This document shows, in pieces, positions 1-64,000 of a stretch of DNA of 64,000 nt. The stretch's first letter is position 1. Every line of letters begins with the position of its first letter. This DNA comes from Porphyra umbilicalis (Eukaryota; Rhodophyta; Bangiophyceae; Bangiales; Bangiaceae). The notes below the pieces were generated by a model. The model ran no database searches. It saw only the letters and a list, made by a program, of their open reading frames with translations, and was not told the origin of the DNA. The stretch lies in the NCBI GenBank assembly GCA_002049455.2, contig KV918838.1, positions 208,971 to 272,970 on the forward strand. The letters run 5' to 3'. The translations under genes were made by a program, and so were the position numbers.

Positions 1-405
1 GACGGATTTTCCTTTCGTCATCCTTGACTTCTTCTTGGCAGTCTTGATCTTGTCGCCCGACAGACGGCGAGACTTAGCCACCCGGCGTTCCTCCTCATAG
101 GAGTCGACCTGGCGCAGGGCCTCGACGTCGCCGACCAACTTGTCATTGGCTCGCACCAAAGACTTGTGAGTCTGTTCTTGGACCGTCAGACGACGTTGAA
201 GTGCTTGAACCGCCGCCTTTAGGTCCTCCACCACCTGCAGTTGCTCAGAGGCAGCTTGATCCGCAGGGATGGGAGGAGTAGGAGCGCCGTTCGCTGGGGC
301 GTCGGAGGCGGCAGGAGTGCCTTGTCCCCCGCCCGGCGGCCGGTAGCCAGCTGGCAGCATGCCGTCTCTGGCTCGCCGAGTGCCGCCGGTTCCACCAGTA
401 GACAT
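1..405 (-). CDS. gag-like coiled-coil protein, N-terminal part (runs off the window)
   Basis: On the minus strand an ATG at 405-403 opens a frame that stays open for 135 codons to the window edge. The first ~50 residues are Gly/Pro/Ala-rich (MSTGGTGGTRRARDG...). Residues ~50-100 are Gln/Leu/Glu/Val-rich with a heptad look (EQLQVVEDLKAAVQALQRR), followed by a strongly basic segment (AKKKSRMTKGK). A flexible start, a coiled coil and a basic stretch are common in gag proteins of Ty3-type retrotransposons, and a gag remnant lies at 57-59 kb, so I infer a retrotransposon gag. No catalytic or zinc-knuckle part is inside the window. It could equally be a host coiled-coil protein. Confidence 0.5.
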   Translation of the reverse strand, partial: MSTGGTGGTRRARDGMLPAGYRPPGGGQGTPAASDAPANGAPTPPIPADQAASEQLQVVEDLKAAVQALQRRLTVQEQTHKSLVRANDKLVGDVEALRQVDSYEEERRVAKSRRLSGDKIKTAKKKSRMTKGKSV

Positions 406-760
406 ACTGGGAGCAGAACAAAGTGTTCCGACTTGGCTAACGCCCTGCGCGCCAACGTCGAAGATCTCAACCGTGATGCCCCCGGCACCACGCCCACAAG
501 TCGATGGCTTACACCCCGCGCGCCAAGCGACCGTATCGACACCGTCACAATGCCACGAGGCAGCGAGAAAGTTCTCGGGAACACCGTGCCGCAAGGCACG
601 ATGAAGGCGAGGGTATCCCCTGCTGCTGCACCGAATGTGGTATTGATAACGTTGGATCAATTACCAGTGTATTGGGACCGACCGTAGCCAAGCAATAAAG
701 CGAGTTCTATCGCCGTCGCGTCGAGGAAGAAAGATCTTTTATTGAAGGGCATCCGATGGG
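406..760 (-). other. possible 5' leader / LTR end of the gag-like gene
   Basis: Reading the minus strand toward the ATG at 405, there is an AATAAAAG poly(A)-like signal near 738. Further on a CCAATACA string is followed by CTGGTAATTGATCC near 675-655, which has the look of an LTR end followed by a TGG-starting primer-binding site. The matching second LTR lies outside the window, so this is only a suggestion. Confidence 0.2.
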
Positions 761-2996
761 GAGCCGGGTGGTGCCCACGACGGCGACCCCGGACCCACGG
801 TGATTTAATACAAACGAGGGCACCGGTCGATCGACCGTCCGATCACAAGCGATCGTAATGAGTGCCGGCAGACAGATCAGACAGGCAAGCAAACAAACGA
901 TAAAAAATGAACAATGCGGAAGTAACCCCCCAAAGGGCAGTACAGGCCAATTCCCACAATACATTGGCTTTGGCCCGTCAAGGGGGCTACTCGTGGACAA
1001 TTGCCAATTGGGAGCAGAGATATGCTTCAGGTGCCCCTTCTCCGCCATTGGCAGGAGCGTCCGCCGCACCACCAAGAGCACCTGAACCTCCCCCACAGCC
1101 AATAGTGGCGTCCGGAGGGGTCGTTTGGCAACAGCAGAGCCGTCCCCATCGACAAAGCCAGCGGAACTAGGCGCAGCGGCTCCGCCGAACGCACCCGCGT
1201 CGTCGCTACAACCGTTCAATTGGGTGCCCCTCTCCTCTCTGGGCCGCCCGCAGCGCCGCTTGCCGCACCGCTAGCAGCACGGCGGATAGTTCCTACTGCG
1301 GTAGAGTTGCCCAGCGCGCTGGAGACTCGCACATGGGCGTTGACGCTTTGCCACATCAGGGCGGCGCGGGAAGCACAAGAGACGCCATAGGAAAGGCACT
1401 CCAATGCCTGCTGGCAGCACGTCGTAGGCGCATGTAGCGAGGCGAGCCCCGCTTCCCCCGTCATTCGGACCACGGACGGACACCGATCGTGGCGTGGCGC
1501 CGCGAAGGACAGCGAAAGGTGCGGCTGCCGTTGCAGTCACACCGAGTATCGACGGTCAGGGCTGCTGCTGCCGTGCGAGGACGGTGAAAGACCCGGCGAC
1601 CGCGAGCGGCAAGTAGAGATAATGCAAAAAGGCAACTACAGGTGGTCCACCAACTACGAAATACAGTTCGAATGCCCGGCATCAACGTCTGCTGAGTGGG
1701 GAGCTGAGTGCTCTGAGCGCACATGCAGATAATTTTATATACATCATTACGGGTGCTACGTTGATACCTTGAAAAACCGCACGAATGCTAAGAACGGTTG
1801 ATCGACGTCATCTATTCATGTAGTCGGGGATCCACAGCAGAAGAAAGATCAGCACCCCCAGCGCCGCACCGCTGCGTTCTCTCTGAGGTGCACCTCTGCG
1901 TTCCCAGGGCGTGCTCCACCCTCTCTCTCCGGAACCAGCGCACGTTGTTTTTTAGACTCAACCCCCCCACCACTGACGACGCTGGGGCCCATCGACGCGC
2001 CCGCCGTTGTCTTTGCTCGTCAATACCTGACCTGGTTGTCAAGGATGACAGCCTTCAGTGACAGGTGACGGACTCCACATTCTCTCCTTCTCCACCGCTC
2101 GCTGCCACCTTGACCCACCCCCCCCCCTACGGACGTCGTCGGGGCCCATCGACGAGTCCATCGTTGCCTTTGGCCTTAGAGACCTGACCTCGTTGTGAAT
2201 GGTGACGAGCGTTAGTGTCACGCGGCCAGTCCACGCCACCTGTACCCCCTCGTGTCAATTTCCGCCGTGTTACAGCCGGAGGTTTCTGCCTGGGCTACTA
2301 TGAAGCCCAAGTTGTGGTAACGTTTTAGCGCTGACGTGCTGACCAAGCGGACTGGCGCATTGCTTGCTTGGTGTACGTGTGTCCGTTGGAAATGGTACTG
2401 GCACTCTATTGTTATATCCTCACCAGCATGAGAGGCAGGTAAATCGATTGTAGGCTTGACGTTTCTCGGCGCTGAAGCCCGTCTGTTGACTGCGAGGCTG
2501 ATAAGATACAAGTGGGGATTGCTTCAGCACTCGTGTGACGCTTGTCGGGTGGAGAAAGCGGAGTTGCCACGGCGTTCACCGTCGATAGGGTGGTCCAAAA
2601 GGAAACTTCCCGCCCACACGTGTTCGCGCTCTCGAAGCTACGCTGTCCCGGGCGCAGCTCAGGACTGACATCCATGGACCTTCCTTGCCTTGCTTTCGCA
2701 CTTGCGGACACGACAGCGGGTGCCTGATTCTGCTGCGAAGCCAGTGCGGGTACCATTGAGCTCTGTTGTGCCCTGCCGGCGGCGGATTCTCGGACTTCGG
2801 TCGGTCGGCCACGCTATAAGAGCGCCGGCGTTTCGCGGCTGGTTGCTGTGGAGCGCTCGACACCCCACGTTTGGCAACTGGCCACATCCAAAGCATCCTG
2901 CAGCTGTTGCCACCCTCCCTTCTCGAGCGATACTAGGAAATACCTTACACACTCTTCCTGTGCGCCGTTCTCCCCGTTCCCACCCCGGACCCAGCC
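761..2996. other. no supported gene
   Basis: Only short overlapping frames are open on both strands and none shows a recognisable domain or convincing composition. A C-rich tract lies near 2116-2128. Nothing else can be supported. Confidence 0.5.
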
Positions 2997-5694
2997 ATGT
3001 CGGGCCTGCGAAACAAGCGCCCGCTGCCCTCCACTGTGTCTGTTGTTGCCAGTGACTATGCTGTGCGCAGGGAAGCCCGCATGATGGTGGCGATGAACTC
3101 ACTTATGCAGGAGGACAGCGAGGCCGAAGAGGACATGCAGGCCATGCCGGCCGCAGCTTAGGACTCATTGACGTCCTTGAGCACCGCCGGCCCCGCCCCG
3201 CCTATAATGGAGCTCTCTACTCCTCCCCCGTGGTCCTTATTTGATCCTTCGGTGCTCCTGTCTGGTTCCCTGGCAGGAGGCACGCACTTGCGGCCGTCGC
3301 CCGCGGTACCTGTCACGTCGCTGTGCGACCGCTCGTACACGGGCGTGCTGGGAATTGGAGGTACCGGCTCGGCCAGCGTGCGCACGCCCGCGAAGGCGTA
3401 CTGGCACGCGATGGGCTCTGCGGCCCCCCCGTACACGAGTCCGCTAGCGGCGTCCGGGTTTCCGACGGGGTTGCCGGCGCCGATGGCTGCGACGGACAGA
3501 GCCGGCGTCACGGCGTCGCTGACGGCGGTTGACGGCGACGGCTCGACGGGATCTCATTTGACGGGTGGTGTGGCCACAGCGCGCAGATTATGCGTATCAC
3601 CGAGGAGGCGGCAGAGTTGTCCCTGGCGACTCTGGCGGCCTGTACGGGCCTATCGCCTATGGCCACTTCCCCGGCGCCGGTCGTGCTGGCTTTGTGACCA
3701 TGCCGACGACGGGCACGGCTCAGGCTGGGGTGGCTTTGGCCGCCGCGGGGAGCCGTTCTCCCGAGATTCTTCAGGCGCTCGTCGTCGCTCGTCGTCGGGC
3801 AGGTGGTCGGCGCCGCCCGCATCTGTCGGCAACCCCGACGCGACCTCGTGCGGGGGCCGTGCAGGTGAGCTCGGCAGCTTCTGCGGCAGTTTCGACAGCA
3901 GCGGCGGCATCCACGGCGGCCGCGGTCTCCCCATCCACGGTGGATGTGGCCGCTGCCATGGCGGTGTCGGCCGTTGCGGCACAGCGCGGCACGGCCGCCA
4001 AGAGCGTACGCAAGGCGGGTGGCAAGCCTGCCTCCCGAAATCTTTGGTTTTGTAGGACACCGCCGAGTCGCTGACTACCGGCCCCCCGGAGCCCCCGGCC
4101 ACCAACGAGGACGCGGACGTTGAATCAAATGGCGAAGCGGACGGGCAGCACATCTTGTTCCTTTACGAGGACAGCTTGGTCAAGCTCATGACCTTCATCC
4201 CGTCGGCCAAGGACATGCTGACCACACTCGGCAAGCTGTCGGTGAACGTGAAAAAGCTGCAAGGGAAGGTGGATAGCAATGGGACGTGCGTGGAGACTCT
4301 CGTGCTGGTGGTAAACCACCTCAAGAAGCGCAAGACCATCTAAGCGGACAACGCCGACGACTCGGACAATAATGAGTAGTCCGAATTTGAGGAGATGAAG
4401 GCCTTCATCGAAACGGGCACCGTCTGCGGCGCGGTCATGGCCACGACCTCTGCTGCGGCGGTGTCGCACGGCAACCAGCTGACGCCCCTCTAGGAGGGCA
4501 CCCCCAAAATGCTCCGCGTCCGCCGTCGCGTTAAGATCCGCATCTACGGCCACGTGGTCGGGGCGACTTCAACCATCAATGTCGTCAACGACGCGGAGGC
4601 CGACTGGAACGTCGTTGTCGAGGAGACTATGGACGAGCTTAAAGTAGACGAGCACGACAAAATGACGTCCTGCTCGCCAGCATCAGCCTCCCGTCACAAA
4701 GTACGTTCACAAAGAAGGAAAAGAACAAGAACAAGACCGTCCGCGCCTATTAGAGGATCAAGCAGGCCAACTCGCACGTGCTGGAGGAGCTCAAGAAGAA
4801 GGCAGTGGCGGCGCGGATGAAGGAGGTCGAATAAGACACTGAGACAATGTAGCCGGCCGGGGCGACGGAGTGGCTCAGAAACTGCCGTATCGAGGTCGGT
4901 GGCGCGCTTCTCGTCAGGCCGCGTTCTGAGGCGTCGGAGCGCGGCATCAAGGGCGTCGTGGCTGCCGTCAAGGCCATCATTGTGCATTTACTGGTCAAGG
5001 ACCGCGTCGAGGAGCCTGCTAGTGTCGGTTACGAGGACCGCGTGATGACCGTGTGGGGTCACATCGCCCTCGCCGCGTGCTTTGTGCGGTGCGCTTTGAA
5101 GCGAACTGAGCGTGGCGGCAGCGGTTGCGACAACAGCGTGGACGGCGGTTGGTACGACCACTGGCGCTGGGAGTTGCCGCCTATGAAGGAATTTATGCCG
5201 CAGAGCCGTGATCCTTGGCACGGTATGATCATCGTCGACGCCACTGACGAGAAGCTGTTCTCCTTTCCGCAGGACGCCGTGCCGTTCACTAGCTCGCGCT
5301 CTTTGCTGGTGCTGTCCACGGCGGTGGCGGCGGCGGATGCGGGCGGATGCCGCCACTTTGGCGGCGGCCGAAGCGACCGCGGCGGGGCCTGGGGCGGCGA
5401 TGTCGGCGGCCGCGGCGGCGCCGGCAGCGGCGGCGGCGACGGAGGCGGCGACAGCGGGCACCGTCCGGCGCCGGCGTTGCCGGCTACTTGTACCGCGGTG
5501 CTCTCGTGCAGTGCGCCGGGTGTCTAGAGCCGGCGCTTGCAACTTCTCCCTTTGCGTTACCGGTTGTGTACTCCGCGACACTGGATATCGTGGCGCTCGC
5601 ACCGGGGGACGGAGGATTGGGGCCCGCACTTGCTATTCCCTTTGCTCGAGTCTGGTGCCTTTTTTGTCTCTCTGTTTTGCATTGACGCCGCGTG
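2997..5694 (+). pseudogene. long unknown protein with seven in-frame TAA/TAG codons and several frame breaks
   Basis: ATG 2997 opens a frame of good coding character (MSGLRNKRPLPSTVS..., then an acidic EDSEAEEDMQ segment). The coding frame appears to run in frame 0 to about 3540, frame 2 to about 3695, frame 1 to about 4050, frame 0 to about 4670, then frame 2. Each step is what one missing base would give. In-frame stops are TAG 3159, TAA 4341, TAG 4377, TAG 4491, TAG 4751, TAA 4832 and TAG 4850, each set in clearly coding sequence (for example KKRKTI-stop-ADNADDSDNNE-stop-SEFEEM and AY-stop-RIKQANSHVLEELKKK). No TGA interrupts the inferred coding path except at one frame-switch point near 3692. 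A further TAG at 5525 may be the end; reading through it, TGA follows near 5694. The C-terminal part (4860-5300) has Trp-rich sequence (WYDHWRWELPP) and then Ala/Gly-rich low complexity. I do not recognise the family. It is either a decayed gene, a gene in a recoding context, or a gene with assembly errors. Confidence 0.5.
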
Positions 5695-7879
5695 ACTCAT
5701 GCTCTGTGATGCCTCTATTGCTTTCTCTGTTTTGTCTCTGGCCTTGTCGAGTACTGTCTCTTTGAGTAGGAGTGCTCTCTCTCCCTTCTCTGTGAGTGTG
5801 GGTATTTGGGGCCATTGTGTGTTGAATCCGGAGGGTGGAAGGATTGTAGGAGCGTTCCAGGCTGGAGCGGTGGCACTAGTAGGTAAGCAGCGCACTAGCG
5901 CTGCGTACTGTCCTTCTTTCTGTGTTTGTTTGCCCCGCGGCCCCGCGCGCCGCCCGCACCGGCCCCGCCCGCGGCGTGGGCGCGCGGCGCCGCGCCCCCG
6001 TGCGGCACACGCGGCGCCCCGGCGCCCTGGAAATTCAGCGGTGCGCGCCCGGCGCCGTCGCGCCGACGCGCCGCCGCGCCGCCGCGTCCCGGCGCCGCCG
6101 CGACCCCCCCCCTCGCTAGGGCACCCAGTATCAGAGCAAACCTAGCAATGATGGACTAACAAAACGTGTCTCTTTTATTCGTGCAGCGTGTCCATATCTG
6201 CTTACTGGTCCACGAACCACGCTCTCGTCAATGTAACGGTGCCCTGAGGAGCAAGATTCACCACAATGAATTTAGATAACTACATCTCGGTCCGATAGTC
6301 CGGGTGACATATGGTGCTTTGCTGAGAAATGGAGCATGCACGTTCGCGAGTGCAAACGTTTGCCGATGTGGACCGATGTCAGGATGTCCATCAGATCGTC
6401 TCTCACCTGGCTTCAGGGGACCGATAGCGTCCCAAGTGCAATTGCTCCTGGCATGACCGGCAAAAGCCACAACCACCTACAGGTGCATGGTAAGACAGGG
6501 GACTGAAGGCTCTTCATGCAGCAAATGACTTCTTATGATTCAATGTCAAGAACACTGCCTAAACACTGTCAGATTGCCGGTTCAATGAATGTGACCACGT
6601 GCCCATTAGCTGCGTCAGGCGGCCTAGTTTCACAGTATTTCAGCCGGGTCTCTACAGTCCAAAAGACAGAGATTCCAGGCACGTGCGTGCAATACCGTGG
6701 CCTTAAGGGCGGTGGCGCGCTCGGCGACGCATCGACACTGGGCACGCCGGCCCGCTCCATAGCCGCGAGCGCGCACGGGGGCCCGTACAGCCACGTTGCC
6801 GTGGCGGGGATAACGTGGGGCGGGAAAAGGGGTTCCGCCGCCGCAACCGCAGCTGCGGCGGCCCGCCGGCATCGCGCGACGCCCAAAGGAGGGGCCGTCA
6901 CTCCGCCGCACAGCGTACCTGCGCACGGCGAGCGGGACGGCCGACACGGCGCACAGGCGGGCGGGAGGGACCGACTGCCGCGCGACGGGGCGCCTTTAAC
7001 CGCGCCGCTAGACGGCGTCAGAAACTGCCGACGAGCCGCCGCAACAGAAGCCGGCGCGCAGGCACGATCACCCGCGGGTCATCGCGGGCGCGTCGAACCC
7101 TGGAAGTCGCTGCGCGCGGTCGCCCCGCGCAACTCGGAGCGGTGTTGGGGGGCAGGGGGACAGGCGCCGTCCGAACCCTATGACCTCTGTGGCCGGACAG
7201 TTCTTCTCAGCCACGTAATATCATTCGCTTTTAGCGTCATCGCGACCCTTCCATCACTGACACGCCCTCAGATCCCTGAGGACACGAATGCAGACTGCCA
7301 CCTCTGAAACGGAGAGCAAGTCCCTTGATATAAGTATATGTGTGCATCACTACACTTTGAGAGCACCCTGTCCTGAATGCCAGGGAACTGCGCACCTGTG
7401 ACATCTGGTGTAGGCTGGATCCAGTCACTGCTGTACCCTTCATCGATGATGATTGGTCAAAAGAATGTCAGTGACACGTCTCGATGTCAATGAACATAGG
7501 CGATCTACTGGGCACGGGGCTCACGCGTTCAGAGGGCCAATGAACGGACCGAACGGACAGAAAAGAATTGCACGACCTCCTCAAACGACATGCATGTTCG
7601 GAGGCCGATTCAGCCTCTGCGAGCAAACATGAGGGGCCGGTTAGGGGGCACGCTCCTGACGCCACCGCTGTGGCCGGTGGCTTAAGAAGTCTTGTCCTGA
7701 TTAGGCTGTCAGCGTGCATGTTCTGGCATCGTTTCACAAAGACCACCGCGGGTGTCAGCAGGTACTTGCCACCGGGTCACTCAGAGTGCGGGTTTCCAGC
7801 TGCTGTCAGCCTTCGTCGGCCCAATGGCCCGGCGAACCTGGTCGGGATGCTTGACATGTCACACATCACCGGGTGATAT

Positions 7880-8010
7880 ATTGTGCTTCTCACAAAAACT
7901 GGACCTCGGTGCATCAGCTTCCGTTGCAAAATCACTGTTTCATTGTCTCAGGGGGCGGTTAATGATGCTGAAGCGGATGTTGCTGATCCAGTTTTTGTGA
8001 GAAGCACAAT
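7880..8010. repeat. 131-bp hairpin with perfect 24-nt arms
   Basis: ATTGTGCTTCTCACAAAAAC plus four more bases at 7880-7903 is the exact reverse complement of 7987-8010. The 83-nt spacer also contains partly paired sequence (GCATCAGCTTCCG against CGGATGTTGCTGATC). It could be a miniature foldback element or the precursor of a hairpin RNA. No target duplication is obvious. Confidence 0.6.
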
Positions 8011-9114
8011 AATGGGTCTCCCTGCAGCACGGGTCAATGCTCGCAGTGGTCGGGTGTGCATGTTTGTTTGCGCAAGCGTGCATGCTCCATCGTCTCTTTT
8101 GGGGACAAACGCCATCGCATCTCGGATTGCGATCATTTTCCGATGAGGCCTGAGGGACTCTGCGATGAGGCAATGCGATGGACATTTCGCCATCGCATGG
8201 GGAAAGTGCGATGAGACTAATAGCCTTAAATCGGGGCCCTATGAGATCTCTAGTTCTCATCGGATCACGGCCGTGCCACAGCACGTTGTCAAATTGGGTC
8301 ACGGAGAACTTAAAATATATGCGAACCGTGAGAGGTCGTGAGAGAAATGTTTTTCCATGCAGCAAACCTCGTGACACCATCCTCGCAAATGTCGCTGTGT
8401 CGATCTCTAAAAGGCTCTGTCTGAGAAGGCTTTCTGACACCCCCAGAGACCTTCTTACCCCACCCACCTGGTCACCCCTACCCATGTGCGTACTCGTCTA
8501 CTCCCAATAGCTGCGGGCACCGCCCAACCACGGACACTTGTGCTTGCCTCCTTTCCTGTCCTCTCCCACTCCTTTCTCCTGCTGGCAGGGGGGGGGGGGC
8601 GAGGGGGGCTGCACATACATGCCGAGGGGGTCGGGGAGGATGGGGGCGCAAACGGTGTCGCTAGAGTGGGACGGCTGCTGGCATTGCCGTGCAGAGCTCT
8701 GGCAGGGTCATGGGGCAGGTCCTCCTTGCGCGATCAAACGGCACCCTTCACACCCAGTTCAAGGCAGACTTGGCGTACACAGTATGCATTCTTGCGGGCA
8801 CATGGAGACCTCTGCTCGGACGCCTCACCGTCGTAGCTTGTGTCAGCCAGACTTTGTTCAGTACCTGTTGGCATGATAGTCTGCTACCAATGGGGACCCA
8901 GGATGCGCCCCCGGTCAACCGGGCAGCCAACCAGCGGGCTGGAAAACGTCAAGCCTTGTGCTTGGGGATAGCGGGGCGATTAATAATAATTCGAAGTGCT
9001 GGGCGGCGCCAATGCGCGCCCTCGGCATGTGTGCAGGTGACTGCCATGCTGCCCCCAGCCCCGCTCCTGGCTGCCGCCCAAGTGCACAAGTGCTGCCAAC
9101 ATCCCCGCTCGCTC

Positions 9115-9250
9115 TCCTGGCCGACCGCTCGGCCCACCCTCCTGGCGGACCGCCCCGCCCACCCTCTGGTCGACCGCCCCACCCACCCTCCTGGCCGGAA
9201 GCCCCGGCCACCCTCTGTTCGATCGCCCCGCCCACCCTCCTGCCGACCGC
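9115..9250. repeat. degenerate 24-25-bp minisatellite
   Basis: About five imperfect copies of a unit of the type GACCGCCCCGCCCACCCTCC. Variation between copies suggests an old array. It is open in several frames, so apparent proteins here are artefacts of composition. Confidence 0.5.
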
Positions 9251-10453
9251 CCTCGTTCCTGTCGTATTCTTATCTGCATCCCCTCCATCCCACGCATTCT
9301 CTCCAGCTCGCACGGGGGCGGGGGGGAGTCACTCTACGACGGGCCGGACGACGTTTGCAGTCGCTGGACTAGTGGTGGTGGCGATTGGGTGGGGATCCAC
9401 ACTGGCGCAGTGTGGATAGTGTGACGCGCGCGGTGGGTGGGTGGTGGATGGGTTGGATGAACTGACCACGTACTTCTTTTTCGTGTTCGCTCGCCCGTCC
9501 CCCATGTATCCTTACCATGCATATGTGCGATGGCTTCCTCTTTCTTGGCTTCTGTTTCTTTGCAAACCAATGGGTGTTGCTGACATCGAAGTCGAGTAAC
9601 TTGTGTCATACGCACATGCATGCGTGGTGTCCGCGAGTCGCTGACATGGTGAGCTTGCTGTTGTCCGGTGGCCTGTAGCTCTGTCAGAGTTTGCGGCTGT
9701 GTGCAGTTAGCTACATGTCTGCGTGACTCTGTAGCACACCGTGGCTTTCTTATCGATTTCGTGTCTGCTCTGCCACCCGTGCCCGCGCCGAGCAACAATA
9801 AAGCGACCGTGTCTTTCAATGCATCTTTGGCATGTATCCTCAATGCTGGCCGGTGTCACATCCTTTCCTCCGTCAGGGTCTTGCTCCACTTCTTCCCCGA
9901 GACCTCCGAGGGATCATTGCGGCGAGTCTCGCAACATATGTCTCGAAGGATGTGAACTTCTCCTTAAAGATTGGGCAAAGAGGAGTTATGTACTCATTTT
10001 CGATCTCTCTCTGAACGCAAAGGGGTCGAGCAGCAATACGGTTCGGCCTTGTTGCAGATACCTTGGAACCTGACACGAGATTTCATCAACGCGCTGTGGC
10101 AACGGATGACCCCCGCCGTGCCGTTCCGCGGTCCGCCGGCTTCCGGCGCCCTTTTTTCTGTTTTTGCCGGGGTCGTGGGCTGCGCGCGCAGCATCGCACG
10201 TCCGCTTACGCATATGGGTGCTCATTCCATGCCAAGCAAGTAGGTTTCTAGGAAGGGAACAACCGCGAAGGGCCACAGGGGGCCAAGCAAGGAGCCGCCT
10301 AGAATCCTACCATCGCCCCCACCCCGCCGCCCCGCGACCCGTCAACCGGCCTACCACTCGCCTGCACGCACGCGCGCCGCGCCACGGCCCATCTGCCCTC
10401 CCATCCGCTGGTCTCCGTCACCTCGAGCCCGCACGTCCCCCTCTAACACCGAT

Positions 10454-10494
10454 GCTCTCGTACGAGAGCACATGACTTGGTCGTACGACCCAAG
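10454..10494. repeat. pair of palindromes centred on CGTACG
   Basis: GCTCTCGTACGAGAGC (10454-10469) is a perfect 16-bp palindrome. Six bases later CTTGGTCGTACGACCCAAG (10476-10494) is a near-perfect palindrome with the same centre. Function unknown; they could be binding sites or a small terminator-like structure. Confidence 0.6.
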
Positions 10495-10535
10495 AGGATG
10501 ATCGTCAGTCATGAGCACGGGCTGGCTCGTGCCAC

Positions 10536-11262
10536 TCATAGCAGCTCATCCAAATCCTCCTGCGCCAGAATCGCTGCCGCCTGGGCCTGCGCGGCCTCCA
10601 TGATGGCTGCCGCGCGAGCCTGTGCCGACATAGCAGGAACGGTAGCGGTCAGTTGAGTCATGACAGGCGGCACGCGCGGCGAGCGCGTCGTAGATGCGGC
10701 CCGCCGCCGCCGACGTTGTCCAGTAGGCCCCATACACGACCGCCGCGGCCGCCAGCAGCGCCGCCGCCGGGTCGTTGGGCGCGCCGCCGGCGCGCCTCGC
10801 GCCCTCCACTACCGCCACCCCCTGCGCAATAACCGCCGCGCCGCCGGGTGCCGCCTCGCGGCGCTCCTTCCGCGGCATAACGCGGAGGTGCACGATGACG
10901 GTGCCGCCGGCGGGGCGCGGTCCACCTCCCCCGTCCCCCCCCCCTCCCACCCCCCCCCGGGCTGCCACCACCGCCTGGACGGCGCGCAGCAGCCACCCCG
11001 CTGTCGCGACCAGCTCCGCCCGCGGCGCCAAGTTCGCATGTGGGGGGCGGCGCCCCCCCCCCGCCGGCGCCTGCCACACCGCCGTCTCGTACGGGGAGGC
11101 GAGGAGCAACACGTCGGCGGGCACACGACCGCCCGGCGCACTCGCCATCACCGTCCCCACCACAACGGCCAAGGCAGGGCGGAGCCAGCCGAGGCTCGCC
11201 GCGTGCGACCGGGGCACCCACGGGGCGCCCCCATACCCACCGACGGGGGGGCCGACCGTCAC
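10536..11262 (-). CDS. unknown Ala/Gly-rich protein, 3' end probably frame-shifted
   Basis: A 238-codon minus-strand frame starts at 11262 (MTVGPPVGGYGGAPW...), with a plausible hydrophobic/Ala-rich central part. Near its end a second frame (downstream of about 10663) carries a much more protein-like C-terminus, MTQLTATVPAM then repeated Ala/Gln (EAAQAQAAAILAQEDLDELL) ending at about 10536. The real product may therefore switch frame near 10660. No domain is recognised. The region is extremely GC-rich, so open frames are weak evidence. Confidence 0.3.
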
Positions 11263-11880
11263 GCTCTTGCCGTACGCGTCGGTGTAGGAGCCGTTGTGGG
11301 CGGCGCCGACGGGGGGGCCCCCCGGGGCGCCCCCGAGGCTCGCGCCGGGGGGCAGGCAAAGGCCCCCCGGCGCCGCCGCCGCGGCGGCGACGCACCGCCC
11401 GGCGGGGTGCCGACAAAGGCGTCAACGGGGAGCGCGGGGATCGCGATAACGTCGGTGGCCTGGCGGCTGTGGCGGCTTGGCGATGATGACTCGACGACAG
11501 CGGCGACGGCGTCGCTGCAGTGACCGCTTCGGTGCGGCAGCGGCGAGGATGCTGTGGCGGCAGCGCAGCGGCGTCTGGGCCGTTCGCGGTGCCACCAGCG
11601 TTAAGACCGCGCCACGGCACGCGGCCGGACCAGATTGTTGGCGGTGACACGGCACGCAGACTGACCTGTTCTCTGAGGCCCGTTCGCAGTTGCAAACCGT
11701 GTGACGGTATTGCTGTTTGCCCAATTATGGCCGATGCCAAGCGCTACGCAAGCAACAGAGGGACTTTACATTTCAACAATAGCTTTCCTGATTTTCGTGT
11801 AACTCCCATGACTGCGTCAAATATTGAGTGTGGACGATTTGCTCTCAAAATTGAGATAGACAGGTCGGAAGCCCCTGGCT
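11263..11880. other. no supported gene; contains one copy of a dispersed terminal-type motif
   Basis: At about 11669-11694 the reverse complement of CACGGTTTGCAACTGCGAAC occurs. It is followed by GTGACGGTATTGC and then by sequence (CCAATTATGGCCGATGCC) also found inverted just outside the left arm of the palindrome at about 14580. This is a stray end of the same repeat family seen at 15.5 and 28.87 kb. Confidence 0.5.
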
Positions 11881-11889
11881 GACGGCGTC

Positions 11890-13880
11890 GTCGCCGTCGT
11901 CACCATCCATGGGCTGTTGGTGCGGTCCTCTGCGGGGGGGGGGGGGGTTCGGGCGGCGGCGGCGGCGGGGCGGGTGCTATGAAAGCCCGCCCCGCCGCCG
12001 CACCCGACGTGCGGCGGCCACCGCGGCGGTGGCGGCTGCGCGATCGCTGCCACGCCGCCGCCGCCGCAGATCAAATCGGCGTCGCGGCGGCGGTGCGGCG
12101 GCACGGCGGCGGCGGCAGGGTGGCGGCGGCAAGGCGGCGGCGGCGAGGCGGCGGCGCGGCGGCGCGGCGAGGCCGTTGGTGCGTGAGGGCTGTCGGTGCG
12201 GTCGTCGCCGGGGGGGGGGGGGGTTCCGGTCGGCGGCGGCGGCGCGGCGGGTGCTTTGAAAGCCCGCCCCACCGCCGCACCGGACGTGTGGTGGCCGCCG
12301 CGGCGTTGGCGGCGGCGCGATCGCCGCCGCCGCCGCAGATTAGGGCGGCGGCGCGGCGGCGGTGCGGCGTCGGTGCGGCGGCGGCATGGCGGTGGCAGCA
12401 AGGCGGTGGCGCGGCAGCGCGGGGGTGAATCTGGTTCGTGGGCGCTGTCGTTGCGGTCGTCGGCATGGGGGCGGGGGTTTCCGGGCGGCGGTGGCGGCGG
12501 GGTGGGTGCTGAAAAAGCCCGCCCCGCCGCCGCACTCACATGCGGCGGCCCTGACCGTCGCGGCGGCGGCACGATCGTTGCCGCGCCGCTGTTGCCGCAT
12601 GGCAGGTCGGCGGCGCGGCGGCGGTGCGGCGGCGTGGCGGCGGCGGCAAGACGGCGACATAAAGGTGGCGGCGCAACGGCGAGGGGGTGAATTCAGTGCC
12701 GGAAGGCTGTCGGTGCGGTCGTCGGCGTGGGGGCGGGGGTTTCCGGGCGGCGTCGGCTGCGGGGTGGGTGCTGAAGAAGCCCGCCCCGCCGCAGCCCCCA
12801 CGATGCGGCGGCTGTCGTCGCGATGGCGGTGGCGCGATCGTCGCCACACCGTCGTCGCCGCATGCCTGGTCGGCGGCGCGGCGGCGGTGCGGCGGAGCGG
12901 CGGTGGCGGCAAGACGGCGCCAGCAAGGCGGCGGCGCGGCGGCGCGGGGGTGAATTTTATGCGTTGGGGCTGTCGGTGCGGTCGTCGGCGAGGGGGGGGG
13001 GGGCTTTGGGTGGCGGCGGCGGTAAGGCGGGTGCCGAAAAAGCCCGCCCCGCCGCCGCACCCGCATGCGGCAGCCCCCACCGCCGCGGCGGCGGCACGAT
13101 CGTCGCCGCGCCGCCGCCGCCGCACGCCAGGTCGGCCGCGCGGCGGCGGTGCGGCGGCGCGGCGGTGGCGGCGGCAAGGCGGTGGCGCCGCGGCGCGGGG
13201 GGGCTGCTGGTGTGTGGGGGCTGTTCGTGCTGTCGTCAGCGGCGTGGGGTGGCTTCCGGGTTGCTGCGGCGGCGGGGCGGGTGTTGAAAAAGCCCGCCCC
13301 GCCGCCGCCCCCGACTTGCGGCGGCCGTCGCCGCGATGCCAGCGGCGCGGTTGTTGCCGCTCCATCGCCGCGTCACATCAGATCGGCGGCGCGGCGGCGG
13401 TGCGGCGGCGCGGCGGCGGCGGCAAGGTGGAAGCGGCAAACCGGCGGCGCGGCGGCTTGGGAAGGCTGTTTGTGCGCGTGAGCTGTTGGTGCGGTCGTCG
13501 GTTGGGGGGGGGGGCTTCCGAGCGGCGGCGGCGGCGGAGCGGGTGCTGAAAAAGCCCGCCCCGCCGCCGCACCCGCATGCGGCGGCCGCCGCCGCTGCGG
13601 CGGCGTTGCTCTCGTCTTCGAGCCGCCGCCTCCCCGCACCAGGTCGGCGTCGCCGCGGCGGTGCGGCGGCGCAGCGGCAGCGGCGCAGCGGCGGTGGCAA
13701 GGTGGCGGCACGGCCGCGCGGGGGGGCTGTGTATTATCGGCGGCTGATGATGCCGTCGTCGGCAGGGCGAGGCCTTTGCTGCACGCGGGCTGTAGCGGCG
13801 CTGCCGTCGGTGCCGCCGCCGAGGTGGTTGGCAACGCAGCGGCGCGGCGGCGCGAGGGCTTGTCAAGCATGCTGGGTTAT
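11890..13880. repeat. satellite: seven or more units of about 260 bp, each with a GC hairpin
   Basis: The landmark AAGCCCGCCCCGCCGCCGCA recurs near 11982, 12260, 12518, 12779, 13040, 13291 and 13552 (spacing 251-278 bp). Each unit has a G-run, a GCGGCGGGGCGGG-type arm, a short A-rich loop and the CCCGCCCCGCCGC arm, then a GGCGGC-rich tail. Units differ by substitutions and small indels. Long open frames on both strands (Arg/Ala/Pro/Gly only) result from the composition and are not proteins. Confidence 0.85.
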
Positions 13881-14609
13881 GGTTCTCTTCGTCCGGAAGC
13901 TTACAAATGAGAACCATCTTTGTTGTGACGGGATATAGAGGTCGTAAAAACGCACAACCATCTCCACGAGGCGCCGACGTGTCTCCAGGGTCTTCTGGGA
14001 CCACGACGCTGCAGGGGTTGGGCTCAAAAGATGGCGGTGGGTGGATTGGGAGCGGATTCTGAGGGAGTGGTGGCGGGGTCGACGAGAAGTGGGGCATCAT
14101 GCAAGGCAGCGTTGGCAAGACGCAGCGGCCAAGCCGTCGACGAGAGCGATCACTGGCAGGACGCCGAGCTGTGCTCAGGTTGTCCCGCTCATTCAGGCGC
14201 CTGCCGTCAGCTTCTCTGCACTCCGAGTCGCTTCGAAGCCGCAGTCACTCAATTTGTTGCAACCCGGGCCAGTGCTGGCTCCGTTCGGGTGCGAGGTCCA
14301 AGAAGCTTGCGCATCTCACAGCTGAGCCCGTTCGTGACACCCTCATTGGGAATGACATTGATCACGTCAAGGAATGCATCCCAGACAAATGCGCGCCAAG
14401 CAGGACAGCTGTGGTAATGACGTGCCAGCGGCCGCTGGTGCGCATGAAAATATTCTGAAAAATACGGCCGATCCTGACTTTGAACCAATCAGACGAGCCT
14501 GATACTGGCTTGCACGAGCATCTTGAACAGAAAGGCTCATGCAATTTTGAACTGTACAATTGGTTGACACGCGGACGAAGCGCTTGGCATCGGCCAAAAT
14601 TGGGCAAAG
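13881..14609. other. no supported gene
   Basis: Ordinary-composition spacer between the satellite and the palindrome. Short frames only. Sequence near 14575-14607 matches the inverted repeat-end fragment at 11.7 kb. Confidence 0.4.
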
Positions 14610-14976
14610 AGCAATATACCGGCGTGACGGCGGTAAATATTTGCGAAAGACCTTTGGCGTACCGTCTCGCACATAAAATCAAGTACACAATTGTATTCGC
14701 CAGAGAAGTAGGATTTCTACCGCCATCAGGCGCGGACAAGACCGACCATCGAACCATCCACCGCGCTACCGACCGCCATGCAGCTTGTCAACGCACGGCG
14801 ACCGCCAACATGGACCCTTCCGCCACCCTACGCGCGGGCGCCTTCGTGACGTCGCTGGCGGGGGTAGTGCACTCTAGCCCGAGTATCTTTTTATCACCCA
14901 CTCAATACACAACTACTCGCGTTTCTTTTTCTCATGTGCGGGCTCGTTACGGTCCCACTTTGAGCGCTCAGTGCGC

Positions 14977-15160
14977 ATGTCTGACGGCGCGTTTCATGTC
15001 TTTGTGGGCATTTTGCGTCCTCGCTTACCTCGCCCCGGTCTCTCCGCCGAGGTCCGCACAGCTTTGGCTCTGCGCTACATGGGTGGCGGCAGCTACGTTG
15101 ACAAGTGCGTCGTCTTCGGCGTGCACTCGGCAAGTGTCTACCGCCATTGCGGTCAGGTAC
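14977..15160 (+). pseudogene. PIF/Harbinger-type transposase fragment (left arm)
   Basis: The plus-strand frame from about 14977 reads MSDGAFHVFVGILRPRLP, then LSAEVRTALALRYMGGGSY and VDKCVVFGVHSASVYRHC. This is the helix-turn-helix start typical of DDE_Tnp_4 (PIF/Harbinger) transposases, including the R-x-ALALRYM-GGSY core. No DDE catalytic region follows: the frame runs into G-rich sequence and the palindrome centre. It is a captured fragment, not an active transposase. Confidence 0.65.
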
Positions 15161-16004
15161 CGTGTCGCGCGCCGCGATGGGTGTTCCCAACGGAGGGGGG
15201 GTGGGGGGGAACGGTGTGCAGTTTGAAAGGGCGGCGGGTGGGGAGGGTTGCAGCGAACAGTGCCATGCAGCGCGGTGCGTCTCGAGTGGGCTGCTGGGTT
15301 GACTTCTCATGCATTTTCGCAGTGGCTTGTGTCGCCACACCGGCGAGGAGCTTCCGGATTGTTGACAATTCGTTTGACAGTTCGTGCAAGAGAGGATTTG
15401 TTAACACACGAGATGTGGAATTCTCCGTTCTCAGACGGTATACCGCGGTATAAACATACGCGGGAATCCCGCGTATGTCTGTACCGGTATACCGTCGCGT
15501 GAAGGGCTCGGCCAATCAAATCAACGTTACGTCGGTATACCGTCACACGGTTTGCAACTGCGAACGGGCCTCAGGCCACACGGTTTGCAACTGCGAACGG
15601 GCCTCAGGCCCGTTCGCAGTTGCAAACCGTGTGACGGTATACCGACGTAACGTTGATTCGATTGGCCGAGCCCGTCACGCGACGGTATACCGGTACAGAC
15701 ATACGCGGGATTCCCGCGTATGTTTATACCGCGGTATACCGTCTGAGAACGGGGAATTCTACGTCTTGTGTGTTTCAAATTCCTCTTTTGCAAGAACTGT
15801 CAAAAGAATTGTCGACAATCCGGAAGCCCGTCGCGACACACGCCGCTGCGAGTGGGCCTGAGAAGTCGACCCGCGCACCGCAGCCCACTCGAGACGCACC
15901 GCGCTGCATGGCACTGTTCGCTGCAACCCTCCCCACCCGCCGCCCTTTCAAACTGCACACCGTTCCCCCCCACCCCCCCTCCGTTAGGAACACCGATCGC
16001 GGCG

Positions 16005-16120
16005 CGCGACACGGTAGCTGACCACCATGGCGGTAGACGCTTGCCGAGAGACCGGGGCGAGGCAAGCGAGGACGCAAAATGCCCACCAAGGCATGAAACG
16101 CGCCGTCAGACATGCGCACT
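16005..16120 (-). pseudogene. PIF/Harbinger-type transposase fragment (right arm, with deletion)
   Basis: The minus-strand copy reads RMSDGAFHALVGILRPRLP and jumps directly from LS to ASVYRHGG. The segment with the GGSY helix present in the left arm is missing. This confirms both the shared origin of the arms and that they have diverged since the palindrome formed. Confidence 0.6.
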
Positions 16121-16931
16121 GCGCGCTCAAAGTGAGGACCGTAACCAGCCCGCACATGAGAAAAAGAAACGCGAGTGGTTGTGTATTGAGTGGGTGATAA
16201 AAAGATACTCGGGCTAGTGTGCACTACCCCCGCAAGCGACATCACGAAGGCGCCCGCGCGTAGGGTGGGGGAAGGGTCCATGTTGGCGGTCGCCGTGCGT
16301 TGACAAGCTGCATGGCGGTCGGTAGCGCGGTGGATGGTTCGATGGTCTGTCTTGTCCGCGCCTGATGGCGATAGAAATCCTACCTCTCTGGCGAATACAA
16401 TTGTGTACTTGATTTTATGTGCGAGACGGTACGCCAAAGGTCTTTCGCAGATATTTACTGCCGTCACGCCGGTATACCGTCACACGGTGGGGCTAGGGGT
16501 GGAGGTGGGGTTCATGTCCGACCGCTGAGGTGGGGTTAGGGTGCATGTTGGGAGTTGGAGTGGAATTGGAATTGCAAGGTTGTGTATTGAAGCACTGCTA
16601 GTAAGATGGGTTGAGGTGGGGTTCAGTTGGGGACGGACAGCCCCACGCACGACGTCGTGTCTGATTTTTGGCGCCACCTGGGACGACAGGTGGGGTCGCG
16701 AGCATCTGCGCGCGCTTTTGGCGATGCATCCGCGTTTTTGCCCCACACCCCTCCCCCGTCAACCGTTTCTTGAGACGACGCCGCCCCAAATGGCCTTCGC
16801 ACTGCTGGTATGGACGACGCTGTCTACGATTCCTCCACCGCCACACCCCTCACCAATCCCCTTTCTCGTCCCGCGTTGCCGTGGGCATCAACGAGCAGCA
16901 CAGCGCACGCGGCGAGCTGCCGCGACCGGCC

Positions 16932-19900
16932 ATGAATCCGCCCTGCGCGTCGGAGGCGCCGCCGCCGGCGCCGCCGGCGGTGTCCACAGGCACCGTGCTG
17001 CCCGAGGAGGCGTCTCCATCGGTGTTGAAGCTGCCACCGGGGTCTGCTGCGGAGCGCGCGGAGCCTGAGCCGATTTTTCTTTTCAAGAAGGATGCATCTG
17101 GGCAGTACAAGGTATGCTTGTTTGCTCTTTGGTTGGCCGTGCGTGTCTCTGTCTTACTGTGGCAGCATCTTTGATGTCCCCCTCTTTCTTGCTACATGTT
17201 ATACGATTCTGGCGTGCCGTTCCGTGTCTCGGAATGTTCCCAGAGCTGATATCCCATGTTCGTCCGATGGTGATGCTATGTCTATGTACTTCTTGTGGCG
17301 CTTTCCCCCTCTTTTTAGATCTCTCGGCGCAAAACTGTTGGCGAGGTTGTCATCCATGGCGAGGAGCCGACGCCATACCTCCGCACCACTGAAGCCGGGG
17401 TCGCGCACGTGGTGACCATGTCACGGGCGAGCGCGACGATGCACTTCCGCGACAGCCCCTACACGTGGGGGGATCCTAAGGGGTCCTCTAACACCTCTTT
17501 GTGCCTGGCAGGCCGCTGGCGGCCCTACGAGATGCGATCTCACGGCTGCATTCCCCCTATGGTGTGCTCCCGCATGCGCTCGGAGGTCGCCAATATGGAG
17601 CACACGGAGGTCGACTTCAACAACCCCACGTGGCTGGCGGCAATGCAGCTGTGTGAGGAGGACGAGACGCCCGAACGACAGGCGCATAAGACCACCCTGG
17701 TACGTGTCACTTGAGCATGGCCCTACATTTGTTGCTTGTGTGGTGCCTCTTTGACTACCTGGCAGTGACGTAGTGTGTATTGAGTCTGACATGTCCAGTT
17801 GCTTCCTGCCTCGCGCGTTCCTTTTTGGTGCATGATTTGGATGGACGGGCATCATGACAGTCCTATTTCAAGTCCTTGCAAAAAACCCTAGAAGGGGGGT
17901 GTTCGTTTGAGGACGAAGAAGGATGCCAGTGCGGCGGCAATCCCGTGGTCAAGCCTTCGAGCACAACGCGCGGGGCATTCGTCGGCTGCTCCGATTGGAA
18001 GAAGGGCGATCCCCCAACCCATTCGGGAGGCCATATGGCTCGTTGGGTGCCGGCTGGGGTGGATTTGGACCGTTTGAGCAAGTGGTTGGACAGCGGCGTT
18101 GATGAGCTGCAGCCTGCCGGCAACTGCGTCTTCATCGCTCCCAAGTGCACGCGCGAGCTGGAGTGCAAGCGGCACGGCGGCGAGTTCCCCGACCTGGTGC
18201 GGTCAGGTAGCGGTGCTTGCCCAGTAAGAGTCCACTTTTACACTCCACGGGGACCCCGGGACTCGGGCGGGGGGCCTATCCGAACCGTCATCGTCATGCG
18301 CGGGAAGCACAACCACGTGTACCCTGTGTGGAAACCGAACAGCGCGGTGGTGCACAGAGTAGTGGCTGAGAATCCGTCGCTGTCCATTCGAGCGCTGCAG
18401 GTACGCTGACTTTTCATCGTTGCTTGGACTGACTTTCGTTGTGTTGGGTGAACTACAGTGCTCTTTGATTTCTGTCTGCTGTGCCACGGTGAACTGACGC
18501 CTTTTCGACCCGCTGTGGTGTCTTGATTGCTTGACGCAGAATGCAATCAGCGACGCAAGCGGTGGGGGCCAGGTCAGCAGCTCTTTTACGCGTAAGCTGC
18601 GCCAGAAAGCCCGGGCGACGGCGCACCCCTTTGGACAGGACATCCTGGGGATCACCGACCTCTACCGCCGGGCTGGATCGCGGCACGACTACATCCGGGC
18701 CATACTACAGAAGCCCGACTACACCGCAGTGATACTGCAGACGGACGAACAGGCGGCCTGGTCGGGCAAGCTGCGGTACATCCAGGCCGACTCTACTTTT
18801 GGCGTCGTCGCCCCCGGCTCTGCAAAGGAGGGTGTACCAGCGGAGGTCATTCGCAACGCTGGCAAACGAGCCTTTGACTGGGATCTCCTTATTATCGCGT
18901 ACGTTCTGGGCGTACTTTTTGTATGACATGTTAGACAGGGGGGGCGTGAAGCGCACGGCACAAGCGGTCCGCACATGTAGTTCGACCAACAATAAGGTCA
19001 AAGTGGGTCGTCTCGACTGCATGTATTGACTGACGACAGCACCGTACTTTTCGTTTTTTCTGACTACAATATCCTGTCGTCTGCCTTTTTTTATTGCTCA
19101 TTTTTTGTGATTGGCGCAGCGCGTTTGTTCACTCTCTGAATCAGACTGTGGTGTTGTTTCGAGCCATGGTGATAGGCAAGGTGGCTGAAATGTACGAGGA
19201 GCTGTTTGAGTACTTCTTCCGTACGGCCGCTGCCAACGGGCTCCTTGCGCCGCGGGTGGCAGGAAGCGCCGGTGCCGACAGCAGGGCGCGTGCCGGACGG
19301 GTACCGTTTGTGTCTGCAACCATGGACTTTGAAACGGCACAGCACCTGGGCTTTTTTGGGGGGCTGGCGCGCGTTTTCGGCGGGCAGCCGAGCGACTACC
19401 ATGGGCGCGCCATCGGGTGCGGCGTGCACTTTAAGCGGTTCCTCCTCAAGCCCTGTGGTAACGACCTGCGGGATCCATTTTACACTCGCATGGTGTACCT
19501 GCGGGAGTCGGACGAGGAGCGCGGGCTGCCCGACGTGCGGCGGGAGCTGTCGACGATGGCAGCCGACTACCAGAATCAGGGGGAAAACAAGAAGGCCAAC
19601 ATCATCAAGTGGCTGCTCAAAAACGAGGCCGCCCTGATGGCCGCCTTCCCTCGCAGCACCGGTATGCTGGACAAATTCGAGCTCTTGGCCAGCCACCACG
19701 ACACGAACTCGTGCGAGTCTCTAAACCGCCAGACGAAGCAAGTCGTCGCGGAGAAGAGCGCGTCTACGCTATTGGAAGTCGTGTCGGCGCTGTCGGACTG
19801 TGACCACCGGACGATGGCGGGCCTGACGACCGCGGGGCTGCCGACGCCGGTCGGGGCCTCCCAAACCGCGCGGATGAACCGGTCCGCAACGCGGAAGCGA

Positions 19901-20435
19901 CGGACCAACGCTGTGCCAGTCGCCGGGCAGCCGCCAAAGACGGCACGCCCGCGGCGCGAGCGCGGCAAATCGGCGGACGCGGCTACTGCCGCACGTGCGG
20001 CGTCGGAGGGACAGGGGCAGTCGAAGACCGCGGCAGAGGGAGGGGTACCGTCAGTGGAGACAGGCGGGGGGCCCTTGGCGGCGACTGGAGGTGGGGGGAC
20101 TCCGGCAGCGGCGGCAGGCGAGGGGGCCTCGGTGGTGGTCGGAGGCGGGTGGATCTCGGCGGCGGTGGCAGGCGGGGGGCATCGGCGGCGGCGGCCGGCG
20201 GGGGCGCCTCGGCGGCGGCGGCAGGCGGGGGGCGTCGGCGGCGGCGGCAGGCGGGGGGGCACCGGCGGCGGCCGGCAGTGTTGCGGTATCGACTGCCTCC
20301 GCCATGCCCACTGTCACGGCGGCGACAACCCCCGCTGCCGTGCCGAGTACCCTGTCACTGGAGCTGTTCGCGGAATTTCAGCTTTTCTTGGCGGCGCGGG
20401 CGCAGGCGGCTGCCGCTCGCGATGGAACCCTGTAG
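16932..20435 (+). CDS. MULE transposase, copy 1 (five exons, C-terminus frame-shifted)
   Basis: Exons inferred from GT-AG signals and continuous frame: 16932-17111, 17319-17699, 17873-18400, 18540-18898, 19120-20435. The protein cuts and pastes the element. Exon 3 carries a Cys/His cluster ending in MRGKHNHVYP, like the WRKY/FLYWCH-type zinc fingers found at the start of many MULE transposases. Exon 4 has the first catalytic Asp in YIQADSTFGVV. Joining exon 4 to 5 gives LLIIA-AFVHSLNQTVV. Exon 5 has the second Asp in VSATMDFETAQHLGF and a conserved tail region (NSCESLNRQTKQ). Compared with copy 2, two G-runs in the Gly/Ala-rich tail near 20180 and 20230 are each one base shorter. This shifts the frame so that the ELFAEFQLFLAARAQ ending is lost. 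Confidence 0.8.
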
Positions 20436-22520
20436 GGCGGGGCTGTGGGGGGGCTCCCGCCTGGCGCGACCTGAGGGTGTGTGTGGGCGTGAGATGAATG
20501 AAACATCCACGGCAATGTATTGATGACAAAGCACCCAATGACAAAGGCTGCTCGCGAGACACCCTGTATCCAATGACCTTGTGACTCGCACAAAAAGAAA
20601 AAGAAAAGGAACGAACTCGCAGAGTAAAGAAAAGGACCGAACAAGCTGCGGGGTGCAGCGCAACGACACGGCTGGTCGAGGAAAAAGTCGAAGGTGGACA
20701 TGCTGCCACCGGGGGGCTCAGACAACCGGTCCGCCGGGAACCCAACGGGTCTGTGGAGATGCATTCGGAGCAAGGTCACGAGAGAGCAGTCACCGGGGGG
20801 GGGGGGATCACAGCTGAAGGGATGTAGTGCACTGAGGGGAAGCTCACTCAGAGCGACACAGAGCAGGTGAATGAATCAGCGGTCTGCTCCGTAACTCCCA
20901 CGCCCCACATGGCCCATCGCAGGGCGCCAGAGGGGGTGGCGCCGTGGCGCTGCACCGGCGTACGCGGCCGCACACTTCTGTCAAGAGGCCTCCCCCACGC
21001 CCCTCCCCCCCCCTTCCCCCGCGGGCACGTACGTCGGCAACACGCAGAACGACCTAACGGTGTCGTACTCTATGATGCGCGGAGACAACTCCCGTCCCTC
21101 CACTATCACCGAATCTCCCCACATCTCCCGCTACCACTTGTTGACCGACCAAAGAAAGACGACCTCCCCCTCCAACTTCAATACCGCCACCCCTCCCACC
21201 CTCAACAACGCCTTCCTCTTCCAGCTTGAGCCTCGCCCCCACCCACCAGCTTGAGCACGGCCCCCCCCGCCAGCTTGAGCACCGGCACCCCCCCAACATG
21301 ACCACCGCCCCCCCCTCTCGCTGGAGCCCCGCCCCCTGTACAGGCTTGCGTACCGCCCCCCCCCTCAGACTGAGCACCGCCCCCCCCCCCCCCGCTGAAA
21401 CCCCACCCTCCCCACCAGCATGCGCATCGCCCCACCCGCCGGATTTCGCACCGCTCCCCCCCTCAGCTCGACAGAGGGTAGGTGGCGGCGGGGGGGTGGC
21501 GGCGAAGAGATGTGACGGGAGGAGCGGGTGGCGGCGGAACGAGATGGTAGCAGCGGCAGGTAGCGGCAGCGGCAGGTGGCTTCGGGGGCGGGTGGCGGCG
21601 TAGGGAGGTGGTCGCGGCCGCCAGTGGCGGCGAAGGGAGGTCGTGGCCGCTGCAGGTGCCAGCGGGGGTGGATGGAGGCGGGGGCGCTTGGCGGCGGACG
21701 GAGGTGGTGGCGACGGTAGGGGGCGGCGGCAGGTGGCGGCGGGAGCTGGTGTTGGCGTGCCCTGTTGGCGGCGTAGGGAGGTGGTAGCAGCGGTAGGTGG
21801 CGGAGGGGGCGGGCGGCGCCGGGTGCGGATGGCGGCAGCGGCACGTGTCGGCCGATAGGCAGGTGGCGGGGGATAGTGGTGGTGCATGGAGATAAAGGTG
21901 TCGGCGGGTGGTGGCGGAGGGGGTTGGTGGGGGCGGGGGCGGGTGGTGGCGGGGGCCGGCGGCGGCGTAGGGAGGTGGTGGCGGCGGGGGCGGGTGGTGG
22001 CGGCGGCGGGGGCGGGTGGTGGCGGCGGCCGGTGGTGGCGTAGGGAGGTGGTGGCGGCGGCAGGTGGCGTCGGGAACGAAGACTCAGCAGACAGGACGAT
22101 GGGGGCGGGGGGTGGGCGCCGCTGTGGAGCGGGCGCCCCGCGGGTGTCCGTACGCGATCATGGTGCGGGTGTCCCCCCCGCCTGCGCCACCGTGCGCAAC
22201 GTCACCGATGCGGGAGTGGGCGTGCCCCCCCCTCACTAATGTGCCCCCGCGGCCGCCCCAGTGCACGCGGTCGTCGATGCTGGCGGCAGGGCGGGTGCCC
22301 CGCGAGTGTGTCCACCCGCGGCCGCCCCGTTCCACCCCGTTTTCAATGCGGGGGAGTGGTGCAGGGGCGGGGGGGCGCGCACGCCGTTGGCAGCGGCAGG
22401 GCGGGTTCCCCGCAGGTGTGCCCCCCCGCGGGCGCCCCGGTCCGTGCCGTCGCCGGTGTGGTGGGGGCGCGCGCGCGCGCGCACCCGGCCGCGGTCGGCC
22501 AGTCGAGCGCTGTTGCGCAG
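20436..22520. other. non-coding 3' part of MULE copy 1 with C-rich to G-rich switch
   Basis: After the transposase stop there is a C-rich plus strand to about 21470, then a G-rich plus strand with many GGTGG/GGCGG runs to about 22080. Frames here are compositional. The block is repeated at 26631-28716 in copy 2. The G-rich half could form G-quadruplexes. Confidence 0.6.
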
Positions 22521-22669
22521 TCGATCAGCAACCGAACCCCACCTTAACCCATCATACATGAACCGAGAATTCCGTCCCTCATTGAATTGAAGTATCCCCC
22601 ATTTCTCGTCTAGGCACCTGAACCCCACCCTAGCGAGTGGACATGAACCCCACCCTGGTCCCGAGCCCG

Positions 22670-22681
22670 TCACACGGTTTG
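22670..22681. repeat. junction between the two MULE copies (TCA + CACGGTTTG)
   Basis: Between the right end of copy 1 (GAGCCCG) and the left end of copy 2 (GGGGCTAGG) lie TCACACGGTTTG. CACGGTTTG (22673-22681) recurs right after copy 2 at 28866-28874 and is a 9-bp target duplication, the length expected for MULEs. The target belongs to the CACGGTTTGCAACTGCGAAC repeat. Confidence 0.75.
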
Positions 22682-23124
22682 GGGGCTAGGGGTGGAGGTG
22701 GGGTTCATGTCCGACCGCTGAGGTGGGGTTAGGGTGCATGTTGGGAGTTGGAGTGGAATTGGAATTGCAAGGTTGTGTATTGAAGCACTGCTAGTAAGAT
22801 GGGTTGAGGTGGGGTTCAGTTGGGGACGGACAGCCCCACGCACGACGTCGTGTCTGATTTTTGGCGCCACCTGGGACGACAGGTGGGGTCGCGAGCATCT
22901 GCGCGCGCTTTTGGCGATGCATCCGCGTTTTTGCCCCACACCCCTCCCCCGTCAACCGTTTCTTGAGACGACGCCGCCCCAAATGGCCTTCGCACTGCTG
23001 GTATGGACGACGCTGTCTACGATTCCTCCACCGCCACACCCCTCACCAATCCCCTTTCTCGTCCCGCGTTGCCGTGGGCATCAACGAGCAGCACAGCGCA
23101 CGCGGCGAGCTGCCGCGACCGGCC

Positions 23125-26100
23125 ATGAATCCGCCCTGCGCGTCGGAGGCGCCGCCGCCGGCGCCGCCGGCGGTGTCCACAGGCACCGTGCTGCCCGAGG
23201 AGGCGTCTCCATCGGTGTTGAAGCTGCCACCGGGGTCTGCTGCGGAGCGCGCGGAGCCTGAGCCGATTTTTCTTTTCAAGAAGGATGCATCTGGGCAGTA
23301 CAAGGTATGCTTGTTTGCTCTTTGGTTGGCCGTGCGTGTCTCTGTCTTACTGTGGCAGCATCTTTGATGTCCCCCTCTTTCTTACTACATGTTATACGAT
23401 TCTGGCGTGCCGTTCCGTGTCTCGGAATGTTCCCAGAGCTGATATCCCATGTTCGTCCGATGGTGATGCTATGTCTATGTACTTCTTGTGGCGCTTTCCC
23501 CCTCTTTTTAGATCTCTCGGCGCAAAACTGTTGGCGAGGTTGTCATCCATGGCGAGGAGCCGACGCCATACCTCCGCACCACTGAAGCCGGGGTCGCGCA
23601 CGTGGTGACCATGTCACGGGCGAGCGCGACGATGCACTTCCGCGACAGCCCCTACACGTGGGGGGATCCTAAGGGGTCCTCTAACACCTCTTTGTGCCTG
23701 GCAGGCCGCTGGCGGCCCTACGAGATGCGATCTCACGGCTGCATTCCCCCTATGGTGTGCTCCCGCATGCGCTCGGAGGTCGCCAATGTGGAGCACACGG
23801 AGGTCGACTTCAACAACCCCACGTGGCTGGCGGCAATGCAGCTGTGTGAGGAGGACGAGACGCCCGAACGACAGGCGCATAAGACCACCCTGGTACGTGT
23901 CACTTGAGCATGGCCTTACATTTGTTGCTTGTGTGGTGCCTCTTTGACTACCTGGCAGTGACGCAGTGTGTATTGAGTCTGACATGTCCAGTTGCTTCCT
24001 GCCTCGCGCGTTCCTTTTTGGTGCATGATTTGGATGGACGGGCATCATGACAGTCCTATTTCAAGTCCTTGCAAAAAACCCTAGAAGGGGGGTGTTCGTT
24101 TGAGGACGAAGAAGGATGCCAGTGCGGCGGCAATCCCGTGGTCAAGCCTTCGAGCACAACGCGCGGGGCATTCGTCGGCTGCTCCGATTGGAAGAAGGGC
24201 GATCCCCCAACCCATTCGGGAGGCCATATGGCTCGTTGGGTGCCGGCTGGGGTGGATTTGGACCGTTTGAGCAAGTGGTTGGACAGCGGCGTTGATGAGC
24301 TGCAGCCTGCCGGCAACTGCGTCTTCATCGCTCCCAAGTGCACGCGCGAGCTGGAGTGCAAGCGGCACGGCGGCGAGTTCCCCGACCTGGTGCGGTCAGG
24401 TAGCGGTGCTTGCCCAGTAAGAGTCCACTTTTACACTCCACGGGGACCCCGGGACTCGGGCGGGGGGCCTATCCAAACCGTCATCGTCATGCGCGGGAAG
24501 CACAACCACGTGTACCCTGTGTGGAAACCGAACAGCGCGGTGGTGCACAGAGTAGTGGCTGAGAATCCGTCGCTGTCCATTCGAGCGCTGCAGGTACGCT
24601 GACTTTTCATCGTTGCTTGGACTGACTTTCGTTGTGTTGGGTGAACTACAGTGCTCTTTGATTTCTGTCTGCTGTGCCACGGTGAACTGACGCCTTTTCG
24701 ACCCGCTGTGGTGTCTTGATTGCTTGACGCAGAATGCAATCAGCGACGCAAGCGGTGGGGGCCAGGTCAGCAGCTCTTTTACGCGTAAGCTGCGCCAGAA
24801 AGCCCGGGCGACGGCGCACCCCTTTGGACAGGACATCCTGGGGATCACCGACCTCTACCGCCGGGCTGGATCGCGGCACGACTACATCCGGGCCATACTA
24901 CAGAAGCCCGACTACACCGCAGTGATACTGCAGACGGACGAACAGGCGGCCTGGTCGGGCAAGCTGCGGTACATCCAGGCCGACTCTACTTTTGGCGTCG
25001 TCGCCCCCGGCTCTGCAAAGGAGGGTGTACCAGCGGAGGTCATTCGCAACGCTGGCAAACGAGCCTTTGACTGGGATCTCCTTATTATCGCGTACGTTCT
25101 GGGCGTACTTTTTGTATGACATGTTAGACAGGGGGGGCGTGAAGCGCACGGCACAAGCGGTCCGCACATGTAGTTCGACCAACAATAAGGTCAAAGTGGG
25201 TCGTCTCGACTGCATGTATTGACTGACGACAGCACCGTACTTTTCGTTTTTTCTGACTACAATATCCTGTCGTCTGCCTTTTTTTATTGCTCATTTTTTG
25301 TGATTGGCGCAGCGCGTTTGTTCACTCTCTGAATCAGACTGTGGTGTTGTTTCGAGCCATGGTGATAGGCAAGGTGGCTGAAATGTACGAGGAGCTGTTT
25401 GAGTACTTCTTCCGTACGGCCGCTGCCAACGGGCTCCTTGCGCCGCGGGTGGCAGGTAGCGCCGGTGCCGACAGCAGGGCGCGTGCCGGACGGGTACCGT
25501 TTGTGTCTGCAACCATGGACTTTGAAACGGCACAGCACCTGGGCTTTTTTGGGGGGCTGGCGCGCGTTTTCGGCGGGCAGCCGAGCGACTACCATGGGCG
25601 CGCCATCGGGTGCGGCGTGCACTTTAAGCGGTTCCTCCTCAAGCCCTGTGGTAACGACCTGCGGGATCCATTTTACACTCGCATGGTGTACCTGCGGGAG
25701 TCGGACGAGGAGCGCGGGCTGCCCGACGTGCGGCGGGAGCTGTCGACGATGGCAGCCGACTACCAGAATCAGGGGGAAAACAAGAAGGCCAACATCATCA
25801 AGTGGCTGCTCAAAAACGAGGCCGCCCTGATGGCCGCCTTCCCTCGCAGCACCGGTATGCTGGACAAATTCGAGCTCTTGGCCAGCCACCACGACACGAA
25901 CTCGTGCGAGTCTCTAAACCGCCAGACGAAGCAAGTCGTCGCGAAGAAGAGCGCGTCTACGCTATTGGAAGTCGTGTCGGCGCTGTCGGACTTTGACCAC
26001 CGGACGATGGCGGGCCTGACGACCGCGGGGCTGCCGACGCCGGTCGGGGCCTCCCAAACCGCGCGGATGAACCGGTCCGCAACGCGGAAGCGACGGACCA

Positions 26101-26630
26101 ACGCTGTGCCAGTCGCCGGGCAGCCGCCAAAGACGGCACGCCCGCGGCGCGAGCGCGGCAAATCGGCGGACGCGGCTACTGCCGCACGTGCGGCGTCGGA
26201 GGGACAGGGGCAGTCGAAGACCGCGGCAGAGGGAGGGGTACCGTCAGTGGAGACAGGCGGGGGGCCCTTGGCGGCGACTGGAGGTGGGGGGACTCCGGCA
26301 GCGGCGGCAGGCGAGGGGGCCTCGGTGGTGGTCGGAGGCGGGTGGATCTCGGCGGCGGTGGCAGGCGGGGGGGCATCGGCGGCGGCGGCCGGCGGGGGCG
26401 CCTCGGCGGCGGCGGCAGGCGGGGGGGCGTCGGCGGCGGCGGCAGGCGGGGGGGCACCGGCGGCGGCCGGCAGTGTTGCGGTATCGACTGCCTCCGCCAT
26501 GCCCACTGTCACGGCGGCGACAACCCCCGCTGCCGTGCCGAGTACCCTGTCACTGGAGCTGTTCGCGGAATTTCAGCTTTTCTTGGCGGCGCGGGCGCAG
26601 GCGGCTGCCGCTCGCGATGGAACCCTGTAG
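23125..26630 (+). CDS. MULE transposase, copy 2 (five exons, about 921 aa, complete)
   Basis: Exons 23125-23304, 23512-23892, 24066-24593, 24733-25091 and 25313-26630 join in frame from an ATG to a TAG. The same Cys/His N-terminal finger, catalytic Asp residues and conserved SCESLNRQTKQ block as copy 1 are present. Here the Gly/Ala-rich tail (repeats of GGGASAAAA) stays in frame and ends FAEFQLFLAARAQAAAARDG, so this copy is the better candidate for an active enzyme. Introns are 140-222 bp with GTAT/GTAC donors. Compared with copy 1 it has about two coding differences near 25943-25993 (an AAG for GAG and a TTT for TGT codon). Confidence 0.85.
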
Positions 26631-28716
26631 GGCGGGGCTGTGGGGGGGCTCCCGCCTGGCGCGACCTGAGGGTGTGTGTGGGCGTGAGATGAATGAAACA
26701 TCCACGGCAATGTATTGATGACAAAGCACCCAATGACAAAGGCTGCTCGCGAGACACCCTGTATCCAATGACCTTGTGACTCGCACAAAAAGAAAAAGAA
26801 AAGGAACGAACTCGCAGAGTAAAGAAAAGGACCGAACAAGCTGCGGGGTGCAGCGCAACGACACGGCTGGTCGAGGAAAAAGTCGAAGGTGGACATGCTG
26901 CCACCGGGGGGCTCAGACAACCGGTCCGCCGGGAACCCAACGGGTCTGTGGAGATGCATTCGGAGCAAGGTCACGAGAGAGCAGTCACCGGGGGGGGGGG
27001 ATCACAGCTGAAGGGATGTAGTGCACTGAGGGGAAGCTCACTCAGAGCGACACAGAGCAGGTGAATGAATCAGCGGTCTGCTCCGTAACTCCCACGCCCC
27101 ACATGGCCCATCGCAGGGCGCCAGAGGGGGTGGCGCCGTGGCGCTGCACCGGCGTACGCGGCCGCACACTTCTGTCAAGAGGCCTCCCCCACGCCCCTCC
27201 CCCCCCCTTCCCCCGCGGGCACGTACGTCGGCAACACGCAGAACGACCTAACGGTGTCGTACTCTATGATGCGCGGAGACAACTCCCGTCCCTCCACTGT
27301 CACCGAATCTCCCCACATCTCCCGCTACCACTTGTTGACCGACCAAAGAAAGACGACCTCCCCCTCCAACTTCAATACCGCCACCCCTCCCACCCTCAAC
27401 AACGCCTTCCTCTTCCAGCTTGAGCCTCGCCCCCACCCACCAGCTTGAGCACGGCCCCCCCCGCCAGCTTGAGCACCGGCACCCCCCCCAACATGACCAC
27501 CGCCCCCCCCCTCTCGCTGGAGCCCCGCCCCCTGTACAGGCTTGCGTACCGCCCCCCCCCTCAGACTGAGCACCGCCCCCCCCCCCCCCGCTGAAACCCC
27601 ACCCTCCCCACCAGCATGCGCATCGCCCCACCCGCCGGATTTCGCACCGCTCCCCCCCTCAGCTCGACAGAGGGTAGGTGGCGGCGGGGGGGTGGCGGCG
27701 AAGAGATGTGACGGGAGGAGCGGGTGGCGGCGGAACGAGATGGTAGCAGCGGCAGGTAGCGGCAGCGGCAGGTGGCTTCGGGGGCGGGTGGCGGCGTAGG
27801 GAGGTGGTCGCGGCCGCCAGTGGCGGCGAAGGGAGGTCGTGGCCGCTGCAGGTGCCAGCGGGGGTGGATGGAGGCGGGGGCGCTTGGCGGCGGACGGAGG
27901 TGGTGGCGACGGTAGGGGGCGGCGGCAGGTGGCGGCGGGAGCTGGTGTTGGCGTGCCCTGTTGGCGGCGTAGGGAGGTGGTAGCAGCGGTAGGTGGCGGA
28001 GGGGGCGGGCGGCGCCGGGTGCGGATGGCGGCAGCGGCACGTGTCGGCCGATAGGCAGGTGGCGGGGGATAGTGGTGGTGCATGGAGATAAAGGTGTCGG
28101 CGGGTGGTGGCGGAGGGGGTTGGTGGGGGCGGGGGCGGGTGGTGGCGGGGGCCGGCGGCGGCGTAGGGAGGTGGTGGCGGCGGGGGCGGGTGGTGGCGGC
28201 GGCGGGGGCGGGTGGTGGCGGCGGCCGGTGGTGGCGTAGGGAGGTGGTGGCGGCGGCAGGTGGCGTCGGGAACGAAGACTCAGCAGACAGGACGATGGGG
28301 GCGGGGGGTGGGCGCCGCTGTGGAGCGGGCGCCCCGCGGGTGTCCGTACGCGATCATGGTGCGGGTGTCCCCCCCGCCTGCGCCACCGTGCGCAACGTCA
28401 CCGATGCGGGAGTGGGCGTGCCCCCCTCTCACTAATGTGCCCCCGCGGCCGCCCCAGTGCACGCGGTCGTCGATGCTGGCGGCAGGGCGGGTGCCCCGCG
28501 AGTGTGTCCACCCGCGGCCGCCCCGTTCCACCCCGTTTTCAATGCGGGGGAGTGGTGCAGGGGCGGGGGGGCGCGCACGCCGTTGGCAGCGGCAGGGCGG
28601 GTTCCCCGCAGGTGTGCCCCCCCGCGGGCGCCCCGGTCCGTGCCGTCGCCGGTGTGGTGGGGGCGCGCGCGCGCGCGCACCCGGCCGCGGTCGGCCAGTC
28701 GAGCGCTGTTGCGCAG
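26631..28716. other. non-coding 3' part of MULE copy 2
   Basis: Repeat of 20436-22520. The C-rich segment runs to about 27660 and is followed by a G-rich segment with GGTGGCGG runs. Includes an alternating GCGCGCGC stretch near 28665-28678 that could adopt Z-DNA. Confidence 0.6.
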
Positions 28717-28865
28717 TCGATCAGCAACCGAACCCCACCTTAACCCATCATACATGAACCGAGAATTCCGTCCCTCATTGAATTGAAGTATCCCCCATTT
28801 CTCGTCTAGGCACCTGAACCCCACCCTAGCGAGTGGACATGAACCCCACCCTGGTCCCGAGCCCG

Positions 28866-28900
28866 CACGGTTTGCAACTGCGAACGGGCCTGAGGCTGTG
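28866..28900 (+). repeat. copy of the dispersed CACGGTTTGCAACTGCGAAC motif carrying the MULE target duplication
   Basis: CACGGTTTGCAACTGCGAAC followed by GGGCCTGAG. The same 29-mer (one variable base) is present twice direct and once inverted at the palindrome centre (15545-15640) and inverted near 11669. It marks the original right end of the palindromic element, now separated from it by the two MULEs. Confidence 0.75.
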
Positions 28901-30892
28901 TCTTGACGGCGCGAGCACGTGCACGTGATTGGGTCCGAATATGGATATAAGTCCGTCGAGCACGCGTGATTCGACAACCGCTGTCTTGACGGGCCACCAA
29001 AACTGTCGTGATTAGATTGTTTGAAACGCGGCATCTGGAGTGGGCAGATCGCATCTCACAGCGATCGCAAGGAAGTTTCGGACACAGCGCGCCTGCTACG
29101 TTGCCGCAACCACGCAAGCGGGCCCCGCCGATGAGGATTCGCCTCATCGCAGTCACGTGGCCGCACGACATGATCCGAAGAGAGCTCTCGTCCAATCATT
29201 AGTGTCAGATGCAGGGCCGCCCAGCAGGCTATTTTCTTTCCGAGCACGTTCACGTGTGCGAGATTTTTCAAAAATCTCGCACGCGTCGTTAAGACAGACC
29301 CTCAGCAAAGCACTATAGTAGAGGGCGCATGTTCTATTCGAAGGCAAAATACGGCACGCCCTCCCTATTCTGGACAAGGACTATCCTGAACGTCCGCTCA
29401 TTGGCTGGATGTCGAAATGACATAAGTCGAACACGTGTCCCACGACGACCGAACACGTTGATGGACGACCGCGAACCGATCGAGGGCCACTCCGACGAGG
29501 CCCGACACAGATCGCCGATTCCATCCTGTCTGAGGGGGGGGCCGGTGCAACTGCATCCACGACGTCTCTGGGAGCCCTACAAAACCGACTGGGTAGCCTA
29601 AACCGCTGTAGAAGAGACACTGTGCTTCTCAAGACCAGAGGGGGCGACCCTCAGCTGGTCTCGTGCAAAGTTGCAGGTAGATTGCACGATGTACGCGAGA
29701 GCTGTAGACGGGCCAACATGGAAGAAAAAACCGCCTCCACGGCAATTTCCAGCCATGAAGTTCCCAGCCTTGTGCCAGCCCTCACCACCCGTGCAACACG
29801 TTTGGGTGCACACAATCCCGTCTGTGATTCTGGCATGTGTGATTGGCAGACAGGTCGTCCTGGCCCTGCACGGTGGCAGCCTGTGGAGCTGCCATGTATC
29901 ACTCAATCGACGTTTACGCCGACGATCTCCCACTTTTGGCCATACTTGTGCTTCGTGTCTGCTTTTGAGTCAGTCGATCGCTGCCTTTCGTCGGCCTGTC
30001 GACCGCCATCTGCAGCGGATCTTGTGGATCACGCCTCGCTGGAGGCTCCGAGATTCTTCTGACGGTTTACTCCAAGGGATGGGCCACGAACCGCCCACCA
30101 ACAAAGAGGACTATCGATGATAAAGTAGCCCTGTCAGGAGTAACTCTATTGCGCATATCGCACATTTTATGAGCCTACAATAGGCGGCCTGTGCGGGGGC
30201 GCCACGTCGCAAGCCCAATTGAGATTTTAAGCATAGTCCTTTGACATTGCTAGGTTTGCTCTCAGCGATGCGCGGGCGCGTGCCCATCCGATGCGCGCCC
30301 CCAGATACGGTTGCCGGGACTTACCCCAGACACCCGCCCTCAGATTCTCTGTCGAGCAAAATCCCCTGAGATTTCCGTTTCCATCCATCGATGGGTTGTG
30401 TTCCATCTATGCAACTTCCCTCGACGTTCCCATCGATGTCCATCGAAACCCCGGGCGGACCCCCAGATCTTCCGAGGTCCCGTTCCCATCGAATACGGGC
30501 CCTCGATGGAAAAAACTCCCCCAGTCGACGAAGCTCCCAAGGTGTCACCCTCACTCTTACAATCTGATTGGTCCAGCGCCCACCGTCTCGCGATTGTTAA
30601 CCTTGCCTTCCAATCAGTCACATGTCCGGGAAGGCACGGGTCATCTTTCTATGTAAAATGGGCAGCGAGCAGTGCGGCGAACAACGCAGTGTCAGCGAGG
30701 TACCCTCTGGGTCCGCAGCGTAGGCGCAGCGCCGAGCCGGGCGGGCCTCGCCCAGTAAGGTGACGGCGGTGGGGAGCGTAGCGTGGCGGCGGGGCGTGCG
30801 TACCCCTTCAGGATCGTGTCCAACACGATCCTGAATGCTGTGGTTCCCACCTCACCATCTTGGGTGGCACCTTGGAAGGACTCACCTAACCT
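28901..30892. other. no supported gene; two perfect hairpins
   Basis: Short frames only. 29256-29282 is GTGCGAGATTTTT and its exact complement around one central C. 30807-30835 is TTCAGGATCGTGT and its complement around CCA. 30245-30262 is the reverse complement of an 18-mer at 6133-6150. The remainder shows nothing I can name. Confidence 0.5.
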
Positions 30893-31432
30893 TTGGGGTA
30901 CGTACCAAGGTTCCAGTGTCGCGCCCTTCCCAGCGGCGTTGAGTTGGTCCCTCAGCGCTTAGGCACCTTGGCCACCGCGCTCTGCACTCCCACCCGCCGC
31001 ACACAGCTGGTGGCAGTGGCCGAGGTACCGCTGTATGGATACAGTACCCGCACTTCTGCTGCGCGTGTGTGGCGCTCGCCGGGTGCCTCCTCGCGCCCTT
31101 GGGTGCGGCTTCGGGGCGCGTCGTGCGCCTCTGGCGTCCTGCTTGTGCACGCGCCCGTGCCCCACCGTCGTTGGCGTGTCGGCAGAGGGCCGCTGGGCGC
31201 TTTCAGGTGTAGCATTTACACGCCTGGGGCGGCTGCGGTAGCGCCTCGGCCGGGCGTGGTGGTCGTGGCGGCATCAACAGCCCGGGCGCTCCTGTTCCCT
31301 GCGCTGCTTGCGTCCACCCGGCGTGTCGTGCCGGGACGCAGCGGCGACGGCAGCGTGCTTGTGGGCGGCCCCTTTTGGCGGCGTCTGTGCGAGGAGTTCA
31401 GGGTGGAGGGGTGCATCCTGTGCGGCGAGTAG
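30893..31432 (+). CDS. conserved unknown ORF upstream of the NLR (possible propeller remnant)
   Basis: An open frame of about 180 codons without an in-frame ATG, ending at TAG 31430. A clearly homologous frame lies on the minus strand at 55906-56394, also directly upstream of the second NLR copy. Conserved blocks include CASGVLLVHAPVP, PGVVVVAASTARALLFP and GDGSVLVGGPF. Conservation over a duplication suggests real coding content, perhaps the end of a neighbouring gene or an exon of the NLR. The frame is the same as the NLR frame, separated only by TAG 31430 and TAG 31457. Hydrophobic strands followed by short turns recall a beta-propeller, but I cannot assign a family. Confidence 0.4.
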   Translation: MGYVPRFQCRALPSGVELVPQRLGTLATALCTPTRRTQLVAVAEVPLYGYSTRTSAARVWRSPGASSRPWVRLRGASCASGVLLVHAPVPHRRWRVGRGPLGAFRCSIYTPGAAAVAPRPGVVVVAASTARALLFPALLASTRRVVPGRSGDGSVLVGGPFWRRLCEEFRVEGCILCGE

Positions 31433-31618
31433 TGTGGATCTGGTGGCTGCCAGCGGTAGTGCAGCTCTGTTTTCGCGGAGGCGGCCCCACGCGGCGCTCG
31501 TCGTCTTTGTTCTCTGCTGTCGACCCGTTGCTGTCACTGCCTGTGGTCCTCTCCTCTGGGCGTGAATTTGGTACGGGACGCACCTCGACCTGCCGCGCTT
31601 CTTTCATTTTCCGTCACG

Positions 31619-34600
31619 ATGGTTCGGCGGTCCAAGACACCGACCAGCACGGTCAGCTCGTCTGCGGGTTCGTCGCCGAGTCGGCGGGAGTACCACCTCC
31701 CGGACGACGATGCCAACGAAGCGTGGCTGGCCCTGCTGCTCCCGTTTGCGGGGCGCCTGCGGCTGCCTCACAAGCCCAGCCGCAAGAAGGCGGTGCGCCA
31801 GTTTTTCCTGGGACCGGTGGTCGAAACACAGCCCGCCGTTGACGTTTGGCTGCAGTGCGGCCTGCACTTTCGCACAGTGTCAGACGGCGACAAGGTGCCC
31901 GTGCCCGGGAGCCAGCTCCCGACATCGGGTGGCGAGCGGCAGGGCTGGCGGTTTTTGCCGCTGCGCCGTGACGCGCCCGACGGGACCCGCTTCTTTGACG
32001 TCCGGGTGGGGCCCGCCGGGGATGGCGGGCCGGGGTCGGCGACGGCGGTCCGAAGGGGGATGCCTGTGGAGTCGAACTGGGTGGAAGTCTACTCGCTTCT
32101 GTCGCCACCGGCCTTTGACGCGGTCACCTTCATAGCGAAGAACGAAGACGACGCTGCCGTGTGGGCGACTCAGCTGGCCATGCGGGCCGCGCCCCTGTCA
32201 AGGGTCTGGCAGCGGGCAATGAAGGGGCCTGCGGTGGGGGTGGACAGTGCCGCGGGGTCCTCAACGCGCCCGTGGGTGGGCAGGGCGCGGGCGCTGTCCG
32301 ACGCGGTCAACAAGTTGATGGACACGGGTGCCCCCGTCGCGGTGACGGGAGTCGTCACGGCTGTCATGTGTGACGAGATCTTCAATGCGGTCACGTCGGC
32401 GGGCTCGTGCGTGGCATTTGCGGTCGGGGCCCTGGCCATGGTCGTGCGCGTGTGTGCGGCGGCGGCGGCTATGGGTGACTTTGTCGATGACCTCCGGGGC
32501 AAGGTGCGGGACCTTTCGACCGTGTTGCGCTCGCACTTGCTCCCTGCCGTTGCCAGCCTCGAGGAGGCGGGGTCGTCCAACGCGGCGACGCTGCGAGTCG
32601 ATGTGGCTGTGACGGCTGCCGACCTGGATGCCCTGGTGGGGAGGCTGCTCCACCTCTCCCTCTCAAAGGGCGCCAGCCTGCGGGAGGCGGCCATTGCGGG
32701 TGGCAGGATCGAGGCATTGTCGCCGGCGAAGGAGGTGGAGGCGTGTAGGTCAAAGGTGGCAGCACTCGTGGACATCACCACATTGGACGCGTGCCACCAG
32801 CTCACGAACCAGACCATCGACACGGCGCGTGTGGAACTTGCTAAGGTCATTGAGAGCGCGCAGGCGCAGGTGGCCGTGCCGACGGTGTCGCACTACATCG
32901 TCGCCGAGTGGAGTGACGCCCACGCTGCTCAGCCGTGGTGTCGGCTGCTGGCGCTGGTCCCGCGCCCGTCATTGTCATCGACCACGCGGAGCGGCGCTTG
33001 TGTGGTCAGCGTCTACGGAATGGGGGGCGTCGGCAAATCGACGGTGTGCGAACTGGTGGCTCAGAAGGTGGCCGCTGACCAAACAGACAGCGGTCGCTAC
33101 TACGATTCTGTCTACTGGGTGCAGCTCGGCCAAGTGTCGGATGAGTCGAACGTGATCGCGAAGATGGTGGCACTTGCGACGTCGCTGAGCAAAACGGAGG
33201 TGTCGGCGCCCACCATCCGCGTCGCTGTCAATCTTCTGCGGGACGCGCTGGCGGGAAAGGCCGTGCTCATCGTCATCGACGATTGCTGGAGTGATGTGCT
33301 TGCAGAGCACTTTTTGAGTGTCGTGCGGGACTCACGCTGCGGCCGCTGCTGCCTTGTCTTCTCCACAAGGGCGGAACGCATCGCCGTTGGAGTCGCTGGG
33401 GACGACCGCGTCGTGCACGTTGAGCCGATGGAGCCAAAGGCGGGCGAGGACATGCTGCTTGCCTACGCGCTGGACAGAAGATTGTCCGAGTTGCCGTTGT
33501 GCGACGAGGGCAAGAACGAGGCGCTAAGCGAGCTGCTCAAGGCCGCGGCGGGGCTGCCACTGGCGTTGGCTTTGCTTGGGTCGTTGGTGGGCGCCAAGGG
33601 GTGGACATCGGCGGCCAAGCAGCTGGGCGATGCGGTGAACCGCGGGTCCGTCTCTCGTGACAGCCGGTACCCGACGTTGTGGGCGTGCTTTGACGCCAGC
33701 TATGAGCTGCTCAGCATCGATCTAGCGCGCCGCTTCCGAGCACTTTGTGTCATCGAGAAGCAAGAGGCGCTGCCGCACTCGGCGCTGATGGCGTTGTGGC
33801 GGATAGACGAGGCAGCGGCCAGAACGTGTGCGCACGATTTGGCCAGTGCTCAGTTGGTCAAGGTGATGTCCGGGTCGGGAGGCACGGGCAAGCTCGACTT
33901 GCGCCTCCACGACCTGGTGGTCGACTGGGTCCGCGACAAGGTGTCGTCCGGGTCTGAGGAGCGGGAGGGGTTCCACGCGGCTCTAGTCAACAATTCCGCA
34001 TTGGCGGCGGGGCTCAAAGTGGTGAAGCCAGAGCCCTGCCGGCGATGGTGGGCCCTACCTGCTGGCGACTACATTGTGCAGACCCTGTGCCGCCACCTGC
34101 GCGCGGCGGGCGCGTCGCTGTGGGAGGAGCTGGTCGCCCTGCTGTGTGACATGCGGTGGATCGAGGCGCGCGTGGGCCACAGCGGGGGCACGGCGGTTGC
34201 CTACCGCTCCGATTGCCGGGTGTCGGGGGTGGCACTGATGGAGCGCGTTGCCACGGTGTTGGAGGGCTCTCTCAGTTCGGCAGCGACTTTGGGGATCCCC
34301 GCGATGCAGCTGACGGCGTTTGAGGTGAACGAGCGACTCCGACACGCCTCGCCTGTTGGTGGCACCGAGCGTGACGTTGTGGCACGGCTGCGGCACTCGG
34401 CCACGCAGTGCCTGCGTCCCCCGACGATCGAATTGTCGGACTCCTGCCCGCTCCCACTTCCTCAAGAGGTGAGCATTTTGTTCGGCCATCAACGCCGAGT
34501 GACCTGCAGCTGTGTTGTCCAGGACTTGGTGGGAAGGGCACTGGTGGTGTCTGGGTCGGAGGACAAGACGCTGCGCGTATGGGACGCGGGCCGCGGGGAG

Positions 34601-36630
34601 TGTGTTGGGGTGCTCAACGGCCACTCGGAGTCGGTCACGTGCGTGTGTGTGGTGGAGGTCGATGGGGGGGGTGACGGAGGTGGCGGTGGCGGCAAGGTGC
34701 AGCGCGTGGTGTCTGGGTCCTGGGACAACACGCTGCGGGTATGGGACGCGGGCCGCGGGGAGTGTGTTGGGGTGCTCAACGGCCACTCGGAGTCGGTCAC
34801 GTGCGTGTGTGTGGTGGAGGTCGATGGGGGGGGTGACGGCGGTGGCGGTGGCGGCAAGGTGCAGCGCGTGGTGTCTGGGTCCTGGGACAAGACGCTGCGC
34901 GTATGGGACGCGGGCCGCGGGGAGTGTGTTGGGGTGCTCAACGGCCACTCGTCGAGGGTCACGTGCGTGTGTGTGGTGGAGGTCGATGGGGGGGGTGACG
35001 GAGGTGGCGGTGGCGGCAAGGTGCAGCGCGTGGTGTCTGGGTCGGTCGAGTGGACGCTGCGCGTATGGGACGCGGGCCGCGGGGAGTGTGTTGGGGTGCT
35101 CAACGGCCACTCAAAGTCGGTCACGTGCGTGTGTGTGGTGGAGGTCGGTGGGGGTGGTGACGGCGGTGGCGGTGGCGGCAAGGTGCAGCGCGTGGTATCT
35201 GGGTCGGACGACAAGACGCTGCGTGTGTGGGACGCGGGCCGCGGGGAGTGTGTTGGGGTGCTCAACGGCCACTCGGAGCCGGTCACGTGCGTGTGTGTGG
35301 TGGAGGTCGGTGGGGGTGGTGACGGCGGTGGCGGTGGCGGCAAGGTGCAGCGCGTGGTGTCTGGGTCCTGGGACAACACGCTGCGCGTATGGGACGCGGG
35401 CCGCGGGGAGTGTGTTGGGGTGCTCAACGGCCACTCAAAGTCGGTCACGTGCGTGTGTGTGGTGGAGGTCGATGGGGGGGGTGACGGCGGTGGCGGTGGC
35501 GGCAAGGTGCAGCGCGTGGTGTCTGGGTCCTTGGACTATACGCTGCGCGTATGGGACGCGGGCCGCGGGGAGTGTGTTGGGGTGCTGAACGGCCACTCGT
35601 CGAGGGTCACGTGCGTGTGTGTGGTGGAGGTCGGTGGGGGTGGTGACGGCGGTGGCGGTGGCGGCAAGGTGCAGCGCGTGGTGTCTGGGTCGGACGACAA
35701 GACGCTGCGCGTATGGGACGCGGGCCGCGGGGAGTGTGTTGGGGTGCTCAACGGCCACCGGGAGTCGGTCACGTGCGTGTGTGTGGTGGAGGTCGATGGG
35801 GGGGGTGACGGCGGTGGCGGTGGCGGCAAGGTGCAGCGCGTGGTGTCTGGGTCGTTCGACAGGACGCTGCGCGTATGGGACGCGGGCCGCGGGGAGTGCG
35901 TGGGGGTGCTGCACGGCCACTCGTTTGCGGTCACGTGCGTGTGTGTGGTGGAGGTCGATGGGGGGGGTGACGGCGGTGGCGGTGGTGGCAAGGTGCAGCG
36001 CGTGGTGTCTGGGTCGGTCGAGTGGACGCTGCGCTTATGGGACGCGGGCCTCGGGGAGTGTGTTGGGGTGCTCATCGGCCACTCGTTGACGGTCACGTGC
36101 GTGTGTGTGGTGGAGGTCGGTGGGGGTGGTGACGGCGGTGGCGGTGGCGGCAAGGTGCAGCGCGTGGTGTCTGGGTCGGACGACAAGACGCTGCGTGTGT
36201 GGGACGCGGGCCGCGGGGAGTGTGTTGGGGTGCTGAAAGGCCACGTGGACAGGGTCACGTGCGTGTGTGTGGTGGAGGTCGGTGGGGGTGGTGACGGCGG
36301 TGCCGGTGGCGGCAAGGTGCAGCGCGTGGTGTCGGGGTCGTTCTTCAAGCGCTGTGTGTGTGGGACGCGGCTGCAGATGGGTCTTTCGTGGGGGGCCCTG
36401 TTTTGCTGTTGCCCTCGCACGCCGTCGTGTTGTCGGCTGTTGTGGAGCGCCCGGGGTCGGTTTTGTGTACCTGTTGGACGGGCGCCGTTTATCTTGTGGA
36501 CACACTTCTCTACGAGGTGTTTCCGCTTGCTTTTCCAATGACTGTGCGTACCGTCTGCTCTTACGCTCGAGGCCAAGTGGTGCTTGGTTCTGAGCATCGT
36601 GTTGACTTTGCTCGCTTGCTTCTTGAGTAG
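31619..36630 (+). CDS. NLR-type receptor: N-terminal domain, NB-ARC, WD40 repeats (frameshift in last blade)
   Basis: The first ATG of the long frame is at 31619; the copy at 53027 starts at the same Met. Residues ~25-200 look PH-like at their end (FDAVTFIAKNEDDAAVWATQLA). Residues ~220-430 are helical with a hydrophobic stretch (CVAFAVGALAMVVRVCAAAA), recalling HeLo/MLKL-type cell-death helix bundles. The NB-ARC ATPase has the P-loop GMGGVGKST (~466), Walker B VLIVIDDCW (~548), CLVFSTRAERI (~578), GLPLALALLG (~645) and an MHD-like RLHDLVVDW (~762). From ~950 on there are eleven full WD40 repeats of 54 residues. A missing base after 36349 ends the straight frame at 36541. In the next frame the twelfth blade (VWDAAADGSFVGGPV...) runs on to TAG 36628-36630, so a protein of about 1670 aa is likely if that base is a sequencing error. 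Predicted role: cytosolic immune or allorecognition sensor with ligand binding by the propeller. Confidence 0.85.
34547..36349 (+). repeat. eleven 162-bp WD40-coding repeats plus a partial twelfth
   Basis: Units start at 34547, 34709, 34871, 35033, 35195, 35357, 35519, 35681, 35843, 36005, 36167 and 36329 (period exactly 162 bp = 54 codons). Each codes SGS-xxx-TLRVWDAGRGECVGV, then NGH-xxx-VTCVCVVEV, then a Gly-rich loop (GGGDGGGGGGKVQRVV). The DNA is almost identical between units apart from two three-codon clusters. The 12-residue Gly loop is unusual for WD40 blades. Confidence 0.95.
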
Positions 36631-37833
36631 ACGTCTGCACGGTGTGCGCGGGCCTGCACCACCGCCATTGTACGCGGCTCGGCCACACGGCGGCACCTCT
36701 GGCGAGCGGGGCGGCGGCGGCGGCGGTGGCCGTCCCAGCGATGCACACATGCGTCGGGCGGGCACGCGGCGGCGGGCGCGGACAGTTGCGTGGCAGACGA
36801 CGCGGGCGACGGCGCGACTATGGTCGGGCGGGCTGCAGCGCGACACTTGGTGGGCGGCTGACGGTCCGACTGCGCACTGGTAGCAGGCAATGCGCAGCGA
36901 GCGAGCCGGGCGGGGAGTCCCGCCGCCTGCTGCCATGTGGCCGCGCGTGCCCCGCCTGTGGCGCCTGTCTCAGCGTCTCGGCCGGCGTTCCCGCCACCGG
37001 CGTCGACGGCGGGCGCCCGCTCATGTGCCGGCTGGACGGCGCGCACCGGCGGACGCTCCCCTGTGTCGATGCAGCCGGGGGGGCGGCCGGCCGCGCCACG
37101 CCCGGCTCTTCGCCCGGCTAGCGCGGCGGTCGCCACCGCCGCCCCCCGCACTCGACGCTGCGTGCGGCCTGTGGCGCCCCGCCGGCGGGTGCCCCGCGCG
37201 GCGCCGCCCCGCGCGGGGGAATGGGGCTGGCGGCGGCAACGGCCGCCGCCGGCGCCACCACCCGCGCGCGCGCGCCAGCCGGCCGATGGTGGGCGTGGCC
37301 TGCGTGCGGCAGCCCCGCTGCGGCGTCGGCGCCACACGCTCCCCGCACGGAGGCCACCAGTCACATGTGCAGGCGGCGACGGTGGCTGCCAGTGGCCGCG
37401 CGGACCGCGTCAGTGCGTGCGCCGCCGCTCTTTCACCGTCGGAGCGGGCGGGAGGGGTGTTGTTGCGGCGGCAGCGGTCCGCCGCGGCCGACTGCCTCTG
37501 GTTCCACTGTCCCTGTCGGCCGACACGGCCGCCGCCACCGCCGCCGCCCGCCATCTCTGCCGTCCCGTCTGCCACCGCCGATTCCACCTCTGCCGCCGCC
37601 CGCCGCCCCCCGCCCTTGTCGCTGCCGTCGCCGCTGCCGCCTCTGCGGCAGCCTCTGCCACCGCCGCCTCTGCCGCCGCTTCTGCAACAACCGCCGCCAC
37701 CGCCGCCGCCTGCCACCTCTGCCGTCACCTCTGCCGCCGCCGCTTCCACCTCTGCCGCCGCCCGCCGCCCGCTGTCCTTGTCGCTGCCGACGCCGCTGCC
37801 GCGTCTGCCGCCGCCTCTGTCACTGCCGCCTCT

Positions 37834-37868
<35 letters not shown>

Positions 37869-39325
37869 CGTCGCCGCCGCCGCCGCCGCAGCCGCAGCCG
37901 CCGCCGCTGCCGCCGCCGCAGCCCCCGCCGCCCGCATGGCGGGTGGCAGACGGCGTGCGGCACGCACACGCAGGCGGGGGTCCGCCGACGTCTGTGCTCC
38001 TGCGGGTGGCCTCGACCCGTGGGCGGCGTGTACGGCTCCGACTGGGGTGCGCATCGTGGACGCCTCTGGCGGCGGAGGCCGGTGCCGGAGTGGCCGGGGC
38101 GGATGCCAGCGCGCGCCCGTGGTCGCGTGGGCTGGGTGCCGCTCCACGCGTTTCGTGTTGACTTGTCCTCTTCCCGTTTTTTGTTTTTTGTTTTTTTGCC
38201 TCTTGCCGCTCTTGCCTTTTTCCTCGTCTGCTTTCTTCATGTTTGGTTTGTTTTCTTTTTCTCGTTAGCGTTCTTTGTTGTTTCTTGTTCACTTCCCATT
38301 CTCCCGTTTCTCTGCTTCCTCACGCACAAACTGCTTTGTGCGCACCCCGCGGGTGGTAGGCAGCGCGGCGGCTGCCGCGCGCAGCCCGCACGTGGCCGTC
38401 CTAGACGGCGGCCGGCCACCGCCGCTGGTCGAGGTCCCCCGCCGCCAACGGCACCACAGGCGTCCCCAGTGCGCGACGCTGCCGCCTCGCACCGGCGCCG
38501 GCCGAGGCACCGACGACGTCGCCCCTGGCGCTGTGCCCGCACCCGTCGCCGGGACAGCAGGGTGCCGGCACATCCCCCCCCGCCGCCGCCGCCGGGACGC
38601 GGACACAGCCGGCGCCCGCATGGGGCAGCGGCACGGTGATGGCCTGGCACCCGGCGCCCCCGCCTCTTCAAGCAGGCCAATCGGGTTGTTGCCCCCCTCG
38701 GCGGCGACCGCGGTGGGGTGGTGGCACCCCCGAGCGGCGTGCACCCGCCACCCGGTCACAGGCCAGAGACGGTGACGGAACGGGGCGACCCCCCCCCGAG
38801 GCCAACGCGCCAAGGATCACTGCGCGGTCGCCGCGGCCGCCCGCCCTCCCCCGTCATCCGGGAGCCTGCCAGGCGCCGGTGGCCCGCTGCTGCTGGCGCG
38901 GCCTCTGGCCGCCGCCGCCGCCGCTGCCAGTGGGGACGGCCCCCACGGTCGGGGCAGCGGCGGCGTCGGCATCGGCGGCGGTGGCTTCGGCGCTGGTGAT
39001 GGGGGCGCCCGCGGCGGCGGCGGCGGCAACGACGGGGCCGCCGCTGGCAGCGGTGGCGGGCCAGGCGGCGACCGCAATGGCGGTGGCGGCGGCGGCGACG
39101 CCGGGCACCTGCCGCACACCGCTGGTGAGCGCTCCGCGAGTCGTCGCGGACGGCGCTGTGGCCCCGCTTGTGCGTCGCGCGCCTCGGCACGCGGGCCTCT
39201 GCGTGGGCGTTGCTGCCCCACTCCGCACTGCTGAGGTAGCTGCGCGCGGCGCTGCCGTCGCCGCCCTTCGGCGCGCCGCCCGCGCGTTGGTCGCTTGGCG
39301 GCCATGGAAGCGCCGGCGGTGCGGT

Positions 39326-39364
<39 letters not shown>

Positions 39365-39658
39365 TGCGCCGCCGCCCCCGCTGAGCCTCACCGAATCAGC
39401 CGCCGCCGCCGCCACTGTGGTGCGGTTGGCGCGGCTGCCGCCGCTGCCCGCGGCGGCCGCCTCGCCCGCCCTCGAAGGGTGGCACGCACGCACGTCGCCG
39501 CGGCGGCCTGTCGGCGACGCGGGCGGGGAAGGCGCGGACGTTGCCGCGGCGCTGGTGGCGGTGATGGCGGCGGACGGCGGAGGGGAGCGACCGTCACACC
39601 CAGCGGGGCTCCAAGCGCTCCCTCGGCGGCTCCCTCGTCGGCATAATCACGGGAGGGA

Positions 39659-39711
<53 letters not shown>

Positions 39712-40799
39712 AGGGAGCCGCCGCGGCCCCCTCTCCCCCGAGGCGCGGGCGTTTGTGCTCGCAGCGCCGGCCGGCGTCGGCCGGCTGCACGCGCGGCGGA
39801 GCGCCAACGCGCGCCGCGCCCGCTGGCGGCTGGCCGTCGACGACACGCAGTGCGGGGGCTGCGAAGGGGGACGGGCCTGCAGGCGACGCCCGCGGCGGCG
39901 GCGGCGGCGGCGGCCAGACGGCTCGAGCAGATTAAAAAAAAAGAGCAATTCCGCTGCGCGAGAGGGGGTCGTGCCACCCCCGCGGCGGCGCCGTGGACCG
40001 GGGCGCGCGGGCGGGGGGGGGGACCCCCACGGCACAGACGCCAGGCGGACGCGACGCCCGCGCCGCGCCGGGCGCCCGCGGCAGCCGGCCCGCCGGCCCG
40101 TGCCGACGCGGGCGGCGGCGCGGCGGGGCGCGCGCCGACGCGCGCCGCCCGCCCGCGGCCGCCGCGGGGCGCGGCGGTCCGCGCGGGCACCGTCGCTGCA
40201 GGATGCAGCCCAACAGAACGCCGAACAGAATGGTCTGTTCTGGAACAGGCAACAGAACGCCGATCTGTTCGGGCGTCTGTTCGGGCAACAGACGCCGAAC
40301 AGACGGCGATTCTGTTCGGCGCCGCTGTTACCCTCTCTCGTGGGGGGTCCGTGCATGCTGCCAAGGTCTCGTGCGCGTAACGGCTCCCTTCGGTCGTTTA
40401 GCAGTGGACTAGAGAACAGAGCTGCCTAGTGGCCCATAACCCGGGCGATAGCTGGACTGAGTGCCCGCTGCTGGGGACTGCATCTGCAACAAAGCACGAC
40501 TGTCTCTCAGAATTGTCACGGCATTTAAGACGCGAAAGACGCAGGCGATCAACCTACGAATTGCAGTGTGAGTGGCAGGCGCCGGCGACAAAGGCAAGCT
40601 ACGACGTAGCGGTCCGCAGTCGCGACGAGGGTCAACGTGGTCGTCAAACAAACATAGAAACAACAGACCGTCATCGTCACGACGGTGTCACTGTCGAGTG
40701 GCTTCGTTTCGGCGAGCCGCAAGACGCGCTCAATCACTACGAGTTACCGTCCTACACTTGGTCCACTCAACCGGCATTTACACACGCGCCGGACCTTCA
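36631..40799. other. very GC-rich low-complexity region, no supported gene
   Basis: Long frames are open on both strands but consist of Arg/Pro/Ala/Gly. CCG/GGC microsatellites occur at about 37840-37930, 39326-39363 and 39661-39711 (17 GGC units). 38120-38770 is the right-hand part of the duplicated NLR locus (inverted at 50.46-52.13 kb) and includes a T-rich stretch 38160-38330. A frame near 39725-39890 (SPEARAFVLAAPAGVGRL...) is slightly more protein-like but unassigned. Confidence 0.5.
40209..40322. repeat. cluster of GAACAGA / TCTGTTC motifs in both orientations
   Basis: Within ~115 bp there are two ACAGAACGCCGA, several CGAACAGA and four TCTGTTC strings, arranged as overlapping inverted repeats (for example GAACAGAATGGTCTGTTC). 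Such two-way motif clusters are typical of subterminal binding sites of CACTA-type transposons, and a CACTA-like gene lies 1.2 kb downstream, but no ends were found. Confidence 0.5.
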
Positions 40800-41330
40800 C
40801 CCCACCAACAGCCCCGCCGACAACACCGACGGCCAACCCCACCAACAGCCCCGCCGCCAACCCCCACCGCCAACCCCACCAACAGCCCCGCCGCCAACAC
40901 CGACCGGCAGCCCCCACCAACAGCCCCGCCGCCAACACCGACCGGCAGCCCCCACCGACGGCTCCGCCGCCAACACCGACCGGCAACCCCCACCGACAGC
41001 CCCGCCGCCAACACCGACCGGCAGCCCCGACCGATAGCCCCGCCGCCAACGCCGACCGGCAGCCCCTACCGGCAGCCCCGCCGCCAACACCCACCGGCAA
41101 CCCCCACCGGCAGCCCCGCGGCCGACACCGACCGGCAGCCCCCACCGGCAGCCCCGCCGCCAACACCGACTGGCAGCCCCCACCGGCAGCCCCGCCGCCA
41201 ACGCCGACCGGCAACCCCCACGGGCAGCCCCGCTGCCAACACCGACCGGCAGCCCCGACCGACAGCCCCACCGGCAACACCGACCGGCAGCCCCGACCGA
41301 CAGCCCCGGCCGCCAACACCCAACCGCCGC
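40800..41330. repeat. 38-bp minisatellite, about 14 copies
   Basis: The unit CAACACCGACCGGCAGCCCC followed by a CACCGACAGCCCCGCCGC-type half repeats every 38 bp (for example 40895 and 40933). Because 38 is not a multiple of three, each unit shifts frame, which keeps all three frames open on both strands. The long Pro/Thr- or Gly/Val-rich frames here are not evidence of proteins. Confidence 0.85.
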
Positions 41331-41497
41331 TACGAGCCCCACCGGCAGCTGCACCGCCCCACCGCCAGCCCGGATGCAAGTGCCCTCCAACCGACCTGCC
41401 AAGAGCACCACCACCAGTACCATCACCAGCAACCAAGGCAATTGCTCCATACCGTAAGCGCCGTGCTACTTCACACCCCACAAGTGTGATACCCACA

Positions 41498-44400
41498 CTA
41501 GCTGCTAGGGTTGAGGGCACGGGAAGTAAATGGGTAGAACGCGTTCGTGAAGAAACGAGCAGCGTGACGCTCATCGGCAGTGTCCGGGATGTTCGAGGGT
41601 ACGGCGCGCAGACCGTGCTGGTCCCCTAGGTCTCGGAAGTCTGGTACGACGTGCTGTACCCGTAGAATGCTGGACAGCGGCACGCGAGCAAGGGCAGGCC
41701 ACTCCGCGTCAGTGCTCTCAAAGCACCACGCCACCCTCTTACATCCCGACCGCGTGAGGGAGCACTGTGGCATCGAGGGCACCTCCTCCATGCACCAAAC
41801 AACGGCAAAGTCGTCCACTACGCCACCAAGCACACGGACCACCAGCCGCAGGCACCCCAGACACATTTGGTCGCTCGAGTTGGTGTACCAAACGTGGTCG
41901 TACCTGGGCTTGCCCAGGTACGAGTTGGATGCACATGCAGTCTGCACCACCGAGGCGGCGCCCCACTCGAAGGTGCAGTTGAACGTGCAGGAGGTAGAAA
42001 CAACCAGGGAGCAGCGTGGGCCCCTCCCCAACAACGCGCCCACACAACACAAACCAGGTACCCGCTCCGCATCAGCCACGTAGGTCCGACGCCCCCGGTG
42101 GGACCTCGACAGCAACGAATCCGACGCTGCAGCGACGTCGCCGGCGTCCACGACCTCCTCAAGCAAGTCGTAGAGGCCATCATTGCCTCCGGCGCCCTCG
42201 GTCTCCTGCTCACGTAGCTCCCGCAGCACCTCGGCCTGCGTCTCGGCCGCCCGCATCATCTGTAGGACGATGGTGGGTCCGCGCTTGTTGGTGCGGGCGT
42301 ACATCCTCTTGCAGGGGCCGTGCAATGCCTCGTTCTCGCTGGTATCACCCTCCCACATGTTGCCATTGGCAAGCAACGCCGCCAGCAAGTGGTTGGCCAG
42401 CCGGTGCGCCTTCATCGTGTGCGCTGGTCTGAACAGGATGTCGACGTAGTCAATAATAAAGACCCTGGCCTCGTCTGCCAGCGCGCGCATCTGCACCTCA
42501 GACATGCGCACCGTGTCGGCCATGTTATCACCCATAAGACGGCCTCCGAGCGCCGCCATGCGGCAAAAAACGTCCAGGACGGCCATGTGAAGAGGAAGGT
42601 CACCGAACAGGCGCCTGTACTTGGGGGAGGACACAACGTCTGGAACGACAGGGTCGGGAAGCACCTCGTCGGCAGCGTCGCGGCCACCACCATCAGGACC
42701 ATGCCCATCGTCGAGCTCTTCGTGCGCATCAGACAAACGGCGCTGGGTGGCACTCACCCTCGTCGGCGCGGCGTCCGCATGCCGCAAGGGCTGCCCTTCG
42801 GCCGGCCCGCCTACACCTGCAATCATGTGCGGCATGATGCAAAGACCATGGCGCCACAGCCGTCCGGTCATTTGAAGCTGCTTTTCTGTAGGGGGAACAA
42901 AGAACCTGTGTAGAGAAACAGTCCGCAACATGAGCAGATGTAGCACAAGAGTAGTACCGTCGGCAGTGTGTACGCGTGAGTTGTGGCACTGTAACAAAGG
43001 AGCACAGTCTGGCACATACGAAAGGCTACAGCGGAGACACGGCGGGAAGGAGAACGCCACGGCAAGACTGAGGACAACTTACCCAGGTGGGGTCGGAGAA
43101 GGCACTTTCAGGTGCCCCATCTCCCAGGCTCGCAAGTTCAGCGCCTCGAGCGTCTCCCCCACAGGGCCCAAGCGCGCGTCTTGGCCGTCACACGCCACGC
43201 GCAAAAAGGAAGGAAAGCGCTGCGTAACCATTCGCACCACCCCGATCTTTCACACATGTAGGAGGTCGAGGGAGATGATCGCGTACAGCTGCCTGCTGTC
43301 CGTCGCAAGGCCCCAGACGGCCCCAATTGCCGGTACAAACGCAAGAGCGCTGTGCTCAGTCCGGAGCTGGTTGCGTAGCGACGGTCTAGGATCTCGGTCG
43401 CGCGTGATGGCGCCGTCGAGTTGGGAATCGAGAACCGCAGTGACGTCACGAGCTGGCGCACCCACACCCGCCGGTCCGCCCGCCACGTCGCGTCGGACCA
43501 CGCAATGAGAAAAGAAAACCTCACACGCATTGCCCATAAGGCACACCACCGACCGCTCACCAAGCTGGTCGGCGACAAGGCCGAAAATCCGCGGAACCGC
43601 CGTCAAGGTCTGGCGCCCTAGAAACTCTACAGCCACACTTGTTTGGCTCGCGCCGACAAAGCGGCGGAGAAGCACAGCCAGACACCGCTGCAATACGCCG
43701 TTGCGAGCGACGCTCGCTCGACGACGAGCTGCCGCCGTGCGGGCAACAGGCTTGCCGACATGGGGCACGTGACCAACAGTCACCCACTGCACCGTCCGGT
43801 CACGTACGTTCAGCACGCGTGCCCGGATGGGGAACATGTAATGAGCGCCCGACCAGGACACGACGGCCTCGTCGATAAAAGTTGTACCGCCAGCACGAAC
43901 GCGAGTGCCCCGTGCCGACCGCGCACGTGCACCTCTTCGGTGAGGAAAAGGTCGCTGTCCAGCATGTCCGATCTTAAACGCGTCCCGTCCGGCCCCAAGC
44001 CAAGCCGCTCTCCCCATAACTGCAAGTGAGTGGCGTCCCGCAGGAGATCGAAAGAGACGACGAGAAGATCCCTCGAGTAGAAGAGGTGGGTCACACCTTC
44101 CACCTCCAGTGGAGTCACGTCCCAACCCAGCTTGGAGAGCACGCGCCGTTGCTCACCCCGCACAGCGCTCACGAACGCATCCTTAGAGCCGAACGCCCGC
44201 GAAATCTCCCCTTCCACATCCGAGTCGCCCCCCCCGTCCGACGGGATGCTCTCCGACGTAATGGGAACTTCTTGAGCAGCCACATTCACATCACGGTCAG
44301 CCGCAGTCTGGCGTAGACGCTTGCGCTCTCGAGTGCCGCGGCGCCGAGCAACAGAACCGCTCTCCTCCGCCATAAGCAGGAGGGAGACGTAAAACCGTTG

Positions 44401-44994
44401 GTCGGCTTGTGATAGCCCCATACCACCGGCGCGGAGTGCAAACTTGAGTGCTTCCCGCAACAGCGGCGTGTCGAACGACGATGGCCGCCATCCGACAGAC
44501 GGCGGCACAAGACGTCGCGTCTTGCTCGCTTCTGGCATGGCCTCAAAGTAGGCTCTGATGCGCGCAGCAGTGCAAGTCTGGAAGACAGGTCGGGGCCGGC
44601 GCACCGGTAGCGCCCCGCGCACATAGGCGTCAGCTGGTACGCTGATGACGCCGAGTCCAGTGGCGGCGAAATGGGCCCCATGGACGTCACTCGGTAGCTC
44701 GGTCGTGGCACCTTGTGCGATACCGGGAGCGTGCGCTCCGCTGTCGACAACTCAAGCTGCCTGTTGTGGCCCAGACAGGTCCGCCGCCGCTGCCGCCCGG
44801 TGCCGCCCGACCTCTCGGGGCCGCAGGTGCAACTCCAAGAATCCCGGCGGTGGTACGAGCCGGTTCAGCCTCGGGTGCCTCACCGACATGTGCCGCGTGC
44901 GACTGCTTCGATTTGGGAGAACTCGGGTACAATGCCAGCATAACCCACGCACATTGGCGTGGGCGTCGTCCCCGTCGACTTGCATAGCCTGCAC
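41498..44994 (-). pseudogene. CACTA/Plavaka-like transposase, broken
   Basis: Read on the minus strand: ATG near 44994 starts MQAMQVDGDDAHANV and a C2H2 finger (CWHC-x11-RHMSVRH). An in-frame TGA lies at 44752-44754. A long conserved region follows (LFYSRDLLVVSFDLLRD). A one-base deletion near 43872 breaks the frame before DEAVVSWSGAHYMFPIRARV, VLQRCLAVLLRRF and CLMGNACEVFFSHC. TGA at 43250-43252 replaces an expected Trp in LHV-W-KIGVVRM. A GT-AG intron spans 43082-42906 and joins TPPG to FFVPPTEKQLQM. The C-terminal part has HRLANHLLAALLANGNMWEG then GDTSENEALHGPCKRMY and TNKRGP, typical of EnSpm/CACTA-type DDE transposases. It ends TAG at 41498. With two nonsense codons and a frameshift it is probably inactive. 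Confidence 0.75.
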
Positions 44995-47402
44995 ACGACG
45001 AAAAATGCAACATCAAAACGAGAGCGCGTACGGGGCAGTAGGAAAGAGAGGAGGCAGTCCGATACTGGGTCAGTCGCGGAGGTCTGGTCCGCCTAAAGCA
45101 TTGACGCTGACCATAGGTACGAGCGGCGTCACTGTGGTGCGGCGCCCTTGTCGACGTGATGAGAAGCAAGGCTGCAGGCAACAGACAGATGGGTCTCAAC
45201 TTACTAGGCACGGCACAACAACGGTGCGGTGCGTGGACGGTCGTGCATCCAGAGGCGGTGCCAGCGGCAGTGCAGGCAACGGCGGCGCCGGTGGTGGCGG
45301 CGGCAGCGGCAGCAGCGTCGGCAGCGGCAGCAGCGTCTGCCGTGGGAGAGGGGGGCGGTGGCGGTGGTGGCGGCGGAGGGGGGGGGGGGGCGGCGACAGC
45401 GTTGGCAGTGGTGGGCGGAGGGCAGTGGAGCCGGTGGTGGCGGGTGCGGCGCCAGTGTGGTGGCGGGTGCGGCAGCAGCGTCGGCAGCGTCGGCGTCGGT
45501 GGCGGCCACGCCGTCGGTTTGGTGGTCTGTCGATACAAGATTGGGTGCGGTCAACGGCGACAACAGGAAAACGCCACAAGGAAGCGGAAGGTGGGGCAGG
45601 TAACTCGTGTGTGCGACAGTGTCAGACGGACAAGACCATCGCAGCGAAAGGGAACTCTCTGGCAGTGGGGTACCGGTGATGCGCACAGCAGCCGCGCGGG
45701 AGACACCAGAGGACCGAAACACCGCACAGTGTGCCCCGTGGCGTCGGGCAGGCTCACCTCTCGAAGCACCAATGACGCCAAAGTACACGATGGAAACGTA
45801 CACCGTCCTGCTCAATGCCCCGTTAGGGACTCTACATGAGCCGGGTACCAAGTTGGGCCACAACACAGGGCGCGACGTCACGAGCCAGTCGTGCACACCC
45901 CTTGTTCCCCCACCTTCGTCTCGACCGGGTGCAAGCGTGTCCGCTGGGCCAACAGGGCGCAGCGGACCGGAGGTGTTACTACCAACTATATCGCCAATTG
46001 TTCGGCGCCCAAGGAGTGGAGTATGGTTTAACTAGCACAGCTCCGTCTAAACTAACCTCACGCAATATCATTGGCACACGGCATGCGTCACTTTACGAAG
46101 CACGCCGCCAGTCGATCCGACGGAGTATCGAAATGCGGGAATCGGCAGGAATTTCACACAACACCGACGATCTCCACCCCTGTTGCAATGGCCACCTGCC
46201 AGGCGCACACGTCCTGCTCCTCCTTGTGCACAGCCAAGCCTCCGTCGCCACATGTTGCATACCACCCACGTTCGCCCGTTCCGTCGTTACCGACGCCCCC
46301 CTTCCCCTACCCCCTTTTTGGGGATGCCACTCTTCGACCGTGAGGTCCTCCGGGGCCCTGGGACCGACCCTCTTTTTCGTACGTTTTTTGGCTCAAGCAG
46401 TGGCATACTCGCACCACACACCACCCCGGGACACCAGCAGCCAAGGCGATACGGTCCACGCGCTCGCGCCTCCGTGCGACACTCACCCCGCCACTCTTTG
46501 TTACTCTGCTTGCATGCCTGTAACTCTGTGGCACACTTCAACACCCCCAGGTGGTGAAGGCTACCCGTTTTCGGGATGGCACTAGAGCCAAGCGCTGCCT
46601 GTGGTCCGTGCAGCGGATCCGGCATCCGCTGGGGCTTGCACCCACGCTCGTCGTGCGTCCCCGAGCGACCTACCACGGCGTGCGCGGTGGAGGAAGGTAT
46701 CCGCGTCGAGTGACCTCAGGAGCTCAATGGTGGCGGCCTGGGCACGGACGGCCTCTCACGCACGCCAGCGGCGGCTAACTGTTTCGTCTGTTGTGGTGTT
46801 GATGCACGGCTTTGTTTTGCTGCTCTGTGGGTATCGGCAAGGGGCTGGGTTTTGCATGTGGTGTCCGTTTGGCAGGTTGTCGCGGCATGGCACACCGGTG
46901 CGCCGCCTCCCAGTCGGCTAGCGGTCGCCGGCATGTCGGCGCTGGCATCCACATGCAGGTGGAACCAGCCTGACGGTCCGCTTGTTGGCACTACTAGTGC
47001 CTCGCAACTGTGTGTGCCGCGAGTGGCACGGCTGTAGGCCCTTGCGGATCGTCTTGGGCTAACACCCTCGCCTTTGTGAGGGTGCCTCTTGTGGCGCGCG
47101 CCGCTTTGGGTATGCCCCGGAGCTCTTACCAACGTGCTCTTTGCGCTCTGTGGGCTGCGTGCTGCGCGCCTGCCGACGGGCGACAGTGAGGCAGTGTTGG
47201 GTGTCCCTTCTGCTCCCACCGGCAGTACGTATACGGGGCTGCGGTTGCCCGGGGTGCGCTTGTTCCGTGTCACTGCTTCGCCGCTCTGTGCTGCAGCCCA
47301 ACCCTTGGCGCTGTAGGTTCCTCGCTCCAGCACCCGCGCCCTCCCCTGCCCCCCCCCGCCCATCACCTACTCTCGTGGCCCTGTCGAAGGTCTTTCGCGG
47401 TC
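44995..47402. other. no supported gene
   Basis: 45240-45520 is GGC/GCA-rich (Ala/Gly frames by composition). 46600-47330 has modest open frames on the plus strand broken by TAG 47035 and TGA 47080; no domain is recognised. A CACTACTAGTG palindrome sits near 46989. This stretch probably includes the outer part of the CACTA-like element, but no ends could be fixed. Confidence 0.4.
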
Positions 47403-50400
47403 ATGGCGCCACCTGGCTTTGGCAACCCCGACGACGGTTCCGTGTCGCGCCCGAGCCACAAGAGTGACGCGGAGCCCGACGTCATCGACGTCGACGCGCT
47501 TGATTGTGACAACGACAACGCGCCGTCGACCGACCGCGAAGGCATGACCGAGGCCTTGCGTCAGGCCAAAGAGCCTATCGACGTTGACGACCCAGCGTCG
47601 TGGACGGCTGCTGTGCCGTCTTCCGTTTCCGGCCCGGCGCGTGTCGGTCCGCCGCCGCCGCTTCTGTAGTTCGGTGGTGCTCTGGGTGTTGCACTCCTGG
47701 AGCAGAAGACGGAGGTCCTACAGGAAGAGGCCGCGGCTGCTCGCCTTGTGGCGCCGGTCGTCAAGCAGGAGCTCTTTGAAAAGGCGACCAGTGAGGCTGT
47801 GTCGGTCGGCAAGATGGTGTTAGTCGGTGGAGCGGCGTCGGGCCGCGGGGCGGCGTCGAGCCGCGGGGCGGTGTCGGGCGACGAGGGCGAGAGGGCGACG
47901 GTCGGCGAGAAGGCGACGGTCGGCAAGATGGTGTTGGTCGGTGGGGCGGCGTCGGGCGACGAGGGCGAGAAGGCGACGGTCGGCAAGATGGCGTCCGTCG
48001 GCAAGATGGTGCTGGTCGATGGGGCGGCGTCGGGCGACGAGGGCGAGAAGGCGACGGTCGGCGAGAAGGAGACGGTAGGCGAGAAGGCGACGGTTGGCAA
48101 GATGGTTTTGGTCGGTGGGGCGGCGTCGGGCCGCGGGGCGGCGTCGGGCGGCGGAGCGGTCGGCAACGCTGCGCGTGCCAGCGTCATCCAGGCCTTGTCG
48201 GCCGACAACACGCATTCGATTCTTCAGGCAGGTTCTCATGGCTCGGCAGTGACGGCCGGCAGCCACTTGACACTCGCTGACGCCGCCAAGGCCGTTCGCG
48301 CAGAGGTCACTGCTCGGATGCATGCGGAAAGCGTTGAGCGTGACGCTGTCGTTTCCGCCATCGTCGCTGCTCGCGAGAAGCAGCTGCAGATGCCGTGGCC
48401 GCCTGCAGCTGTGCAATCGGCGGCGCCATCCGACCCTGGTAATGCGGACGAGCAGGCGGCGGCACCCTCCCCGTCGTGTCTTGACTCGGTCGCGGACCTG
48501 TCAGGGAACGAGCGCCCCATAACGTGGGCGTTGATGGCGTTCGGTGCGCCGCATACAATGGCGATGCCTCCGTCGCAGCGGTCGCCGTTCCGTACAGACA
48601 AGTACCGGAGCCCGCCTCGCGTGCCTCGTAAGGGTTTGGTGCGCAAGGCGGCCGTCTTTCAGGCTACCAGCTCGCCTGCGGACCCGCCGACGCCTCCGCC
48701 GGTTCCTGTGTCTGACCGCCGTGGCGACGGCGATGTGGTTGCTGCTGTCGACTACAGTGGCGGCTTTGACGGAGTCGGCAGCGTCAATGGAGTCGACGCG
48801 GCTGACGCACCGGCGGTGAATGACAGCGGCGACGCTGCTATCGGTTTAGTACCGGCGGCGGGTTCGAGCAGCGACGCCCTGTTTGCGGGCGAGGGCAACA
48901 CGGCCGTGGCGGCTGTTGTGGGTCCTCCAGTTCCTGCACCTTCGGCAGTGACGATGCCTGGGCGTCCACAGGGCTACCCGCTGTATGGCGGTGTCTCTGT
49001 GTCTACACCATCGACGCCTGTGGCGGCAAGCAGCAGTGCACCGCATGTACCCGCAGCAGACAGTACAGCAGCAGCGTTGGATACGACGGACGGCACTGAG
49101 CAGCAGGCGACCACCCTTCTTGGCAAACGCTCGGCGCCGCCGCAGCACGGCGACGAAGAGGTGGCATCCACGGCACCCCCGGCGGTACTTCAGGCCGACG
49201 CAGCCGACGAGCTTGCTGAGCAGCTGGCCACGCGCACCCGCAATCCCCGCCTGTTCCCCGCTGCCTTCTGGTTTTTCGACGCCCCGGCAGTGCTTGCTGC
49301 TTCGCAGCGTTCGCCGGCGGCACGTGGTCTTCCTCCAGCAGCTCCGCCTCTGTTGCACAGCCATGGCCGCGTTGGTGCGAGCGTCGGTCCGGTGTGGCCG
49401 CACGCCGCGACCCCGCCCCCGCCGCCGCCTTGTCGTTCCACTGCTGTCCAGCGGACCAACGAGCCTACTCATCCACCGGCGCACGATGAAGACGAAAGCA
49501 GCACCGACATGGACGACGATGCGCTCGTGGTGGCGTACGTCACGCCGCCCATGTCCCCGACGGCGTCGCATAGAAACACTCGCCCATCCTCGGCAAGGCG
49601 CCGACGCTCTAGCGCCGCACGCGCCCCGCGCGCAGCCGCGATGGCTGCGACACTGGCTTCTCAAGTGGAGCAGGAGCCCGTGGTGACTACACTCCACGAC
49701 GTTCATCATGCCGTGCGTTATGGATTCTCGTCTGTGAGGCGTGAGCTGACGCGACTCCGGGCGGAGCTCGTCGTCGTGAAGTCGCAATCCGCTTCGGCGC
49801 TGCGGCGCATGGACGGCGTCGCCGCCGCCGTCGACGGTTCCGAGTCAGGTAACTGTGTGGTGTTGGAGCGTTTGACGCGGTTGGAGAGTGTGCTCAGCGA
49901 CTTTAGCGACCGCCTGGTGGCGACGCGCGCGGGTGATGATGGTCGCGCTGCAGCCGACAGCAACTCAGCCACCGTCGTTCGTGATATTAAGGTATGTTCA
50001 CGAGTGGCTCTTGGACTCTTGGCGCGTGTGGGTGGAGACGGATGCTTTTGTGCCAACTGGAGACGGGCGTTTTTGTGTCGACTAAACGAGATATGTGACA
50101 TGAGAGCGCCTTCCAAGGAGTGCAGTGAGGTGTGAACTTGTCACAGTACCTGACACGCCTCGACGCACTGTCGGTTGACACTGTTCTGCCCTTTCTCTGA
50201 ACAGGTGTTGCTCCTTGAGGCGCTAGTTTGCGAGATCCGTACGGCCACTACCTCGGCCGAGGTGTATCCGACCGCGGCCACCGTCAACGCGCGCCTGCTG
50301 AGCGTGGCTGCTGGCGTCATGAAGATGTCCGAGTCGGACACCACGGAGAAGTTGCAGCAGAAGATGATGCTGCCGGTGCGCAAGCCGGCAAAGGGGATGG

Positions 50401-50466
50401 CGCTCATCTTAACCCACCAGTACCTCAAGCGCGTCTTCGGCCATCTTAACTTCTCCCTGACCTGGG
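47403..50466 (+). CDS. unknown repetitive protein, two exons, in-frame TAG, 3' end overwritten
   Basis: ATG 47403 starts MAPPGFGNPDDGSVS, an acidic region (IDVDALDCDNDNA), and meets TAG 47667. The same frame continues immediately with FGGALGVALLEQKTEVLQEE and stays open to a GTATGT donor at 49992. The acceptor at 50203-50204 joins in phase to VLLLEALVCEIRTATTSAEV and MKMSESDTTEKLQQKMM. Residues ~140-260 are 10-residue repeats (GEKATVGKMVLVGGAASGDE-type). The middle is Pro/Ala/Ser-rich and disordered. Residues ~760-860 look coiled-coil (SSVRRELTRLRAELVVVKSQ). Near 50466 the sequence passes into the inverted NLR-locus duplicate, so the natural C-terminus is probably lost; the chimeric frame ends at 50825. 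Family unknown. Confidence 0.55.
47880..48160 (+). repeat. coding minisatellite (GEKATVGKM / VLVGGAASG units)
   Basis: Imperfect tandem copies of GGCGAGAAGGCGACGGTCGG and of AAGATGGTGTTGGTCGGTGG alternate with GGGCGACGAG. They keep the reading frame, giving a low-complexity charged linker. Variation between copies is by substitution and by whole-unit gain or loss. Confidence 0.7.
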
Positions 50467-50774
50467 GCCGGCTGGCGGGTGCGCGCCGCGCGGGGGTGCC
50501 ACCACCCCCACCGCGGTCGCCGCCGAGGGGCGCACGCACACGATGGGTCTGCCAGACGGGGCGGGGGCGCCGGGTGCCAAGCCGTCCCCGTGCCTCCGCC
50601 CCATGCGGGCGCCGGCTGTGGCCGCGTCCCGGCGGCGGGGGGGGGGGGGGGATGTGGCGCCGCGCTGCCGTCCCGACGACGGGTGCGGGCACAGCGCCAG
50701 GGGCGTCGTCGTCGGTGCCTCGGCCGGCGCCGGTGCGAGGCGGCAGCGTCGCGCGATGGAGACGCCTGTGGGGC

Positions 50775-51807
50775 CGTTGGCGGCGGGGGAACAGGACCGG
50801 GAACAGAGTTGTGCCAATGACGTAGCGTTTTACCATTTGCATGAGCTTAGGGATCCATACGCCGGACCCCGAGCCGGCCAAGCCGACAAAGCGAGGGTGA
50901 ACAGCAGTGCAGATAAGCAAAACGTGGGGACCGAGCGCAATGGGGAAGCGCTCCACGTCCAGCCGGTCTTGTACACGTCCGAATGCGCCACTGTACGTCG
51001 CGCGCGGCGCTCGCCTGTGCCGGGCGCGGAGACCGTCGTGGCCGCGGTCGTATACACATTGGGTACTTGCGGGTACATGTGGGTGTAGCCGCACGTCCCG
51101 ACCGGCAGGAAGAAGTAGAGGCACGTGCCGATGTTCTCGGTCCAGAAGGTCGCGAGGTAACACACCGAGGGGAGAAAAGGGGCCGCGAGAAGCAAAGGAC
51201 GTTAGGGGGCAAGGAGGAGGAAGATGCGAGCAGCAAAGCGCGCCCCTCTTAAGCCCTCGACGCCGCCGCCCTCCGTCCGCGCCGCCCCGCCCGTCCGCCC
51301 GTCGCTGTTCCCCGCACCGGGGGGGGGACGTCACGCAGCGCGCGCGCTCGGCCGCGTGCGCGTGCGTCGCCCGCTGGTCGGCCCCGAGCCGTTGCGGCGG
51401 GGCGAGGGGAGACGGCGCCCCATGGCGTGGCCGCCCTGTAGGCGGCTTTGCGGAGGGCGCGAGGGGGCGGGAGGCTGCTGCTCGAATTGATGAGCGTCTG
51501 GATGTCGGCGGGGAGGGTGACGTGGCGCCCGCACGCCCCGGCCACCAAGGCCGCCAGGGGGGGCGCTGCGTCGCCGCCGTCCACAGAGAGCGCGGCGAGC
51601 CATGGGTGGCGGGCGCCGGTGGGTGCCGCCAGCGTGGCGCTGCGGCCTCCGCACGCCGCCGGAGTGGAAGCACAGGAGCGGTGCGTCTGCCGCGCCCGCT
51701 CCGGAAGCGGCGTTGGCGATGTGGAAGCGTCCATGTGGCCCCCCCCCCCGACCGATGGGAAATCCGTTCCCGTAAGGTTCCGAGGGCAAATCGTTGACAG
51801 CCAAAGC
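50775..51807. other. about 1.03 kb segment inside the duplicate with no counterpart in the intact locus
   Basis: The matching blocks of the NLR locus are continuous at 38.44 kb but separated here by this segment. No inverted ends and no clean target duplication are visible, so it may be an insertion here or a deletion in the other copy. A minus-strand frame (about 51250-51700, with LAALSVDGGDAAPPLAALVA and ACGRHVTLPADIQTL) looks protein-like. Another at about 51190-50830 is hydrophobic (FLPSVCYLATFWTENIG). Neither is recognised. A poly-C run lies near 51740. Confidence 0.5.
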
Positions 51808-53027
51808 AGACCTCGACCAGCGGCGGTGGCCGGCCGCCGTCTAGCTAGGACGGCCACGTGCGGGCTGCGCGCGGCAGCCGCCGCGCTGCCTACCACCCGC
51901 GGGGTGCGCACAAAGCAGTTTTTGCGTGGGGAAGCAGAGAAACGGGAGAGTGGGAAGTGAACAAGAAACAACAAAGAACGCAAATGAGAAAAAGAAGAAA
52001 ACAAACCAAACATAAAGAAAGCAAACGAGAAAAACGACAAGAGCGGCAAGAGGAAAAAAAAACAAAAAAAAATGGGAAAAGGACAAGTCAACACGAAACG
52101 CGTGGAGCGGCACCCAGCCCACGCGAACAAAAGGTCCCGCATCTCGCCCTGGAGGTCATCGGCAAAGTCACCCATAGCCGCCGCCGCCGCACACACGCGC
52201 ACGACCATGGCCAGGGCCCCGACCACAAATGCCGCGCACGAGCCCGCCGTCGTGACTGCATTGAAGATCTCGTCACACATGACAGCCGTGACGACTCCCG
52301 TCACCGCGGCGGGGGCACCCGTGTCCATGAACTTGTTGACCGCGTCGGACAGCGCCCGCGCCCTGCCCACCCACGGGCGCATTAAGGACCCCGCGGCACT
52401 GTCCACCCCCACCGCAGGCCCCTTCATTGCCCGCTGCCAGACCACTGACAGGGGCGCGGCCCGCATGGCCAGCTGAATCGCCCACACGGCAGCGTCGTGC
52501 TCGTTCTTCGCTATGAAGGTGACCGCGTCAAAGGCCGGTGGCGACAGAAGCGAGTAGACTTCCACCCAGTTCGACTCCACAGGCATCCCCCTTCGGACCG
52601 CCGTCGCCGACCCCGCCCCGCCATCCCCGGCGGGCCCCACCCGGACGTCAAAGAAGCGGGTCCCGTCGGGCGCGTCACGGCGCAGCGGCAAAAACCGCCA
52701 GCCCCGCCGTTCGCCACCCGATGTCGGGAGCTGGCTCCTGGGCACGGGCACTTCGTCGCCGTCTGACACTGTGCGAAAGTGTGGGCCGCACTGCAGCCAA
52801 ACGTCAACGGCGGGCTGTGTTTCGACCACCGGTCCCAGCAAAAACTGGCGCACCGCCTTCTTGCGGCTGGGCTTGTGAGGCAGCCGCAGGCGCCCCGCAA
52901 ACAGGAGCATCAGGGCCAGCCACGCTTCGTTGGCATCGTCGTCCGGGAGGTGGTACTCCCGCCGACTCGGCGACGAACCCGCCGGCAAGCTGACGCTGCT
53001 GGTCGGTGACTTGGACCGCCGAAGCAT
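51808..53027 (-). pseudogene. truncated NLR paralogue (N-terminal domain only, NB-ARC and WD40 deleted)
   Basis: ATG at 53027-53025 starts MLRRSKSPTSSVS, aligned with the Met of the intact NLR, followed by the same REYHLPDDDANEAWLAL region, the PH-like end (FIAKNEHDAAVWAIQLA) and the hydrophobic helix (VVGALAMVVRVCAAAAA). At DLQGEMRDL (about 52129) the sequence jumps to what lies downstream of the intact gene (38.12 kb). The frame stays open through T-rich, hydrophobic sequence (FFFLLPLLSFFSFAFFMFGL), then on through the 1-kb unknown segment to 51249. A shortened product with a membrane-like tail is therefore conceivable, though a decayed gene is likelier. Confidence 0.7.
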
Positions 53028-53150
53028 CGTGCCGGAAAATGAAAAAAACGCGGCAGGTCGGAGTGCGTCCCGTCCAAATGTCACGCCGAGAGGAGAGAAG
53101 CACAGGACAGCAGCGGGTCGACAGCAGAGAACAAAGACGACGAGCGCCGC

Positions 53151-54897
53151 GCTGTGCTGCTTAAGTGGGGTCGGAGCACATTGGCCTTTTTCTCGATGCG
53201 GAACACACATTCTTGTGTGTAGACCCCCCCAAACGTGGTCGTGGGTGCAGGTATTCAACATATTTGGTTGTTAACAAAAGTTGGGGTCACCGTTGATTTG
53301 TCCACTTTACACCAACAGTTGCGTATAATCATGACGAGTACAGATATACGGTGTCCGCATGCCAACGATGAGCCCATCAGAGCGTCTACACCAGTGCAGC
53401 CAAAAGCCAAAGCCAACCGTCACGAGTGCCCAACGTGTGGCCCTGTCACTGGCTCTTCAAACGTCGGGCCAAAACTAAACAGGTCACGTCTCAATCTTGG
53501 ACTCCCCTGGATGCTCACTCTGGGTGGCCCTCTTTTGTGGCGGACCAACAATCCACAGATGCCGTTCAAAGAATCTCAGTGGATGGCCGATCGCCGTATC
53601 ACTGTTTGCATGCCACGGGTCAGGCATTCCATTGGCGTAGGTTGGCTCAAAGTGGAGCCAGGGGATTGCCAAACTTTTGGGGGCGCATCCAAACAGGCCT
53701 GGTTGGAGTGCCGTGCCTCCAAACAGGCCTGTTTGGAGTGGCCCTGCCGTTGAAGATCCAAAACTAGAGCAATCGCGTGTCATGGACACGAGGTCGATTA
53801 GACGACAAGAATATGTGAGGATGGTCTATTTTTGGACCGTCACACCCTAGTTTTGGATCGCATCCCAGCCACCAATGCCCGTTTGGCAAAAGCGTGCCAC
53901 GTTTAGGCGTTTGGGTGTTTGGATCCATTGGTGGAGACGCTCTCAGCGCTTCACAGCGGAATGAGCAAAAAGGGCGAATGCCACCATAATGCCGAGGTCC
54001 CGATGTGGCAGCGTCTGCGGTCTGATGTGATACACTGCGCGGCGTTCTACGCATTCTGTGGAAAAATCTCCTTACAGTAAGCACAGCAGTAGCAGCGGAC
54101 GAGTGACCCAACTGCTGTAAACGACCACCGCGTGGAAGGCACAGGAGCATCTCCGTACTCCCATTAACACGCCAGCCAAAAACACATTCCAAATGCAATC
54201 CACCAACAGAGAAGCTCGGAAGCCGCGCAGGCAAGAAACAAGTGCCACTGAGCTTACTGGGAATCCCCTCAAGCTGCACCATCGCCCGATCACATGCACG
54301 TCCACGCGGAGAACAATGTCAGGCGGTGATGTAACCATGAGCAATGTCTTGCAGCGTGACCCCATCTGTTCATGCCCACAACTCAACCCAGGGCACGCAC
54401 GTAGCCGCATGATGAAGATCGCCATCATGGTAAGTTCCTTTTCCAGCCAGCGCCACATGAACAACACACCGGGGGAGTCTGGCTATTGCGCAGCGTCGCC
54501 CAACGACGTTTACCACCGCTGCCGCTGGCAGGGCAACGGCCAAATCCTCGTCCTCCACGGCGAACTGCAGCAAGAACTGGCCCAATTTCCGGAGGCGGGT
54601 CGGACATCATGTTTCATGTCAGGTCTCGTCCGCCATGCAAGGCGTTACATGGGTCCCATTGGACCATCAAGGACCGAACGGCCCCAGCCTATTGGCAATC
54701 ACAGAAGTATCAGCACCGCGTTGCAGGGAGATATTACACATTTAGGCATTGTGCATCGACCCTCGCAGAATGTGCCGAGCTCCAGTCCCGACGAACGCCC
54801 AATGCCGAGTCAAAATGCCGCGGCCGCACACACCAGAATGTGTGTTCTGCATAGGGAAAAAGGCCAATGTGCTCCGACCCCACTTAAGCAGCACAGC
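53151..54897. mobile_element. 1747-bp TIR element with 5-bp target duplication (GCCGC)
   Basis: Both ends start GCTGTGCTGCTTAAGTGGGG and stay nearly identical as inverted repeats for about 65 bp (through CGGAGCACATTGGCC and ACACACATTCT). GCCGC flanks it at 53146-53150 and 54898-54902. The intact NLR locus shows the uninterrupted site at about 31.49 kb (CACGCGGCGCTCG), so the insertion and its duplication are confirmed by comparison. Internal frames (for example 53330-53753, with a CPTCGPV motif) do not resemble a known transposase, so it is probably non-autonomous. Superfamily not assigned. Contains a palindrome TCCAAACAGGCCTGTTTGGA near 53720. Confidence 0.85.
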
Positions 54898-54963
54898 GCC
54901 GCGTGGGGGCGCCTCCGCGAAAACAGAGCTGCACTACTGCTGGCAGCCACCAGATCCACACTA

Positions 54964-55903
54964 CAGTCAATATCCGGTTATATGCGCTCCAGATATATGT
55001 CACGTGCTATATATATATAACTGGGAGGATCGCGATCGACAACTTCCACAGGAACCATCGACAAATCTCGCGATCGTCTTCTGGAATGCAGCCCAGACAG
55101 AAGGAATTGGTGAAGCGTGACGGATTTGTCGCACACTGCACCCATCGATGTGAACATACCGTCGTCCGTCCTTCCACCGATGACGCTGACAATCGTCCTG
55201 GGCCCCACCGTCGCCGACGCCACCGTCATCGACTCCACCGTCTTCTTCCCCACAGCGGTTGTCCAGCCACGAAGGGCCAGACTGGGTTGGACAAGGGCGA
55301 GGGAGGCCATGCCACTGAAGGCGACGGGAGTGACGCCTCGTCCAGCCAGGAGAGCGACGACTCGGACAGCGGAAGGAGCGGCGTGTTGGACGATGAAGGA
55401 TGTGAATGGGTGGACTGCGGGGACAGTGCCGAGTTGGACGGCGAGGGGCTTGATGGCTCGGACGGCGGGGGTCGTAATGGGCCCGACACGGAAGCGAGTG
55501 AGGACCCGTCGGACAGCAACGATGAATGATCTTCATAAACCCCTCGTTGTATCCTTCTTACTCTTTTTTCTCAGAAAAGAGACTGATCATACGCCTGTCC
55601 CGTATGAAGTATGGTGGTTGCCAGCTCGAGGGCTCAGACTTGTGTCGGATCGTGTCGCTGGAGGACGTGCGTGTGGAACTCGAAGTCATATCAAATCCAT
55701 GATTGAACGCCCCCTCATGCGATCGACCAACTGAAATGGTCCTTAAATCCTGCGATCATGAGCCCCAGCAGCCTTTTTCTCGGTCAAAATGGCAGCGATC
55801 GGAAGTGAAACGAGAACGCCTCGCAGTGGTGCGCCGTGAGAATGCATTGCTGGCACGGTGGCTACAAAGTGCGCAAGGGTGCCATGTAAGCGGATAGTGA
55901 CTG
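54964..55903. mobile_element. 940-bp Tc1/mariner-like element with TA duplication
   Basis: The left end is CAGTCAATATCCGGTTATAT; the right end in reverse complement is CAGTCACTATCCGCTTACAT. TA flanks both sides (54962-54963 and 55904-55905), and the intact NLR locus shows the empty site with a single TA at about 31.43 kb. CAGT-starting ends with TA duplication are the hallmark of Tc1/mariner. An internal plus-strand frame (about 55100-55529) ends in an acidic tail (SGRSGVLDDEGCEWVDCGD), but no DDE transposase is seen. Confidence 0.85.
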
Positions 55904-55905
55904 TA

Positions 55906-56742
55906 CTCGCCACACGGGATGCGCCCCTCCACCCTGAACTCCTCGCAGAAACGCCACCGAAAGGGGCCGCCCACAAGCACGCTGCCGTCGCCGCTGCGCC
56001 CCGGCGCGAAACGCTTGGCCGACGCAAGCAGCACAGGGAACAGGAGCGCCCGGGCTGTTGATGCCGCCACGACCACCACGCCCGGCCGAGACGCTGCCGC
56101 AGATGCACCAGGCGTGCAGATGCTACACCCGGGAGCGCCCAGCGGCCCTCTGCCGGCACGCCAACGACCGTGGGGCACGGGCGCGTCCACAAGCAGGACG
56201 CCACTAGAGGCGCACGACGCGCCCCGCAGCCGCACCTCAGGGCGCGAGGAGGCGCCCAGCGAGGGCCACACACGCGCAACAGAAGTGCGGGTCGTTAAGA
56301 GCGGTACTGTACCCCCGGCCACTGCCACGAGCTGTGTGCGGCGGGTGGAAGTGCAGAGCGCGGAGGCCGAGGTGCCCCAGCGCTGAGGGACCACAACTCA
56401 CACCCGCTGTGATTGGCGCAACACTGGCACAGCCGCGACAGACAGCGCTGCCGACTGGCCACCGTCAGTGTGTGCACCGCGACGGGGTCCACTGGCAGCG
56501 GCTGGGGCGCACCGCCACGACCGGCCCGGGCCCCTCGCCGCGCAACCGTCCTGAGTCACGACGGTCAACAACGTGTGCTCCAGAGATTGCCGGGAGGCCA
56601 CAGCACACAGGGCCACCAACGCCCCGCGACGCATGAGCAGCCACACCACCCGCCGATGCGCTGGCACGGCCAACGGCGGGCCGGTCACCCGTCGAATGGC
56701 GGCATCATCGTCTCCTTTGACTGTCAGGGCCATTGGCGTCAT
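55906..56742 (-). pseudogene. second copy of the conserved ORF upstream of the NLR
   Basis: A frame from ATG 56742 (MTPMALTVKGDDDAAIRRV, then GPPLAVPAHRRVVWLLM and HTLLTVV) runs to TGA near 56398. The same frame then continues with sequence homologous to 30893-31432 (VPQRWGTSASALC, PGVVVVAASTARALLFP, GDGSVLVGGPF). The Tc1-like element cuts it at 55905. The first part has spacing similar to the terminal blade of the intact NLR (GGPVLLLPSHAVV ... DTLLYEVF), so this may be the tail of another WD40-type gene. That link is inference. Confidence 0.4.
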
Positions 56743-57955
56743 CCTGGCTCATCTGAGTAGGCATCGCCGATTCCTCAAAACCGCCAGGACGGGTCCATCG
56801 TCGCGTAAAGTTACCACTCTGCTTTGGGAGCTAGAGGGCGTGACCCCGCCAAACTAAAACTTGATTGCAGCAGGAGCTCAGGACAAAGTGGGACCATCGC
56901 CTCCGGCGTGAGGGGGCATATTCGACCCCCTGTTCTTTGTACGGACCTCACATTCGCATTTTTTAGCCCAGCAGGGAGTGATACTGTTCCAGCATCGCGT
57001 CTGGGGGCCATACATGCGCCCAGTGCGACCCCTCTCCGCCTGCCTACGGGAGCTACGTAGTGCCGCTTGCAGCCACAATTGCGAGCACTTCCAGAATGGG
57101 ATCGTATCCAAGCAGCCGTGCGGTACGTGACGCACGCTAGAGAGCTGTTCCCGAGGAGGATTTGTCCTCCTCGTCTTGCTCGGCTTCGGCCCATGGTGTA
57201 CCATAGTGGTGCCTCACCGCTGCTACCGGCTGTCCTTGCCGGAGTTCCTCCTCCTTCTGGCGGCGCTCTTCGCACCGCTTCAGGAAGGCCTTCGTTAGCA
57301 GAGCCTTTGTCCCCGCGTCGAGGCTGGGGCACTCCCTAAAGAAATGTCCCCGCATGATACATGCGAGGCAATTGTTCGTCCGGGTTCGCCCAAGACGACC
57401 CGTGTCCTCCCTGGGAGGACCAGGTGGAGCTCTCCCCACCTCGGTGGAGGTCCATGGGGAAGGCCCTGATGGAACGTCGCCCACCTTCGTGGGAGCCCAT
57501 CGGGTCTGACCGGGAGGGACCTCCCTCACCTTAGGTGGGCCCCATCGGTACGGAACCGCTTCACCAGCCTTAGGGGGGCCCCATCGGGAAGGACCCGCCA
57601 CTCCCACCTTAGGTGGACCCCATCAGGAAGGGCCCTGAGGGGCTTCCCCCACCTGAGGTGGGGCAGTTACTGCCACAGTTCCATTTTTCCGCGGTCCTGG
57701 CCGGGCAGCTCGACATACCCGACGGGCCACGGCCCGTCGGTCTTCCTCGTCCATTTGTTCCTGGTGGCGTCTACGACAGACGTCACCCTTCCGCTGGGCA
57801 TATTGCACCAGCAGGTCCATCAGCATGTTCGTGGTATTATGTTCGCGCACATCTGCGCGAACCTTCCAGCCAAGTCCCTGCATAGAGCGAATTTTCATTT
57901 GTCATTCCGTGCGGATATAAACAAACAGGCGACGTAACCCCCGAAGGCGTACGTA

Positions 57956-58582
57956 TGGTGCGTGTCCCAAAAATGAGACATGGAGGGTTTTTCTTCTCTT
58001 CTCGGCCCACTGGCCTTCTGCAACGGTCCGATAATGTAATGTGACCCACTCGGTCCCGCTGTGCTTCCAGAACAGCCCCTGACAGTGTTAGCAGAGGCCG
58101 CACATCCTGACGTGTCATGGGGGAAAGTGTCATTCATTGCAACTTCGACAGGTCACGATCACGCGGCCCAATCAAATGCACAGATACTACAGCCAACATG
58201 TGCTGACAATTTGTGGACGAAGAAAAGAGCACCACCTTACCAATAAAAACGTGAAAAAACCCCCATGTAGCCCCCTGTGAGGAAAACACGATTTGGGACA
58301 CCCCTCATCGAAGCTCCAGTTAGCACATGAGCTTTGGCGTTGCAAACCTTTAACCCCAAAAACCTGAAAAAGACTGGCTCCAAGATCGGGGCTACATGAG
58401 AGGTCCACAGAACAGGGCCTACAGGCGGGTATTAAGCAGTTGCCAGCCAAGCACGCGTCGGGAGAGTCTCTTTCCATGGAGGCCAGTCGAGACATTTTTC
58501 GTACCCCACGCTGCCTGCCCCCGTGCAGTGATGTGTCTGTCCTTCAGAAAACGCGCATGTCTCATTTTGGGGACACGCACCA
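57956..58582. mobile_element. 627-bp inverted-repeat element flanked by TA (within gag)
   Basis: TGGTGCGTGTCCCAAAAATG at the left is mirrored at the right (27-28 bp arms ending GACATG, one or two differences). TA occurs immediately outside at 57954-57955 and 58583-58584, as for Tc1/mariner-type miniature elements. No coding content. Confidence 0.65.
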
Positions 58583-58587
58583 TAGTA

Positions 58588-58983
58588 TGCTGATCCCCGA
58601 CTTTTGTACTGGGGGACAGAGCCAGAGACTGACTGTGAATGACAGCACTCTATTGGTCTGAAACGATAGTAAGAAGGCATCGAAGCCAATAGAAAGACCG
58701 CATTCGGTGCCAGGACCTTGCATTCAGCAGAGCTCACTGTTGTTGCCGCTTGATCCGATTTTCTTGGCACGGAGCAAGCCGCTCTCGCGAGATCTTAAGA
58801 TTTTCTACAGTCTCCTTGCCAGAAGTGCACACATAATAAGGAGCTGATTTTGATTTCCAGGCTGTATGGGCACATGTAAGTAATCAGGAGCATCAAGTCA
58901 GTCACAGGGGCGCATCTGATTGGTGGAGAGAGTCGGTCCGCAAGTCTGTCTGTGTCCACCAGGACCAAATTCGGGGATCAGCA
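58588..58983. mobile_element. about 395-bp inverted-repeat element (within gag)
   Basis: CTGATCCCCGACTTTTGTAC near 58590 and, inverted, CTGATCCCCGAATTTGGTCC ending near 58982 form imperfect arms of about 32 bp. It sits directly beside the previous element, and its right end marks where the gag frame breaks off. No clear target duplication. Confidence 0.6.
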
Positions 58984-59780
58984 ATACTCACGCTCTGTTT
59001 CGTCCGCCTCTTGGGTGGCCCCATAAAACAAGGCATCGTGATCGCTCAGCGATTTCTCGTCCGCATATTTGCGGAGGAGCCAGTTGATCAACTCCAGATA
59101 GGAGCTGACCTCTCCGCTTCGCTCTCCTTGGAGGGACGGCATAGTGGTATACAACTCCCGCTTGAGGTCACCCTTAGTGATCTCGGGAAGGAGATACAGG
59201 ACTCTGCCCTCCGAGACATCATTGTCATCGCCCGCTTTCACGAAGCGGCTTAGGAATTCGAAGACGCCTGACGCGGGCGTCCAATCCCATTCTGCGTCAC
59301 GGCCAAAAGTGGGCGAGACGTCCTCACGCAGACGGCCCAGGCCGTGTGCCGTGGTCCGGTCATACCGGACATCGGTGCTCGCCAGGGCGTTAGAGCATAC
59401 ACAGCAGCGTCGGTTGCGAACGATCTGCGAACCGTGTCAGAGCGCAATGTGTGCGCCTATGAGTGGCCAAAAGCGTTTCGGCAGCGATATGCGCAGGCTC
59501 TGCGAACCCGCTCCGCTCGGATCGAGAGTAATTGTTTTCTTCTGTCGGCAGATCGCAGTGTATGGGAAACGGAGAAGGTGACGTTGCTGGGTTGTCGACC
59601 TGCGAACTGAAGTCTGCGAGCGGCTTTCCCGTGAGATGTCCACATTTTGACAGTCCAGTGCTACATTTAAAGCAAACAGACCATCGATCGACCTCGCGAT
59701 CACGCTGATCTGGACGCCTATCGTCAGCAAATAAGACGGTCAAGTGAGACACGCAGCGCGATAAGCTCCAAAAGGCTGCA

Positions 59781-59878
59781 AATTCTTGTGATCGAGTAGA
59801 CACGACGAGGTAAAACGTACAAATGTCGGAATTCTTGTGATCGAGTAGACACGACGAGGTAAAACGTACAAATGTCGG
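59781..59878. repeat. 49-bp tandem duplication
   Basis: The string starting AATTCTTGTGATCGAGTAGA and ending AATGTCGG occurs twice in succession with no visible difference, indicating a recent slippage or unequal exchange event. Confidence 0.9.
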
Positions 59879-61449
59879 AGACACGTTGGCAGTATTTCGC
59901 ATCATCTCTCGGTGCTGTCGCATCTTGCGACCGACAGCAGTGATTTGTAGGTCTCTTATTGGTCCGTTCAGCCGGAAAACGTACAGCGTGCGTGCGATCT
60001 GGTGGCGCTTTCACCTCGATCGACACTGGAGCATTCTGTTCTGAAGCGCCTGTGAGGCGGCCGCGTGGTGTCTGCCGGTCACTGTGACGCAGGGCTGGCT
60101 CCCACGCGGCCGCCTGCGGCGGTCGGGCTGCCCGGCCTGCGAGTCTGCCGAGACGCGGCAGGGGCCACGTACGATCTCGTCCCTTGCTGAGCAACAGAAT
60201 CGGGCGACCCCCTCCGAGTTTTGTGTCAGCGATCCGCATGCTCATTGCACAGACGCACTCTCGCTGTGCACCTCCCCGGCCACACCCTCGATTGGACGTC
60301 CACCGTGAACGGCCGACCGGGCGCCACAAGTGGCGCAGGGAGCTCTGTGGCGTTTAAGCGGGGCCCGCGGGCCCGGCAGGCCACGCGTGGAGCGCACCGC
60401 CACGCTCGGCGTGGCCTGCTGGGCCCCTGAGCGTGACAGGCAAGAAAGGCGGCCGCCCGATTCCCCCCGAGCGAGGGGGCGATAAAGGATGGACGCCTGT
60501 TTTTGGGGCGTACGGCGGGGTCGTGCCACCTGCGAGACCGTCCAGAACGGTCGCGGTGGAGCCTTGCGGGCCCCTCTGCGAACCTCTACGCAGTGGCAGA
60601 GTGGTGGCGCGGCGGGATCGCCTTGAACGGTCGCTTGCGTTGGGGGCAGACTCTGTTTGTGGACCATTTTCGAGCGGGGTCGCAGCGCCGGTGGCAACTG
60701 CCCCGAGGCTGTGCCCCGTTCGACGCCGAGAGAGGAGCCGTGTGCATCCGCGTGCATGCGTGTGGCCGCCATCGTCGCCAGCGGCCGCCGTTGCAGCGCG
60801 GGAGAAGAGACGTCGTGCGCGCGTCCTCAGTAGCGGCCGCCATCTTCGTTGGCGGCCGCGTTGCATCACGGGAGGGAGGACGTGCGTGTCCGCGCGCTTC
60901 TTCGCGGCCGCTGTTGTCGTTGGCGGACGCGGCGGCACCGTGTGCGCGTGCGCGCTGCTCTTGGCGGCCGTCTTTCTCTGTGCCCTCCGCTGGTACACGA
61001 CCGTTCTTGGACGAGGGTGTGGCGGGAGGCGGGGTGTATCATCTTTTCGGCGGCCGCTCTGTGCACAAGCGGCCGCCTTTTGCTGGCTACCCACGAGGCG
61101 TCGGACTGTTCGAGGACCGGCCGTTGCGGCAGCAGCGTTCTTTCCGCGCCGCTTCCGATCTCACAAACGGAGCACCGGCTCGGTCTGCGGCAGTTCTGCC
61201 GTATGTGCCGACGCACGCTGGGCGTCGGTGACAGACATCCCCTGTGCGCGCCATCCTGCCCGTATCCGTCGGCGGCGCGCACTCAGCCCATTTCAGAGGC
61301 TCCACCACGCGCAGCTGGGGCCGACGGGCAACCACTTCAAGCTGTACACGCTCATTGCCTCGGTCCGTCACGACCGCCGAGCACGCCTCCTGAACACCCG
61401 CATCCCTCCGCGTGGCGGCCGCGGCCGACGCGGCCGCCCACCCCTTCCC
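59879..61449. other. no firmly supported gene; GCGGCCGC-rich
   Basis: Several frames are open on both strands by composition. In one plus frame near 61160-61260 a Cys cluster (FCRMCRRTLGVGDRHPLC) precedes the Pro-rich repeats and could be the start of a real protein. GCGGCCGC octamers recur from 60055 onward. Confidence 0.35.
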
Positions 61450-61697
61450 GTCAAGGCCTGAGTCGCCCGGAAAGGCGGCCGGGACCCTGCCGGCCGGCAA
61501 GCCCGCCCCGCCAAGGCCCGCGCTCTGCCGACTGGCGGCCGCCGCCGCAGCGGCCGCCCAGCCCGCTTCGTCAAGGCCTGCTTTCCCCCGATTGGCGGCC
61601 GGGACCGTGTCTGCCACCAAGCCCGCTCCGTCAAGGCCTGCGTCCCCCCGATTGGTGGCCGGGACCATGTCGGCCCTCAAACCCGCCCCGTCAAGGC
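61450..61697 (+). repeat. 60-bp coding-type minisatellite, left part
   Basis: CGTCAAGGCC recurs every 60 bp (about 61450, 61510, 61570, 61630, 61690) with GGCGGCCGGGACC and CCGATTGGCGGCC between. The 60-bp period keeps one frame (PDWRPGPC, PPSPLRQG). The array continues after the AT-rich insertion at 62438. Confidence 0.75.
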
Positions 61698-62437
61698 CAG
61701 GGGCTTTCATGAATTAATGGCACTCTGATATAATGGATAGATATATTCGGTTTACTCAGATTCAAAAATAACTAGCACGATTTTACATGCTCGTATCTGA
61801 ATGGTTCCGCCATTTAATGGCTCCAAAGAGAATAAACGCAAGTTCAATGACTTAGCCTGCGTGGGATGTAGGCATCCAATTGCCTCAAGAAATATCACTT
61901 GCCAGGTGCCTCACGATGCTCTAAGTCGGGGCAAACGACGCAGGTACATGTTCGAAAAGTGCTGAGCAGTCGTGAGCAAACTCAGGGCCGATCGTCGACA
62001 GTAAACGGTTGTGACAAACGTCGCGCGCGGCCCCCCATGGAAGGCATTCAATCATCAGAAGGAGTATGAGCACAGAAGGCTAACCGACATACCAAGATGG
62101 ACACCAAAGACGAAGCCCGCTGCCTCACATTGACCTTCGCACGCTCAGTGCTGGTCATGGTCTGGAGTGGGCCGCGTTCACGGCTTGCAGCACAATCCGC
62201 TCATTGTTTTCATTTGGCAACACGCCTTGAAAGTACACCCTGTCGGACATACTTGTTCAACAATCTGATATATTTCAGACATAATTCGTTTTCTTTTTCA
62301 TATTCTTCTTGTATCGGCTGCGGATATGTATCTTATCCGTATTCAAGAAGTTGCGACAAAAGTCTTATCTGATTAAAAAATTGTTGGTGCTGAGTATACC
62401 GGAGTGGTCACTAATTTGGCAGATTCATAAGCCCCTG
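61698..62437. mobile_element. 740-bp AT-rich hAT-like element with 8-bp duplication
   Basis: It starts CAGGGGCTTTCATGAAT and, inverted from the right end, CAGGGGCTTATGAATCTGCC. GTCAAGGC is present at both flanks (61690-61697 and 62438-62445), the 8-bp target duplication typical of hAT elements, which also often begin CAGGG. The interior is strikingly AT-rich compared with its surroundings, and no transposase is seen, so it is a non-autonomous copy. Caveat: GTCAAGGC is also part of the host 60-bp repeat. Confidence 0.8.
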
Positions 62438-62580
62438 GTCAAGGCCTGCGTCCCCCCGATTGGCGACCGGGCCCGTGTCGGCCGCCGAGCCCGCCCCGTC
62501 AAGGCCCGCACTCTTCCGACTGGCGGCCGCCGCCGCAGCGGCCGCCGAGCCCGCTTCGTCAAGGCTGCATCCCCCTAATC
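62438..62580 (+). repeat. 60-bp coding-type minisatellite, right part
   Basis: Continuation of the array left of the hAT-like element: CGTCAAGGCC-type landmarks near 62438, 62497 and 62555. Removing the element and one duplication restores the 60-bp phase. Confidence 0.7.
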
Positions 62581-63577
62581 GGCAGCCGGCGCCCGTGCGG
62601 CTGCCTAGCCCCACTCGTGCATGCCAGCCGTCGCGAGGCTGGCAGACACCGGCGAGCCCACCTCGAGCAAGCGCGCCCCGTACCCAAGTCCGGCCGTCAC
62701 CATCGGGTCCGGGGAGTCCTTCTCGTCAAGGCGCATCTCGGTCCTCCTGGCGGCCGCCCCTGGCGCGCTCGCCAAGCCCATTAGGTCAACGTCCACCCTA
62801 TCCAACCCGGCGGCCGTCGCCCCAGCGGCCGCCGAGTCCCCCGAGCCCGCCGCGTCAAGGACCACCTTCGCCGACGTGGCCGCCTGTCAAACCATCCAGT
62901 TCGCCAAATCTCTCCGAGCGAGCGCGGCCACCAACTCTACCGGTGGCCGCGGGGGAGCTGCGGGAGCTGCAGGAGCTTGCCCGCAGAGCGCACAACGGGG
63001 ACCGGACGGCGCGATGGCTGCTGCGGGAGGGCAGTCCTGACTCCCTGGAGGAGACCAATTGGTAGGAGGCGCGGCGGCACGGGCGGCAGCAGATGAGACA
63101 AGGTCACCTGACGCCTCCTCGGCCGCGGCCGGAGGGGCCGCCGATCGGGCGGCCCCCGACGCCGCCGCCACAGCCGCAGACCGACGCGCTGACGGACATG
63201 CCGAGGCCCCTTCAAGCCGCAGCGTCGCAGGCCGCGAATACAACCTCGTCTCGGGGAGGTCAACGGGGCTTGCGCGAGGCCGCGGAAGTGGACATGCACT
63301 CGGCGGACCAATCGGTGCCGGCGGACGCCGTGAATGCAGCGTCGGAGATGCTACCCTCGACGCCGATGCCGGGCCTGCATTCCGCGGCCGCGGGGCGGGC
63401 AGGCGCGGAGCACTCCGTGGGCGCTGCCGCCCCAGCGGCCGCGGTGCAGGGGTTGCAGGGGTGCGAAGGGCAGAACAGGCTGTCGCTGCAGCCACCGCCG
63501 GTCTCCCGGCCTCTGACGCTGCACGAGGCGATGGTGTCAACGCACAGTCCCGCAGCGCCGCGTTGCCCTGCCAATAA
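62581..63577 (+). other. Pro/Ala-rich open region, gene uncertain
   Basis: Overlapping plus frames: one (to TAG 63063) ends with a plausible segment ELRELQELARRAHNGDRTAR then WLLREGSPDSLEETNW; another begins at 63059. They may be parts of one protein with frame breaks that leads into the Myb-like domain at the window end. No domain recognised. Confidence 0.3.
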
Positions 63578-64000
63578 CGTCACGGAGCGGCCGCGTCAGC
63601 GGCTGCTCCCGGGAGTGGATCTGGCAACACAGCCGGAGCCGCGGCCGCCGACGGCGGCCGCGGCGGCGGAAGCGAAGTCGGCGATGGAGATCATGCACAA
63701 CCCGCCGAACCAAGCGGGGTCGGACATGGAGGGGGTGCAGCGGCCGCCCGTGGAGGCGGGGATGGTGGCAGGCCCCCTTTCTCCTCAGCGGCCGCTGCCA
63801 CAGCCGACGCCGTCGCCGCTGGCGACGACGAGTCCCCCACCGCCAGAAGCAGAAGACGCGGCCGTGGATGGACCGAGGAAGAGCTAGAAGCTCTCTGCCA
63901 GGCCTGGTTGGCGGTGGCGCAAAACCCGGTGTTCCGCACCGATCAGAGCCCAGCAAAACTTGCCGCTGCAATTGTCAATGGGTATAAGTCCCGTTGCAAG
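63578..64000 (+). CDS. Myb/SANT-like domain protein, partial (runs off the window)
   Basis: After TAA 63575 this frame is open to the window end. The last ~45 codons read RGRGWTEEELEALCQAWLAV then AQNPVFRTDQSPAKLAAAIV and NGYKSRCK. This is the Trp/Glu/Leu pattern of a Myb/SANT-like (trihelix/NAM-associated) DNA-binding domain, as in Harbinger accessory proteins and plant-like transcription factors. The upstream part is Ala/Gly-rich with no in-frame ATG, so the start lies upstream across a frame break or intron. Confidence 0.5.

Follow-up and report, generated by a model that had tools for sequence, protein, structure and literature searches.

A red-algal NB-ARC-WD40 gene as a candidate diversifying recognition receptor with homogenized blades and hypervariable loops

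Homogenized NLR propellers with a diversified top face are documented in fungi, and some of them are allorecognition sensors. A gene in the window (the whole stretch of 64,000 nucleotides analyzed here, from a red-algal assembly of 83.8 Mb) raises the question of whether a receptor of this kind also occurs in red algae: the first-pass annotation had proposed that its near-identical WD40 repeats, joined to an NB-ARC domain, form a rapidly diversifying recognition receptor of the fungal HNWD design. Our results, drawn from sequence comparison and predicted structure, suggest that the locus probably encodes a diversifying recognition receptor that is convergent with HNWD rather than a member of that family.

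Gene layout and the broken frame

Domain searches matched the gene product to NB-ARC (94 to 99 bits against a Pfam cut-off of 23.5; E values of 7e-27 to 1e-26) and, C-terminal to it, to WD40 in 11 stretches, which confirms the proposed union of a propeller with an NB-ARC (Table 1). The NB-ARC is complete, with intact motifs: what we take to be the P-loop (33017-33040), Walker B (33266-33283), and GLPLA (33551-33565) lie within the domain, and a presumed MHD-like motif, LHDLV (33905-33919), lies beyond it. With an NB-ARC followed by a C-terminal repeat sensor, the predicted product classes as an NB-ARC NLR (STAND) protein. NACHT was not among the best 25 of the 33 families matched by the product, the nucleotide-binding domain being NB-ARC, and no HET domain was matched in the 457 N-terminal residues (E ≤ 10) or among 14 paralogous N termini (E ≤ 1). 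The N terminus is possibly PH-like: it is consistent with a PH fold in a low-confidence model, while it had no significant sequence match and its profile returned nothing significant in a PDB sequence search. The idea that the helical bundle is HeLo/RPW8-like gained no support from any search. In the 64-kb window, an Rfam scan returned nothing at the gathering score, and no tRNAs were found. The assignment of the assembly to the red algae is based on phycobilisome linkers and on a 185-kb contig resembling a plastid genome.

Table 1. Features of the gene, its WD40 array, and the nearby inverted copies, as positions in the window
Feature	Positions	Strand	Remarks
ORF as assembled	31619..36541	+	1640 aa from ATG at 31619; final ~66 aa in shifted frame
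N-terminal part, possibly PH-like	31724..32215	+	seven strands and C-terminal helix in a low-confidence model
Helical bundle, PH-like part to NB-ARC	32405..32857	+	model helices 262-282, 284-315, 321-347, 349-360, 368-412
NB-ARC domain	32993..33691	+	domain match E 7e-27
Eleven full homogenized 162-bp WD40 units	34541..36322	+	in-frame, 54 aa each
Hypervariable triplet 1, unit 1 (b-c turn, x-D/E-x)	34559..34567	+	repeats every 162 bp
Hypervariable triplet 2, unit 1 (d-a loop after GH)	34625..34633	+	repeats every 162 bp
Gly-rich a-b loop, unit 1	34661..34693	+	repeats every 162 bp; pLDDT <50
Start of 12th unit	36323..36357	+	offset by 1 nt from the repeat pattern and from paralogue C40
C-terminal tail: end of blade 12 and ~2 cryptic blades (by eye)	36358..36630	+	other frame
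Copy of 5' flank and first ~299 codons (95%)	52130..53151	-	NB-ARC and WD40 missing
Copy of 3' flank 38123-38436 (92.8%)	51809..52126	-	directly adjoins truncated copy
Further 3' flank copy, from 38435-38769 (88.4%)	50454..50790	-	

The frame breaks near 36340, ahead of the final blades. Upstream of the shift the ORF contains no stop, and beyond it the other frame can be read through 90 codons of tail; the equivalent stretch up to the stop is 89 codons in C40, a paralogue with a homogenized array of its own. Given that the frame beyond the shift remains open to roughly the C40 end point, the shift is either very recent or a sequence error. Because it falls in the last blade, the window copy may be inactive or recently broken. 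We regard it as a serious possibility, though not the favored one, that this copy is decaying or already silent, its array having diversified in the past before the 1-nt shift removed the end of the propeller, and that C40, a second such paralogue (C11), or other alleles are the active ones. The frameshift in blade 12 fits such a history, as does the report that a het-e allele of Podospora anserina can be disabled when a single repeat is lost (PMC12222747, in part). The comparison with C40 points the same way, with pN/pS ranging from 0.70 to 0.86 overall (0.70 in the N-terminal part, 0.74 in the NB-ARC region), so that these two regions look weakly constrained, against 0.40 for both in the ten other paralogues described below, and so does the neighboring inverted copy that lacks NB-ARC and WD40. 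The uninterrupted frame before the shift and the open tail after it argue against decay. The neighboring copy, inverted and partial, spans 50454-53151, and its truncated coding part gave a pN/pS of 1.58; when the N-terminal and NB-ARC part was used as a DNA query for alleles, the matches were the gene itself, C40 (76%), and this truncated copy, with no others. The frameshift, the paralogues, and the inverted copy were absent from the first-pass annotation.

The homogenized array

Tandem Repeats Finder (TRF) reported a single array at 34544-36370 with a period of 162 and 11.3 copies. The eleven 162-bp repeats described earlier correspond to eleven full in-frame units, followed by a frameshifted twelfth, and both lists of variable triplets were reproduced exactly: EDK, WDN, WDK, VEW, DDK, WDN, LDY, DDK, FDR, VEW, DDK after SGS, and SES, SES, SSR, SKS, SEP, SKS, SSR, RES, SFA, SLT, VDR after GH. 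Mean pairwise DNA identity among the 11 units was 96.3% (93.1-99.3) outside the six triplet codons and 59.6% inside them, bearing out the main contrast that had been drawn, but two of its details were too strict. Near-identity does not extend to every silent position, as 10 codons outside the triplets carry synonymous variants; nor is variation confined to the triplets, as codon 26, directly before GH, is N, H, I, or K and codon 41 encodes either D or G, whereas the central position of triplet 1 hardly varies (D in 9/11, E in 2/11). The internal repeat identity lies above the threshold of at least 0.7 that defines highly repetitive WD40 proteins (PMC5587647, in part).

The number and order of units could be a product of assembly, near-identical units having been collapsed or misjoined, which we think somewhat unlikely. 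Illumina-based assemblies of P. anserina fail to reconstruct such arrays accurately (PMC12222747, in part), and the red-algal assembly contains a C40-type array (C571) of 5 units compared with 14 in C40, on a 22-kb contig where an Ldh_2 fragment lies beside it. This difference is the only hint of repeat-number polymorphism in the one genome compared. C571 and C40 share a 3.3-kb match (96.4%) covering the end of the array and the 3' flank; their homology ends ~10 nt before the first unit, with the Ldh_2 fragment upstream of that point, and C571 may be an allele of C40 or chimeric by misassembly. Against an artifact in the window array, the window contains no N and unit pairs differ at 3 to 20 of 162 bases (all pairs of the 11); moreover, misassembly would alter the count and order of units but leave the variants themselves in place.

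Variation at the top-face codons

In the structure model the array forms predicted four-strand blades. Triplet 1 falls in the b-c loop and triplet 2 in the d-a loop, the loops in which fungal HNWD receptors are under selection, and the Gly-rich loop sits at the opposite edge; "top face" here follows from strand order in the model together with the literature. In a Foldseek search, 1691 of 1850 matches had E ≤ 0.001, and WD40 propellers were among the 50 matches listed. The modeling and mapping that had been proposed as a check thus placed the triplets in loops of the predicted top face, and the accompanying per-codon substitution check, done by pN/pS counting, agreed: across the 11 units the triplet codons had a pN of 0.457 and a pS of 0.182, compared with 0.017 and 0.089 for the remaining codons. 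The six top-face codons were taken from the literature rather than picked from the array data, and random six-codon draws from the 38-codon core of the window array matched their nonsynonymous count in 2 of 20,000.

The same codons are hypervariable in the homogenized arrays of C40 and C11. With 11 window, 13 C40, and 12 C11 units compared, the codons showing at least three residues fell inside the six top-face codons in 5/6, 5/7, and 5/11 cases, respectively (hypergeometric P of 7e-5, 2.4e-4, and 4.7e-3), and their nonsynonymous share was reached by 2, 1, and 0 random six-codon draws per 20,000. By simple counting, with no codon model, pN/pS at these codons was 2.99, 1.32, and 1.28. Their pS was also raised (0.15, 0.31, and 0.34 versus 0.09, 0.13, and 0.20 elsewhere), which may be partly due to the counting of multi-base codon changes. 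The residue after the V that follows GH, one of four strong HNWD sites, is invariant in the window array and variable in C40 and C11. The Gly-rich loop, which had been thought unusual, is not special to this gene, being identical in kind in C40 and shorter in C11. The four-gamete test was failed by 24/45, 75/253, and 24/66 site pairs in the three arrays. A unit tree grouped units by gene, with a window clade (local support of 0.86) and a C11 clade (1.0), and the arrays compared gave no indication of units moving from one locus to another, C571 being a duplicate of C40.

Ten paralogues with non-homogenized arrays gave a top-face pN/pS of 1.25 versus 0.59 at other WD40 sites, with 0.51 for a c-d loop control and 0.40 for both the NB-ARC and the N-terminal part; random site sets reached the top-face ratio in 5/5000 draws and the top-face pN in 0/5000. 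In single close pairs the top-face effect was not clear: the ratio was reached in 987/5000 and pN in 469/5000 draws for L018/L022, and in 481/5000 and 0/5000 for L016/L020, and a bottom-loop control exceeded the top face in both (1.71 versus 1.25 and 2.01 versus 1.06, respectively).

Highly repetitive WD40 arrays arise often and in many lineages (PMC5587647 and PMC9218822, both in part), and the window array might accordingly be a young one lacking any recognition function, in which one blade was recently amplified and the surface loops drift freely. This is improbable. Relaxed constraint alone should not suffice, since pN in the triplets amounts to about five times the pS found outside them; the Gly-rich loop, also a large surface loop, varies in the window array at just two residues, those of codons 41 and 48; and the same codons vary in three arrays, as do top-face sites in the ten paralogues. 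Targeted hypermutation of the triplets without selection, as in diversity-generating retroelements (DGRs), would explain why pN and pS are both raised there but is very improbable: DGRs prefer A positions, while the triplet differences involve all bases (by eye), no reverse-transcriptase domain was present in the ten window ORFs scanned, and top-face variation holds in the non-homogenized paralogues too.

Proposed receptor and comparison with known systems

The description of the locus as a rapidly diversifying recognition receptor is supported by the placement of the variable codons in the b-c and d-a loops, by the recurrence of the same codons in two paralogues, and by the top face being the fastest-changing part in ten paralogues; what must be qualified in it is that the window copy is frameshifted near its C terminus. 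The weak constraint between the window copy and C40 and the lack of a clear top-face effect in single close pairs also weigh against it. The locus would thus be a red-algal NLR-type (STAND) receptor with a PH-like and helical N terminus, an NB-ARC switch, and a WD40 sensor. Within the array, unequal exchange or gene conversion would keep the scaffold uniform while shuffling and duplicating blade variants, and selection would retain those with differing top-face loops, giving a propeller surface that changes fast. Beyond this, we speculate that a ligand on the top face, either a pathogen protein or an altered self protein, would open the NB-ARC switch, freeing the N-terminal part to act. More tentatively, with the chances slightly against it, red algae may independently have evolved a set of receptors for pathogens or for self versus non-self that follows the HNWD plan. 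Its members would be NB-ARC-WD40 proteins; in some, internal exchange would maintain identical blades and variation would fall mainly on the top-face loops. They would form double propellers of ~14-16 blades and might carry a PH-like N terminus that binds membranes, and pieces of blades picked up by a dispersed element might then supply additional variants.

The likeness to HNWD of P. anserina lies in a nucleotide-switch NLR with homogenized WD40 units and within-array shuffling, and in hypervariable residues in the d-a loop and, flanking a conserved residue, in the b-c turn. HNWD proteins (het-e, het-d, and het-r) usually have 11 uniform repeats and cryptic C-terminal blades, modeled as two 7-blade propellers (PMC12222747, in part), compared with 12 blades in our model plus ~2 cryptic ones (by eye). 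To that extent the HNWD design proposed for the window gene stands; the gene departs from it in having NB-ARC rather than NACHT, in that no HET domain was found, in its 54-aa unit with a Gly-rich a-b loop, in the absence of any indication of exchange between loci among the arrays compared, and in its red-algal host.

NB-ARC genes with WD40 or TPR repeats in Pyropia yezoensis and Porphyra umbilicalis have the same domain pairs and, by our own placing, belong to the same organism group; some NB-ARC genes of these species are induced by oomycete infection, including three NB-ARC-WD40 genes of P. yezoensis that rise more than 1.5-fold in red rot (PMC6928737, in part). The available text of that study covers domain content and expression, with homogenized arrays and hypervariable sites absent from it. 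Highly repetitive WD40 proteins of prokaryotes, fungi, and protists likewise combine high internal identity with variable top-face hotspots, in surveys that are mostly bacterial and fungal and range across lineages (PMC5587647 and PMC9218822, both in part); the accessible text of PMC9218822 mentions neither algae nor NB-ARC, and that of PMC5587647 has no mention of NB-ARC and one of algae, in a reference. The ROCO-LRR and NB-ARC-TPR genes of brown algae are also algal candidate immune receptors with diversifying repeat units (PMC11378527, in part, and NB-ARC-TPR work cited there), but they use other repeat folds and exon shuffling, whereas the window gene shows homogenization and shuffling inside one open frame. 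The locus is a testable candidate for recognition in a farmed food group, nori, whose immune receptors seem little studied, and the occurrence of the same layout and the same variable loops on a red-algal NB-ARC protein suggests that fast-changing receptors of this design evolved more than once.

A homogenised WD40 array with two variable sites per unit

The window, with a GC content of about 65%, is the terminal part of contig C78 (208971-272970 of 272970) in a genome of 83.8 Mb and 665 contigs. Twelve phycobilisome linker domains were seen in this genome; four lie on one 185-kb contig, as expected of a plastid genome, and three of these share one 893-aa frame. The source organism is a red alga. 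The receptor-like gene of the window encodes an NB-ARC domain (Pfam profile match, E 7e-27) with P-loop, Walker B, GLPLA and MHD-like LHDLV motifs, upstream of the WD40 array.

Features of the window by position
Feature	Position	Strand	Description	Basis
Reading frame of the NB-ARC and WD40 gene	ATG 31619, open to 36541			Frame reading
WD40 array, downstream of NB-ARC	34541-36322		11 full 162-bp units, then beginning of a twelfth	TRF and frame reading
Inverted copy of the 5' part of the gene	53151-52130	minus	95% alike; adjoins copies of the 3' flank	
Tandem duplication	16477-22681 and 22667-28874		6.2 kb, 99.7% identical	
262-bp tandem array	11911-13724		6.9 copies, GC-rich	TRF
38-bp tandem array	40800-41320		13.7 copies, GC-rich	TRF

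The first-pass annotation had listed the residues of two hypervariable triplets per unit, and both lists were reproduced exactly. Its further claim, near-identity even at silent positions, holds in that silent variation is low, but these positions are not uniform, with synonymous variants at 10 codons outside the triplets. DNA identity among units was 96.3% outside the six triplet codons versus 59.6% inside them; pN and pS were 0.457 and 0.182 in the triplets and 0.017 and 0.089 elsewhere in the units, where codon 26 was also variable. Homogenised units with variation concentrated in loops are a well-supported, genuine pattern.

The structure model of the sensor, built on a three-sequence alignment (mean pLDDT 66.2, pTM 0.55), has regular blades of four strands each. 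WD40 propellers topped its Foldseek matches (best E 2.8e-24); of the 50 matches listed, the eight-bladed designer Tako8 had the top target TM-score (0.83). Strand order assigns triplet 1 to the b-c turn and triplet 2 to the d-a loop, both on a common edge; the Gly-rich a-b loop, modelled with pLDDT below 50, is at the opposite edge. Twelve a-strands were counted in the model, and about two more cryptic blades were recognized by eye in the gene tail, giving 14; the paralogues on contigs C40 and C11 have about 16 each, also counted by eye. We infer that the blades close into two propellers.

Variable sites across the gene family

A profile search found 41 NB-ARC matches in the genome, and 21 loci (the window gene and 20 others) were surveyed. 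WD40 motifs were present in 17; three (L026, L027, and L028) are of another type, L026 having a weak TPR match below the Pfam cut-off and an N-terminus in common with L028; and neither WD40 nor TPR-type features were found in L014. L026 (C211) and L027 (C390) are 99.6% identical across 6.3 kb and represent either a recent duplicate or redundant contigs. TRF run on L009-L029 and L032 detected homogenised arrays only in the C40 (L010) and C11 (L009) paralogues and a stretch of contig C571, while L028 and L032 had weak repeats of 2-3 copies. L032 (C8:205500-213500), in which WD40 units are scattered across several frames with stops, is apparently a further broken family member.

Fungal sites were placed on the algal unit by a GH that we take to lie at positions 3-4 of the fungal unit, with an assumed offset of five between the two fungal numberings (inferred) and position 39 left out. 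In Podospora anserina, the strongly selected codons according to PMC1805685 are 7 and 9 (d-a loop) and 25 and 27 (b-c turn), with a conserved residue between the members of each pair; PMC12222747 gives the set 10, 11, 12, 14, 30, 32, and 39. The C40 array (13 of 14 units used) and the C11 array (12 of 13) vary at the same codons as the window array. Codons with at least three residues lay inside the six literature-defined codons in 5 of 6 (window), 5 of 7 (C40), and 5 of 11 (C11) cases, and random draws reached the nonsynonymous share of those codons in 2, 1, and 0 of 20,000, respectively. The pN/pS ratios there were 2.99, 1.32, and 1.28, against 0.19, 0.51, and 0.29 at the remaining codons; pS was likewise raised at the six codons in all three arrays.

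Ten paralogues without homogenised arrays had an average pS of about 0.23. Their pN/pS was 0.40 for both the N-terminus and NB-ARC and 0.63 for the WD40 part as a whole. It reached 1.25 at 40 motif-defined top-face sites (the edge with the b-c and d-a loops) versus 0.59 at other WD40 sites, and was 0.51 at c-d loop sites on the other face; random site sets reached the top-face ratio in 5 of 5,000 draws and the top-face pN in none of 5,000. Taken alone, the pairs L018/L022 and L016/L020 are noisy: random sets reached the ratio in 987 and 481 of 5,000 and pN in 469 and 0 of 5,000, respectively, and the c-d control exceeded the top face (1.71 versus 1.25 and 2.01 versus 1.06).

Concerted evolution and breakage

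Core DNA identity of units was 0.908 inside the window array, 0.872 inside C40, and 0.824 between the two, and their N-terminal and NB-ARC parts are 76% identical. In a unit tree, window units formed one clade (local support 0.86) and C11 units another (1.0); C40 and C571 units were intermingled. Site pairs failed the four-gamete test in 24 of 45 (window), 75 of 253 (C40), and 24 of 66 (C11) cases; unit parts have therefore been reshuffled. C571 has five units: the first four are 98-100% identical to C40 units 1-4, with a frame shift between 3 and 4, and the last resembles the C40 array end. A 3.3-kb match spanning array end and 3' flank has 96.4% identity. Either the array contracted in a duplicate or allele, or the contig was misjoined. 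An Ldh_2 fragment upstream shares one reading frame with the C571 array (L029 2399-4987), by gene fusion or in a chimeric contig.

In the window gene, unit 12 carries a 1-nt frame shift relative to the unit pattern; past it, the other frame stays open for 90 codons (89 in C40), with pN/pS 0.86. Window versus C40 pN/pS was 0.70 in the N-terminus and 0.74 in the NB-ARC region. The inverted copy (50454-53151 overall, minus strand) is internally deleted, with NB-ARC and WD40 lost, and its coding part has a pN/pS of 1.58, from 6.5 silent and 28.5 replacement differences. The locus is therefore undergoing duplication and breakage, and by the same evidence the window copy may be inactive, or its sequence wrongly read. 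No Pfam domain matched in the two ORFs scanned in the first copy of the 6.2-kb duplication.

Blade fragments of about 115-150 nt, with stops, are captured inside dispersed mobile-element-like sequence at 11 places. Four were read (L033, L034, L035, and L036), the other seven (C129, C569, C351, C1, C168, C251, and C32) being assigned from an identical match range only. The L034 fragment is 89.6% identical to window units over 115 nt, and L034 and L035 are 99.9% alike across 1614 bp.

Comparison with known systems

Both Pyropia yezoensis and Porphyra umbilicalis have genes that pair NB-ARC with WD40, and three of those in P. yezoensis are upregulated in red rot (PMC6928737). Fungal NLRs with homogenised repeats and selected surface sites have been described (PMC4986451, PMC1805685, PMC12222747). 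WD40 proteins that are highly repetitive and carry variable hotspots are documented across lineages (PMC5587647, PMC9218822). In the open-access literature searched, we found no report uniting the NB-ARC and WD40 pairing, homogenised repeats, and variable hotspots for red algae. The window gene is best read as a candidate diversifying recognition receptor of NLR type, and its resemblance to the HNWD family of P. anserina as convergence in layout.
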